DNA of 64,000 nt, taken from contig NZ_JASJAV010000011.1 of assembly GCF_030066895.1 (NCBI RefSeq), forward strand, positions 1-64,000. The letters run 5' to 3'. Both the position numbers and the translations under genes were made by a program. The notes beneath the pieces were generated by a model that was not told where the DNA came from, did not search any database, and saw nothing but the letters and a program-made list of their open reading frames with translations. Positions within the stretch are counted from its first letter, which is position 1, and every line of letters begins with the position of its first letter. Shown in pieces: positions 1-64,000 of this stretch. Source of the stretch: Breoghania sp. (GTDB taxonomy: Bacteria; Pseudomonadota; Alphaproteobacteria; Rhizobiales; Stappiaceae).

Positions 1-155
1 CGCACAATGCGGCGAATGGCCTTGAACATGCGTGCCGCTTCGTCAAGCGTATCGGTTAGACTTGACCCTGCGGGATCATTACGCAGACCTTTGGAGGCGC
101 GCGTATCCTCGGAGGAGCGCAGGTCTCGAGAGGTCGGATTGCGGGACGTCGTCAC
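1..155 (-). CDS. N-terminus of a divergent gene cut by the window edge, possibly a MarR-type regulator
   Basis: An open frame runs from a GTG at 155 off the left edge, 51 codons without a stop. The residues at its inner end (DEAARMFKAIRRIV) resemble the first helix of MarR-family regulators, and regulators of that type are known beside NAGGN genes. That assignment is inference from a short stretch. It would be transcribed divergently from asnO across an 87-bp gap holding AT-rich, partly repeated sequence (cgtttgaa, cgtcaaac). The frame could be chance in GC-rich DNA. Confidence 0.35.
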   Translation of the reverse strand, partial: MTTSRNPTSRDLRSSEDTRASKGLRNDPAGSSLTDTLDEAARMFKAIRRIV

Positions 156-242
156 GGTAAAATTCCATATATCGTTTGAACTCTAATCGATATGCCTCTA
201 ACTATATCGCGTCAAACGAAATCGAGAGATGCCTGATCAACC

Positions 243-2024
243 ATGTGCGGTATTTGCGGCGAGATTCACTTCGACGGTGCCCCGGCCTCCGCGGCCCGGC
301 TGGAACGAATGACGGATGCCATGGCCTCGCTCGGGCCGAACGGTGCCAGCGTCGTGACGCGGGGTCCGGTGGGGCTCGGACACCGCCGTCTGAAGATTAT
401 CGATCTGTCGGAAAAGGCGGCCCAGCCCTTTGTCGATACCGCACTGGGTCTGACCATCGCCTTCAACGGCTGCATCTACAATTACCAGGAGCTGAAGGCC
501 GAGCTTGAGGCCAAGGGCCACGTCTTCGCCTCCACCGGCGATACGGAAGTGATCCTGAAGGCTGGGCCCAGTGGGGCCCGGGTGCGGTGCCGAAGCTCCA
601 GGGCATGTTCGCCTTCGCCATCCACGAGCGCGAGAGCGGCCGGGTGTCGCTGGTGCGCGACCGTTTCGGCATCAAGCCGCTCTATCTGGCGGAGAAGGGC
701 AAGACCCTGCGCTTTGCCTCCACCCTGCCCGCACTGCTGGCAGCGGACGATGTGGACACCGACATCGATCCCACAGCCCTTCACCATTACATGACGTGGC
801 ACGCGGTCGTTCCCGCCCCGCGCACCATCCTGAAGGGCGTGCGCAAGCTGCCCACCGCCACGATCCGCGTGATCGAGCCGGACGGCACGTCGCGCGATCA
901 CACCTACTGGGAACCGACCTTCGTGCGCTCCGACGAAGACATGCGTCGATCGGCCGAGGAATGGCGCGACATGGTGCTGGATGCGCTGCGCCTGTCCGTC
1001 GACCGCCGCATGGTCGCCGACGTGCCGATCGGCGTGCTTTTGTCGGGCGGCGTGGACAGCTCCATGATCGTCGATCGTCGGCCTTCTGGCGGAGGCCGGA
1101 CAGAAGGGGCTGACCACCTTCTCCATCGGATTTGAGGAAGCGCATGGCGAGAAGGGCGACGAGTTCGTCTATTCCGATCTCATCGCCAAGCACTACGGCA
1201 CCGAGCACAACAAGATCTTCATCAAGTCCGACGAGATGATGGAGAACCTGCCGAAGGCGATTGCAGCCATGTCAGAGCCGATGGTCTCCTACGACAATAT
1301 CGGCTTCTTCCTGCTGTCGCGCGAGGTCTCCAAGCACATCAAGGTGGTGCAGTCGGGTCAGGGGGCGGACGAGGTCTTCGGCGGCTATCACTGGTATCCG
1401 CCGCTGGCCGGTTCCATCGATCCGGTCGCCGATTATGCGGGCGCCTTCTTCGACCGTACCCACGAGCGACTTGCCCGCTACCTCCAGCCGCACGTGATGG
1501 CGAACCGCGACGAAAGCCTCGCCTTCGTGGAGGAGCATTTCGCCCGTCCCGGCGCGGACGATCCGGTCGACAAGGCGCTTCGGCTCGACACCAACCTCAT
1601 GCTGGTGGATGACCCGGTCAAGCGCGTCGACAACATGACGATGGCCTGGGGGCTTGAGGCGCGGGTGCCCTTCCTCGATCACGAGCTGGTGGAACTGGCG
1701 GGCCGCATCCCGGCGCAGTTCAAACTCGATCAGGGCGGCAAGGGTGTGCTGAAGGAAGCTGCGCGCAAGGTGATCCCCTCCGAGGTCATCGACCGGCCGA
1801 AGGGCTACTTCCCGGTACCCGCCCTGAAATACATTCAGGGGTCTTACCTGGAGATGGTGCGCGACGCGCTCACCAACGAGAAGGCGCGCTCGCGCGGGCT
1901 TTTCCAGCAGGGTTATCTGGATGATCTCTTCGCCAATCCGACCGAGCACATCACCCGTCTGCGAGGATCGGAACTGTGGCAGGTAGCCCTTCTGGAGATG
2001 TGGCTGCAGGCACAGGGGGTCTGA
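243..2024 (+). pseudogene. asnO: N-acetylglutaminylglutamine amidotransferase (asparagine-synthase type), two frameshifts
   Basis: This enzyme amidates N-acetylglutaminylglutamine to the osmoprotectant NAGGN using glutamine and ATP. The N-terminus MCGICGEIHFDG carries the Cys2 nucleophile of class II glutamine amidotransferases. The synthetase half has the PP-loop SGGVDSS at about residue 267. Length, roughly 590 codons, is normal for AsnO. The product is spread over three frames: 243 to about 575, about 575 to 1075, and about 1075 to 2024. One indel lies in the g/c run near 570 and another after SSMIV near 1075. The next gene starts 2 bp after the stop, so it is an operon with ngg. Identity is secure from the three-gene context; whether the indels are biological or assembly errors is open. 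Confidence 0.88.
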
Positions 2025-2026
2025 GC

Positions 2027-3818
2027 ATGACGGAGCAGGAAAAGACCGCAGCGGCGCGCCAAGGCCTCCTACCTACGATCACAGGCTGCGCCGCATGCGC
2101 GACCAGGGTCTAAAACCTCCGCTGGAAACGACGGAGATGCGCAAGAACGCCTCCATCGATTGCGGCTGAGGTCGGCTGATCTTCGCCGAGACCTTCGACA
2201 ACCCGGATGAACTCGCCGCCACCTTGCGCGATGAAGGGCCGGACCGGCGCGACATCGCCTTCTACCGTGCGCGATCCGCATGTGCTGCTGGCTTGCGCCC
2301 CGCAGGAACTTTTTCTCGACCCCTCTCATACTTTTACCGGGTCGATCTCTCCACCTACCGGCCCGCACGGCGCATTCACAAGGGCTTCCACATCCGTCGA
2401 CTTGCCATCGAGCAGGATGCCCAGGCCGTCAACGTCATCTACCAGTCGCGCCGCATGGTGCAGGTTCCGCCGGAATTCTTCTGGTCCAAGCGCTCCGCCC
2501 AGACGATCACCGTTCTGGTGGTGGAAGATGCGGAAACCGACGAGATCATCGGCACGGTCTACGGCGTCGACCACCGCCATGCCTCCGGCGATCCTGCAAC
2601 GGCTGCTCGCTGTGGTGTCTGACGGTCGCTCCGCAGGCGCACCACGGCGGCATCGGCGAGGCACTCGTGCGTCACACCTGATCGAGCAGTCCCAGGCGCG
2701 CGGCTGCGCCGATCTCGATCTCTCCGTGATGCACGACAACGACCAGGCCATCGCGCTTTACGAAAAGCTCGGTTTCGAGCGCGTGCCCTTCTTCACGGTC
2801 AAGCGCAAGAACCCGATCAACGAGAAGTTCTACGCCGGTCCCACCACCGAGGAGGATCTGAACCCCTACGCCCAGATCATCGTCAACGAAGCGCAGCGGC
2901 ACGGCATCCATGTGGAGGTGACCGATGCCGAGGGCGGCTTCTTCCACCTGACCTATGGCGGCCCCTCCATCCATTGCCGCGAGGCGTTGTCGGAATTCAC
3001 CACCGGTGTGGCGGTCTCCATCTGCGACGACAAGGCCGTGACGCGCCGGGTGGTCAGCCATGCGGGCGTTCAGGTCCCGGCCCAGATCGAGATCGGGCTG
3101 GATGAACCGCTGGATGCGGCCGATGCATTCCTCAAGGAACACGGATCGGTGGTCGTCAAACCGGCGCGTGGCGAACAGGGGCGCGGCGTTGCCATCGATC
3201 TCTCTCCACCGAGGAAGAGGTTCACGGTGCGATCGAGAGCGCGTGCAAGCTCTGCGACCAGGTTATTCTGGAGGAATTCGTCGAGGGCAACGACCTGCGT
3301 CTCCTCGTCATCGATTACCGGGTGGTGGCCGCCGCCATGCGCCGTCCGCCGCTGGTGGTGGGCGACGGGGTTTCCACGATTGCGGAGCTGATCGCCAAGC
3401 AGAGCCGTCATCGTCAGGCGGCGACGGGCAGGGAATCCACCATTCCGGTCGATGAGGAAGCCGAACGCTGCCTTGCGGCGGCCGGTCATTCGCTCGACGA
3501 GGTTCTGGCGGAAGGCACCGACGTGATCGTGCGCTGCTCCGCCAACCTGCACACAGGCGGCACCATTCATAATGTGACCGGCGCGTGCACCCGGCGCTGA
3601 TAGAGGCCGTGGTGAATGCCGCGCGCGCCATCGAGATCCCGGTCACCGGCATCGACCTGATGGTGAAAAGCCCGCGTCTGGCCGACTATCGCTTCATCGA
3701 GGCGAACGAACGCCCGGGGCTGGCCAACCACGAGCTGCAGCCGACGGCGGAACGTTTCGTCGACCTGCTGTTCCCGCTATCAATCCCGCAGGCAAGCCGC
3801 GAGGCACGGAGGAAATAA
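2027..3818 (+). pseudogene. ngg: N-acetylglutaminylglutamine synthetase (GNAT plus ATP-grasp), heavily disrupted
   Basis: The family joins an N-terminal GNAT acetyltransferase to a C-terminal ATP-grasp ligase and makes the N-acetylated glutamine dipeptide of the NAGGN pathway. The ATG at 2027 follows the asnO stop. GNAT signature pieces (HGGIGEALVRH, DNDQAIALYEKLGF) and ATP-grasp pieces (VVVKPARGEQGRGVAI, FIEANERPGLANHEL) are all present, but in different frames. At least six frame changes can be placed (near 2072, 2270, 2330, 2600, 3220 and 3590). A TGA at 2167-2169 replaces the Trp expected after DCG. Total length near 595 codons fits the family. It cannot make a full product as written. 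Confidence 0.86.
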
Positions 3819-3858
3819 GGAGAGCAGGGAAGAGGCGTGGGGGAAAGGATCTTCGAGT

Positions 3859-3994
3859 GGCCCATCCTTCGACACGGGCCCTAACGGCCCTCCTCAGGAT
3901 GACGTTATCGTGTTGTTGGCTCCCCAAAAATGCGAGCGACACATTCAACCTCATCCTGAGGAGCGGTCGCAGACCGCGTCTCGAAGGATGGACC
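3859..3994. repeat. Paired REP-like palindrome, copy 1
   Basis: The left arm begins cccatccttcga and runs through a small hairpin (gggcc-ctaac-ggccc) to cctcaggatgacgtt. A spacer of about 45 bp follows. The inverted right arm reads tcatcctgaggagcggtcgc and ends tcgaaggatgg. The outer arms pair with each other. This copy lies inside the NAGGN operon between ngg and the peptidase gene; the other four copies lie between convergent genes. Confidence 0.85.
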
Positions 3995-4122
3995 ACCTGA
4001 AAGGTCACCGCCGAAGCGCCCCTCCCCGGACCCCGCGATGGGAGCGGCAAAAGCCACACCCTAGCCGAAGCAGGGCATCTGCCCCATCATGACGCTACAG
4101 GAATCAAAGGAACTGTACCGCC

Positions 4123-5321
4123 ATGACGTTGCTCGCCGTCGATATGAACTATCTTGCCAAGTCGCTTCGCGATCTCCTGAAGATCCCGAGCCCGACCGGC
4201 TATACCGACGCCATCGCCCGCCATGTCTGTGAGGAACTGAGCCGCCTCGGCCTCGATTACGAGCTGACCCGGCACGGCGCGGTGCGCGCCGTCCTGCCCG
4301 ACCGCAGCCGCCGCCTGGCGCGCGCCTTCGTCTCCCATGTCGACACGCTCGGCGCGCAGGTCAAATACCTGAAGGAAAACGGTCGGCTGGAACTGGTCCC
4401 GATCGGTCACTGGTCGGCCCAGTTCGCCGAAGGCGCACGCACGACGATCTTCACCGAACAAGGGCACCTATCGCAGCACCATCCTGCCCCCCCCCCCCCA
4501 AGGCCTCCGGCCATACCTTCAACGAGGAGGTGAACGAGGCCCCGATCGGCTGGAAGCACGTGGAGCTGCGTGTCGACGCGCCCTGGCGTGCAATGCCAAC
4601 GACGTGGCGCATCTGGGGATCGATGTGGGCGATATCGTCGCCATCGACCCCCAGCCGAAATTCCTCGACAACGGCTTCCTCGTCTCCCGCCATCTCGACA
4701 ACAAGGCGGGCGTCGCCATCATGCTGGCGGCCATCAAGGCGCTGGTGGATGCAGGCGAGAAGCCGCCGGTCGATATCTTCTGGATCTTCACCATCGCGGA
4801 GGAAGTCGGCCACGGGGCATCTTCGATCCTCACGCCCGACATCGCCTCGCTGATCGCCATCGACAACGGCACCACCGCGCCGGGATAGAATTCCGACGAG
4901 TTCGGCGCCACCATCTCCCTGGCGGACCAGAGAGGTCCTTTCGATTTCCACCTGACCCGCAAGCTGGTGCAGCTCTGCCGGGACAACGATATCCGCTACC
5001 AGAAGGACGTCTTCCGCATTACCGCTCGGATGCGGCCTCGGCGATCGAGGCGGGCGCGGATGTGCGCATGGCGCTGATCACCTTCGGCGTGGATGCCAGC
5101 CACGGCTACGAGCGCATTCACTTCCACGCCCTGCGCTCGCTGGTGGAACTGACCACCTGCTTCGCGCTGAGCCAAGTCGCCATACGCCGCGACGCCAAGG
5201 AGCACGCGGGCCTGAAGGGCTTCCCGCGCCAACCGATGAGCAAGGCCGAGCAGTACCTGACGCCGGAAGTCGACGAGCCGAAAGATGTGGAGTGGAATAC
5301 GAGCACGAGGCGGACGAGTAG
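4123..5321 (+). pseudogene. NAGGN-system M42-family peptidase, disrupted
   Basis: This is an M42/M20-like di-metal aminopeptidase of the type found with asnO and ngg; its role in NAGGN metabolism is not settled. Pieces such as AFVSHVDTLGAQVK (metal-binding His and Asp), SRHLDNKAGVA and FTIAEEVGHGA (catalytic Glu pair) identify it. A run of 13 C at 4487-4499 shifts the frame where about six C would restore ILPPKASGH. A TAG at 4886-4888 sits where Gln is expected (APG-Q-NSDEFG). Further frame changes occur near 4590 and 5020 and at the C-terminus, where the natural stop is probably the TAG ending at 5321. A REP element separates it from ngg. Confidence 0.83.
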
Positions 5322-5339
5322 TGGCTCTGAAGCCTGCAG

Positions 5340-5496
5340 CCGATCCGTCGAGACGGCCTTGGGCCTCCTCAGGATGACGTTATCGTGGTGATAGTTCCAC
5401 GCAAGGCGCCATCCAACACCGAGCCGCCGTCAAAGCCGGCAACACACACAGCGTCATCCTGAGGAGCGGTCGCAGACCGCGTCTCGGAGGATCGGC
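5340..5496. repeat. Paired REP-like palindrome, copy 2
   Basis: Left arm cgatccgtcgagacgg to cctcaggatgacgtt; right arm gcgtcatcctgaggagcggt through gtctcggaggatcgg. The outer arms are slightly diverged from the other copies (gatcc against catcc). It fills the gap between the convergent peptidase (+) and DUF2336 (-) genes. Confidence 0.82.
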
Positions 5497-5546
5497 CGCG
5501 CGAATTGAGCGCAACCAACGTTGAAATGTGGGAACTGTGCTGAGGC

Positions 5547-6616
5547 CTACTCGGCCGCCCTGTGGCCGCCTGCGAGAATGCTGCGCGCCTTTTCCGGGCT
5601 CATTTCCTCGTAGCGCGCAAGGCTCTCCTGAGCCTGCTGACCGGTCAACCGCAGACGGCGGGAGCGCATGCGCACGATCTGGTTGAAGGCATCGGGCGAA
5701 AGCTTCAGCGCCCGGCACAACAGGATGAGCAGCGCATCGTCCCCCTTTAGCACAAGCCGGGTCGTCACCGTCTCGGCCACGTTGCCGATGCGCAAGAACA
5801 GCAGCGCGAGATAGACCGGCTTGTCGTTCTTGGCGAAGAAGACCGCGACCTCGTCGAGCGTCGCCTTGCCTTCCTTGACGGCGCTGATCGCGCTCTCGGT
5901 CTGCGTCTGGGAAGCGCCCAGTTCGCGAAGTTGCGCTTTCACTTCATCCTGCATGCATTGCGTCAGAAGCTGGGTCAGCCCCGGATGTCCGGCAATGCTG
6001 TCCAGCCGATCATGGATGTCGCACGCAGGAGCTGGATCAACCGGCGCGCCGGATCCGGTGGCAGATCGTGGCGGCGCACCAGCGCCTCCTGCAGTTCCTC
6101 GTCCTTGCGCGACTTGGCAACCAACGCGTCGAAACTGTCCTGCGAAAGCACAGTCGACCGATTGTCGGTGACCTTGCGCAAGACATCGTTCGTTCCGCGC
6201 CGGACCAGAATGTCGGTGATGGGCGTGGTCAGATTGAGGCAGGAGGCAAGAGCCTTGAGGTGAGGCTGAGGCTTGCGCTGTGCGAAATCGACCAGACTGT
6301 CGATCTCGAGCACCGGCGAGCCTTCCAGGATGTGACGGGCAATCTCGAGGATCTCGTCATCGGCCAGCCGCAACGCCAGCTCGCGCGGCAACAGCTTGTG
6401 ATCGCCGACCCGCTCAGCCAGTTCAAGGTGAGCGGAATCCTCCAGTCGGTTGAAGAAGCCCAGCACGACGTTTCCGAAAACCTTCGCCAGGTCCTCAGCC
6501 TTGGATCCCTCCACGGCCAGGAATAGGTCGGTCAAGACGTCGATCAGGGCGTTGCGGTCAACCTCCTCGCCCTTTTCGATCATCACCGTCAAACCTTCAA
6601 GTGCCTGCATTCCCAA
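5547..6616 (-). pseudogene. DUF2336 family protein, one frameshift
   Basis: DUF2336 proteins are alpha-helical, mostly alphaproteobacterial proteins of unknown function, normally about 350 residues. The N-terminal part (MGMQALEGLTVMIEKGEEVDRN...) reads from 6616 to about 5975. The C-terminal part (AVKEGKATLDEVAVFFAKNDKPVYLALLFLR) reads in another frame down to 5547. One indel near 5960-5990 separates them. Combined length, about 355 codons, matches the family and the intact paralogue at 15046-16110. No signal peptide or membrane helix is evident, so it should be cytosolic. No function can be assigned. Confidence 0.75.
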
Positions 6617-6956
6617 TCCGTATCAGGTACATCGCCCGTCGCACTCATCCAAAAACCATCATGGTCGGTACCATGGAGCGCATGCCGGGGCCGGGTTCGG
6701 AGACTCGAAGATAAACCCAATGGCTTCAGGAAGGATTAACACCGATAAAGGTTTTTTCAGGCGCAATCCGCACGGCAAAATCGCCCGAAACCGGGCCTGC
6801 GACATTTTCTACAATGATTTGAATCCCGAAGCATATTGTCGTCGCGAGCACGGTTTCCAACGTCGTTGCTGCACAGCAGCATCATTTCTGCTTCTCAACG
6901 GTGTTTTCTATACCTACTCTTGGCTGTCGTAAGACGTCCGACAGGGAGGCTTTGAA
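6617..6956. other. Intergenic region upstream of the microprotein gene
   Basis: No convincing long reading frame was seen; the open frame at 6450-6932 is antisense to the DUF2336 gene and has no family features. The stretch presumably carries divergent promoters for the DUF2336 gene and the 27-codon ORF at 6957. It ends in a strong Shine-Dalgarno sequence (acagggaggc). Confidence 0.4.
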
Positions 6957-7040
6957 ATGACTCTCGACCGCAGTGTTGGTCTAATCATCGTATGCGCCGC
7001 GTTGACGTTCATCGTCGCAATTGTAATCGGCGTTCTTTAG
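6957..7040 (+). CDS. 27-residue single-span membrane microprotein
   Basis: The ORF is absent from the ORF track because of its length. ATG at 6957 is preceded by a near-ideal Shine-Dalgarno (agggagg, about 7 nt upstream). The product begins MTLDRSVG and continues as one uninterrupted hydrophobic stretch of about 19 residues (LIIVCAALTFIVAIVIGVL) ending at TAG. A Rho-independent terminator follows 46 bp downstream, so this is a self-contained short transcription unit. I do not recognise a family. Small hydrophobic proteins of this form often modulate membrane protein complexes, which is only a general expectation. Confidence 0.6.
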   Translation: MTLDRSVGLIIVCAALTFIVAIVIGVL

Positions 7041-7085
7041 TGGCCTGGAGAGTTCGTCTCAAATCGGAAATCGAGTTTCAGGAGT

Positions 7086-7111
7086 GCCCTCGGAGCGAGG
7101 GCGTTCCTTTT
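7086..7111 (+). terminator. Rho-independent terminator of the microprotein gene
   Basis: A perfect 7-bp stem gccctcg/cgagggc with a 3-nt loop (gag) is followed by the T-rich tail gttcctttt. It lies between the microprotein and the convergent azoR gene. Confidence 0.75.
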
Positions 7112-7153
7112 CATTTGATTGAAGCCGTCAGCTCACGCGTCCGCAGTGCGGTC

Positions 7154-7753
7154 TCAGGCGGTCTGCCGGAGCGCTTCCACGGTTTCCTCGATCAGATCGT
7201 GCGCGGCCTTCAAAACTTCCTCCGCCTTGAACAGCTGCTCGCCCGCGTTGATCACGGTCACGTCGTTCAAACCGATGACGCCCAGCACATGCCGCATGTA
7301 GCGGGTCGCGAGATCGACCTCGGAATCCACCGGCACGCCGCCCGATGTCACGATCAGATAGGCCTTCTTGCCCGTGAGCAGCCCTTCCTGCCCCGCTTCG
7401 GTGTAGCGGAACGTCTCGCGCGCCCGGCACACCAGATCGACCCACGCCTTGAGCGCTGCGGGAATGGCGAAATTGTAGATCGGCACGCCGATGACCACCG
7501 CATCGGCCGCGCGCAGCTCGCCGATCAGCGTATCCGACAGCGCCAGCGCCGCCTTGTGCTCGTCCGCATCGGTGAAGTTCGCGGAAATCCAGCTCTCGTT
7601 GACCACCGGCAGATCGACGGCAACGTCGCGGGAGATGACCTTGGTATCGCTGCGACGCGCCTTGACCGCATCAACGAAATGCTTGGTGAGGGCGCGGGAG
7701 ATGGATCCCTCGCTGCGAGCGGAGGAATCAACTTTGAGAATCGTGAGAGACAT
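7154..7753 (-). CDS. azoR: FMN-dependent NADH:quinone/azo reductase
   Basis: A 199-residue flavodoxin-like protein of the AzoR family, which reduces quinones and azo bonds with NADH through bound FMN. The N-terminus MSLTILKVDSSARSEGSISR holds the FMN phosphate-binding loop (SSARSEGS). The flavin-binding segment VPIYNFAIPAALKAWVD and the TSGGVP loop are also in place. Length is typical (about 200). It is cytosolic and likely a homodimer. The gene stands alone, convergent to the microprotein, and shows no lesions. Confidence 0.92.
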   Translation of the reverse strand: MSLTILKVDSSARSEGSISRALTKHFVDAVKARRSDTKVISRDVAVDLPVVNESWISANFTDADEHKAALALSDTLIGELRAADAVVIGVPIYNFAIPAALKAWVDLVCRARETFRYTEAGQEGLLTGKKAYLIVTSGGVPVDSEVDLATRYMRHVLGVIGLNDVTVINAGEQLFKAEEVLKAAHDLIEETVEALRQTA

Positions 7754-8140
7754 TAGCTTCTTTTCCGTTTGACCCGCTTGGGACGGGCTTGGTTCAAACG
7801 ACCAGTTTAGCTATTTCGCATCGCAACATAAGACCTCGTCCTTCGAACACAGCGTTCACACTGCCCTTTTGAACGAGGGAAGAAGGATGCCGATGAGAAG
7901 ATGGAGGCAGAGGGAAGAGGTTGGAGGCTGGCAGGACGCTGCGGAATCTCCACCGTCATGGCCGGGCCTTGTCCGGGCACTCCAGCAGCAGCGGCAAATG
8001 CGGAAAGCGATGGATCTCCCGGATAAAGCCGTGGGATAACGACGGTGAGGGGATGATGTGCTCGGCACGCTCATCACAACGCGCCGACCGCATCGCAAAC
8101 CGGGGAGGAAAGCGCGGCGCTCCCCTCCCCCTGATCTTGC
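7754..8140. other. Intergenic region between azoR and metH
   Basis: The gap holds the azoR promoter side and the 3' side of metH. A stretch from about 7957 (gtcatggccgggccttgtcc) resembles degenerate alphaproteobacterial intergenic repeats but forms no clean palindrome. No gene with family features was seen. Confidence 0.35.
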
Positions 8141-11860
<3,720 letters not shown>

Positions 11861-11876
11861 GCTAGATTACAACCGC

Positions 11877-12791
11877 TCAAGCGGCCTCCTGTTCGGGGGT
11901 CGTCGGGCGCAGACCGAGGATGTGACAGATCGCGAAAACCAGATCCGCCTTGTTCATCGTGTAGAAATGGAAATCCGTGATACCCCGGTCAACCAGGTCC
12001 ATCACCTGCTCCGCAGCGACCGTCGCCGCCACGAGCTTGCGCGTCTCCGGGTCCTCGTCGAGCCCCTCGAAACGATGGGCGAGCCAGTCCGGCACGCTGG
12101 TTCCGGTCTTTTCCGAGAAGCTTGCAATCTGCTTGAAGGAATGGATCGGCACGATGCCCGGCAGGATCGGGATATTGATCCCCGCCGCCCACACACGCTC
12201 CAAATAAGATTCGAACAGGTCGTTGTCGAAGAAGAACTGGGTGATGCTGCGCGCCGCGCCCGCATCGACCTTACGCTTCAGATTGTCCAGTTCCACGCCC
12301 CAGTCAGCGCTTTCGGGATGGCGCTCCGGATAGGCGGCAACCGAGATGTCGAAATCGGCGATCTTCCTGATGCCGCCGACGAGATCGACCGCATTGACGT
12401 AGCCGTCCGGGTGCGGCTCGTAGGCCGTGCCGATACCGCCCACCGGATCCCCGCGCAGCGCCACGATGTTGCGCACGCCGACATTCCAGTAGGAACGGAT
12501 GACCTCGTTCACTTCGTCGCGCGAGGCGTCGACGCAGGTCAGGTGCGCTGCGGGCTGAAGGCTGGTTTCCTTCAGAATACGCGCGACCGTGTTGTGCGTG
12601 CGCTCACGCGTGGAGCCGCTGGCACCGTAGGTCACAGAAACAAAACGCGGCGAAATCGGCGCAAGCTTGGTGATCGACTGCCACAATGCCTCCTCCATCT
12701 TCTCATTTTGAGGTGGGAAGAATTCGAAGGAGACTGCGATATCGTTTTCGCCGGTCAGCCGGGCTTGTCGTTCGTTGGCGTGTTCGATCAT
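11877..12791 (-). CDS. metF: 5,10-methylenetetrahydrofolate reductase
   Basis: MetF reduces methylene-THF to methyl-THF with an FAD cofactor, supplying the methyl donor for MetH. The TIM-barrel protein has the family start ENDIAVSFEFFPPQNEKMEE, with the catalytic Glu in FEFFPP, and the folate/FAD segment NIVALRGDP. The ORF track extends to 12860, but the ATG at 12791 gives the expected start and leaves 1 bp after the regulator's stop, which points to translational coupling. The resulting 304 residues match the family. It sits between the ArsR-methyltransferase gene and metH. Confidence 0.94.
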   Translation of the reverse strand: MIEHANERQARLTGENDIAVSFEFFPPQNEKMEEALWQSITKLAPISPRFVSVTYGASGSTRERTHNTVARILKETSLQPAAHLTCVDASRDEVNEVIRSYWNVGVRNIVALRGDPVGGIGTAYEPHPDGYVNAVDLVGGIRKIADFDISVAAYPERHPESADWGVELDNLKRKVDAGAARSITQFFFDNDLFESYLERVWAAGINIPILPGIVPIHSFKQIASFSEKTGTSVPDWLAHRFEGLDEDPETRKLVAATVAAEQVMDLVDRGITDFHFYTMNKADLVFAICHILGLRPTTPEQEAA

Positions 12792-12792
12792 G

Positions 12793-13821
12793 TCAGGCGA
12801 CTTCCTTGACAGGCTCGGCAGTGGCATCGCCGTAGGAGGCGGCATTCGGGTCACGGGCAAGCCAGAGGGTGACTGTCAGCGGATCTCCCGCATCCGCAGG
12901 CCGATCGGTCGGGGGCGAGAGGTCACGTACGGAAACAAGCTCAAGTCCGGCAGTCTCCAGCCAGCCGGCCATCTGCTCGTGCGAGAAACCGAGCCTGCGA
13001 TGCGCATGGTCGGTTCTGAGGAATTCCAGTTCGTGCGGCGCGAAATCGACGACGAGCAATCGACCGCCGAGCTTCAGGGCCCGCGCCGCTTCTGCAATGG
13101 CACCAGGGGTATCCTCAAGATAGTGAAGCACCTGATGGAAGGTGACAACGTCGAACCGTTGTCCGGCCACGGGCAGCGAATAGATGTCGCCGTGGCGCAC
13201 CTGTGCCGCATGCATGCCCGCCCGCTCGATATTGGCGCGGGCAACACGCAGCATGTCGTGGCTGGTATCGACGCCGAGGCCGCTATCATATAGATCGGAG
13301 AACAGCTCCAGGACACGCCCCGTGCCCGTCCCGAGGTCGAGCATCCGGCCGAAATGACCCTTGCCCAACGCCTCGCGCATGGCCTTTTCCACCGCATCCT
13401 CTGCAATGTAGAGCGTGCGAAGGCTGTCCCAGCTTTCCGCATGGGCGCGAAAGTAAGCGGCGGCCGCTTCCGCATGGGCGCGCTTGATCGCCTGGAGGCG
13501 TTCACGGTCGCGCTCGACCATCGAGTCGGAAGTATCGAGCCGCGACAGCAGCGCCTCGATTAGACCGCCCTGGGCATTGTCGGCGAGCCGGTAATAGACC
13601 CACGACCCTTCGGGAAAACGCTGCACGAGCCCGGCTTCGGTGAGAAGCTTCAGATGTCGCGAAATACGCGGCTGGCTCTGACCGAGAATGGTCGTTGCAT
13701 CCTTCACGGTCAGTTCGCTCTGTGTCAGCAGCGCAAGCAAACGCACCCGCGTCGCCTCGCCGGCGGCACGCAGCCCGTTCAGAAGATCGTCAAGCGACAG
13801 GGTCAGGTCTCGGGAAACCAT
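12793..13821 (-). CDS. ArsR-family regulator fused to a SAM-dependent methyltransferase domain (SahR-like)
   Basis: Residues ~10-95 form a winged helix of ArsR type (LGQSQPRISRHLKLLTEAGLV). Residues ~155-300 form a class I methyltransferase fold with the SAM/SAH-binding motif LDLGTGTGR at about 162. Position at the head of metF-metH suggests a repressor of the methionine cycle that senses S-adenosylhomocysteine, as described for SahR regulators; this ligand is inferred. The ATG at 13821 is preferred over the TTG listed in the track. A near-perfect palindrome lies about 20 bp upstream, consistent with autoregulation. No classical ArsR metal-binding Cys pair is evident. Confidence 0.85.
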   Translation of the reverse strand: MVSRDLTLSLDDLLNGLRAAGEATRVRLLALLTQSELTVKDATTILGQSQPRISRHLKLLTEAGLVQRFPEGSWVYYRLADNAQGGLIEALLSRLDTSDSMVERDRERLQAIKRAHAEAAAAYFRAHAESWDSLRTLYIAEDAVEKAMREALGKGHFGRMLDLGTGTGRVLELFSDLYDSGLGVDTSHDMLRVARANIERAGMHAAQVRHGDIYSLPVAGQRFDVVTFHQVLHYLEDTPGAIAEAARALKLGGRLLVVDFAPHELEFLRTDHAHRRLGFSHEQMAGWLETAGLELVSVRDLSPPTDRPADAGDPLTVTLWLARDPNAASYGDATAEPVKEVA

Positions 13822-13841
13822 CAATCCATTCCATAGGTGGA

Positions 13842-13859
13842 TATAGAGATATCTTTATA
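13842..13859. promoter_or_regulatory. Palindromic operator upstream of the ArsR-metF-metH operon
   Basis: tatagagatatctttata is an 18-bp inverted repeat centred on gatatc with one mismatched pair, ending about 20 bp before the regulator's ATG. Size, symmetry and place suit an ArsR-type dimer site controlling the whole operon. Confidence 0.65.
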
Positions 13860-14221
13860 CCTGATGTCGATCTCGTTGCAAGGGTGAATAGGTGCCCAAA
13901 CGGCAAGTGCGGCCTGCACAGGCGCGAGCGGGGTGCGAGAATCCCGGAATTCCGACAAGGCGCTCAAGCGTTGAGGAAAATATTTTTCAGGAAAAAATGT
14001 TGCGACGGCAGCGCTGCGACCGCCGGTCCGCACCAGCAGAAGCTATCGGGTTCGAGAGATTTCGCCCTCAAGACCCGACTCTCGACTGATATCGAGCTAT
14101 GCCGAATCCATTTTGCGCGTCATGAGATTTAGATAGTGAGAGCCCGTGAGGACGGGAAGCGTTCATTCCCGCCCACCCTTTTACAGGCATAACTCGCGCG
14201 CGGCCGGAAATGCGCCCAGCC
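13860..14221. other. Intergenic region between the regulator and the B3/4 gene
   Basis: It holds the promoter side of the ArsR-metF-metH operon and the 3' side of the B3/4 gene. A short hairpin (cccgt-gagg-acggg, near 14145) is the only structure noticed. I looked for SAM riboswitch signatures here because of the methionine genes and saw none. Confidence 0.35.
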
Positions 14222-14941
14222 TCAAATTCCGGGCAGGTCCACGACAGAATTGGCGGCGTCAGCGATGACGGCCACGCTTGTGCCGCCGCAATGGCGCTGC
14301 AGCATGTCGCGCCGATCGCTCACCGCGTCCTCCAGCACGCCCGCCCCGTTGAGCTGCACGGTCACCACGGCGCGCGAGGTCTTCGCGGTCACCAGCGAGC
14401 GCCCGTCTTGGCGCCAGTTCCAGCGCCTGCACAGGATCTTCTCGCCGTCCGCATAGACGACCTCGCTCGTCTTCGACTGGGATCGAGGACCGGGATTGCC
14501 GTTCTCGTCGCTCACGCCCATGTTTCGGAAATCGTCGCCCTCGCGCGCATAGCGGAAAGCGATGTCGCCGCTCAGACAATCCAGATCGTCCGCCCCCAGC
14601 GGCATCACGTGGCTGAGCGAGACCGCGTTATAGGCATCGACGAAGGCGTTGATCTCCGGCATCGGGCGCTCGGCCTGCGCGTTCTTGGCCAGCCATTCCA
14701 CCGAGCAGCGATAGCTCGTCTTCTTGATGCCGAAGACGCGATAGGCCGCGCGCCAGACCTTGATGCCCGGAATTTCGGAAAGCGGCGCCGCGCCCCATTG
14801 GTTGCGGAACTCCGCTCCGCGGGATGCGATTTCCTGTGCCAGATCCGCACTGCGCGGTTGAATGGACGCACCGCCCACCATGACGGCAGCTACACAGAAT
14901 TCGGGAAATATCTGAGTTAGTTCACTAATATCGAGGCGCAT
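14222..14941 (-). CDS. B3/4 (PheT-like) domain protein
   Basis: A 239-residue protein matching the B3/4 domain of the phenylalanyl-tRNA synthetase beta subunit as a stand-alone form. Typical features are YRVFGIKKTSYRCSVEWL near residue 70-85, NAFVDAYNAVSLSHVMPLGADDLD near 100-120 and the late segment RRWNWRQDGRSLVT. Stand-alone B3/4 proteins are often proposed to edit or bind tRNA or amino acids, but their role is unproven. The gene is intact. A terminator separates it from the upstream DUF2336 gene on the same strand, so it is probably transcribed alone. Confidence 0.8.
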   Translation of the reverse strand: MRLDISELTQIFPEFCVAAVMVGGASIQPRSADLAQEIASRGAEFRNQWGAAPLSEIPGIKVWRAAYRVFGIKKTSYRCSVEWLAKNAQAERPMPEINAFVDAYNAVSLSHVMPLGADDLDCLSGDIAFRYAREGDDFRNMGVSDENGNPGPRSQSKTSEVVYADGEKILCRRWNWRQDGRSLVTAKTSRAVVTVQLNGAGVLEDAVSDRRDMLQRHCGGTSVAVIADAANSVVDLPGI

Positions 14942-14957
14942 GGTTCACCAATAAACA

Positions 14958-14996
14958 AACGGCCCGCTCGGGGAAAGAGGTTCCCTGCGGGCCGTT
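14958..14996 (-). terminator. Rho-independent terminator of the DUF2336 gene
   Basis: A 10-bp perfect stem aacggcccgc/gcgggccgtt encloses a 19-nt loop. On the minus strand the stem is followed by tttgttta. It lies between the DUF2336 gene and the B3/4 gene. Confidence 0.7.
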
Positions 14997-15045
14997 GAAA
15001 CATGTGCACTTTCTAATAATATGCGGGCCTGTGCAAGCCTTATCT

Positions 15046-16110
15046 TCAGCTCGCCATGCGCTGGTCGCGCCACAGGGCGATCATCCGGCGTGCCTTGTCG
15101 CGATTGAGCGAATGGAACCGGTTGAAGGTCTCCATGCGCATATCCGCCGACAGACGATGCCACCAAGGATCGATCTTCAGAAGCACCTGAACGGTCATCG
15201 GCGTCAGACCGCACGCCCGCGCCATGACGACGAAGGGCTGCGTATCGACACGCACCATCCAGTGCATCGCCTCCGAAAGACCGATCCCGGCAAGGCAGGC
15301 GAAAGTGACCACTGCCTCGGGGAAGCGATCTTCTTCCGCAAAGCGGCGCAGAAGCTGTTCCGACAGGCCGTTGCGCCCGAAGCGATCGAGCACGACCTCC
15401 TGGGCAGTCTCGAAGTCGTAGCTCTCCAGCCAATATTCGTTGGACATGCGCTGCGCGGCGAGACGGGCGTCCTGCGGAATGCGCGAGGCGGTTCCGCCCT
15501 CGCCCTGCTCCACCAGACGCCGACGCACCTTCTCCGACGCGATCGCGATCAGGCGGACGATATAGTCGTCATGCAGATCCCCGCGCAGGCCGAGATTGAG
15601 CTGCAGCTCCTGATCGTCCTCCGCGGCATGCAGCAGCGTGTTGACGCTCTGATCGGAGAACGCGGCGCCGTGGTTTCCCGCCAGCCGGCGCTTCACTTGC
15701 TTGCCGCCCTTGTCGACCAGCACGTCGCGCCCGACGATGGCGTACATGTGATCCTCGCTCCGGGATTTCGCGATATCGATCAGATCCGCGTCGCGCAGAA
15801 TGGTCGACTTTTCCAGAAGCGGACGCGCGACATCGGTGATGTCGCCGGCGAGCTTGAGCACGACCGCCTCGGGCGCCCGGCGCAGCTTCGATAGCGTTTT
15901 CACCATATGCGTGCGGCCGTCGTCGGATACCAGATCCGCCAACCGCATCAACACGGCATCGTAGATATCCATCTGCTCCTTGGAGCAGGTCGCCGATGTC
16001 AGCGAGTACAGGTTAACGACATTTCGGGTCAGCTCTTCGCGCTGCTCCTGGGTCGCCGCCTCCTCGAGCATCGAGAAATTCACCAGTTCCGTTTGGATCG
16101 ACTCGCTCAT
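15046..16110 (-). CDS. DUF2336 family protein, intact
   Basis: A 354-residue protein of the DUF2336 family, predicted cytosolic and helical. Its length and architecture match the broken paralogue at 5547-6616. Recognisable segments include SDDGRTHMVKTLSKLRRAPE near residue 65 and EKVRRRLVEQGEGG near 205. The family is widespread in Rhizobiales and Rhodospirillales and has no known biochemical activity; HEAT-like helical repeats are a plausible reading. It ends in its own terminator. Two members within 10 kb suggest an old duplication or two distinct roles. Confidence 0.82.
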   Translation of the reverse strand: MSESIQTELVNFSMLEEAATQEQREELTRNVVNLYSLTSATCSKEQMDIYDAVLMRLADLVSDDGRTHMVKTLSKLRRAPEAVVLKLAGDITDVARPLLEKSTILRDADLIDIAKSRSEDHMYAIVGRDVLVDKGGKQVKRRLAGNHGAAFSDQSVNTLLHAAEDDQELQLNLGLRGDLHDDYIVRLIAIASEKVRRRLVEQGEGGTASRIPQDARLAAQRMSNEYWLESYDFETAQEVVLDRFGRNGLSEQLLRRFAEEDRFPEAVVTFACLAGIGLSEAMHWMVRVDTQPFVVMARACGLTPMTVQVLLKIDPWWHRLSADMRMETFNRFHSLNRDKARRMIALWRDQRMAS

Positions 16111-16536
16111 GGTACACTCTGCCGCGGGTGTTTAGTGTCATTCCAACGGCTTTCTAAGATGGAACGGATTAAATATTCGCCCTACGGCATGCGAGAAATT
16201 GAGAGAAATTTTCATCGCCTTTTTCTAAACCACGTCGAAAATTGGAAATGAATTTGATTCAAATTTTATCCAATTGTTTCCGACAACTTATTGTTGAATT
16301 TCACAAGCCCGACTACCCCCTGCACCAACCCGCTGATTTGGATCACTTTTCCATCGAGAAACCGACCCTCGGAGGGGGTGCCGGCGCCTTTGCGAACAGA
16401 AGTACAACCCCGTTGAATCGCGTCCGCGCCCCGCTGCGTCTTGCGGCAAATGAAAGGCTTGCAGCCCCGCCCCGCGACAATGCTATTTTCTATTTTGCTA
16501 ACCCCGCCCCATTCGAAACGGATTTCACATATCTCC
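16111..16536. other. Intergenic region between DUF2336 and trmO
   Basis: This is a divergent promoter region, noticeably more AT-rich than its surroundings between about 16150 and 16290. The track frame 16242-17069 begins here, but only its part after about 16630 belongs to a real gene (trmO). Confidence 0.35.
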
Positions 16537-17069
16537 ATGAAAAAGCGCCCCGGCGAAATCGCCCTGCCCTTCGACCCGGCGGAGATCGCCCGGGATGCGT
16601 CGGTCATCTTCATCGATCGCATCCGGCCCCCTGGAACAATCGCAGCGATTGCCCCCGCCGCGGCGCGGGAAACCAGGAGGTTTGTCGCATCGAACTCGAT
16701 GAACCGTTCCGCACTGGCCTGAAGTCGGTGGAAGGCTGCTCACACCTCTACATTCTCTACTGGATGCACGAGGCGCCCCGGAACCTGATCATCCAGTCGC
16801 CCTCCTTCGATGCCGAACATACCCACGGCGTCTTTGCCCTGCACTCACCCGTCCGCCCCAATCCGATCGCCCTGTCGGTGGTCGATCTCCTGAAGATCGA
16901 CGAAACCGACTTGGACGTGCGCGGCCTTGATTGCGTCGACGGCACGCCGCTCATCAACATCAAGTCCTATTTCTCCGAGACCGACGCCCGCCCCGAAGCC
17001 CGCGTCGCCTGGCGCGAGAACGCGCCCTATCCGAGCCATGTGAAGAAGGACAATGGGGCGGACGCTTGA
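16537..17069 (+). pseudogene. trmO: tRNA (t6A37-N6)-methyltransferase TrmO, one frameshift
   Basis: TrmO methylates N6-threonylcarbamoyladenosine at position 37 of tRNA-Thr using SAM. The start MKKRPGEIALPF at 16537 gives the usual N-terminus. The SAM-binding core follows as ELDEPFRTGLKSVEGCSHLYILYWM, then FALHSPVRPNPIALSVVDLL. After IDRIRPP the frame moves by one base within cccc at about 16628; removing one C restores PPWNNRSDCP. The rest is intact through 17069. With the frame repaired the length is about 177 residues, normal for the family. Confidence 0.82.
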
Positions 17070-17110
17070 AACAAAGCCGGAGATCTGCAAACCGGCGAGG
17101 CAAGCACGAT

Positions 17111-17138
17111 TGTCATCCCCGCCTACGCGGAGATGACA
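17111..17138. repeat. Short palindromic repeat
   Basis: tgtcatccccgcctacgcgg followed by agatgaca forms a hairpin (tgtcatc/gatgaca plus ccgc/gcgg). It resembles the gtcatccccgcg-type intergenic palindromes common in Alphaproteobacteria. Single copy in this window. Confidence 0.55.
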
Positions 17139-17175
17139 GCAACAGAGAAACGGGCCCGTTTCCCTCACTAGAAAC

Positions 17176-17217
17176 AAAACGGGCGGACGGAGACCTCAGC
17201 CCCGTCCGCCCGTTTTC
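17176..17217. terminator. Bidirectional terminator between trmO and katG
   Basis: The stem acgggcggacgg/ccgtccgcccgt (12 bp, perfect) is flanked by aaaac on the left and tttt on the right, so it can end transcription from both convergent genes. Confidence 0.8.
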
Positions 17218-17267
17218 TTATCGCGCTGCCCTCAATCGGGCCGCGGCCTGACCTTCAAGCCCAGGCT

Positions 17268-19529
<2,262 letters not shown>

Positions 19530-19759
19530 TCAAGAAACCCTACGTACGCCCGTTCAACGCTTGATCGCCAAGATGGAAGGAAATCATCAGAATAAGAAAA
19601 AATCAGTGCCAAAACAACAATTAAATTACGATATGACATCTTGTCCGAGCAAACATCCAGCGCAGGAAAGCGGCACCGGAAAATCCATTCTCTAGGTCAC
19701 TTTCGACAGGAGTATGTCGTGCAATTTCGATTAATTCTAATTCGTTTGCATGCCGGTTC

Positions 19760-19778
19760 CGATAAGATTACCTTATCG
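19760..19778. promoter_or_regulatory. Perfect inverted repeat (LysR/OxyR-type box) abutting the oxyR start
   Basis: cgataag-attac-cttatcg is a perfect 7-bp inverted repeat with a 5-bp spacer. It contains the T-N11-A arrangement typical of LysR-family sites (ATAAG-N5-CTTAT). It ends 3 bp before the oxyR ATG and occupies the ribosome-binding region, which suggests direct autoregulation of oxyR. The remaining katG-oxyR intergenic region (19449-19759) should hold both promoters. Confidence 0.7.
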
Positions 19779-19781
19779 ATC

Positions 19782-20705
19782 ATGATCACGCTGAAACAGT
19801 TGCGCTATTTCGATGCCCTCGCCCGCCACCACCATTTCGGCAAGGCAGCGCGCGCCTGCGCGGTCACACAGCCCGCGCTCTCCATGCAGATCCACGAGCT
19901 GGAGGCGTCCTTGGAGATAACCCTGGTGGAACGGCGTCCGAGCGAGGTTCGGCTGACCCGCGAAGGCCGGGAGGTGGCGCGGCGCGGCGCCGTCATCCTT
20001 TCGGAAGCGCACGACCTGATGGATTGCGGCCGCCATACGGCGAGCGTCCTGAACGGCTCGCTGCGGCTCGGCATCATTCCCTCGCTTGCCCCCTATCTGT
20101 TGCCCCGCGTGCTGCCAATTCTGGAGCGCGAATATCCCGATCTCGATCTTCGCCTGCGCGAGACGCTCACCGAGACGCTGGTGGACGAACTAGTCAGGGG
20201 CGATCTCGACGTGGTGCTGATGGCGCTTCCTGCGGGTCACGCCGACGTCGAGTGCGAGCCGCTGTTCAACGACCGCTTCCTGCTGGCAACGAAATCGACG
20301 CCCGATCTCGACGAACGCTGCCGGGTGGCGCCGGAAGATGTGGCAGCAGACAAGTTGATGCTGCTGGAGGAAGGCCATTGCCTGCGTGATCAGGCGCTGA
20401 CCTATTGCTCGCCGCTAGGCATGGGACATTTTTCGAATTTCGGCGCGACCAGCCTGACCACGGTCATGCAGATGGTGGCCGCCGGCTACGGCGTGACGCT
20501 GCTGCCGGAAATCTGCACCGATGTGGAAGTGCGCGACGAACGCATCGCGCTGCTGCGCTTCACCGAGCCCCAGCCCGCACGCACCATCGGCCTTGCCTGG
20601 CGCAAGACCTCACCGCGAAAGCACGACTTCGAAGCGCTTGCCCACCTGATCGTGGAGGCCGAAAAGCACCACGGCACGCGCCCCCGGCGACAGAGATCCC
20701 GGTAA
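19782..20705 (+). CDS. oxyR: Hydrogen-peroxide-sensing LysR-family regulator OxyR
   Basis: OxyR activates peroxide-defence genes when two cysteines form a disulfide. The ATG at 19782 (MITLKQLRYFDALA) gives the standard LysR N-terminal helix-turn-helix; the longer track start would add 47 unrelated residues. The redox pair is visible as GHCLRDQALTYC, Cys200 and Cys209, matching the E. coli pair C199/C208. Length is 307 residues and the gene is intact. It is divergent from katG, its probable target, and has a perfect dyad directly at its start codon. Confidence 0.95.
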   Translation: MITLKQLRYFDALARHHHFGKAARACAVTQPALSMQIHELEASLEITLVERRPSEVRLTREGREVARRGAVILSEAHDLMDCGRHTASVLNGSLRLGIIPSLAPYLLPRVLPILEREYPDLDLRLRETLTETLVDELVRGDLDVVLMALPAGHADVECEPLFNDRFLLATKSTPDLDERCRVAPEDVAADKLMLLEEGHCLRDQALTYCSPLGMGHFSNFGATSLTTVMQMVAAGYGVTLLPEICTDVEVRDERIALLRFTEPQPARTIGLAWRKTSPRKHDFEALAHLIVEAEKHHGTRPRRQRSR

Positions 20706-20784
20706 CACCGTGCACCTCGGTCGCGCGCGTCTCACGCCCGAATGCGGAGAGTTCGGAGAGCGCATAAAACCCGAGACGATCTCC

Positions 20785-21394
20785 TCAACCGGCATAAACC
20801 CACTGTTCGGGGATATAGGCGACAACCGCCTCCCCGTCATGGACGGTTCCCGGCTCCTCCACCCAGGCAACCAGCCTGCGCAGACGGGCCGCGACCTTGC
20901 GAAAGGCGAGATCGAGCCCCTCTCGATCGGGAAGCTGCGCCGCGATCGACCGGCCCGAGACCCGGCACGGGGCATTCTGCCTGTCAACCCGCAGCACCGC
21001 TCCGTTTTCAAACACCAGACGGGTGCGCAGCGGGATCATGGAAAGATTGGGCAGATCGTCCAGCACCATGTTGGCGCCGAATCCATTCCGGCTCTAGCCT
21101 GTCGATCCCCATCCGCCGCGCGACCTCCGCGAGTTCGTCGGATGCAAGAATGGAGATCTGACGCTCATTGCGCATTTCCGTTCCGCGCGGATACCACGGC
21201 TCGCGCCCGCCCGAGCGCCGCGTCGTGCCCGCATGAACATCTCCCGGAATACCATCGAAGGTAAGATCGAGCGTCTCGACCCGGCCGGTGACGAACGTGT
21301 CGCCCTCCGCCGCCAGCAGTCGCGAGACCGTGCCGGAGATCTTTCGTGCAGGACGGATCTGCAAGGCATCGTCAGGTGAAACGGCGACGGTCAT
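20785..21394 (-). pseudogene. MOSC-domain protein, one frameshift
   Basis: MOSC domains bind sulfur-carrier or molybdenum-cofactor related ligands, as in YiiM and Moco sulfurases. The N-terminal half (PARKISGTVSRLLAAEGDTFVTG, then DGIPGDVHAGTTRRSGGREPWYPRG) reads from 21394. The C-terminal half (VLDDLPNLSMIPLRTRLVFENGAVL, with Cys in QNAPCRVSGR) reads one frame away. An indel at about 21075 separates them, at PEWI-G-AN. About 200 residues in total. It is convergent to oxyR with a 79-bp gap. Substrate unknown. Confidence 0.75.
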
Positions 21395-21595
21395 AGGCTC
21401 GGTTCCTTCGGCGGCGGCAGAGAGGGATGGGCTGAAAGAGGATTATCCGCCCCGCACGCCCCTGTCGAGCCGCGCATGGATTGTCCCCTCGCCATTGCAC
21501 GATCATGGCACCATGCGGTAAATTGCCGCTACGTTAGTTTGAGCATTTTTGCAGGCCCGACGAACAAGGGCCGCGCTTTTTCCGTGAGAAATTCA

Positions 21596-22356
21596 ATGTT
21601 TCGATTGTCGCTTGCGGTCCTCGCCGCCTGCTTGTTTTTCGGCGAAGCAACGGCGCAGGATCTCCGCCCTCCGACCAAGGATGCTATGCCTCGCCGACCG
21701 CCTTTCTGGCCTGCTCGGGCAATCCTTACGCGCTTTGCTACTATTCCGGCCCGAACGACCCTACCCCGCGCTACGACAATGTAGCGGCCACAGCCCTGCC
21801 ATGCACGGTGGACGGCGATGACGTTACCTCCGCCGATTGCGTCTGCTACGCCATCACCGAGGAACAGGTTGGCCCGCTCGACACCAATTTCGTGCTGATC
21901 GGCTCGATCCTCAATGACAGGCTACACGAGGAGACGATCGCGCAATGCGGGCCGCTGGGGCGCAACTTCCTCAACATGAAGAACCCCAATTCCTGCCGTC
22001 AGGACCCGTCCCAGCCCCATTGCCAGACGGCGAAGGTGTGCGACAGCCTGGGTTCCATCAAGGACGGCACGCCGCAGAGCTTCGACGACGGCCCGAACGT
22101 GAAGCTGATTTCCACCTTCTCCTTCACCTATTCCTTCAACCACCCCTTCGGCTCGACCGACTGCGCCGATGATAACCCGGGGCCCCTTAACGCCGCCTGC
22201 ATGACCGCCGCCTGCACGGCGGCCGATGGCGGGCTGACGACCTGCTCCTGCCCGATCTACGACGGCAAGTATCAGGTGGGGCAGACCGGCGCCACGTGCG
22301 ATATCTCGCCGAATGTCTGGTCGGCGGCGGACAATCTGTTGCTCAACAGGGACTGA
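21596..22356 (+). pseudogene. Secreted cysteine-rich protein of unknown function, one frameshift
   Basis: MFRLSLAVLAACLFFGEATAQ is a clear signal peptide with probable cleavage after AQ. The mature part is rich in Cys (at least 14), many in close pairs (CVC, CSC, CMTAAC), so a disulfide-bonded extracytoplasmic protein of about 230 residues is expected. One base is missing near 21685; the frame from there (YASPTAFLACSGNPYALCYYSG) continues to 22356. I do not recognise a characterised family. It is divergent from the MOSC gene and followed by a REP element. Confidence 0.6.
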
Positions 22357-22437
22357 TGGGAAGGCCGGACAGAGGAGAGCCTGCTCGCGGCCGCGTGAGC
22401 GGGTATCGGGGAGAGAGGGGCGGGATTGAATGCACGG

Positions 22438-22567
22438 CCCATCCTTCGAGACGGGCCTTGCGGCCCTCTTCAGGATGACGTTGTGCGTGTTGCGCGCTTC
22501 TTCAGAAAAATCAAAAAGATAACGTCATCCGGAGGAGCGGTCGCAGACCGCGTCTAGAAGGATGGGC
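22438..22567. repeat. Paired REP-like palindrome, copy 3
   Basis: Left arm gcccatccttcgagacgggc through ttcaggatgacgtt; right arm aacgtcatccggaggagcgg through tctagaaggatgggc. It lies between the convergent Cys-rich secreted protein and radical SAM genes. Confidence 0.84.
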
Positions 22568-22599
22568 CTCAAACGACTATGGGCGAACCCGCGCCCGCC

Positions 22600-24418
22600 C
22601 TACTCCACAGCAACCCCTGAGCCTGCGGCCTTGCGCAGTTCCTTGTCTCGGCGGGACTTCTCAACCGCTGCGACGCCGCCCGAGGTCTGGGTGAATATCT
22701 CCAGTTCTTCCAGAGGTCGACAGCGCCCGGTCGGTATCGGCGCGCCGGTTCGGATCCTTCTTCACCCGCCGATAGCGCCGGTAGGCCAGCAGCAGGTCGT
22801 TGCCGTAGCCTAGATGCTTTCTGATCGTCTCCGCCACGAAGCACGGATAGAAGATCAACGGGTTTTCCAGCGGCAGACCGGAATGCCGGTTGCGGCGGCG
22901 CTTGAGGCGGAAATAGCCGACCTCCAGCGGGTGCACACCCTCGTACTTCACCATCAGGTAGAACCAGAGCATGAGAAAAAGCTTGTTGCCGGGCCGCCCC
23001 TTCGGGTGCGCGGCTGCCCGCTTCAGCACTGTCTCGATGTGCTCGGGCGAGTAATTAAGCGTCCCACACCTCGCGGTAGACCTGTTCCCACTCCTCATCC
23101 GACACCTTGCCGTGATGGGCGACGGATGGTTCAGATCGTACTTGTTGAGATCCGGATCCATCCACTCGCCCTTCGTGTAGAGGCGGTGATCCTCGGAACC
23201 GGGAAGCGGCGTCAGGAAGAAGAATTCCAGCAGATCGAGCAGCCGCTCTTTGCGGATGATAGCTATGTCGCGCGAGGATCGTCTCGCGGGTATCGCCCGG
23301 AAAGCCGAGAATGCAGCCCGCATAGGTTGGGTCGCGCCCCGTTCGCGCCAGGCCTGAAGCATGTCCCGATATTCGGTGATCTTGTTCTGCCGCTTCTTGG
23401 CCGCGAGCAGATCTTCCGGGTTGATGTTCTCAAGCACGATGAACACCCGGTTGACGCCCGCCCGCGTCGCCTTGTCGATGAAGTTCTTGATCTTGTGGCA
23501 AAGCGTATCGACCTGGATGATGAATTTGATATCCAGCCCTTCGCCTTCCCTCAGCGCGATCATCCGGTCGAAAAACGCCTCCCACTCGCGATTGAGGGTG
23601 AAATTGTCATCCGTGATGAAGAAGCGGTTGATGCCTTGCGCGAGGTTGTCGCGAATGATCCACTCCAGATCGCCCGGCGAACGGAACCGGCCCTTTCGCC
23701 CCTGCACGTTGATGATGGTGCAGAACGAGCACTGATAGGGACAGCCGCGCCCCAGATCGAACGAAGAATGGGACCCGGCCGTGCGCACGATATGCTGGGG
23801 AGGGCAGGATCGGCGTCCGCTCGCCGACAAGGCCCGGCAGGTCCTTCATGTAGTCGTAAAGCGGCTTGATCTCGTCCGCCCAGGCATCGCGAAACACCTG
23901 ATCGAGCCGATGTTCCTCCGCCTCTCCGGCGAAAAACGAGATGCCTTCTTCCTGCACCGCGACCATTTCCGGCAGCATGGAGATGCAGCCCGACACGTGG
24001 AAGCCGCCGATCATCACCGGAAAGCCGAGCGCCCGGAAACGGCGCGCCAGATCGAGCGCACGTGGAAACTGGTTCGACTGCACCCCGACAAGCCCGATCA
24101 GTGCCTTGCCCCCGGCCCGCTCGATCATCGCGGCGATCTTTTCCGGACGCACCCGCCGGTTGGTCTCGTCATAGGTGTGGAGCTGGATCTCGACATTCTC
24201 GCCCAGAACCGATCGACTGCGCGCATCCTCAGTCAGCCCGTTGAAACAGGCGAGCGTGTTGGAGGGGATCGCGGAGCGCAACCACTGGATCGGATAGTCG
24301 TCATCGTCATAATGCGTGGGCTTGATCATGACGAAATGAAAAGCCCCGCTGAGGAAACCTTATCCTGGAGCGTCGTATTCAGGTTTTCTTCGTCTATCGC
24401 GCCCTGTGAACCAGTCAT
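22600..24418 (-). pseudogene. B12-binding-domain radical SAM protein, multiple frameshifts
   Basis: The N-terminal ~180 residues form a cobalamin-binding-like Rossmann domain (KALIGLVGVQSNQFPRALDLAR, then FPVMIGGFHVSGC). The middle is a radical SAM barrel with the 4Fe-4S motif CPYQCSFCTIINVQGRKGRF. The C-terminal part is Arg/Lys-rich. The natural start is probably the ATG at 24418 (MTGSQGAIDEENLN), joined by a frameshift near 24350 to FHFVMIKPTHYDDDDYP. Further frame changes lie near 23790, 23300, 23070 and 22720. The stop at 22600 fits the frame ending SGVAVE. The reaction is unknown; B12-radical SAM enzymes usually methylate or rearrange carbon centres. Confidence 0.75.
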
Positions 24419-24606
24419 TATCGCTCCCATCCCGTCCCCGATACGTTCGTGAAGGCGCTTCAGTTTGGTCGCTACGGCAATGCGACGCAAGGTAAGATTA
24501 CGTAACAGAACTTCTCAACCCCGCCTCCTCGGAAAACGGCTCCGTCATGGGAAACAGCTCCACCGTGCGGTTTTCGATTGCCGGGGAGCGGGCTAAGGTG
24601 GCCCCC

Positions 24607-24890
24607 ATGAGCAGCGGAACGAAACGGCAAAAGGACATCCGGAAGGCGCTGCGCGCGCTCATCCACCGCGTGCCCTGTCGGACGCGGAAGCGATCCTCAC
24701 CGTCGCCCAGGCCGGGCACCTGCGCCACCTTCCCCCCGGCATCGCCGTCTGGCTCGCCACCACCACCCACATCCGCCACGCGCAGATCGACTACGACGCA
24801 CTCTTCGCCGAGGGGTACGACCCGGATGCCGCCCGTTTCTTCGTCGTGGCCGACATGGAAACGGTGTTGACTCGATGGGATAAGCCCTAA
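24607..24890 (+). pseudogene. DUF2293-domain protein, one frameshift
   Basis: A small protein of about 94 residues. The N-terminus MSSGTKRQKDIRKALRALIHRVP reads from 24607; the remainder (DAEAILTVAQAGHLRHLPPGIAVWLA, DYDALFAEGYDPDAARFFV) reads one frame away to the TAA at 24890. A single missing base in ccctgtcgg near 24670 accounts for the break. The AR.GHLRHLPP...YD.LL.EGYD pattern is that of DUF2293, which has no known function. The flavoprotein gene starts 35 bp downstream. Confidence 0.7.
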
Positions 24891-24925
24891 GGACTTTCGC
24901 GACGAGCCATGCGGAACGGAAGAAC

Positions 24926-26107
24926 ATGACGCGATACGATGTGGTGGTGATCGGCGCGGGCGCCGCGGGCATGATGTGCGCGGTGGAAGCCGGCAGGCAG
25001 GGCCGTCGGGTGCTGGTCATCGAGCATGGGGCCAAGCCCGACGAGAAGATCCGCATCTCGGGCGGCGGGCGCTGCAACTTCACCAACCTGCACGCCAATG
25101 ACGACATCACCCAAGGCACGGGCGGATATCTGTCGGAGAACCCGCGCTTTTGCGTTTCCGCACTGAAACGCTACCGGCCGGAGGATTTCATCGCACGGCT
25201 CGACGCCCACGGCATCGCGTGGCACGAAAAGACGCTCGGCCAGCTCTTCCTTGACGACCCGGTGAGCCAGATCGTCGACATGTTCCTGACCGAGATGGCG
25301 GAGGCGAGCGTGGAGTTGCGGCTTTCAACGACCGCGCGCGATGGGGATGGTTTCACGCTTCTGGCAAACGACGAGGTCGTTTCCTGCGCCTCGCTGGTGG
25401 TGGCGACCGGTGGCAAGTCGATCCCGAAAATGGGCGTAACCGGCTTTGCCTACGAGGTGGCGCGCAAATTCGGCGTGCCCGTCACCGAAACCCGCCCCGC
25501 ACTGGTGCCCTTGACCTTCGAACCCGATCTTTTGGAGACGACGAAGGCCTTGTCGGGCGTCTCGGTCGATGCGCGGGTTTCCTGCGGCAAGCGGCATTTC
25601 GACGAGGCGGTCCTTTTCACCCACCGCGGCCTTTCCGGCCCGGTGATCCTGCAGATCTCGTACTACTAGCGCGAGGGCGAGGTCATCACGGTGGACATGG
25701 CCCTGGGCATCGACGTCTTCGAAACCTTACGCGCCCCCCGCGCCCAATCCGGCAAGCAGGCCCCGCAGACGGCGCTCGCCGAATTCCTACCCAAACGCCT
25801 GGCCCAAGGCCTCGCGGCCCGCCTTCAAACGGAAGCCCCGCTCGGCTCCCTGTCGGACAAGCACCTGCACGCCCTCGCCAACGCCGTGAACGCCTGGACA
25901 GTCAAACCCGTCGGCACCGAAGGCTTCCGCACAGCCGAGGTGACATTGGGCGGGTTGGATACAAAGGCACTCGACGGCAAGACAATGGAGGTGAAGGCCG
26001 TCCCGGGCCTGCACTTCATCGGCGAAGCAGTGGATGTGACGGGGTGGTTAGGTGGGTATAATTTTCAGTGGGCTTGGGCGTCAGGAGTGGCGGCTGGGGT
26101 GACTTGA
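24926..26107 (+). pseudogene. HI0933/TIGR00275-type FAD-dependent oxidoreductase, premature TAG
   Basis: The protein has an N-terminal FAD-binding Rossmann motif (VVVIGAGAAGMMCAVEAGRQGR), then ISGGGRCNFTNLH characteristic of this flavoprotein family, and a C-terminal PGLHFIGEAVDVTGWLGGYNFQWAWASG. Reading frame is continuous for about 393 codons except for TAG at 25667-25669, where the family has Trp (ISSYW). Members are sometimes annotated as aminoacetone oxidases; the physiological substrate is unknown. The G-to-A change would truncate the protein at residue 247, removing part of the FAD domain. Confidence 0.82.
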
Positions 26108-26272
26108 CTTCGGGAACTAGAAACTTCCCTAAGGATGTATTTTCTATCAGGCCAAGAGAACGTGAAGTTCGGCAACCCAGTAACATTAGACAAAAGATCG
26201 AATCTTAAAATCGCCGTATAATGTTTCCATTATGTTCCATCTCGCGTAGAGTTCTTATTAGAGAGGCCCGGC

Positions 26273-27045
<773 letters not shown>

Positions 27046-27049
<4 letters not shown>

Positions 27050-28133
27050 GGGTGCAGCGGTTTGGTCGAAAAGCCATATCTTTGGGGAGAGGGAGCTTCC
27101 CTTTCCGAACATTCAAGACAAAAACATAAGATTTTGCGCGAGTAATTTAGTACGTTATATTTTGGAACGCTGCAAAAATCCAATTAGTCGTAAGTTTCGT
27201 CTAGAAATCATTGATGGTTTCGCAGGAGGTGGGCGATATGAAGACGAAAGCCCTGGATCCTCGATTATTTTCATAGAAACGCTATGTAAGCGCCATTAAA
27301 GAAATTAACATCGAAAGATCGGCAAAGGAAATGCCGACAATTGATGTCGATTGCTTTATAATTCTCAATGATGCGGCCCCTGACGCAGTTCAAAAACTCA
27401 GAGAAAATACATCTACTTTATTAGTTAAAGATAAAGGATGAAAAATTAAATTTCCTTAATAGAAAAACCCTAATGCAATTGCAGAGAATCTCGAATATTT
27501 AATCTTAAAACCAGAAGCGTTAAATTTTTCTGATGCAATTACAAGCAAAAATAAATGGCTTGGAGCCGCAGAACGAGTTGTATTCGATCACTTCGGCAAG
27601 TGCGCGCCGTTTGTCATATCTTTTTCTATCAACAATTCCGACGGTTGGCGGTATTGGTTTATGCACTTCGCCAATAGTTACAAAGCGCGACAGGTATACA
27701 ATGATATCCTGCATGAGAATTGTACTCAGTAAGCTCATTTCAGACGTGCTGGTAAGCTCATTTCAGACGTGCTGGGCTTCGAATGTTGTCATATGACCCC
27801 TCGCATGAAACCGGAACGCTGTATATCTATTTGATAAAGGAGCGCGGGAGGCGGCCCGCCAGCAATTGCCGGATGATATTCCGAGATTGATCTCAGAATG
27901 TGGAGATACTATAATGGTATCAGATTTTTATCGCGGAATTTATAATGAAACGCCTGCTCGTAGCGATGATATACATTCTGCAGTGTTTGCGAATAATTGC
28001 CTCGAATTCATCACTTCTGCAGGAAATCTACGCCGTTTTGCGCATACTATTTACCTTGGGGGATACACTAAATCTTAAAAAGAAAATGAGTTTTTATTTT
28101 CTTGGAACAAAAAACAATAAAAAACAATATTAA
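27046..28133 (+). pseudogene. tcmP: Three-Cys-motif partner protein TcmP, badly decayed
   Basis: N-terminal blocks (SKSHIFGERELPFPNIQDKN; FRLEIIDGFAGGGRYEDE) match TcmP, including the DGFAGGG motif that resembles a methyltransferase loop. Later blocks (HFGKCAPFVISFSINNSDGWR; DFYRGIYNETPARSDDIHSA; LGDTLNLKKKMSFYFLG) confirm a remnant of the whole gene to 28133. Lesions include an indel near 27285, several in-frame stops near 27440-27462, TAA at about 27730, a 23-bp tandem duplication and further indels near 27830 and 28065. The start is uncertain. AT content is high throughout. It is non-functional as read. Confidence 0.72.
27729..27774. repeat. 23-bp perfect tandem duplication inside tcmP
   Basis: Two adjacent identical 23-bp units (gtaagctcatttcagacgtg plus ctg) were counted base by base. 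Because 23 is not a multiple of three, the second copy shifts the frame. Deleting one copy restores the downstream reading AHFRRAGLRMLSYDPSHE. This looks like a slippage or repair product in a decaying gene. Confidence 0.9.
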
Positions 28134-28166
28134 AAAAAACGGCGGCCCACTTCTGTAAACCGCCGT
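28132..28166 (-). terminator. Rho-independent terminator of ettA
   Basis: Read on the minus strand, acggcgg...ccgccgt forms a 7-bp stem with a 14-nt loop, followed directly by a run of T (the plus-strand aaaaaaa). It lies 50 bp after the ettA stop and beside the end of the tcmP remnant. Confidence 0.82.
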
Positions 28167-28215
28167 CCTGTATTCTATCGAATTACCCGCCGTATCCGCA
28201 GTGGGGCGATTGTCC

Positions 28216-29868
28216 TTACCGCGTCAACGGCTTGTACTTGATCCGGCGCGGGTCGGCGGCATGCGCCCCGAGACGGCGGACCTTTTCCTTCTCGTAGTCC
28301 TCGAAGTTGCCCTCAAACCACTCCACGTGGCTGTCGCCCTCAAAGGCGAGCATGTGCGTGACGAGGCGGTCGAGGAACATACGATCATGCGAGATGATAA
28401 CCGCGCAACCGGCATAGTTCTCAAGCGCGTCTTCAAGCGCTGCCAGCGTTTCGGTGTCGAGATCGTTGGTCGGCTCATCGAGCAGCAGCACGTTGGCGCC
28501 AGTCTTCAGCACCTTCGCCAGATGCACCCGGTTGCGCTGACCGCCGGACAGGTTGCCGACCTTGGCCTGCTGGGCCGGGCCCTTGAAGTTGAAGGACGAG
28601 CAATAGGCACGCGAGTTGATTTCCTTGTCGTCGAGGTAGATCACCTCCGCCCCGCCGGAAATCTCTTCCCACACAGTCTTGTCCGGGCCGAGCGCATCGC
28701 GCGACTGGTCCACGTAGCCCAGATGCACGCTGTCGCCGACGGTCACCGTGCCCTGATCCGGCTTTTCCTGACCCGTCAGCATCTTGAACAGCGTCGACTT
28801 GCCCGCGCCGTTCGGCCCGATCACGCCGACGATGCCGCCGCGCGGCAGCTTGAACGACAGATTGTCGATCAAGAGACGATCCTCGAAGCCCTTGGAGACA
28901 CCATCCACGTCGATGACGTTGGCGCCGAGCCGCTCGCCCACCGGAATGAGGATCTGCTCGATCGAGGGCTGGCGCTCCTCCTGCGCGGTCAGCAGGTCGT
29001 TATAGGCCTTGATACGCGCCTTGGACTTGGTCTGACGGCCCTTCGGGCTCATGCCCATCCATTCGCGCTCGCGGGCGATGGCGCGGTTGCGGGCCATGTC
29101 CTCGCGGCCCTCCTGCTCCATGCGCTTGGCTTTCTTCTCCAGATAGACGGAGTAGTTGCCCTCGTAAGGGATGCCCTGGCCGCGGTCGAGCTCGAGAATC
29201 CAGCCTGTGACGTTGTCGAGAAAGTAGCGGTCGTGGGTGATGATCAGGACCGAGCCCTTGAACTCGCGCAGGTGCCGTTCCAGCCAATGGACGGTCTCGG
29301 CGTCGAGATGGTTGGTCGGCTCGTCGAGGAGCAGCAGATCCGGCTCGGACAGCAGAAGCTGGCACAGCGCCACCCGGCGGCGCTCACCGCCCGACAGGTT
29401 GACGACGTTGGCGTCCGACGGCGGGCAGCGCAGCGCTTCCATCGCCATCTCAACCTGGCTTTCCAAGTTCCACAGGTCCTGGGCGTCGATCTCGTCCTGA
29501 AGCTGGGATGCCTCCTCGGCGGTCTCGTCCGAGTAGTTCATCATCAGCTCGTTGTAGCGGTCGAGCTTCGCCTGCTTGTGGGAAACGCCTTCCATGACGT
29601 TTTCCATCACGGTCTTGTCCGGATCGAGCTGCGGCTCCTGCGGCAGGTAGCCGATCTTGGCGCCCTCGGCGGCCCAAGCCTCACCCGTGTACTCCTTGTC
29701 GAGCCCGGCCATGATCTTCAAGAGCGTCGACTTACCGGCGCCGTTGGGGCCTAGAATGCCGATCTTGGCGTCCGGGTAGAAGGAGAGATGGATGTTGTCG
29801 AGGACCTTCTTGCCCCCGTCATAGGACTTGGATAGTCCGTGCATGTGATAAATGAACTGGCGCGCCAT
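28216..29868 (-). CDS. ettA: Energy-dependent translational throttle protein (ABC-F ATPase)
   Basis: EttA binds the ribosomal E site and gates entry into elongation according to the ATP/ADP ratio. The 550-residue protein has two ABC cassettes, each with Walker A GPNGAGKST and signatures NLSGGERRRVALCQLL and NLSGGQRNRVHLAKVL. The two LLLDEPTN Walker B motifs are intact. The linker has the arm region REDMARNRAIAREREWM. No transmembrane part is present, as expected for ABC-F. The gene is undamaged and ends in its own terminator. Confidence 0.95.
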   Translation of the reverse strand: MARQFIYHMHGLSKSYDGGKKVLDNIHLSFYPDAKIGILGPNGAGKSTLLKIMAGLDKEYTGEAWAAEGAKIGYLPQEPQLDPDKTVMENVMEGVSHKQAKLDRYNELMMNYSDETAEEASQLQDEIDAQDLWNLESQVEMAMEALRCPPSDANVVNLSGGERRRVALCQLLLSEPDLLLLDEPTNHLDAETVHWLERHLREFKGSVLIITHDRYFLDNVTGWILELDRGQGIPYEGNYSVYLEKKAKRMEQEGREDMARNRAIAREREWMGMSPKGRQTKSKARIKAYNDLLTAQEERQPSIEQILIPVGERLGANVIDVDGVSKGFEDRLLIDNLSFKLPRGGIVGVIGPNGAGKSTLFKMLTGQEKPDQGTVTVGDSVHLGYVDQSRDALGPDKTVWEEISGGAEVIYLDDKEINSRAYCSSFNFKGPAQQAKVGNLSGGQRNRVHLAKVLKTGANVLLLDEPTNDLDTETLAALEDALENYAGCAVIISHDRMFLDRLVTHMLAFEGDSHVEWFEGNFEDYEKEKVRRLGAHAADPRRIKYKPLTR

Positions 29869-30246
29869 GGTCTGGACGGTGCTCCGTATCCGTGAAATCA
29901 GGGAAAGCTGTCTGGCGGCCTCAATACGCGAAGCCGGGCGTCAGAGCAATGCCAGAGCAATGATTGCGCAACGGCCGCGCATCGCTCAGGCCAAGGTCAG
30001 ACGGCCCCGGCCGACAAGCCCTGCGTCCCGCCTCGGGCCTACTAAATGGGGCCTTTGCGCGAATTTCCAAGACGCACCATCCGCGTGGGCGCCGGCCTGT
30101 CCTTATGTTTCTCCAGTTTTACCGATTCTTTAAACACCGGGTTCACCCTAGTGCGGACTGGATCGCACGACCGGCAGACACGAAAAGCCCGTGTCCGTCC
30201 CCACCTCGGGGCAAGTCAGCGATCCGTGAGTTAAGGAGTATGAGCC
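29869..30246. other. Intergenic region between ettA and the lipoprotein gene
   Basis: A divergent promoter region of 378 bp. It contains a short direct repeat (gagcaatg, near 29944 and 29953) and, near the end, taaggagtatgagcc, which supplies the Shine-Dalgarno of the lipoprotein gene. No coding region with family features was seen. Confidence 0.35.
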
Positions 30247-30495
30247 ATGCGTAGAAGCGCGAAATTCATCGTGATCCTTGCGGTGGCAGGAGGTCTTGCC
30301 GGCTGCGGTTCGACGCCGATGCAGCGCGCGGCCTCAGGCGGCGGTATCGGTGCTGCCGCAGGCGTAGGCGTTGCGGCCATCGCGGGCGCTCCCATTCTCG
30401 CCGGAGCCGCGGTCGGTGCGGCAGGCGGTGCGGTCATCGGCGCGGGGACCAACGAGTGCCAGATCAACCTCGGACCGAACCATCCGAACTGCTGA
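30247..30495 (+). CDS. Small glycine-zipper outer-membrane-type lipoprotein
   Basis: An 82-residue precursor with a lipoprotein signal and lipobox LAGC (Cys at about residue 21). The mature part is a repeated Gly/Ala pattern (GGGIGAAAGVGVAAIAGAP; GAAVGAAGGAVIGAG) typical of glycine-zipper proteins that span or coat membranes. Two C-terminal cysteines (ECQINLGPNHPNC) may form a disulfide. A good Shine-Dalgarno precedes the ATG and a strong terminator follows, so it is a monocistronic gene. Function unknown. Confidence 0.82.
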   Translation: MRRSAKFIVILAVAGGLAGCGSTPMQRAASGGGIGAAAGVGVAAIAGAPILAGAAVGAAGGAVIGAGTNECQINLGPNHPNC

Positions 30496-30522
30496 TCGCA
30501 AAGTCCGATACGACATGACATG

Positions 30523-30556
30523 AAAAAAGTCGACGGATCGCTCCGTCGGCTTTTTT
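30523..30556. terminator. Bidirectional Rho-independent terminator
   Basis: cgacgga-tcgc-tccgtcg forms a 7-bp stem flanked by aaaaaag on the left and gctttttt on the right. It serves the lipoprotein gene and the convergent chemoreceptor gene. Confidence 0.85.
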
Positions 30557-30589
30557 CGTGGCGTCGTCCGCCCCCGTCTGCCGGATAAC

Positions 30590-31921
30590 CTATCCCGCCA
30601 GAACCTTGTCGAAGAACGCCTTGACATCGGTGCGCAACTGGTCGACCTGGCGCTTAAAGCCGAACGCTTCCGAGGTGATGCCTTCGGCGGCCAATCGGGT
30701 CGTCTCGGTCTTGTCGCGGATATGGGTCATGCCGCTGGAGACCTCGGCGGTGTTTTTCGCTGCGGTCTGAAAGTTCACGGAAATCTCGCTGTTGGCGACC
30801 GTCTGCTGCTCAACGGCGGAGGCGATGGCCGTGGCGATTTCGGACACCTTGTCGATGGTGCCGGAAATCGTCTCGATATCCTCCACCGATTGCCGAGAGG
30901 CCTTCTGGATGGCCTCGATCTACTCCGAAATCTCCTTCATCGCCCGCGTGGTCTGACCGGCAAGCTCCTTCACTTCCGTCGCCACCACGGCAAAACCGCG
31001 CCCCGCCTCGCCCGCACGCGCGGCCTCGATCGTGGCATTGAGCGCCAGAAGGTTGGTCTGCTCCGCAAACTCCGAAATGAGGCTGATGACGGAGCCGATC
31101 GTCTCCGCGGCGTCCGCCGGGCTTCGGATGGACTGATCGCTCCTGCGTGCACCGTCCACGGCCGAGCGCGCCACATCGCGCGACTTGGTCGCCTGCCGGC
31201 CGATCTCAGCGATGGAGGCGGTCATTTCCTCTGTCGCAGCCGCGCTCGATTGCACGCCATCCGTTGTCTCCGCCGCGCTCGATTCCATGGCCGCGACGCG
31301 GGAATTGGTTTCCCCCGCCACATCCATCAATCCACCCGCAGTGCCCTCCAGGCGCTGCGAGGCTTCCGCCAGCGAGTTCGTCGCCAATTCAACGACCCCG
31401 TCAAATTCGCGCACCGCCGCCTGGATGCTCTCCCGGCGTTCCTTCGCCTCTTCGATCATCGTGTCGTGATAGGTCGACAGCGCCATGTCCATGTCGAGCA
31501 TGACGATCTTGTTGATCGCCGCGATCATGCGCGCGATCTTTATGCCCGACAGGCGCTGCTTCTGCCCGATGATTTCCACGAGCCGGGTCATGATGAAGGC
31601 GTAGCCGCCGATATACCAGTTCGGCTCCAGCCCTATGAGAACGTGAGCGCGCCCGATCCGGCGGGCGCTCTGAACGTAGTCATCATCGAAGCGGAGCGAG
31701 AACAGACGCGTCCAGTGGGCCTTCTGCGCCTGCGCCAGCCGCCTTTCCTGCCCGCCCGCCAGGGACGCCACGCGCTCGAACACGGCGATATGGGCATAGA
31801 AGTCACGCATGATCGCGTCCAGATTGCCCTCGATCAACGCCCAGGACCGCCGGATAGCCTCCTCGTCCTGAGGATCGATACACAGAAAGGTCAGACGCTC
31901 CTTCAACGATACTTCGAACAT
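30590..31921 (-). pseudogene. Globin-coupled methyl-accepting chemotaxis protein, premature TAG
   Basis: The N-terminal ~160 residues form a protoglobin haem sensor with the probable proximal His in [18 protein letters not shown] methyl-accepting domain follows, with the signalling hairpin [38 protein letters not shown]. No transmembrane helix is seen, so it is a cytosolic oxygen-sensing receptor of HemAT type. The ATG at 31921 is chosen because ggtggag precedes it. TAG at 30920-30922 replaces Gln in EISE-Q-IEAIQ, just past the signalling tip; the frame then continues normally to 30590. A second globin receptor lies 2 kb upstream. Confidence 0.85.
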
Positions 31922-32327
31922 TGCAACTCCACCGGCGCGATCGGCGCCACAAGCCCGCACCGGATCAAATTTATCCTTGTAAATCAGTCCATAAGATTGC
32001 CCACCTGTCGCAGTGGAAGACTTATCTTATTTTCGAAATGCTCTTAATGTAAAATGAAGCTGAAAAATAATACGAACGTTTCAACTTACGATAACTTTAA
32101 TACATCTAGTTATTTATGACAAAAAAATGATATACCAAATGATATGAATGGATATTTATATCTATTCGGTGAAAATACATAAGACGTTGGTCATGATACT
32201 ATTGACAATACATGAGCCGACAGGAAGGCTCCGTCCGCGCCCTTGTTTTCCAACTGCGGCGAGTCACTTATCCTCAGCGAACGCCCAAACACCGGCTGAG
32301 GCCGAAGTTCAAACCCGAGATACAGCG
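31922..32327. other. AT-rich divergent intergenic region
   Basis: The stretch 32030-32210 is strongly AT-rich and holds the promoters of the chemoreceptor and transglycosylase genes. The track frame from 32148 has no upstream coding character before the ATG at 32328. Confidence 0.35.
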
Positions 32328-33588
32328 ATGATCCGACGCCTGCCGTCATTTGCCTCGCTTGTCATGGCGATGCTGCTCTTCCTTACGCCCACATTGTGCG
32401 CCCATGCAGCGGTCGACAAGCCGGCCACGGAACGCGCCTTCCATAGCTGAATCGAGCGCGATCTATGGCCGAAGGCGCGCGCACGCGGTGTGAGCCGGAT
32501 CACTCTCGAAAACGCCATGCGTCCCGTCCGGCTGCAATGGAAACTTCCCGATCTCGCGCCTCCTGGTGCCCCGCGTACCCAGCCCAAGAAGCAACGCCAG
32601 TCGGAATTCCGCTCGCCGGCGCGCTATTTTTCGGAAGGAAATCTGAACACCCTGGTCTCGCTCGGCCGCGCGCAGATGCGGCGCTGGCATGACACCTTGC
32701 GTCGGATCGAGGCATGCTACGGTGTTCCAGCCCGCATCGTCGTCGCCATCTGGGGACGGGAACGACTATGGACGGGCAAAGCTGCCGCACAATGCGCTGG
32801 CAGTGCTGGCGACGCAGGCGTTCATGGGGCGTCGCAAGGCCATTTTCGAGGAAGAAACGCTCTCCGCACTCGTCAATTCTGGAAGAAGACCACTTCCCCG
32901 GCACCGCGCTCAAGAGCTCCTGGGCCGGAGCACTCGGCGACCCGCAATTCCTGTCCTCCAAATTCCTGCGCTACGCGGTCGATTTCGACGGCGACGGTAA
33001 GCGCGACATCTGGAATTCAACGCCCGACACCCTGGCCTCCCATCGCCAACTACCTGCATGCACATGACTGGCAGACGGGCCGCGACTGGGGCTTCGAGGC
33101 CACCATTCCGCAGAAGATTTCCTGCACGCTGGAAGGCCCCGAACAGGGTCGGCCGATCAGCACATGAATCGGCGCGGGCGCTACGGGCACATCGGGCCGC
33201 CCCTTCCCCGCGCACGAAAGATCCCGCACGGGCTAGCTGCTGATGGCCGCCGGGCGCTACGGGCCCGCCTTCATCGCCACGCCGAATTTCTATGTGCTCA
33301 AGGCCTACAATGAATCCGACGCCTACGCGCTTTTCATCGACCATCTGGGCGATCGGCTGGCCTATACGAACACGCCGCTGGTCACCCCCTGGCGCGATCC
33401 GGACAATTTTTCGCGCCGCGCGGTCCCAGCATATGCAGGAACGCCTGATCGCCGCCGGTTACGATGTCGGTGGAGCCGACGGTCTCGTCGGCTTCAAGAC
33501 CCGCACCGCCATCGGCAAATGGCAGGAACGGCATGGCGAGACGGCAACCTGCTATCCCGACGAGAAGCTGCTGCACCGCATCCGGTAG
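32328..33588 (+). pseudogene. Lytic murein transglycosylase (MltB/SltB2 type) with C-terminal peptidoglycan-binding domain, disrupted
   Basis: The family cleaves peptidoglycan glycan strands in the periplasm. A signal peptide (MIRRLPSFASLVMAMLLFL) is followed by the MltB pattern (IERDLWPKARARGVSRITLENAM; IEACYGVPARIVVAIWG; SSWAGALGDPQFLSSKFLRYAVDFDGDGKRDIW). The end is a peptidoglycan-binding domain (QERLIAAGYDVGGADGLVG). TGA at 32448-32450 replaces the Trp before IERDLWP. Further stops and frame changes occur near 32755, 32880, 33040, 33165, 33230 and 33425. The catalytic Glu region near IWGRE is interrupted. It lies between two chemoreceptor genes without an obvious link. Confidence 0.78.
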
Positions 33589-33710
33589 AAACAGACACTC
33601 GCGGCATGCGGAAAAAGCGGCAAGGAACGACACCAGATCCGCCCCTGCCGTTTTCACAAGCCCTCGGCCCCGTACAATCGCGCAGGCACGGGCTGGCGCA
33701 TCGCGTCCGT

Positions 33711-35063
33711 TCAGGCGGCTTCCAGCGACGCGATGAAGTGGGCTACTTCCTCACGCAAGCGGCTCGCCTGCTCGGCCAGCCGTTCGGAAGAAGCGCGCAC
33801 CTCATCGGACGTCCGCCCCGTATTGCCTGAAGCCGCGCTTATACCGTGGATCGTCTCGATAACGGCGCGCATACCGCGGGCGGCCTCGGTCACGTTGTGA
33901 GCGATCTCGCGCGTAGCCATGTCCTGCTGACTGAAGGCGGAGGCAATCTGCGTGGAAACGTTGTTCATGGCCTCGATCGTGGCGGCGATCCGTTCGATGG
34001 CTGCAACCACATCCTTGGTCACTGACTGGATTGCCTCGATCTGATCGCCGATTTCCGAGGTGGCCGAAGCCGTCTGATTGGCGAGCTGCTTGACCTCGGA
34101 GGCAACCACAGCGAAGCCCTTTCCGGCTTCTCCGGCCCGGGCGACCTCGATCGTGGCGTTCAGCGCCAACAGGTTGGTCTGCTCGGCAATGTCGTTGACC
34201 AACCGGACGACCTCACCGACCGTTTGCGCCGCAGAACCGAGCGTGTGCACCTTCTGCGTCACCTGTTCGGCTTCGCTGACGGCTTCCGCATTGATGCGGC
34301 CCTCCTCTTCCACCTGACGCGCGATTTCGCTGACCGAGGAGGCGAGTTCTTTGGCCGCGCTCGCAACCACCTGGACGTTGGCCGCCGCCTTGTCGGAAGC
34401 ATCCGAGACAGCGCCGGTCTGCTGGACGGCCTCCTCGGCTACCGACGACAGGCTGCGCGACACGCCCTGCAACCCGCCCGCATCCTGCGCAACATTGTTC
34501 ATGACATCGGCGATGCCGTCCTGGAACTTGCCCGCCAGATCGGCCAGCGTCTCGTGCCGCTCGCGCAGCCCCGCATCAAGATAGACGGATATGGCGATAT
34601 CCATATCGAGCATCGCCGCGCGGGTGAACGCCGTCTGCAGCGCCGCAAGCTGGCGCCGTTTCCTGGCCACGGGCAGTCCCTTGAGACACTGCTCCAGCAA
34701 GCGCTGATTGAGCAGGGTGATCAGCAGGGAATAGCCGCCGACATAGATGCCAACATCGAGGCCGATCCGCATATGGGTTTCGCCGACCGCCCGCACAGAC
34801 GCCACATAGGCCTCATCGAAACGGCCTTCCGCAACAAGCGACCAATGCCGAAGTTGCGCGGCCTTCGCCACTTCGCGATGGTTGAAATCGCGGAAATACA
34901 ACGCGGATTCAGGAAAGGAGCCGACGTGCTTGTAAAAGGTGTCCAACACAGTGGAGACAGCCTTCAGGATCGCATCCTTGTTGTCGCGCAATACTGTCAC
35001 CTCGGCCGGTCCCAGCTTGTGAAAAGCTAAACGCCGGGCGACGTTTACATCATCATTTCTCAA
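33711..35063 (-). CDS. Globin-coupled methyl-accepting chemotaxis protein (HemAT type)
   Basis: An intact 450-residue soluble chemoreceptor. Residues ~1-170 are a protoglobin with the probable proximal His in [18 protein letters not shown]. The C-terminal half is a methyl-accepting domain with the hairpin [38 protein letters not shown]. The start is a TTG at 35063: aaggag lies 7 nt upstream and no in-frame ATG is nearby, so the rare start is the best choice. It likely senses oxygen and feeds a CheA/CheW array. It is paralogous to the receptor at 30590-31921. Confidence 0.9.
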
Positions 35064-35470
35064 AATAAGCTCCTTATCTCCCCTGTGGCGACGTCCTCCC
35101 GTGTCGCCCGGTATCCCGCAAAGTTTGCAAGCACATCGCGTCTATGATCCGAAAAAATAAAACTGATGTAAAAATTCTGAATACAACTGTGAGAAATCTG
35201 ACGAAACGGCCAGACATGGCCGATAAACACACTGGAAATTCTGTAAAATTGAAACTTTACAAACAAATTATGTGACAATACGACATATATACTAACATTA
35301 CGGCGTGAAATAGAACCTTACGCCAAAGATATTCTTCGACATAGAAGCAACGACGGGACCTGAAAAGAGACTGGTCTTGACCTGAGACGGGTTTCGGCGC
35401 GCCATCAGACCACGACAGTTGCGGCGGATTGTGCGCGCGACTGGGGTCGGATCCGCAGCAGCGGATGTTT
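35064..35470. other. AT-rich intergenic region
   Basis: The stretch 35140-35300 is AT-rich and contains the promoter of the chemoreceptor gene. Overlapping minus-strand frames here (35257-35715, 35298-35504) lack family features beyond the end of the EAL protein and are not called. Confidence 0.35.
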
Positions 35471-37242
35471 CTAGGCAAACCTGAGAATGGAGCTTTCCGT
35501 ACAACCGCGCAGATAGGCTTCCGTTTCCTCAGGCGGCAGGGGGCGGGAAACCAGAAAGCCCTGCCCCACGTCGCAGGCCAGTTCCGCAAGGAATCGGCGT
35601 TGTGCCTGTGTCTGAACCCCTTCCGCCACAACCGACTTGCCCAGCCTGTGTGCCAGGCTGACGACGGTGCACACGATGACCTCGTCCTCCGGCCGCTCGC
35701 CGATCCCGGCAACAAAGGAGCGATCGATCTTCAGCCGGTCCACCGGCACGCGCTTGAGATGGGCGAGCGAGGCATGCCCCGTGCCGAAATCGTCCAGCGC
35801 GATCGCACCCCCCCCTCTCCTGCAGATGACGCAAACACCATTCGATCCGCTCCGAAGAGCGGTCGAGCAGCATGTTCTCCGTTATCTCCAGTTCCAGAAT
35901 GCGCGGGGGCAGGTCGTGCTTTTTCAGCAGCCCCGCCACAGTATCAACGAAGCACGGGCTCTTGAGCTGAGCGGCGGCGACATTGACCGCCATGACGCCC
36001 GGCTCCAACCCCGCATCCCACAATTGCTTGGCCGTCGCCAGTGACCGGTCAAGCACATGGCGGCCGAGCGGAACGATGAGCACCGTGTCCTCGGCCACGG
36101 GAATGAAATCGACCGGGGAGATATCCGGATCCCTCCCCCACCATCGCGCCAGCGCCTCAAATCCCATATGCGTGCCGTCGGCAATGGCGAATTGCGGTTA
36201 CAGGGTGATGCCGATCTCGCCGATCTCCAGCGCCTCGCGCAGCGTATCGGCGATGGACCCGCGCCGCTCCATGCCGTCGCGCAGTAAAGCGTTGAAATAA
36301 CAGTGCCGTCCGCGCTCGCGCTGCTTGGCCTGATAGAGCGTGTTGTCGGCGAATTTCAGAAGTTCCGCCGCATCCTCGCTACAGGCAAACGCCCATGGTG
36401 GCCTCGAGATGGATCGTGCGCCCGTGAAGCGTAAACGGCGCACCCAGACGATCCCGTAAACGCGAGAGAATGCGCTCGACCGCTTCCGGCGTATCCAACC
36501 CGGGAAGGATCAGCGCAAATTCGTCCCCGCCCAGACGCAGCACACCGTCCTCGCGACACAACGATCCGACCAACCGCGACGCCACCTCCACAAGAAGCGC
36601 ATCGCCGGCGGCATGACCGAGCGTGTCGTTGATTTCCTTGAACTTCACCAGATTGAGCAGGACCAGAGCACCGTTCTTGTTGAACCGCTTGTGGTTCTCC
36701 ATCTGCTCGGCAAGCCGGTCGACCAGCACGGTGCGATTGAAAAGGTCGGTCAGCGGATCGCGCTCCGCCTGAGTGCGGATGCGCTTTTCGGCCTCCTTCA
36801 GGGCCGTGATATCCGTACGCACGCCCACGACATAGCCGGAGCGCGAGCGGCGTTCCTGAACCTCATGCCAGCGCCCACTGCTCAATTGCTAAACCGAAAG
36901 CCGCCCCGGCGTACGATGCTCTTCCAGACGCTGCTCGATCCACGCCTCGCGATCGACCTCGCCTTCGCACGGCAGAACGAAATCCACCGACTCCACAGCG
37001 TTTCTCAGGATCGCCTCGAACGAGGCCCCAACCTCGACCAAATCTCCCAGAGCGTGGAACGTGTCGAGATAGGCGGAATTGTAGACAAGCAGGCGGTCGT
37101 CCCCGTCAAAGGCGGCAATACCCTCGGGCAATGTTTCCACAATATCCCACAACAAGGCTTCCGCCTGACGCCGGCGCGCGATTTCCGCCCTCAGAGCGTC
37201 GCGCAATTCTTCCGGATCGGAGACATCCGCATAGTCAAGCAT
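35471..37242 (-). pseudogene. PAS-GGDEF-EAL cyclic-di-GMP protein, disrupted
   Basis: Domain order is PAS (LLWDIVETLPEGIAAFDGDDR), GGDEF diguanylate cyclase (LTDLFNRTVL; motif LGGDEFAL) and EAL phosphodiesterase (motif GFEALARW). The GGDEF and EAL motifs are intact, so both making and degrading c-di-GMP were possible. No clear RxxD inhibitory site precedes GGDEF. Lesions: TAG at 36889-36891 (probably Gln), a frame change near 36400, TAA at 36198-36200 (Gln expected before PQFAI), and a frame change in a C8 run at 35808-35815 just before ALDDFGTGHAS. It is divergent from a Crp/Fnr regulator. Confidence 0.82.
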
Positions 37243-37634
37243 CTAGAAAAGCTCGAGAGATTCGCTCACCGAAGACGCACGAACGTCCTGACCTGCGACA
37301 TCATGGCCTTTGGCATCATGATGACCTTTGGCATCATGACCCTCGCCATCGAGACAAACCTGAGATCCAGCAGACCTTGCGTCTTGCATTCTTATCGCCT
37401 CTTCTGCCCAGCATCTGAGCGTTGGTAAGGCTTTGTTATCGGCCGCAGGTGCAGTGTCCGCCCAGGTAAACTTGTCCCGATACTCCCCGACCATCTCCGA
37501 AATACGAATATCGCTCGCGGGTTCGTAATCTTCCTTATGTACGGAAACGTACTTATGGGGAGCTAATTGTAAATTAACGCCGTGTGGCCATGGCGACAAT
37601 GTAAGTTCCGCGCATATGTTGGTACGATACAAAC
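37243..37634. other. Divergent intergenic region with an 18-bp tandem repeat
   Basis: It separates the c-di-GMP gene and the Crp/Fnr gene. atggcctttggcatcatg (37303-37320) is followed at once by atgacctttggcatcatg (37321-37338), one base different. The stretch 37520-37620 is AT-richer and probably carries promoters. The minus-strand frame 37243-37686 covers this gap but has repeat-derived residues and no family features. Confidence 0.4.
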
Positions 37635-38380
37635 ATGTCCGAACAACTGCGTTTACCGACAACCAATCGCGTACTCCTCTCAACAAGAGTGGAAGCTCAG
37701 GAATTTCTGGCCGCCAGGTTCACCATGCGTGAGTTGACGGCAGGCGATGTTCTTTACGAAGAATACCAGTCCTTCGACCACGCGATTTTTCCCCACCGCG
37801 GCGTCATTTCCCTGCTGGCGAGGATGGAAGACGGGCGCACCGTGGAAAAGGCCTCGCTCGGCAACGAGGGCTTTCTGGGCTTCACCTACCTGATGGGCGG
37901 CATGGGAGCGATCGGTCTGACCGTGGTGCAGATCGACGGCTACGCCTCCTTCCTGCGCATGAGCGATCTCGACGAGGCGATGGACACGTTCGTCTGCGTC
38001 CGCGATGCGATGCGATGCTCTACTATTCCAAGGCGCAGATCTCGCAGTTGATGGAGCTGGTGGCCTGCAACAGCCTGCATTCCGCCACCCAGCGCGTCAG
38101 CCGGTGGCTGCTGCATACCGACGACCGCATGGACGGGCCCGACTTCCCCCTGACGCAGGAAGCGCTCTCACAGGTTCTGGGCCTACGTCGGGCGACTGTC
38201 AGCGCCGCCTGTTCGCAGCTTCTCAAGAACGATGCGATCCGCTATTCGCGCGGCATGATCTCGGTGAGCGACCGCGCCAAGCTGAGAAGCTTCTACTGCG
38301 AATGCTACGACCGCATCACTGCGCGCAGTTTTCCCCGCCCGATGAGCTGCACGCCGTTGGTCAGGGACGAAGACGCCTGA
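37635..38380 (+). pseudogene. Crp/Fnr-family transcription regulator, one frameshift
   Basis: An N-terminal cyclic-nucleotide-type beta-barrel (LTAGDVLYEEYQSFDHAIFPHRGVISLL) is followed by the long helix and a C-terminal winged helix (LTQEALSQVLGLRRATVSAACSQLL). One indel near 38010 separates them, at RDAMRC / MLYYSKAQISQLMELVACNSLHSATQRVSRWLL. Total length about 248 residues. The recognition helix resembles the subgroup often found in Rhizobiales without Fe-S cysteines, so the effector is unknown. It is divergent from the GGDEF-EAL gene, a possible target. Confidence 0.82.
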
Positions 38381-38425
38381 TATCCTTCCCCTAAGGCAAT
38401 CGCATTCTGGCCGTCGATCCGCGTT

Positions 38426-38439
38426 ACGACTATAGTCGT
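38426..38439. promoter_or_regulatory. Perfect 14-bp palindrome upstream of the homoprotocatechuate gene set
   Basis: acgactatagtcgt is a perfect palindrome about 85 bp before the isomerase start. AT-rich, promoter-like sequence (catattgttaatatta) follows downstream. It suits a MarR- or GntR-type operator; no regulator gene for the pathway is adjacent. Confidence 0.55.
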
Positions 38440-38523
38440 GCGCAGTAAGTGGCATAAGCATATTGTTAATATTACAGTAGGGTTGAAACTGAAGAAGTTG
38501 AGGCGATTTGGGAGGGTCGTTTC

Positions 38524-38898
38524 GTGCCGCATTTCACGATCGAATATTCCGCCAATCTGGATCGGCGCATCGATTTGGTGGGTTTGTGCGAGGAGGTTCG
38601 CACGACCATACTGGCCACGGGCATCTTCGAGCCCGGCGCGATCCGGGTGCGCGCGATCCGGTGCGAGGTCTACGCCATTGCCGACGGCATGGCCCAGAAT
38701 GCCTTCCTCGACATGGTTCTGCGCCCCGAAGAAATTCAGAAATCGATCGGCGAGGCGGTTTTCGCCGCCGTCGAGGCCTATCTGGAGCCGCTGTTCAAGA
38801 CCCCACATTTCGCCCTGTCACTTGAAATCCGAGAGATCGGCCGCCCGTTGAGCTGGCGTCGCAACACCATGCACGCCCGCCTGCGCGACGAAAGCTGA
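38524..38898 (+). CDS. 5-carboxymethyl-2-hydroxymuconate delta-isomerase
   Basis: An intact 124-residue tautomerase-superfamily enzyme of the homoprotocatechuate (3,4-dihydroxyphenylacetate) meta-cleavage pathway. The GTG start at 38524 is preceded by gggaggg, and the next codon encodes Pro, the catalytic N-terminal proline after Met removal (PHFTIEYSANLD). The block LDMVLRPEEIQKSIGEAVF is characteristic. It heads a plus-strand set with the ring-cleavage dioxygenase gene 176 bp downstream. hpaE-, hpaG- and hpaB-type genes are not visible in the window. Confidence 0.85.
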   Translation: MPHFTIEYSANLDRRIDLVGLCEEVRTTILATGIFEPGAIRVRAIRCEVYAIADGMAQNAFLDMVLRPEEIQKSIGEAVFAAVEAYLEPLFKTPHFALSLEIREIGRPLSWRRNTMHARLRDES

Positions 38899-39074
38899 GC
38901 CTGCCGCCCACCCCGCCTTGTCATCGCGCCCGCCCTCACCTTGCACCTTTAATATTCCACAACGTCACATCCGCGTATCTGCCCATAGTTGGAAACAGAA
39001 GCGGGCCTCTTCAAAGGCCCGCCAAAAACAGATCGCGACGGCCCGCGGGGAGAGGCCGTCTCCGGGAGGACCAG

Positions 39075-40035
39075 ATGCCGATACCCACGCCGAACCTCTA
39101 TCCGCCCTTCAACATCGTGCGGCTCAGCCATGTTGAATTCATCGTCACGGACCTTGCCGCCTCGCGCGCCTTCTATGTCGACACGCTCGGCCTTCAGGTC
39201 ACCCATGAAGACGACGACGAGATCTACCTGCGCGCCATGGAGGAACGCGGCCACCACTGCATCATCCTGAAGCAGGGCGACGACCCGCGCGCCGATCATC
39301 TGGATTTCAAGCTCTACCGTGAGCAGGATCTCGACATGGCCGAAGCCTTCTTCCGCAACCGGCGACTTCCCGTCACCTGGGTGGAACGGCCCTTCCAGTC
39401 GCGCACGCTGCGCACCTAAGATCCACACGGCATTCCGCTGGAATCCTACGTGCAGATGGATCGTCTGCCACCGATCCATCAGAAATACGTGCTCTACAAG
39501 GGCGTGAAGCCGCTGCGCATCGGTCACTTTAACACCTTCTCGCCGAATGTCGACAAGATCGGCTTCCGCGTCACCGAATACACCGAGGACGAGGAGATGG
39601 AGAAACTGTGGGCCGCCTGGACCCACCGCAAGGGCGGCGTGCACGACATCGCCTTCACCAACGGACGCGGCCCCCGCCTCCATCACACCGCCTTCTGGGT
39701 GCCCACGCCGCTCAACATCATCGACCTGCTCGATCTGATGTCGACCACCGGTTACCTCGCCAATATCGAGCGCGGACCGGGGCGGCACGACATTTCCAAC
39801 GCCTTCTTCCTCTATGTCCGAGATTCCGACAGCCACCGCATCGAGATCTATTGCTCCGAACTATCAGACGGTTGATCCGGATCTGGAGCCGATCAAGTGG
39901 GACCTGAAGGACCCGCAGCGCCAGACCCTGTGGGGAGCGCCGGCACCGCGAAGCTGGTTTGAGGAGGGAAGCCTCTTCACCGACGTGGAGCCCGTGCCCT
40001 CGACGCTCGCCGCCCAGCCCATCATCGCACCGTGA
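39075..40035 (+). pseudogene. hpaD: 3,4-dihydroxyphenylacetate (homoprotocatechuate) 2,3-dioxygenase, disrupted
   Basis: This is an extradiol ring-cleaving enzyme of the vicinal-oxygen-chelate fold. The metal triad can be seen as His in LSHVEFIV (about residue 18), His in RLHHTAFWV and Glu in HRIEIYC. The C-terminus (SLFTDVEPVPSTLAAQP) closes the protein at 40035. TAA at 39417-39419 interrupts LRT-x-DPHGIPLES in the inter-domain region. A one-base shift near 39860 separates IEIYCS from NYQTVDPDLEP. Length about 320 residues matches the HpaD VOC type. Confidence 0.85.
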
Positions 40036-40046
40036 CGGGAGCGTCC

Positions 40047-40496
40047 ATGGCCTATCCCAACCCGTACGATCCCTTCGCACGCACCGACCTCACCGCCAAC
40101 GAGCATGCGCTGCTGACCTTCATGGACAAGTGCATGCACGGCGGAGATCTGAGCCTGATCGATACGATGGTGGCCCCGGACTACATCCAACACACGCCAG
40201 GCATCGGACATGGGCGCGAAGGTCTCCGCGCCTACATCACGCAGATCGCCCACAAGCGCCCCGGCTGGCGCGAGTGGCGGGCGATCCAGCTCTTTGCCAG
40301 CGGCGATGTCGTCACCCTGCACAAGCTCCTACCGCAGGTCGTCATCGCCGACTTCATGCGCTTCAACGCCGACGGCCTGATGGCGGAGAACATTGGGACC
40401 TGGTCCAGCCGCTGCCGGAACCCGGCTACGGACCCAATGAAACCGTCCGAGGAGAACCTTGACCGATTCCGCGCCCTGTTCGGTATTTCGCAGTGA
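40047..40496 (+). pseudogene. SnoaL-like/NTF2-fold protein with a compensated frameshift pair
   Basis: A SnoaL-type polyketide-cyclase-like fold of about 150 residues (NEHALLTFMDKCMHGGDLSLIDTMVAPDYIQHTPG). Between about 40390 and 40431 the open frame reads nonsense (NIGTWSSRCRNPAT), while another frame reads the conserved HWDLVQPLPEPGY. The original frame then resumes with DPMKPSEENLDRFRALFGI. Two opposite indels therefore bracket this block. A stable but wrong 14-residue stretch would replace an active-site strand. It lies 11 bp after hpaD, so it is probably co-transcribed. Function unknown. Confidence 0.7.
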
Positions 40497-40621
40497 ATGA
40501 CGGTACGCCGCCCGTCGCGCGCCCTCCGTCCGCATCATCGCCCGCGTGTGACATCCGGCGGATTGACGACACTGGCCCCGGGCGGATCAAATCGGCCCAA
40601 TCATTTCCGGGAGAAACATCC

Positions 40622-42283
40622 GTGACCCATTCCCTTGACGGACGCATCATGACCGGCGGCGAAGCGATCGTTTCCGCGCTTCTTGCCAACCGCGTCGACA
40701 CGGTTTTCGGCCTGCCCGGCGCGCAGATGTATCCGCTCTTCGATACCCTCTACAAACACAGCGATCGCATCCGCACCGTCGGCGCGCGGCATGAACAGGC
40801 CTGCGCCTACATGGCCTTCGGGCACGCCCGTTCAACGGGACAGCCCGGCGTCTTCTTCGTCGTGCCCGGCCCCGGGGCGTTCAACACCATGGGTGCCCTG
40901 TGCACGGCCGCTGGCTGCAACGCCCCGGTACTGATGGTGACGGGACAAATTCCCACGCCCTTCATCGGGCTCGGCCGCGGTCACCAGCACGAGTTGCCCG
41001 ACCAACTCGGAACGCTGCGCACGATCGTCAAATGGGCCACCCGCATCAAGCGCCCCGCCGATGCGCCGCATATCCTCAACGAGGCATTCCGGCAGATGCT
41101 GTCCGGACGTCCCGGCCCGGTCACGGTCGAAATGGCCTGGGACACGATGGCCTCCAGCGAGCGCGTCTACCCAATGGACGGAACTGAGCCGGACGATCCC
41201 GTCCCGCCGCTTGCCGAAGCCATCGCGGAGGCCGCGGAGCGGATCAAATGGGCCAAGCGGCCGATGATCATGGTTGGTGGCGGCGCCCAGCACGCGGCCG
41301 CCACCGTACGCGCACTGGCCGAGGAAATCGGCACGCCCGTGGCAGCCTTGCGCTCCGGCCGGGTCATCATACCGGAGAATCGCCCGCTCGAGCTTTCCTC
41401 CTATGCCGCCTATCGCTACTAGCCGGAGACGGATCTCCTCATCGGCATCGGTTCTCGTCTTGAGATGCCCGACATGCGCTGGTCCGGCATGGGCAAGCTG
41501 ATCGATGCCCCCGAGGCCCCGCCGCACCTCATCCGCATCGACATCAATCCGGCGGAAATGAACCGGCTGAAGCCGCACACCGCCGTTGTCGACGATGCCA
41601 AGGAAGCTACGGAAGCGCTGTTGACGGCGCTGGGCCATTCCGGTCACAAGCCCCACACGGTGCCGGAGGCCGTCGCCTCCGGCAAGCTGAGCGCGGCGAC
41701 GGAAACTGCGAGCATTCGCCCGCATGTCGACTATCTGCATGTCATCCGCGAGGAACTTCCCTTTGAGGGAATATTCGTGGAGGAGCTGTGCCAGGCGGGC
41801 TTCACCTCCTATTTCGCCTTCCCAGTGCTGCGGCCGCGCAGTTTCATCTCGGCTGGGTTCCAGGGCACGCTAGGCTTCGGCTTCATGACGGCGCTCGGCG
41901 CCAAGGCCGCCAATCCGGACCGGCCGGTCGTCTCCGTCACCGGCGACGGCGGCCTGTTGTTCGGCGTGCAGGAGCTTGCCACCGCAAAACAATACGGGCT
42001 CGGCGTCGTCACCATCGTCTTCAACAACAACGTCTACGGCAACGTGCTGCGCGACCAGCAGACGGGCTTTGAAGGCCGCGACATCGCCTCGAAGCTGGAG
42101 AACCCGGACTTCATGGAGTTGGCACATTCCTTCGGCATGGCAGGCCACCAGATCTCGTCTCCGGAAGAACTGCGCCCGGTCTTGCGCGAGGCCATCGCGA
42201 ACGATGCTCTGGCCCTGATCGAGATGATGGCCGACTCGGCCGAGGAAATCCCGCCCTGGCCGTTCATTCACCCGACGGCCTGA
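40622..42283 (+). pseudogene. Thiamine-diphosphate-dependent enzyme (acetolactate synthase-like), premature TAG
   Basis: The protein has the three ThDP-enzyme domains. The N-terminal PYR domain carries the cofactor-activating Glu in GARHEQACAYMAFGHAR. A central domain follows, then the PP domain with the motif GDGGLLFGVQ...FNNNVYGNV. The GTG at 40622 is chosen for the ggaga 6 nt upstream. TAG at 41420-41422 replaces Trp in AAYRY-W-PETDLLIGIG; otherwise the frame is continuous for 553 codons. Location after the homoprotocatechuate genes suggests a decarboxylase or lyase of aromatic catabolism rather than true IlvB, but the substrate is unknown. Confidence 0.8.
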
Positions 42284-42322
42284 GGGAGGTGACGAGGCGG
42301 GCTCAGTATTACCAGAGCGTGT

Positions 42323-42458
42323 GTTGCCCATCCTTCGAGACGGCTGCTTCGTAGCCTCCTCAGGATGACGTTATCGGGTTGTTGGGTCTATGAAACCATC
42401 AACATACACAACGTCATCCTGATGAGGCCCGTAAGGGCCATCTCAAAGGATGGGCAAC
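42323..42458. repeat. Paired REP-like palindrome, copy 4
   Basis: Left arm gttgcccatccttcgagacg through cctcaggatgacgtt; right arm acgtcatcctgatgaggccc through ctcaaaggatgggcaac. The outer arms are complementary over at least 11 bp. It lies between the convergent ThDP enzyme and dctP genes, followed by a separate terminator for dctP. Confidence 0.85.
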
Positions 42459-42485
42459 GCACGCAACCATCTTCTGCCTCAAAAT

Positions 42486-42514
42486 GAAAAAGGCCCGAGC
42501 ACTTATCTCGGACC
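42486..42514 (-). terminator. Rho-independent terminator of dctP
   Basis: On the minus strand ggtccgag-ataagtg-ctcgggcc (8-bp stem with one G-T pair) is followed by ttttt. It lies just after the TRAP binding-protein gene. Confidence 0.75.
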
Positions 42515-42541
42515 CGGGCTCTGATTTTCGATTGCCGGCCC

Positions 42542-43574
42542 CTACTGAAAGAGCGAGTCGTATTTCTTCAGCGTGGCGATGTAATCCGCATAGGCCTTGT
42601 CGGCATCGATGCCGGTGGAGGCCACCGATTTTTTCCACTCGTCGAGCGTCGGCGCAGCCGTTGCCTTCCAGAGCGCGACCTCTTCATCGTTCGGCTTGTA
42701 GAGCGTGTGCTCTTCGGACTCGATCATCTTCTGTCGGCCGCTCGCCTAGTTATCGGCCCAGCCGATCGAGAACTTCTCCGACCATTCCGGCGTGCAGTGC
42801 TCGTCGATGACCTTCTTGTCCTCCGGCGCAAGCGCCCCTCATAGATGCCGCGATTGATCACCAGGGTCTGCAGGGACTCGTAGAACGGTATGTCGAGGTG
42901 ATGGGTCGTCTCCTTGTCGATGCCGAAAATGTAGATCGAGTTCCACGGAAAGGTGATGGCATCCGCCGTCCCTTTGGCCAGCGCCTCGCGCGCCTCCGGT
43001 GCGGAGACCTGCACGCTCGCACCGCCCAGAAGATGCACGAAAAGCGGGCAATGGTGGCGTTGGCGGGGCGCACGTTCATGCCCTTCACGTCGGCAGGCAC
43101 GTGCACGGGCGTCTGGGAATGGATCGTGCCGGGATCGTGCGGGTTCATCACGCACAGCTTGACCTCAGACATCTCTTTTTCGACGTAGTCGAGATACCAC
43201 TCGTGCATCGCATGGACCCCGGCCTTGGCGTTGTTGGCAAGGAACAGGATCTCGATCAGCGAGGCCATCGGGGATCGTCCGGCCGTGTAGCCCGGATTGA
43301 CGTAGCCGATATCGGCAATGCCGTCGCGCGTCATGTCGTAGTGATCGGGCGCAGCCCCCAGCTGCTGGACGGGGAAGATGGTGATGTGGATACGCCCGTT
43401 CGACGCCTCCTCCACCGCCTTCACCCACGGATCGATGCCGAATTTCTGGATCGGGTGGCTCGCAGGCACCCAATGGGCGAGATGAAGCTCGACCGCAGAT
43501 GCCATCGTCAGCGCACCGAGCGAGGTGGCTGCCGCCAGAACGGCAGTCAGAATCATTCTGTTGATCATATTCAC
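42542..43574 (-). pseudogene. dctP: TRAP transporter periplasmic substrate-binding protein (DctP family), disrupted
   Basis: The N-terminal signal peptide (MINRMILTAVLAAATSLGALTMASA) is followed by typical DctP sequence (LHLAHWVPASHPIQKFGIDPWV; GIADIGYVNPGYTAGRSPMA). The C-terminal half (TADAITFPWNSIYIFGIDKETTHHLD; WSEKFSIGWADN) reads in other frames. Frame changes lie near 43040 and 42840, and a TAG near 42746 follows WADN. The natural end is LKKYDSLFQ at 42542. No dctQ or dctM gene is beside it, so it is an orphan binding protein. Ligand unknown; an organic acid would suit the catabolic neighbours. Confidence 0.8.
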
Positions 43575-44075
43575 GAACGTTCCCTTCTCCGGGTATTTTT
43601 AGGTATTCCTTTGCGGAATTTCGTTTTGTTATTTAACGTAACAATATATTCATGTAACAGCGAGCGGGAATTGGCGAAGATGACGACTTCCCAATACTGC
43701 CTGCCACGCGTCTCCCACATCGCACGTTCGGCGCGTCTCGGAAGAAACCTTCCTGCATCGGGAATGTGCCTCCGCATTAATCGCAAAGCGTCGGAATAAT
43801 AGGCTGGTCTTCTGACGCTAAGTTGGCCTAGTATATCTAAAAATAACGATGGAATTAGTAGTCGGGCCTCGGCAAGGCTGCGCGCGCTTATCCGTCAGAA
43901 CAACAACCGAGAAAGGTTGGAACGGAACACCTTCCAGTTCACGTGAACAGATACTCCGCAAGTCCGCTATCACATCAGACGTTAAACCCTGAAAATCCCA
44001 TCACAACAGGGTCAAGAAAGCGCAACCACTCCATGTGAACCGGAATACGGCAAGGTCCGTTTCAGAAGAGCTTTG
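43575..44075. other. Divergent intergenic region between dctP and the polyamine operon
   Basis: A 501-bp gap with AT-rich sequence at 43605-43650 and 43800-43860 and a perfect palindrome at 43937-43948. No gene was found; the plus-strand frame crossing it (42999-43799) is antisense to dctP. Confidence 0.4.
43937..43948. promoter_or_regulatory. Perfect 12-bp palindrome upstream of potA
   Basis: gttcacgtgaac is a perfect palindrome about 130 bp before the start of the ABC operon. A related half-site (catgtgaac) occurs near 44032. It could be an operator for a dimeric repressor. Confidence 0.45.
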
Positions 44076-45170
44076 GTGCCAGCCGCAGCGATCGAAACAA
44101 GAAAAATCTCCAAGATATTCGGGTCCGGCGACAGGGAAGTCCGGGTGCTCGACGAGGTCTCGCTGGAAATCCGCGAGAACGAGTTCTTCACGCTCCTCGG
44201 GCCATCGGGTTGCGGCAAGCCCACGTTGCTGCGGCTGATCGCGGGCTTCGAGGCGCCGACATCCGGTCAGCTTCTTCTCTACGGCAACGACATATCGAAC
44301 GAGCCGCCCTATCGACGGCCCGTCAACACCGTCTTCCAGAGCTACGCGCTCTTTCCTCATCTCACCGTCGCCCAGGACATCGTCTTCGGGCTGAAAATGT
44401 TCGACAGGCCGAAGGCGGAAATCTCCGCGACCGTCAACGAGATGCTCGCCATGGTGCGCATGGAGACGATGGCCCACCACAAGACCAGCGAGATTTCCGG
44501 CGGCCAGCAAAAGCGCGTGGCGCTTGCCCGCGCCCTTGCACCGAGGTCGAAGGTTCTGCTCCTCGATGAACCGCTTTCCGCACTCTACCTGAAGTTGCGC
44601 AAAGAAATGCAGCGCGAGCTGAAGCGCCTGCAGATCGAGACCTGGATCACCTTCGTCTTCGTCACCCACGATCAGAAAGAAGCGCTGACCATGTCGGACC
44701 GCATCGCGGTGATGAGTTCCGGCAAACCGTTGCAGGTCGGCACGCCGCGCGAGATCTACGATCGCCCGGCAAACCGCTTCGTGGCCGGGTTCATCGGCGA
44801 ATCCAATTTCCTCACCGCCGCGATCACCTCCGCCGTCGCGGACACCGCCCGCGTTCTGATCGGCGGCAGGCTCGACATGGAAGCCGTGCTTCCCGCCGAC
44901 GGGCCACGCTCCGGCAAGGTGACGGTCGCGATCCGGCCGGAACAGGTCCGCCTCGTGGACGAGACCGAGACCAACGCCATCCCCGTAACGGTGACCGACA
45001 CGGTCTATTTCGGCACCGACACGCACACCCATCTCCTGCTCGATGACGGAGAAACAGTCGTCGCGCAGTTCCAGAAAACGCTCGCCCATTCGGAAGAATT
45101 CGCCAATGGCACGCGCGTCGGCGTTCAGTTCTGGGAGGGCTCGGTGCAGGTGCTGAGGGAGATGCCATGA
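44076..45170 (+). CDS. potA: Spermidine/putrescine-type ABC transporter ATP-binding protein, with altered catalytic residues
   Basis: The open frame of 364 codons is unbroken and ends in a TOBE-type domain (VAIRPEQVRLVDE). Signature ISGGQQKRVALARALA, Walker B VLLLDEP and switch His FVTHDQ are present. Two key positions differ from the family: the Walker A reads GPSGCGKP at residue 49, where Thr follows the Lys (ccc for acc), and the D-loop reads LSALY at residue 171, where Asp is expected (tac for gac). Either change should cripple ATP hydrolysis. The GTG at 44076 is a reasonable start. potB begins inside its stop codon (atga). Confidence 0.85.
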   Translation: MPAAAIETRKISKIFGSGDREVRVLDEVSLEIRENEFFTLLGPSGCGKPTLLRLIAGFEAPTSGQLLLYGNDISNEPPYRRPVNTVFQSYALFPHLTVAQDIVFGLKMFDRPKAEISATVNEMLAMVRMETMAHHKTSEISGGQQKRVALARALAPRSKVLLLDEPLSALYLKLRKEMQRELKRLQIETWITFVFVTHDQKEALTMSDRIAVMSSGKPLQVGTPREIYDRPANRFVAGFIGESNFLTAAITSAVADTARVLIGGRLDMEAVLPADGPRSGKVTVAIRPEQVRLVDETETNAIPVTVTDTVYFGTDTHTHLLLDDGETVVAQFQKTLAHSEEFANGTRVGVQFWEGSVQVLREMP

Positions 45171-46107
45171 GCGCGATCGAGATATCCGGCACCGCCGCCG
45201 AGGATCAGGAGGCCCAGGCAAACGCCGCGCGCACGAAGCGCAACTGGCTGTTGTCGCTGCCCGCCGTGATCCTGCTGTTGTTTGCAGCCTCCGGCCCGCT
45301 GGCGATCGTACTGATCTATTCGTTCCTCACACCCGGCGACTACAGCGGCGTCAAATGGATCCCGACATTCGACGCATGGATCGAGATCCTATTCACCCGG
45401 GATATCTTCGACGACACGCTCGGTCTTGCTGACGCCCATCTCACAATCTTCTGGCGCTCGGCGAGCCTCTCGTTACTGACAACGCTGATCACCTTCCTGC
45501 TCGGCTTTCCGACCGCCTATTTCATCGCCACCCGCGCCACGCGCCAGCGCGCGATCTGGCTCTTTCTGATCACCATCCCGTTCTGGACCAGCCTCCTCAT
45601 CCGCACCTTCGCGATCATGGAAGTGATCCTTAACAACGGCCTGATGAACGCGGTGCTGATGAAGGCGGGGCTCATCGCGGAGCCGATCCAGATCCTCTAT
45701 TCCAACACCGCCGTCCTCATCGGCATGGCCTACGTCTACCTGCTGCTGATGGTGCTGCCGCTCTACGCCTCGCTAGAGCGCTTCGACTTCCGTCTCGTGG
45801 AGGCGGTGTACGACCTTTACGCGGGACGATGGATGGTTCTGCGCAAGGTAAAATCCTGCCGCTCGTCAAACCGGGCATCATCGCCGGATCGATCCTCGTC
45901 TTCATGCCCTCCCTCGGCGCCTACGTGACGCCCCGCGTGCTCGGCGGCGGCAAGCACATGATGATCGGCAGCTTCATCGAGCTGCAGTTCGGACAGGGAC
46001 GCAACTGGCCGCTCGGCGCATCGCTGTCGATGCTGCTGCTCATCATCGTCGGCATCGGCCTGATGTTCTACGTGCGCGTCACGTCGCGGGAGAAGCCCTA
46101 TGACTGA
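45167..46107 (+). pseudogene. potB: Polyamine ABC transporter permease PotB type, one frameshift
   Basis: A multi-span inner-membrane permease. The first part (WLLSLPAVILLLFAASGPLAI; FLLGFPTAYFIATRATRQRAI) contains the expected helices up to VEAVYDLYAG. A frame change near 45835 follows. The second part (ILPLVKPGIIAGSILVFMPSLGAYVTP) holds the membrane-permease EAA-loop end and last helices to 46107. ATG overlaps the potA stop by 4 bp and potC overlaps its own end, so translation is coupled. Length about 312 residues is normal. Confidence 0.85.
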
Positions 46108-46619
46108 TCACGACCATCTACCTGCTGATCAACCAGCCGCTGACGGTGCTGGAGATCGTCACGGCCGTGGCGCTGCTGATCTTCTTTTCCATGATCCGGG
46201 TCGCGACCGGCTATTCGGGACTTGGCTACCTGATCGCGGCGCACGCCGCCTTCTGCGTGCCGTTTGCCTATCTGCCAATCCGGGCGCGTCTTGAGGGCAT
46301 GGACACGGTGCTGGAGGTGGCAGCCGCCGATCTCTACGCAACGCCGTGGCGGGCATCCCGACGGGTGATGCTGCCCCTGATGACGCCGGGCATCGCAGCC
46401 GGCGCCATGCTCGCCTTCGTGCTTTCGCTCGATGACGTGATCATCACCGAATTCGTCAAGTCGGCGGGCCAGGACACCCTGCCCACCTACATGTTCGGCC
46501 AGTTGCGGCGCTCGATCACACCCGAAGTCAACGCGATCTCCACGGTGCTGCTCGCCATCACCGTCGCCCTGCTCACATTGTTCTTCATTCTGACCCGCAA
46601 GCGAAACAAGACTACCTGA
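46100..46619 (+). pseudogene. potC: Polyamine ABC transporter permease PotC type, N-terminal deletion
   Basis: The ATG at 46100 overlaps the potB end as expected. Only a few codons later the sequence jumps to TIYLLINQPLTVLEIVTAVALLIFFSMI, which in PotC proteins lies about 90-95 residues from the start. About 80-85 codons, including the first helices, are missing and the frame changes at the junction near 46110. The rest is intact: EAA loop (VLEVAAADLYATPWRASRRVMLPLMTPGI) and last helices to 46619. A deletion of around 240 bp explains this better than single-base errors. Confidence 0.78.
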
Positions 46620-46647
46620 CCCCCACACCAATGGAGGAAGAGAGACA

Positions 46648-47677
46648 ATGCGTTACCGTTCCCTGCTGATCGCTGCCGAAGCCCTGCTCGCAGCAACGAG
46701 CCTCGCCCATGCAGAGGGCGAACTGAACATCTACAACTGGGGCAACTACACGAGCCCCGACCTGATCAAGAAGTTCGAGGAAAAGTTCGACGTCAAGGTC
46801 ACCATCACGGACTACGATTCCAACACGACCGCACTGACCAGGGTGGCAGCGGGCGGACACGGCTTCGACATCGTCGTCCCTCCGCCAACTACGTCCCGAT
46901 CTTCGTCGGCAAGGACCTGCTGCTGGAATCACGCCCCGACCAAATGGAGAACTTCAAGAACGTCTCCAAGCGCTGGCAGGACGTGCCGTGGGATCCGAAC
47001 CGCCACTATTCCGCGCCCTGGCAATGGGGAACCACCGGCGTTTCCGTCAACAAGACAACCTATTCCGGCGACATCAACACCTCGGCCATATTCATGGATC
47101 CGCCGGAGGAACTCGTTGGCAAGGTCAACGTGATCCCGGAAATGTCGGACGTCATGGCGATGGCCGTCTGGTATGCAGGCGGCGGCGTCTGCACCGAAAA
47201 CAAGACGGTTCTGAAGAAGGTGCGCAACCTGCTGGTCGCCGCGAAGCCGAAATGGCTGTCGATGAACTACGGCATGACCGAAAAGATGTCGAACAATGAC
47301 GTTCTAACCTCGGTCAACTGGTCGGGTTCGAGCTACCGCGTGCGCCTGAAGAACCCGGACGTCGCCTACGGCTACCACAGGAAGGCTATCCGGTGAGGAT
47401 GGATTCCGCGGCCATCCTCAAGGACGCCAAGAACGTCGAAAACGCCAAGCTTTTCATGAACTTCATCATGGATCCGGAAAACGCCGCGATGATCTCCACC
47501 TTCGCAGGCTACGCCAACGGCATCGACGGTTCGCAGGAATTCATGCCCGAAGAAATGAAGACAGCACCGGAAATTAACGTGCTTGAAGAATTGGCAAGCA
47601 CGGGCCAGTTCCTGCCGACCTGCCCGCCGAAGGTTCAGAAAATTTACACCGCGATCTGGACCGAAGTGATGAAATGA
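46648..47677 (+). pseudogene. Polyamine ABC transporter periplasmic binding protein (PotD/PotF type), disrupted
   Basis: The signal peptide (MRYRSLLIAAEALLAATSLAHA) leads into ELNIYNWGNYTSPDLIKKFEEKF, the standard PotD/PotF start. Middle blocks (YSAPWQWGTTGVSVNKTTYSG) and the end (KLFMNFIMDPENAAMISTF; STGQFLPTCPPKVQKIYTAIW) are present. Frame changes occur near 46880 and near 47385, the latter creating an early TGA after AYGYHRKAIR. Total about 343 residues. It follows potC by 28 bp as the last gene of the operon. Putrescine or spermidine is the likely ligand from family membership. Confidence 0.83.
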
Positions 47678-47687
47678 CCTGAGTAGG

Positions 47688-47717
47688 AGCGGGGTCTGAT
47701 GACTCCGCCCCCATTTT
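47688..47717 (+). terminator. Possible terminator after the polyamine operon
   Basis: gcggggt-ctgatg-actccgc makes a 7-bp stem with one G-T pair, followed by ccccatttt. The tail is weak, so this is tentative; a REP element follows 77 bp later. Confidence 0.35.
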
Positions 47718-47793
47718 CCCGCCGTCATTGCCCGGCCTTCGGCGGGGGATGACGGTGGAGGGATTTACGCTGACGTGCGCGCTCAAACGAGGC

Positions 47794-47928
47794 GGCCCAT
47801 CCTTCGAGACGCCGTCTTGTTGCGACGGCTCCTCAGGATGACGTTGTGAATGTTGATGATTTCGCCGAAATAACAACACGATAACGTCATCCTGAGGAGG
47901 CTCGAAGAGCCGTCTCGAAGGATGGGCC
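47794..47928. repeat. Paired REP-like palindrome, copy 5
   Basis: Left arm ggcccatccttcgagacg through cctcaggatgacgtt; right arm ataacgtcatcctgagg through gtctcgaaggatgggcc. The outermost 17 bp are perfectly complementary. It lies between the convergent polyamine operon and dhaM. Confidence 0.88.
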
Positions 47929-48002
47929 ACGACTTTCAAATCCCCCGGCGCCGCAGATCATACAGCTTCGGCCGCAAGCTCCCGCACCGCCGCAGCGCTT
48001 TC

Positions 48003-50381
48003 CTATGTCAGCGCCTTCTTCGCCAGCGCCTCGCACTCCGCCCGGCTCAAGCCCTTCAGCATCAGCTTGAATTCCGCGACATCGGCCGCTGCCATGGAGA
48101 ACTCGTCGAGCCCCAGCCCCAGCAGAACGGGCACGGCCAGCTGATCGCCCGCCATCGCGCTGCACATGCCGATCCAGATACCGGCCTTGTGGGCCGCACC
48201 GATCGACCGGTCGATCATCGCCAGCACCGCCGGATCGAAGGGATCGCAGAGCTTCTGCACCTTCGGATTGGCTCGGTCCGACGCCATCACGTATTGCGTC
48301 AGATCGTTGGTGCCGATGGAGAAGAAATCGACGTGGGAAGCCAGCAGCGAGGCCCGTTCGGCCGCCGCTGGCACCTCGATCATGATGTCGACCTCTATTG
48401 CCTCATCGAAAGCCTGACCACGCTCCTTCAACCTCGCCTTGACCGTCTTCACCGCCGCCTTTCCGGCTGTCACTTCGGCAAGCGTGGAGACAAGCGGGAA
48501 CATGATCCGCACCGGACCGTGTGCGCTCGCCCTGAGGATTGCGGCCAACTGGCTCTCGAAGAGATCCGGCTCGTCCAGCGAATAGCGGATGCCTCGCCAG
48601 CCGAGATTGGGGTTCTCCTCGTCTGGCCGATCCATGTAGGCAACCGGCTTGTCGCCGCCGATATCGACGGTACGAACCGTGAGCGCGCCACCGTTCAGTC
48701 CTTCCACCATCTGCCGGTAGATATCGCATTGCTCGTCTTCCGACGGCGCCGTCTCGCGGCGCATGAACAGGAACTCGGTGCGTAACAGCCCGACTTCCTC
48801 CGCCCCGCTGTTTGCGACCGTCTCCAGCTCTTCCAGCAAGGCGAGATTGGCGGCCGCGCACACGCGCTCGCCGTCCTTCCTCACCGCCGGATCGTTCTTG
48901 ACGGCCTGGGCCTCGGCCCGGCGCGCCTCAAGCCGCTTGCGCTCTTCCTCGATCCTGTCAAGAAGATCCGCATCAGGCGCGACGGTGAGTTCCGCCTTGC
49001 CGCCGTCGATGAGCACATCCGTGCCGTCGGCAATGCCGGTGAGATCGATCCCGAGACCGAAGACCACCGGGATCGGCAGGCCACTTGCCAGAATGCCCGC
49101 ATGCGAGGTCTTGCCGCCATAGACCGAGGCGATGCCCAGCACCTTATCCGGATCGAGCGTCAGAACATCCGAAGGCCTGAGATCGTCAAAGGCCAGGATC
49201 GTCGCTTCCTGCGTATCCGTTCCCTCGCCCGCCTCACCATTGAGATGGCGCAGGACGCGAAGCCCGACGTCGATCACGTCCTCGCCGCGCGCCTTCAGGA
49301 TCGGATCGCCGAGCCCGCGATAGGTCTTCGACAGATCCTCCACCGCATCGCGCCAGAGTGCAGCGGCCGAAACACCGCGGTCGCGAATGCCGGTCTTCAC
49401 CGGCTCCAGAAGCGCGGGGTCCTGAAGAAACGCGATGTGCGCATCGAAAATCTTGCGGTCGTAAGCGGCAATGCCGTCACCCTTGGCATCGAGTGCCGCG
49501 CGAAGTTCGCTTTCCGCCGCCAACAGCGCGGCATGAAACCGTTCAATTTCGGCGTCCTTGTCCTCAACCGGCACCGCCTCAATTGCATCGGGCAACGCGC
49601 GGCGGATCTGGCGGATCGGCCCATGCGCAAAGCCCTTGGCGATCGTTACGCCCTGCAACGTGCCGCTGGTAAGCGTTTCAGACTCGGGCGTGGGTTCGGC
49701 TGCACTGGCCGCTTCCGGCTCTTCGTCCGGGACATCGGGCGCGCGCTCTGCCTCGCCGAAGTTGGAGGAGACGAGGTCTTTGATCACAGAAAAGAGATCC
49801 TCGGCCACGGACGGATCGGCGGTCACGCGAATGACGTCGTTGCCACCAACCTCCGACAGCATGACCCCATTGATGGATTTTGCGTTCGCCGCCGGTTTGG
49901 CCTTGGTCAGGTTGGTGAGGCTCACCGCCCCGTCGAAACAGTTGACGGTTTGCACGAAAAGCGCGGTCGGGCGAGCGTGAAACCCGTGCACGGTCTTGAT
50001 GCGGAAGGTGCGCGTGGCGCCCTCATCCGCCCCCGCCTCTGCGGCAGGTTCACCGGCACCGGCAGCCTCATCCACGAAGGCACGCGCGGTCGCGCGTGCC
50101 TTCGCAATCGTTGCGGCCATGTCGCCGCCAGAGGCAATCTGAACTGTGGCGGCGAGAACGCCTTCGACCAGCGGGGCCTCGGCGATCTGCACCTTTTCCC
50201 GCTCTTCGTCATCGAGCAGGTCGAGCGCCATTTCCGCATTCAGCGTGGCCGATCCGAGATCGGTGAAGATCAGCACGCCCTGATCGCTCATCACCTCATG
50301 GATCGCATCCATGATGCGGATCGCATCGGTGCCGAGCGGCGCGTACGGGCCGTCGATGCCGCCTGCCGCCGCGATGGGCAC
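48003..50381 (-). pseudogene. dhaM: DhaM-type PTS phosphotransferase fused to HPr and Enzyme I, N-terminus deleted
   Basis: The DhaK-DhaL kinase uses PTS-derived phosphate delivered by DhaM. The open frame of 792 codons shows a truncated EIIA-Man-like domain (IAAAGGIDGPYAPLGTDAI), an HPr domain with active His in VHGFHARPT near residue 132, and a full Enzyme I with active His in GGKTSHAGILASG and the C-terminal PEP-binding barrel. About the first 30-35 residues of DhaM, with the phosphorylated His (VSHS-type motif), are absent because a deletion joins this gene to the middle of dhaL. The EI half is otherwise undamaged. Confidence 0.85.
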
Positions 50382-50383
50382 GG

Positions 50384-50761
50384 GCCTACATCGGATTTGC
50401 CGCGCAACTTCACGCCGGCCACCACATCGTCGAAGAACTGCGCCGTCTCCTCGAAGCCGATTTCGCTCTTACCGATGAGAGGCTTAGAGGCCTGCAGGAA
50501 CATGGTGCCGTAGAGCGAACCGGCGGCGGCACCAACCTTGGAAATCAAGGCCATCGACACCGCCTTCAAAAGCGCCCCGATGTCATCGCCCTCGGGCAAC
50601 TTCTCGACCACAACCTTGTAGCCGCGGTCCATGTTGTTGCCGTGGTCGGCATCACCGATGGCTGAATCGAGTTCCGTCAGATAGCTGCGGTTCTCGGCCA
50701 TCACTTCCGCCGTCTTCTCGATCCACTTGCGAACGGTGGCACCGGTAAGCACTTCCGTCAT
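50384..50761 (-). pseudogene. dhaL: Dihydroxyacetone kinase ADP-binding subunit DhaL, C-terminus deleted
   Basis: DhaL carries the nucleotide that relays phosphate to dihydroxyacetone. The start MTEVLTGATVRKWIE and the metal-ADP loop DSAIGDADHGNNMDRG (about residues 32-47) are intact, as is GAAAGSLYGTMF. The protein should be about 210 residues but stops matching after RGKSDV (about 125), where the conserved GDKTMVD block should follow. Instead the sequence runs into dhaM. Roughly 80 codons of dhaL and 30 or more of dhaM are missing. It starts 4 bp after the dhaK stop. Confidence 0.85.
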
Positions 50762-50765
50762 CAAT

Positions 50766-51827
50766 TCACACTCCCCAACGCAGCGCCGGCGTGTTGACGG
50801 GAGCGTCGTAGAGACGGAGCAGTTCGTCGTCCACCTTCAGAAACGTGATCGACATGCCAGCCATTTCCAGCGACGTGATGTAGTTGCCGACAAGATTGCG
50901 GACGATCTTCACGCCATGACCCCCGGCCAATTCGGCCAGCTTGTTGTACACCGTATAGAGTTCCGACACGGGCGTGCCGCCCATGCCATTCACCAGAGCG
51001 ATCATTTCATCGCCCTTTTCAAATGTGATGTCTTTGACCTCGGTGTCCACCCAGTCGCCCTTTTCCACATCCCATTTGGACAATTGCCGCGTATAGGCCT
51101 CGTCCTCGAAAATGTGCTTGCGCAGGGTCTCGGTGATCCCGTCGGCCGACTTGATCTTGGTGCGCTCCACCCCCGGTTCGCCGTGAATGCCGATGCCGAT
51201 CTCGTCTTCGGCGAGTTCGAAGCTCGGCGTACCGTTTTGCGGCGTTGTGCAGGGCGTCAGCGCCATACCCATGGACTTGCCGTGGATGTTCACCTTCTTG
51301 CAAAGGGCGGCGAGCTTGTCGAGGTCGTAGCCTTCAAGCGATGCGCCGCCGCAGATTTTCTCCGCAAACACCGTCGTGCCCAGACCGCGACGCCCGGCCG
51401 TGTAGAGCGAATCCTTCAGCGCCACGTCGTCGTCGATGATGATGTTGTGGACCTCGATGCCATCGTCGCGCAACATGTCGGCGGCCATCTGGAAGTTCAT
51501 GACATCGCCGGTGTAGTTCTTGACGATCTGCAGGATACCCTTGCCGCCATTGACCGCCTTACCCGCCTCGTACATCTGATCGGGTGTGGGCGAGGTGAAG
51601 ACCGATACCGGGCAGGCAGCATCCAGCATGCCATAGCCGACGAACCCGCCGTGCAGCGGTTCGTGGCCCGATCCACCGCCCGACATGACCGCCACGCGAC
51701 CCGAAATGCCGCCTGCCACGGACATGAAATTGGGATCGAAATGAACCTCGACCTCCGAATGAGCGGCTCCGAACCCTTTCAATTGTTCAACGACGACGTC
51801 CTCGGCGTTATTGATGAGCTTTTTCAT
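50766..51827 (-). CDS. dhaK: PTS-dependent dihydroxyacetone kinase, substrate-binding subunit
   Basis: DhaK binds dihydroxyacetone covalently through a His and is phosphorylated via DhaL-ADP. The protein is intact at about 353 residues. [16 protein letters not shown] near residue 50 and the substrate-binding His in GIGIHGEPG near 220 are in place. The ATG at 51827 is chosen because aggag lies 8 nt upstream, two codons inside the track start. It sits between glpF and dhaL in a glycerol/dihydroxyacetone operon. It is the only undamaged gene of the set, but cannot work without DhaL and DhaM. Confidence 0.93.
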
Positions 51828-51838
51828 CTGCACTTCTC

Positions 51839-52673
51839 CTAATCTGACGTTTCGCCCGCGTCATAGGCTTCGAACACGGACTTGTAGTAACCGTGATAGA
51901 ACGCACCGGCGACGAGGCCGCCGATGATCGTGGAGACGGTGGGAATCCACCAGCCACCACGCGGACCGGGCAACGCGATTTCCCCCCAGCCGAACAAGTA
52001 GGACATGATCCGCGGACCGAGGTCGCGTGCCGGGTTCATCGCCGTCATGGAGATCGGCGCCTCGTAAGCCACGAGAGCTGCAACGAGAAGACCGATGAAG
52101 AACGGAACCAGATTGGCCGACGGGGCCGCCGTATTGTGGGGATCGGTCAGATAGAGAACGCCGAACACCAGAATTGCCGTGGTGAAGGCCTCCGACAGGA
52201 ACCATTTCGTCAGAGAGACCTGGGCAAACACTTCCGGTGTTGATCCGAAGAAAGCGGGGTTGGGCGCATAGGTACCGAAACCCATGGCGGAAAGCTGACT
52301 ACCGGACTGACCGCGAATGATCTCCTTGCCAGCCTCGAATACCGCGATGATGTCCGCGTAGAACCAGTAGATCGCTGCAGCCGCCAGCATGGCGCAAATG
52401 AACTGAGCGATGATGTAGGGAGCAACCTTCGACCAGGGGAACCCCATGAAGACCGCCATCGTGATGGTCACTGCGGGGTTGATGTGGCCCGCCGGTCATC
52501 TTGGCCGACACATAGACGCCGAAAGCGACGCCCAGAGCAAACATCATGGAAACAGGCCAGAGGCTGAGCCATCCGGTCCATACCGACACGGCGACGGATC
52601 CAACACCGAACAGTACGAGGATGAACGTGCCGAGTCCCTCGGCAGCCATCTCGCATGCTATCCCTCGCTTCAT
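51839..52673 (-). pseudogene. glpF: Glycerol facilitator (aquaglyceroporin), one frameshift
   Basis: A six-helix MIP channel. Both pore motifs are present: GHINPAVT, split by the frameshift near 52490, and MNPARDLGPR. The start MKRGIACEMAAEGLGTFILV at 52673 is preceded by gggagg. The N-terminal part reads to AKMTGG; one base too many near 52490 then shifts the frame, and ITMAVFMGFPWSKVAP continues to 51839. The Asp after NPAR marks a glycerol-type rather than water-type channel. It heads the glpF-dhaK-dhaL-dhaM operon, so glycerol or dihydroxyacetone uptake is the likely role. Confidence 0.87.
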
Positions 52674-53698
52674 TGCTGGACCTCCCATAGTTCGTTGGTA
52701 TCAGCGTCGGCATGGCGTTACCGCCACCCTTTCGACGAAGCGAACACGAAGCCATATGCTGACTCGGGTGGATACCAACTCGGGCAGATACGGAACTTCG
52801 TCGCGGGCCTGTCTCGACTACCGGCGCGACAAGGAGCCCATCATAACTCTCGGTCATGGGCAAAAGACCCTTCTGCGACATTCCGTTGCGTTACGTCAAA
52901 CACGGCAGAATTCCGCCATCCGGGTAGAGCAACACAAATATTGACGTTGGGTCACTTTTTGTATCTAGCATTTATTTAAAAGAATTTTTACGCAACGTCA
53001 TTTCTGACCATATACTTCCGCACGCCCACTGCTTGAGAGAACGGACGCCCATTTGGTCCTTGAAAGACGGGTCCAGACGCCCCCACCCCTCCGCTGACGG
53101 CAGCCTTACCGGGCGCGGAGCCCCGCGTACAATTAAGACGATAAATGATTCCAGATCGGGAATAATATTAATATATAAAAATATATTTCTATGTTTTATC
53201 GCCTTGATCTATATGTTTTATTTCGAAGAAAGAGAAGTTGTCTCAAGTTTTTCAGGCTTTTAAATTTAGCTTTATAACTCATACAGTTACGGACATATCA
53301 ACGGAAGATTTATGACATCTCGTCGCAGCGGCTGTTGAATTTGAGATTCCGGCTGTTACCCTCCACCGCATCCTAGGCTAGAGAGCAGATCAAGGCGTCC
53401 ATCCAAAGCTTCATCTTGAAGCAGCGCCTTGACGGGTCGGCCAGCGGCGTCGGCCGGGCGCTTCGCGCAACCCCTTGCGAACGCGCACCGCGTGCTCTCA
53501 TCGCCATCCCGTCCGGTCCACCCCGTCGACGTGTCCGTCGGCTTTCGGGCGATTTCGTGCGCATTACGGCGCCTTACCGGCCGGACGCGAACAGGACGAC
53601 ATCCCCGTTCAATCCGCCGGCGTCGTCGGCGGGCGGGAGACATGTGTTCCCCGCCGATGTCAAGCGCAAAGCGAAGTTCGAAAGAGGAGGCTTCCCAC
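52674..53698. other. Long intergenic region without a recognisable gene
   Basis: About 1 kb between divergent glpF and the betaine methyltransferase. It has an AT-rich core (53130-53300, with runs such as aatattaatatataaaaata) flanked by GC-rich sequence whose small frames lack family features. A minus-strand frame at 53356-53706 is Arg-rich and looks like noise. Promoters for both genes must be here. A decayed gene cannot be excluded. Confidence 0.4.
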
Positions 53699-55212
53699 AT
53701 GCGCACAGCGTATCACTCGCAAAACGCTGAACTGGAACTGGACGAACAGACCTACGGCCAGGATCCGACCGCCGACTGAAAGATCGACCTTTACCGGGGC
53801 GAATACATCATGTCCTTCGTGGAGAAGTGGGACGAACTGATCGACTGGGACGCGCGCGCTGAAAGCGAAGGCCAGTTCTTCGTCGACGTGTTGCGGGCGC
53901 GCGGCAAGGAGACGGTCCTCGACGTGGCCACGGGCACCGGTTTCCATTCCGTGCGCCTGACCCGTTCCGGTTTCAACGTGACCTCGGCCGACGGGTCCGC
54001 CACCTTGCTCGCCAAGGCTTTCGAGAACGGTCAGAAGCGCGGCATGATTCTGAAGACGGTGCAGGCCGACTGGCGCTGGCTGAACCGCGACATCCAAGGT
54101 AAGTACGACGCCATCATCTGCCTCAGCAATTCCTTCGCGCACCTGCACGAGGGAAAGGACCGCCGCCGCGCGCTGGCGGAGTTCTACGCCGCACTGAAGC
54201 ATGACGGCATCCTGATCATCGACCAGCGCAACTACGATGCGATGTTCGATCATGGCTTCTCCTCCAAGCACAAATATTACTATGCCGTGGACAAGGTGAC
54301 CACTGAGCCGGAATTCATCGACGAAGGCTTCGCCCGCTTCAAATACAGCTTTCCCGACGGATCAGAGTACACGCTCAATATGTGCCCGATCCGCAAGAAC
54401 GACATGCGCCGCCTTCTCTCCGAAGCAGGCTTCGAGCGCATACGCACCTATGGCCATTTCCAGGAAACCTATGCAGAGGAAGATCCCGATTTTTTCATTC
54501 ACATCGCGGAGAAATCGAGCCTGCATCTGGTGCGCTGGGGCGGAGGAACGACCGCGGAGGGCGAAAGCGATATCCGCGAAGTTGGCCGAGAGCTACTATG
54601 ACAGCGACGACGCTGACACCTTCTACAGCCTCGTCTGGGGCGGTCAGGATCTCCACGTCGGCATCTACGACACGACGAAGGACATCCGCACGGCCTCCGA
54701 TCTGACCATCGATGAGATGGTGAAGATGCTGCCGAAGCTCGGTGACGACACGACCATCCTCGACATCGGGTCGGGCTATGGCGGTGCCATGCGCAAGGTG
54801 ATCGGCGAGAACGGCGGCTCGGCCGTCTGCCTGAACATCTCCAAGTTTCAGAACGACACCAACCGTCACCGCAACCGCCAGAAGGGCTTTGCCGACAGGA
54901 TCCGCGTCGTCCACGGCGTCTTCGAGGACATTCCGGAAAAGCCGGCAAAAGCCTGGGCTCGCCGCGCTTCTACCGCGAGGCCGCCGAGGCGCTGGGCTTT
55001 GAAACGGTGGAACAGCGCGACATGGTCGGCCAGCTTGGCACCCACTACTTCCGGGTTCGCGAGGAACTGCTGTCGAACTACGACAAGCTGCGCAGCGAAG
55101 GCGCATCAGCCGAGTATCTCGACAAGATGGCCGCCGGGCTCCAGAGCTGGGTGGATGCGGCCGATGCCGGAAATCTTGCCGGAGCATCCAGCTCTTCCGC
55201 AAGCCGGACTGA
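53699..55212 (+). pseudogene. Fused glycine/sarcosine and sarcosine/dimethylglycine N-methyltransferase (betaine synthesis), disrupted
   Basis: The first half is glycine-sarcosine methyltransferase: FVEKWDELIDWDARAESEGQFF, SAM motif VLDVATGTGFHSVRL. The second half is sarcosine-dimethylglycine methyltransferase: YYDSDDADTFYSLVWGGQDLHVGIY, SAM motif ILDIGSGYGGAM. They are joined by about 15 codons without an independent start, as in the fused halophile enzymes. The ATG at 53699 follows aagaggagg. TGA at 53777-53779 replaces Trp before KIDLYRGEY. Frame changes lie near 54590 and 55185. About 70 codons are missing near 54945, where FEDIPE jumps to LGSPRFYREAAEALGFE. The end LFRKPD at 55212 is the family C-terminus. 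Confidence 0.85.
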
Positions 55213-55266
55213 TCGACGAGCGGACGAACACGGGAGGCGCGGGAAACCGCGCTTTCCCCTTGCCAC

Positions 55267-56145
55267 CTACTGGTGGGGCATGTGTGCCGCAACCGCGAAG
55301 ATCATCACGAGCCCCAGCAGCACGATCAGGATCGAGTAGGCAAATGGCGCCTTGGCAAGAAGCTCATCGAGCCACGGCGCCCGACGGGTCGCAAAGCGGA
55401 TCCCCACCACACTAACCACACCGACGGCGACCAGAACCGCCGCCAGCCCGATGCTGAACGCACTCACCAGCGTCAGCCCGAGCGCCATCTTCTTGAGCTG
55501 CAGGCATAGCAGCAGCACCGTGATGGCCGCCGGACACGGGATCAACCCACCCGACAATCCGAAAAAGACGGTCTGAAGAGTTGAGGTCCGACCGTCGCCG
55601 ACCCACGCCTCGAGTTCCCGCGCATGAGCGCGGGCATGCGCATCGCCGGAAATGTGATGGTCATGCGCATCATGGTGATGACTGTGAGGGACGGCGTACT
55701 CATGATCATGATCATGATCATGCGCATGGACGGCCGCGTGTTCATGACCATGAGAATGGCCGTGATGGTGATGATCCCGCGCGCGCAGTTCGGCTTTCGC
55801 CCGCGGTTGCCACCACGCCTGAGTAAACACCCACACCCCGATCGCAACGATGATCCCGCCGGATACGATCATCAGCACGGGTTCCAGATCCTCGCCGATC
55901 AGCTCGTTCCCGTATTTCAGCCCGAGAATGGCCAGCACGCAGACGATGGTGACATGCGAGGTCGCGGTGAAGAGACCGAGCAACATGGCCTGTGACACCG
56001 TCCCCTTGATGGCGATGATGTAGGCCGCCATCATGGTCTTGGAATGGTCCGGCTCTAGCCCGTGCAGCGCGCCGAGCACGAACGCCATGGCGAAGAGCAA
56101 GACCGGATTGGCGCTGCCGCGCGTGATCGCTTCGCTCAGATCCAT
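55267..56145 (-). CDS. rcnA: Nickel/cobalt efflux permease RcnA type
   Basis: An intact 292-residue membrane protein. The HX4D-like motif HGLEPDHSK in the first helix region is typical of the NiCoT/RcnA family. The large central loop is extremely His-rich (DHHHHGHSHGHEHAAVHAH and further), as in RcnA. Late helices (GGLIPCPAAITVLLLCLQ) complete the fold. It exports nickel and cobalt from the cytosol. It lies 15 bp after rcnR on the same strand, forming a metal-induced operon, and downstream of the metal importer operon. Confidence 0.9.
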   Translation of the reverse strand: MDLSEAITRGSANPVLLFAMAFVLGALHGLEPDHSKTMMAAYIIAIKGTVSQAMLLGLFTATSHVTIVCVLAILGLKYGNELIGEDLEPVLMIVSGGIIVAIGVWVFTQAWWQPRAKAELRARDHHHHGHSHGHEHAAVHAHDHDHDHEYAVPHSHHHDAHDHHISGDAHARAHARELEAWVGDGRTSTLQTVFFGLSGGLIPCPAAITVLLLCLQLKKMALGLTLVSAFSIGLAAVLVAVGVVSVVGIRFATRRAPWLDELLAKAPFAYSILIVLLGLVMIFAVAAHMPHQ

Positions 56146-56160
56146 AAGCCTCCCCCACCT

Positions 56161-56424
56161 TCACAGATACTTCGAGATTTCCTTGAATTCAGCCACGAGA
56201 TCGGCCCGATCCGCGCCCTCCCCGGCGCTGCCTTCAAGGCAATGGTCGATGTGATCGTGGATGAAGGCGCGCTTGGCCTGTTCGATGGCGCGCGAGACCG
56301 CATGCAACTGCTGGGCGACGTCGACGCAAGGACGTTCCGCCTCGATCATCGCAATGGTCTTGGTCAGATGGCCGGACGCCCGTTTTAGGCGCTTGACGAT
56401 GTCATCGTGCGTGGCGTGTTTCAT
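56161..56424 (-). CDS. rcnR: Metal-sensing repressor of the CsoR/RcnR/FrmR family
   Basis: An intact 87-residue helical repressor. Candidate ligands fit RcnR: His3 (MKHATHDD), Cys33 (AERPCVDVAQQLHAV) and the His cluster 56-61 (FIHDHIDH). Pairing with rcnA indicates nickel/cobalt sensing rather than copper or formaldehyde. RcnR-type tetramers release DNA when metal is bound. An inverted repeat with C/G tracts (tatccc-N7-gggata) lies directly before its start codon. Confidence 0.9.
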   Translation of the reverse strand: MKHATHDDIVKRLKRASGHLTKTIAMIEAERPCVDVAQQLHAVSRAIEQAKRAFIHDHIDHCLEGSAGEGADRADLVAEFKEISKYL

Positions 56425-56434
56425 ATGGCTATCC

Positions 56435-56453
56435 TATCCCCTGAGATGGGATA
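56435..56453. promoter_or_regulatory. Probable RcnR operator
   Basis: tatccc-ctgagat-gggata is a perfect 6-bp inverted repeat with a G/C tract, 11 bp before the rcnR ATG. RcnR/CsoR sites are dyads around G tracts, so this fits autoregulation of rcnRA. Confidence 0.65.
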
Positions 56454-56550
56454 AGAGAAGAGCCATTTCACAACGCTTTGGTCGAAGTCCTGAACGACGA
56501 ATGCACATAGAAGGCCTGTGACCGGAATTGTTTGGTGGCCGCGGCCCGCA

Positions 56551-57225
56551 TCAGGCGATCGGCTGCAAAACGCCGCCCGTCATGTGGAGGGCACGGGTGC
56601 CGAGGTTCTCTCTGAAATCCGCATCGTGCGAGACGATGACCATCGCCTGCGGCAGGTCTTTCAGGATTTCCCGCAAGCGCGCCTCGTTGCGTTCGTCCAG
56701 CGCATTGGTCGGCTCGTCGAGCAACAGCACCTGCGGATCCATGGCAAGAACGGAGGTCAGACTAACCAGCCGCTTTTCACCGCCCAACAGCTTGTAGGTG
56801 ATCCGGTCACGCAGATAGGCAAGATCGAGCTGGTCCAGCACCCGATTGACGATGGCACGCGCCTCATCCTTGCTCTTGCCGAGATTGAGCGGGCCGAAGG
56901 CGATGTCCTCGGCCACCGTCGGGCAGAAGAGCTGGTCGTCGGGATCCTGAAACACGAAGCCCGCCTGGCACCGCACCTCGTGGAAATCCTCTTCCCGCAC
57001 CCGTTCCTTTCCAAAGGCGAGGGTGCGGCCGCTATCCGGCCTTAACAGGCCGACGATCAGCTTGAGCATCGTGCTCTTGCCCGCCCCATTATAACCGGAG
57101 ATGCAGACCCGTCCCCCCGCAGACACGGTGAGCGCGGCGCCGTTCAGGACCGGCGAATGACCGGGATAGGAAAACCGGATATCGGTAAGCTCAATAAGCC
57201 GCGCCAGGCGCGACCTCCAATACAA
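56551..57225 (-). CDS. cbiO: ECF-type cobalt/nickel importer, ATP-binding subunit
   Basis: A single ABC cassette of about 225 residues powering the importer. Walker A SGYNGAGKSTMLKLI, Q-loop VFQDPDDQLF (typical of CbiO), signature LLGGEKRLVSL (SGG replaced by LGG) and Walker B LLLDEPTNALDE are visible. The start is unclear: no ATG precedes IELTDIRFSYPG after cbiQ ends, and the TTG at 57225 inside the cbiQ 3' end is used here. A lost or unusual start codon is possible. It is the last gene of the operon. Confidence 0.82.
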   Translation of the reverse strand: MYWRSRLARLIELTDIRFSYPGHSPVLNGAALTVSAGGRVCISGYNGAGKSTMLKLIVGLLRPDSGRTLAFGKERVREEDFHEVRCQAGFVFQDPDDQLFCPTVAEDIAFGPLNLGKSKDEARAIVNRVLDQLDLAYLRDRITYKLLGGEKRLVSLTSVLAMDPQVLLLDEPTNALDERNEARLREILKDLPQAMVIVSHDADFRENLGTRALHMTGGVLQPIA

Positions 57226-57988
57226 ACAGCAAAAGCACGACGCCCAGAGCCAGCGCCGCAAAAACACAGTCCGCGCGGCAAAAGCGCGGATCATCGACAA
57301 GATGGATGGTGCCGTTGAACCCGCGACAGCGCATCGCCGCGAAAATGTGTTCGGACCGGTCGACGGAGCGCACCAGCATCATGCCGACGAGATAGCCGAG
57401 CGAACGGTAGGTGTGCATACGGTTGGTAAGACGAAATCCCCGCGCCTTCATGGCGGCCCGCATGCGCCCGTATTCCTGATGGAGCACCGCAATGTAGCGC
57501 ACGGTGAACATCAGCAGATGCACCAGCGTTTCAGGCACCTTGAGCCGGTAAAAGCCATGGCCCAGCGCCACCGGTTCCATCGTGCCGACCAGGACCATCA
57601 GCATCAGAATCACAGCATTCGCCTTCAGCCCGATCATGACCGCTTTCAGGATCCCTTCCAGACTGACGCCGAACCCGAAGACCTGAAAGATCGACTCCCC
57701 CGGCACGGTGAAGGGCAGCAGCACCAGCATGAAAATGATGAAGCCGTCCATCGCCGCCATCCGGTGCAGGGTATTGCGCCAGGCAAGCCGTATCAGCGAC
57801 AGGGCAAGGAGTGAGACGACCAGGGCCGCGACAAGCGCGGTTAGTTTGTCGAGCGACACAACCGCGATGGAGAAGACGGCAGCGGCCATGATCCGGCTGC
57901 GCGGATCGAGCGTCTCCAGCAGACTGGAGACGACCTCCGGTTCCGGTCCAGATAATTGTCGCTGATCGGCGGAGAGGATGTGTCCCAT
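57191..57988 (-). CDS. cbiQ: ECF-type cobalt/nickel importer, transmembrane coupling subunit
   Basis: CbiQ is the T component linking the ATPase to the substrate-binding membrane protein. The intact 265-residue protein has several hydrophobic helices and the Ala-Arg-Gly coupling helices visible as RMRAAMKARGF and FAAMRCRGFNGT. It starts 18 bp after the upstream NikL-like gene and overlaps the apparent cbiO start. Its neighbours indicate a NikKMLQO-type architecture. Confidence 0.9.
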   Translation of the reverse strand: MGHILSADQRQLSGPEPEVVSSLLETLDPRSRIMAAAVFSIAVVSLDKLTALVAALVVSLLALSLIRLAWRNTLHRMAAMDGFIIFMLVLLPFTVPGESIFQVFGFGVSLEGILKAVMIGLKANAVILMLMVLVGTMEPVALGHGFYRLKVPETLVHLLMFTVRYIAVLHQEYGRMRAAMKARGFRLTNRMHTYRSLGYLVGMMLVRSVDRSEHIFAAMRCRGFNGTIHLVDDPRFCRADCVFAALALGVVLLLFVLEVAPGAAY

Positions 57989-58006
57989 GGATCGACCTTT
58001 CGGCGC

Positions 58007-58621
58007 TCAGTCCTTGGCGAGTTTGCGGCGCGCGGCGATGTAGAAGCCGAGACCGAACAGACCCGCGATATAGCCGATGCCGCCGAGGATCAACTGGAAG
58101 TCGTTCTTCTCCTTCAACGCCAGAACCTCCTGATAGAGCGGCTTGACCTCTTGGTGGATGAGCTTGGCAAGAACCACCTTCTCTTCCTCGCTCAGGCTCG
58201 CCACCGTGACGGCGACCGGCTGCGCCGCCGGAGCCCCGTTCGTCTGAGGCGCAGGTGCTTTCGATGCGGCTTTCGGTTGGGCCGCCCCGGCGATATCCGG
58301 CAGCTCCTCAACCTCCATACGCGCATTGGCGACATGACCGGCACCGAGATTGGCGTGGAAGATGTGAACGATGCGCTTGGTCGGCTTGTAGGTGAAGAAG
58401 CCGTCCTCGTCGGTCTTGACCTGAGCGAGCTTGTTGCTCTCCTCATCGAGAACATCGACCTCGGCGTTCTTTGCCATTTCGCCGTTGGAGAAGCCGATTT
58501 CGCCCTCGATATGGTCGCCGGTCGCATAGACGGAGGCAATCATCTTGTGGGCCCAGGCGGGATTGCCGACAAACAGCAGAAGAGCGATGCCGGCGAGTGC
58601 TTTTGCAAGTTGCGTTTTCAT
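58007..58621 (-). CDS. NikL-like auxiliary component of the cobalt/nickel importer
   Basis: An intact 204-residue protein with a signal peptide (MKTQLAKALAGIALLLFVGNPAWA), mature start HKMIASVYATGDHIEGEIGFS, a carboxypeptidase-regulatory-like beta domain, a Pro/Ala linker and one C-terminal membrane helix (LILGGIGYIAGLFGLGFYIAA). This layout matches NikL, the auxiliary part of ECF metal importers that lack CbiN. The new N-terminal His after cleavage could take part in metal capture, which is inference. It lies between cbiM and cbiQ. Confidence 0.8.
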   Translation of the reverse strand: MKTQLAKALAGIALLLFVGNPAWAHKMIASVYATGDHIEGEIGFSNGEMAKNAEVDVLDEESNKLAQVKTDEDGFFTYKPTKRIVHIFHANLGAGHVANARMEVEELPDIAGAAQPKAASKAPAPQTNGAPAAQPVAVTVASLSEEEKVVLAKLIHQEVKPLYQEVLALKEKNDFQLILGGIGYIAGLFGLGFYIAARRKLAKD

Positions 58622-58627
58622 GGCGGC

Positions 58628-59243
58628 CTAGCTGTTTTGCGTGACGACGGAGAAGAGCTCGGGCTTGACCCGGTGGGCGAGATAGACGGCGGCGGCACTC
58701 AGCAACGCTTCGATGACCATCACCGGAATGTGAGCAAAGAAAACGAGCTTGGCGGCGGGAATGAACGCATCGCCGCTGAACGCCAGCGCCGCGCCGACGC
58801 AAAGCGTCGTCAAGGCGATCGACAACGCTCCGCCGACCCCGCCCCAGAGCGCAGCAACGATGGCCGAGGGCGAGCCCACGCCCCGTCGGCAGACGTAGTA
58901 GACGATGACCGCAGGCAGGGCGATGTTGAGTGTGTGTTGACGCCCAGCACCGTCACCCGCCGAAGCCGAAGAACACCGCCTAGAGCAGCAACCCGACAAA
59001 GAGTGCGGGAAACGCCGCCCAGCCGAGCACCAGCCCGGCCAGCTCGTTGAGTATCAGGTGGACGCTGGAAGGCACGATCGGCACGTGAATGAGGGAAGCG
59101 ACGAAAAAGGTCGCACTGAGAACGCCCGCGACCGGAATCTTCTCGATCGTCAGTTACCTGAGACCGAGCGCCAGCCCGCCGACAGCAAGTGTCGTGCCGA
59201 CGGCAATCACGGGTGTCGCCAGGGCTCCATCGACAATATACAT
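58628..59243 (-). pseudogene. cbiM: ECF cobalt/nickel importer substrate-binding membrane subunit, disrupted
   Basis: CbiM/NikM holds the metal site. The ATG at 59243 gives MYIVDGALATPVIA, where the family has MHIVDG: the essential metal-ligand His2 is Tyr here (tat for cat). Conserved VASLIHVPIVPSSVHLIL has VPI-V where VPI-G is usual. TAA at 59154-59156 and TAG at 58980-58982 (Gln expected before AVFFGFGG) interrupt the frame, and one base is lost near 58965 before the vLGvNTLNIALPAVI block. The C-terminal half to 58628 is open. As read, the importer has no functional S component. Confidence 0.82.
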
Positions 59244-59387
59244 TTTCCTGCCCCTTCGAGGCATTGAAGGCACGGCGTGCAAACGAAACGCACGTCCGGC
59301 CTCATCATTTGAAATCGGTTTGAAGACGATGGCTCCGGCGACCCGGAACTCTGCGGCGCATGGCCTGCGGACCGCCGGAGCGCTCGA

Positions 59388-60185
59388 TCACTGCATGTCG
59401 TAGGCGCGGATCCACAGGACCGCGTCCTGGCTCAGCTCCTTGCCTTCGAACTCCTTGGCCGGACCGGAGCCGAGAGCCGCAAAGCCCCAGAACCCGGAGC
59501 GCGGAATGCCGAAGGTGAAGTAGCCGTTCTCGTCCAACATCGCGACGATGGCGCCGCCGGGTATCGGCGAGGCGGTCGTACCCTTCGGCGTATTGGCGAC
59601 CATGTCAGGCTCCGCCGCCATGTATTCGATCTCGATCTCGACACCGGCGGCAGGTTCGCCGTTCGACAGAACCCGGCCGGTGAACGTGGACCCGGCAACG
59701 ATATTGGTCGGCCGCTCAAGCGGCACGATCTCGGTGGCGAGCCCCTGAGGTTCCATCCAGTCGGTCGGAAGCTCGGCGCGGTTCACGTAGCTCTTGGTGA
59801 TCTGCTGGATATAGAGGTCCTCGCTCTCCTCGTAATAGGGAGCGGGCACCAAAACCATCAAGTAGTCGCCGCTACGCTTGACCGGCAACATCGCCTCGAA
59901 CGCTTTGGCGGAGTTTTCCGAGCCGGCGAAAGTGATCGGCTTCAGGCTATCCATGAGATCGATCTTCTTGCCGCGATTGACGGCGTAGAATTCCTCCGGC
60001 TGGCCCATGTCCATGACATGGCCGTTCTCGAAGGGATGCCAGAAGAGCAGCTTGAAGGTCACATCGCCCGCCTTGGCGAGATTAACCTCGGGCGTATAGG
60101 CGAGCTGGAAGTGTGCCTCGGCCGCAAACGGCAGGCAGGTGATGGTCGCGCAAAGAACGGCGAGATCGAAATTGCGAAGTTTCAT
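59388..60185 (-). CDS. NikK-like DUF4198 periplasmic component of the cobalt/nickel importer
   Basis: An intact 265-residue secreted protein with signal peptide MKLRNFDLAVLCATITCLPFAAEA, giving the mature start HFQLAYTPEVNL. Members of DUF4198 accompany NikM-type importers (NikK) and probably deliver metal from the outer membrane side; the His at the mature N-terminus is typical. The C-terminal region contains a beta domain (GRVLSNGEPAAGVEIEIEY). It is the first gene of the operon, directly behind a cobalamin riboswitch, with a 144-bp gap before cbiM. Confidence 0.82.
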   Translation of the reverse strand: MKLRNFDLAVLCATITCLPFAAEAHFQLAYTPEVNLAKAGDVTFKLLFWHPFENGHVMDMGQPEEFYAVNRGKKIDLMDSLKPITFAGSENSAKAFEAMLPVKRSGDYLMVLVPAPYYEESEDLYIQQITKSYVNRAELPTDWMEPQGLATEIVPLERPTNIVAGSTFTGRVLSNGEPAAGVEIEIEYMAAEPDMVANTPKGTTASPIPGGAIVAMLDENGYFTFGIPRSGFWGFAALGSGPAKEFEGKELSQDAVLWIRAYDMQ

Positions 60186-60377
60186 GTGACGTCTCTCTCA
60201 ATAGACCTTTGGGCCGGGACCGGCGCCAAATGGATCAAGTCGAGAAACACTCGGGATGTGTGGCGTGGAAAAAGGACGCAGAATGCGGGTGAAGCCCTGC
60301 CCTTTCTCACCGCCCGACGCTCACCCCGGCGTCCGGTTACGGTGTCGTTCACGCCTGGCGGCGCAACGACGATCAGC

Positions 60378-60534
60378 GGCGGGTCTCCTGGCTCTCGGGT
60401 CGTTGCTGAACCCCGCCTTCCCGGCGCGTTGTGCACGCCAGTGGCATGTTCGGGTTCAACTCTCCTCTCACAGTTGCGGGGGCAGCCACGGATTCGGTCC
60501 CTGATGGATACGCCTCACCGTGTTCCCTTTTAAT
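60378..60534 (-). promoter_or_regulatory. Cobalamin (B12) riboswitch
   Basis: On the minus strand the element begins gggaacacggtgagg, continues with gaatccgtggctgcccccgc and aactgtg, then gccactggcg, cgggaaggcggg and ends agagccaggagacc. These are the conserved blocks of the B12 riboswitch, including the B12 box (agccaggagacc). It ends about 190 bp before nikK. When coenzyme B12 is abundant it should switch off the metal importer, which argues that the cargo is cobalt. Confidence 0.93.
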
Positions 60535-60826
60535 TCCAGCCGCTGTCCGGCGACCGGAAACTGTCGATGGCGTCAGTTGCCCCCATTCGCGCAGCTCTGT
60601 CAACCGTCTCAAGCCTCGATACCGTCGCGACCGACCCAGCTCGACATCGCCCGAGGAAAGCTGCAAACGCCCGGAAGGTTCGCGTCCCGCTACTGTCAAA
60701 TACCCTGGTCATTCAAATGGGAAACCCGGTTGAATTGGCCGCCCGATTGGCCAATGATCGCGGAATTGCAGACAGCAAGCGGCGCGCCATTACCTGACTT
60801 TCAGCGCGGCCCGCGAGTGGGGATCG

Positions 60827-62800
60827 ATGATCGGACCAGTCGTGCGACACGCCGAGAGGCGCGTGGGATTTGCCTTGCCTCTGGCTGCAGTCCTTGCGGC
60901 ACTGATCGCACCTGTCGAGGCGGCGGACATATCCTCCGACCGCCCGGTCAGCATGACGTCACGCGCCTTCGCCCCGCGTTCACCCGCCTATGAGACGGTC
61001 TTCCAGCGCGTCGAGGCCTCGACCCACGGCATAGACAAGCCGCTGGAGTTTTCGATGAAAGACATGTGGCCCCCCTTCTGGGAAGGGCGCAGCCTGACGA
61101 CCGGCAACATCGACAATGACGACGATCTGGATCTGGTGATCGCCTCCACCGAACGCGGCGTCTACATCTACAAGAACGACGGCACCGGCGGGTTCAGCCG
61201 ATCGGCGGACGAACTCGGCCTGGTGGCGGATCTCGACGTCTTCAACGCCGCGCTGGTGGATATCGACAACGACGGCCGGCTCGATCTGTTTCTCGCCACG
61301 TATGCGGACGGCAACTACGTCGTCTACAACCGGCAGGGCGTTTTCAACACCGCCTCGCCGCAACGCATATCCAACCGCGAGGAAGCGATGCTGTCGATTT
61401 CGGTGAGCTTCGCCGATGTCGACCGCGACGGCGACCTCGATGCCATTATGGGCAATTGGGCGGCAGGCTGGTACCGGCGCATCCCAGGTGAGAAATCGCG
61501 CAATCGGCTGATCTTCAACGAAAACGGATCGCTCAGCGGCAACCATTTCACCGATATGGAGGGGCTGCCCGGCGAGACGCTGACCATCCTGTTCAGCGAT
61601 ATCGACCTGAACGGCACAGCCGATCTCCTGGTCGGCAACGATTTCGAGATGCCGGATCACGTTTATCTCGGCGACGGCAAGGGCGGTTTCACCGCCATCA
61701 CCCGGGCCAACGAGCCGATCCCGCACACCACCATGGCGATCAAGGTGGCGGATCTTCACAATGACGGGACGCCGGAACTTTTCTTCGCCCAGATCGCGGG
61801 GCGGTCGTCGGCGGTCTCGGAACGGCTGAAGATGCAGCCGCTGTCGCAATATTGCGATGGCATTCAGGACGCCCCGACCAAGGCGCTCTGCCTCCGCAAC
61901 ATGGCAATCAAGACCTGGTACAAGGCCGGCAACAGGTTCGATCCGGATTACGCGGAAAAGTGCGAGGAATTCGAAGGCGAGCTAAAGGCGGAATGCAAGG
62001 CGATGTCGGTCAAGGATCTGCTGATCCAGAAGAACGATCCGACGATCTGCGCTCTGCTCCCCGCCGACCAGAAGGTGACGCGGGCCTTTTGCGACATCCA
62101 TTTCAAGCCCCGGCTGAGGCCGCTGCAATCGGTCTTCGACACCACGGTTCGGCAAGTCATGCGCACGAACGTGCTGCTGACACGGCCGGGTACGGACAAG
62201 GCCTATACCGACACCGCCTTGAGCGAAGGGCTGGAGATCGGCGGCTTGTCCTGGGACACGAAGATCGCCGATTTCGACAATGACGGCCTGCAGGACGTCT
62301 ATGTCGTCAACGGTACCTGGGTGCCGAACGGGGTCAGCCCGTCAAATCTGTTCTACCGCAACATGGGCGACGGAACCTTCACCGAGACCTCGGGCCCCTT
62401 CGGGCTGGAAGATTACCTGATGACCGCCAGTGCGGTTGCCTTCGACATGGACCATGACGGCGATCTCGACATCATCACCCAACCGGTCAACGGCCCCGTC
62501 TCTCTCTTCCGCAACGGTTCGCAATCCGGCAACGCCATCGAGGTCGAATTGCGCGACGCCAAGGGCAACAGCCGCGGGGTGGGCGCACGGCTGGACGTCG
62601 AACTGCCGGACGGAACCCGGATGATGCGCGAGCTGCAATCGGGCGGCGGCTTCATGTCGTTCGATGCGCCGGTGGCGCATTTCGAACTTGGCGAGGCGGA
62701 CGAAATCACCCGCCTCACGGTCCACTGGGCAGACGGCGGACGCACGGAGGTCTCCGGCCCGCTCAAAGCAGGCGCCAGCTACCGCCTCACCCGCGAGTGA
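60827..62800 (+). CDS. Secreted CRTAC1-like protein with FG-GAP/VCBS repeats and a C-terminal ASPIC/UnbV domain
   Basis: The 657-residue product has an N-terminal signal peptide ([17 protein letters not shown]) and repeated calcium-binding-like FG-GAP/VCBS units, seen as [45 protein letters not shown] and [14 protein letters not shown]. These form a beta-propeller. The C-terminus ([27 protein letters not shown]) is an ASPIC/UnbV domain. An unusual Cys-containing insert (residues ~345-430) separates the repeats. It is intact. A dihaem peroxidase gene follows 205 bp downstream. Function unknown; a surface or periplasmic binding role is likely. Confidence 0.85.
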
Positions 62801-63005
62801 CGCGGGGCATCTCGCGAAATGTCGGATCAGGTTCCGGAGGTCCGAGTATCCGGATAAATTTCTGCAAAATGAGAAGCACTGTGTTGATACACAGACTTTG
62901 AGGTTTTCATGCCGCGCTCCACAAGCGGCAAAAGCAGAAACCGCTTGGAGCAGCACTTTGGATGAATGTAACCTTGGGGAAAGTTGTTCAAATGGGGAAT
63001 TTAAG

Positions 63006-64000
63006 GTGACATCCATTCGAGCAAGAGTTTACGCGTGTCTGCTATCCCTGACCCTGGCCGCGCCGGCCATGGCGTTTGATTTTCCGGACACGTTGAAACC
63101 TGATGATTTTATTCAGTTCGACCCGGCTCAGATGAAGCTCGGCCAGTTGCTGTTTTACGACAAGGTGCTGTCCGGCAACCGAAATATCGCCTGCGCCACC
63201 TGTCATCACCAGACTTCAACGGCTCTGACGGGGTCAGTCTGGGTATTGGCGAGGGCGGAGTCGGGCTCGGGCCCCACCGCACAGGTGGAACCGGACACGA
63301 CCGGATCCTCGAACGCGTGCCCCGCAGTGCGCCCGCCTTGTGGAACCTGGGCCACAAGGATGTCCGGTTCATGTTCCTCGACGGACGGGTCGAGGTGTCC
63401 GACAATTTCGGCAACGGCTTCAGAACCCCAGCCTGGATATTCCTGCCCGAAGGATTGAATTCGGCGCTGGCGGCGCAGGTCTTGTTTCCGATGGCGTCGG
63501 AAACGGAAATGGCCGGGCAACCCGAAGAAAACCAGGATCGCCAGAGTCGCCTACGAAGGTGCGAATTACGTCTGGCTGCTGGTCACCGAGCGTATCCGCA
63601 AGATCGACGCCTATGTCCCGATGTTCATTGAGGCCTTCGACAATGTGAACGAAGCCTCTGACATCACGATCGTCGAAATCGCCAATGCCATTGCAGCTTT
63701 CGAAGGCACCGAGTGTCGCAATTTCGACAGCCCGTTCGACAAGTACCTTGAGGGCGACAAGACGGCCATGAACTCCGCGCAAAAACGCGGGATGGAGTTG
63801 TTTTATGGCAAGGTCAGCTGTTCGAATTGCCATTCGGGACCGCTGCTGTCGAACCAGAGCTTTCAGGCGCTGGGGCTGCCGCCGTTGGGGCCGGGCCGCA
63901 CCTTGCTGAACGACCTGATTTCCCGCGACGTGGGCCGGCTGGCCGTTTCCGACGATCCTGACGACGCTTACCGTTTTCGCGTGCCGTTCCTGCGAAATGT
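63006..64000 (+). pseudogene. MauG/cytochrome-c-peroxidase-like dihaem protein, disrupted and cut by the window edge
   Basis: A GTG at 63006 is preceded by aagg and starts a signal peptide ([16 protein letters not shown]). The first haem site CATCHH lies at about residue 62, the second CSNCH near 63815. The block [20 protein letters not shown] is characteristic of bacterial dihaem peroxidases. Frame changes occur near 63215 (after CHHQ), 63450 and 63540. The gene continues beyond 64000. It follows the CRTAC1 gene, with which it may form a periplasmic redox unit; that link is inference. Confidence 0.82.

Follow-up and report, generated by a model that had tools for sequence, protein, structure and literature searches.

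A damaged GSMT-SDMT fusion gene in Breoghania sp. and its genomic context

The gene described here is very probably a recently dead, vertically inherited fusion of a glycine/sarcosine N-methyltransferase and a sarcosine/dimethylglycine N-methyltransferase (GSMT-SDMT), and its death appears to be one event in a genome-wide decay of accessory genes. It lies in the window, i.e. the whole stretch of 64,000 nucleotides that was analysed (positions 1-64000 of contig C47), which is part of a 4.65-Mb draft genome of Breoghania sp. in 52 contigs with an estimated completeness of 94.9%.

The damaged gene and its ancestral place

The pseudogene begins at the ATG at 53699 and ends at 55212, as originally predicted, and when it is aligned to the intact gene of the congener B. 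corrubedonensis all four of the lesions that had been predicted (a TGA, two frameshifts and an internal deletion) are recovered. The features of this locus are:

53699..55212, forward strand: fused GSMT-SDMT pseudogene, recognised by alignment to the intact B. corrubedonensis and Roseibium genes and by the profiles NF051855 and NF041675
53777..53779, forward strand: nonsense TGA replacing the codon for Arg27, a residue invariant in an alignment of 12 proteins; made by substitution
53804..53806, forward strand: codon for Tyr36, mapped by alignment to PDB sequences as the equivalent of the catalytic Tyr26 of Methanohalophilus portucalensis GSMT; it follows the TGA and precedes the next ATG
53810..54601, forward strand: residual open frame of 263 aa in the first methyltransferase half, without the N-terminal 37 residues
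about 54582, forward strand: 1-bp insertion that shifts the frame within the linker joining the two halves (alignment to the intact gene)
54945/54946, forward strand: site in the second half from which 178 bp have been deleted, out of frame (not a multiple of three) and with the loss of codons about 416-475 as numbered in the intact protein
55180/55181, forward strand: 1-bp deletion, a frameshift near the C terminus (alignment to the intact gene)
50766..52688, reverse strand: upstream neighbours, an intact dhaK and a broken MIP/glpF-type channel gene (dhaK1 and MIP families), collinear with B. corrubedonensis contig C17 40513-45567

With four independent disrupting lesions in comparison to its intact orthologues the gene is a pseudogene, the first frame of which stops after 26 residues. 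In a pairwise alignment it shows 85.6% DNA identity to the intact gene of B. corrubedonensis DSM 23382, and at the protein level the gene of Roseibium aggregatum PHM038 is just as close, with 90% in the first half. The residual first half carries a recognisable GSMT domain, scoring 415.6 bits against NF051855 (glycine/sarcosine N-methyltransferase; cut-off 350), with the match on the remnant covering positions 23-257 only. The residual second half scores 108.2 bits against NF041675 (sarcosine/dimethylglycine N-methyltransferase), the curated cut-off for which is 550, a value that the intact B. corrubedonensis protein, at 287.2 bits, also does not reach; a complete in-frame SDMT domain is no longer present, as pieces of it lie in other frames and 178 bp are deleted. 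The alignment and the two profiles bear out the earlier claim that GSMT and SDMT are fused in one damaged gene and, on the evidence of its sequence, the pseudogene is a member of the GSMT-SDMT family by descent but not a working member. A second, intact copy of GSMT-SDMT was not found in the draft genome of Breoghania sp. The ancestral gene, like that of B. corrubedonensis, would have encoded one polypeptide of about 563 residues, which would have turned glycine into glycine betaine by three SAM-dependent methylations; as judged from its family, the intact B. corrubedonensis enzyme most probably forms betaine by this route. Both methyltransferase activities should have been removed by the early nonsense codon, the two 1-bp indels and the 178-bp deletion.

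In B. corrubedonensis, an intact fusion gene is located beside the same glycerol/dihydroxyacetone-kinase genes and, since the upstream neighbours are conserved and collinear in the two genomes, the pseudogene sits at its ancestral place. A recent horizontal gain of GSMT-SDMT was also considered, but in view of this collinearity it is unsupported.

Some other features of the region were also recorded. Directly after the pseudogene an extra segment of about 36 kb opens with a nickel/cobalt efflux and cobalt ECF transporter region; this segment (55213 to about 91100 of the contig) is absent from the corresponding place in B. corrubedonensis, and synteny is regained near 91.1 kb. The genes at 45167-47375 of the window are split or shortened; their collinear counterparts in B. 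corrubedonensis (C17 45860-48704) appear to encode an ABC transporter of the polyamine type. An ORF at 26384-27049 has an unusually low GC3 (0.45), and neither this ORF nor one of 657 aa at 60827-62800 has an NCBIfam match at E 1e-20.

Broken genes across the genome and the osmolyte routes

The state of other genes was surveyed in 841 kb of Breoghania sp. (about 18% of the genome; contigs C1, C24, C29, C47, C8, C35, C42 and C49), 1.25 Mb of B. corrubedonensis and 400 kb of Breoghania sp. L-A4, with genes called mechanically. The compared set consisted of 250 B. corrubedonensis genes of at least 180 aa with a match of at least 60% identity, and in Breoghania sp. 123 of these (49%) are intact, 108 (43%) are disrupted and 19 are short, so that a large disrupted share is seen together with intact core genes, which is the pattern of early erosion. 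The disrupted genes contain stops in 43 cases, frameshifts in 27 and both in 38. By the same method, only 2/34 and 3/35 genes (6-9%) were disrupted between the congeners B. corrubedonensis and L-A4, and in the reverse control, where frames of Breoghania sp. were looked up in B. corrubedonensis, 15 of 198 were disrupted. Further, the G+C content of Breoghania sp. is 61.0% versus 63.8-63.9% in its congeners (2.8 points lower), and its mean ORF length is 285 aa versus 364-366 aa. The intact genes include examples from replication, repair, translation and secretion (mfd, uvrA, mutS, gyrA, recG, argS, secD, murJ, ftsY and folC, as well as a homoserine dehydrogenase), whereas flhA, fliF, soxB, xdhB, phaC, an RND permease, a hybrid kinase and malic enzyme are disrupted. 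There are four in-frame stops in flhA, and a stop and frameshifts in fliF (contig C1:10189-12294 and 20128-21606), and motility has probably been lost in Breoghania sp. With accessory genes broken and core genes kept, the death of GSMT-SDMT would form part of a general decay of dispensable genes.

A raised dN/dS, considered as a proof of such decay, is not seen in bulk, the median being 0.133 for the broken genes and 0.137 for those that are intact. As the values for the two groups are equal, the breakage is read as recent when set against the separation from B. corrubedonensis, with most of the divergence predating the decay. No repeats of at least 300 bp at 90% identity, and no burst of mobile elements, are seen in the 841-kb sample, although the repeats of such elements may be fragmented or merged in the draft. 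Host restriction usually underlies the early-erosion pattern and, by analogy, the decay in Breoghania sp. probably follows host restriction or some other stable-niche bottleneck.

The original prediction also held that, with the NAGGN operon broken, two independent osmolyte routes had been lost together. The remnants of this operon are located as follows:

243..5292, forward strand: NAGGN operon remnants, viz. an amidotransferase, an acetyltransferase-type gene and an M42 peptidase, with several internal indels in each of the three genes

The operon is indeed broken in all three genes, the TIGR03104 match being split over two frames, but the damage extends to more than two routes. The betB gene, intact in both congeners, contains a TAG and a frameshift in Breoghania sp., the only BCCT transporter has an internal TAA, and two OpuAC proteins have stops or frameshifts. 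Ectoine synthase (ectC), which is present in both congeners, was not found in this 95% complete draft, and a search for ectoine remnants using the congener's 20-kb region gave only short scattered matches with no collinear block. The genes betA and choXWV are intact (contig C32, about 114-8097), the latter presumably being choXWV from their position beside betA and what is known of the families. As these choXWV-like genes and betA are intact and betB is broken, choline could enter and be oxidised to betaine aldehyde, for which there would be no dedicated dehydrogenase.

If there had been a targeted adaptive loss of osmolyte synthesis, e.g. in a lineage that had entered a low-salt niche or one buffered by a host, then osmolyte genes should have been lost preferentially, and the breakage of GSMT-SDMT, the three NAGGN genes, betB, the BCCT transporter and two OpuAC proteins, together with the absence of ectC, is in accordance with this explanation. 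However, 9 of 13 osmolyte genes are not intact against a background of 127/250 (51%), an enrichment that is not significant (p = 0.15) in a set which was chosen by judgement and in which the members of an operon are not independent. In addition, choXWV and betA have survived, and genes for flagella, sulfur oxidation and purine catabolism are broken just as much. With this p value no special cause is needed for the osmolyte losses, and a targeted loss is unlikely. Of the earlier claim, it therefore holds that both routes are broken, but not that a linked event removed them. The loss of the fused gene looks less like a distinct loss of salt tolerance than like one sign of decay throughout the genome, and where half of the genes are broken the joint loss of two pathways should not be interpreted as showing that they are linked.

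Residual function and the nature of the damage

If translation restarts at 53810, the pseudogene could still yield an active glycine/sarcosine methyltransferase alone, and the 263-aa frame does remain above the family cut-off of NF051855. However, since the codon for Tyr36 precedes this ATG, a restarted product would be without the equivalent of the catalytic tyrosine, the replacement of which in the M. portucalensis enzyme (Tyr26Phe) makes it 74-fold less active (PMC5146677). The frame also carries replacements at conserved sites, e.g. Y235D, D253H and G143S, and in the second half a part of the methyltransferase domain would be gone in any product. A residual function of this kind is thus very improbable, and the gene is better regarded as dead in both halves.

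The decay of this gene is also seen in its conserved positions. The pseudogene departs at 13 of 216 columns that are conserved at 97% or above, or at 12 if the site at the last frameshift, where the change may be an alignment effect, is left out. At the same columns B. corrubedonensis departs at 1, and 79 homologues at a median of 1 and at no more than 9. Relaxed constraint is thus indicated by changes in near-invariant columns, while the overall dN/dS is not raised. At sites where four outgroups agree, 15 replacements are found on the pseudogene branch and 5 on the B. corrubedonensis branch, although the per-position excess on the former is not significant (Fisher p = 0.35). An internal control against sequencing error is provided by a gene on the same contig:

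8141..11860, reverse strand: metH, intact (TIGR02082, 1774.8 bits)

Aligned with B. corrubedonensis over 2,694 bp (84.5% identity), metH has no gaps, whereas the NAGGN genes, about 3 kb from it, are interrupted by indels 1 to 7 bp long at 83-86% identity. Because near-invariant residues are changed in the pseudogene, and metH is free of indels at equal divergence, the damage, so far as sequences can tell, is decay and not a sequencing artefact. The proposal that the gene is intact and its lesions are artefacts of sequencing or assembly can draw upon the incomplete draft in many contigs and upon the dN/dS of the broken genes not being raised, but in the face of a 178-bp deletion, a stop that arose by substitution, replacements at near-invariant sites, open reading frames in long core genes of the same contig (metH and katG among them), 43 genes that have stop codons but no frameshift, and the division between core genes that are kept and accessory genes that are broken, it is exceedingly improbable and already largely refuted.

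Distribution of the fused gene and comparison with known systems

The fusion had been thought uncommon outside halophiles, and this part of the original prediction is contradicted both by the nearest homologues and by published work. In 80 of the 80 nearest homologues (the best 80 of 502, i.e. the most similar loci, distant unfused forms being uncounted there) the two halves are in one frame, with one of them running off the end of its locus; the fusion as a rare trait is thereby ruled out. Most of these homologues are from marine Alphaproteobacteria, and several orders are represented; the lineages are Stappiaceae, Rhodobacteraceae, Rhizobiaceae-type and Thalassobaculum, with two Actinobacteria in addition. 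Fused forms were described earlier from Rhodobacteraceae, Rhodospirillaceae and Actinopolyspora, while unfused forms exist in Rhodovibrio, Erythrobacter and Rhodothalassium (PMC7824335). The presence of an intact fusion in relatives, proposed earlier as a check, is verified by the gene at the collinear place in B. corrubedonensis, and separate genes are not seen among the best 80 of 502. A profile search of 60 relatives gave a match in 7, with all 7 in one open frame, and the same search gave no GSMT-SDMT match in Breoghania sp. L-A4, indicating that the gene is patchy even inside the genus. The fused gene was also observed to be widespread in Hyphomicrobiales, e.g. Roseibium, Nitratireductor and Chelativorans, an order reported as absent from the GMT tree of a 2020 pathway survey (PMC7824335).

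By itself the gene is unremarkable, a pseudogene of an enzyme that is well known, and it is the genome-level decay that is of moderate interest, as a 4.65-Mb Breoghania-like genome is seen undergoing mass pseudogenisation and its congeners are sufficiently close for the losses to be ordered. Early stages of erosion have been described mainly from insect symbionts. In the titles and abstracts searched, no mass pseudogenisation was announced for Breoghania, and none dealt with Stappiaceae symbionts with pseudogenes or genome reduction.

The fused GMT/DMT of Alphaproteobacteria and Actinopolyspora halophila (PMC7824335) belong to the same families and have the same domain order in one frame, but the copy in Breoghania sp. 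is dead; further, the methionine-cycle genes MAT and SAHase, which adjoin some of the known fused genes (PMC7824335), are not seen as its immediate neighbours. The GSMT of M. portucalensis (PDB 5GWX, 5HII-5HIM and 5H02) is homologous to the first half (E 1e-114 with the intact congener protein), but in that methanogen it is a separate enzyme, and the Breoghania sp. copy would be without the catalytic Tyr in any restarted product. At the level of the genome, Breoghania sp. differs from Sodalis glossinidius, which has almost 50% pseudogenes (PMC7067036), in being of a Stappiaceae lineage and in the absence of long repeats (at least 300 bp at 90% identity) from the 841-kb sample, although the repeats of mobile elements tend to be hidden in a draft assembly. 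It is similar in its broken share, with the core kept and accessory genes lost. The chances appear about even that this is a Stappiaceae lineage soon after host restriction, in which about half of the accessory genes were broken only recently and almost every compatible-solute route has been lost; if so, it would represent an alphaproteobacterial counterpart of Sodalis with close intact relatives available for comparison.
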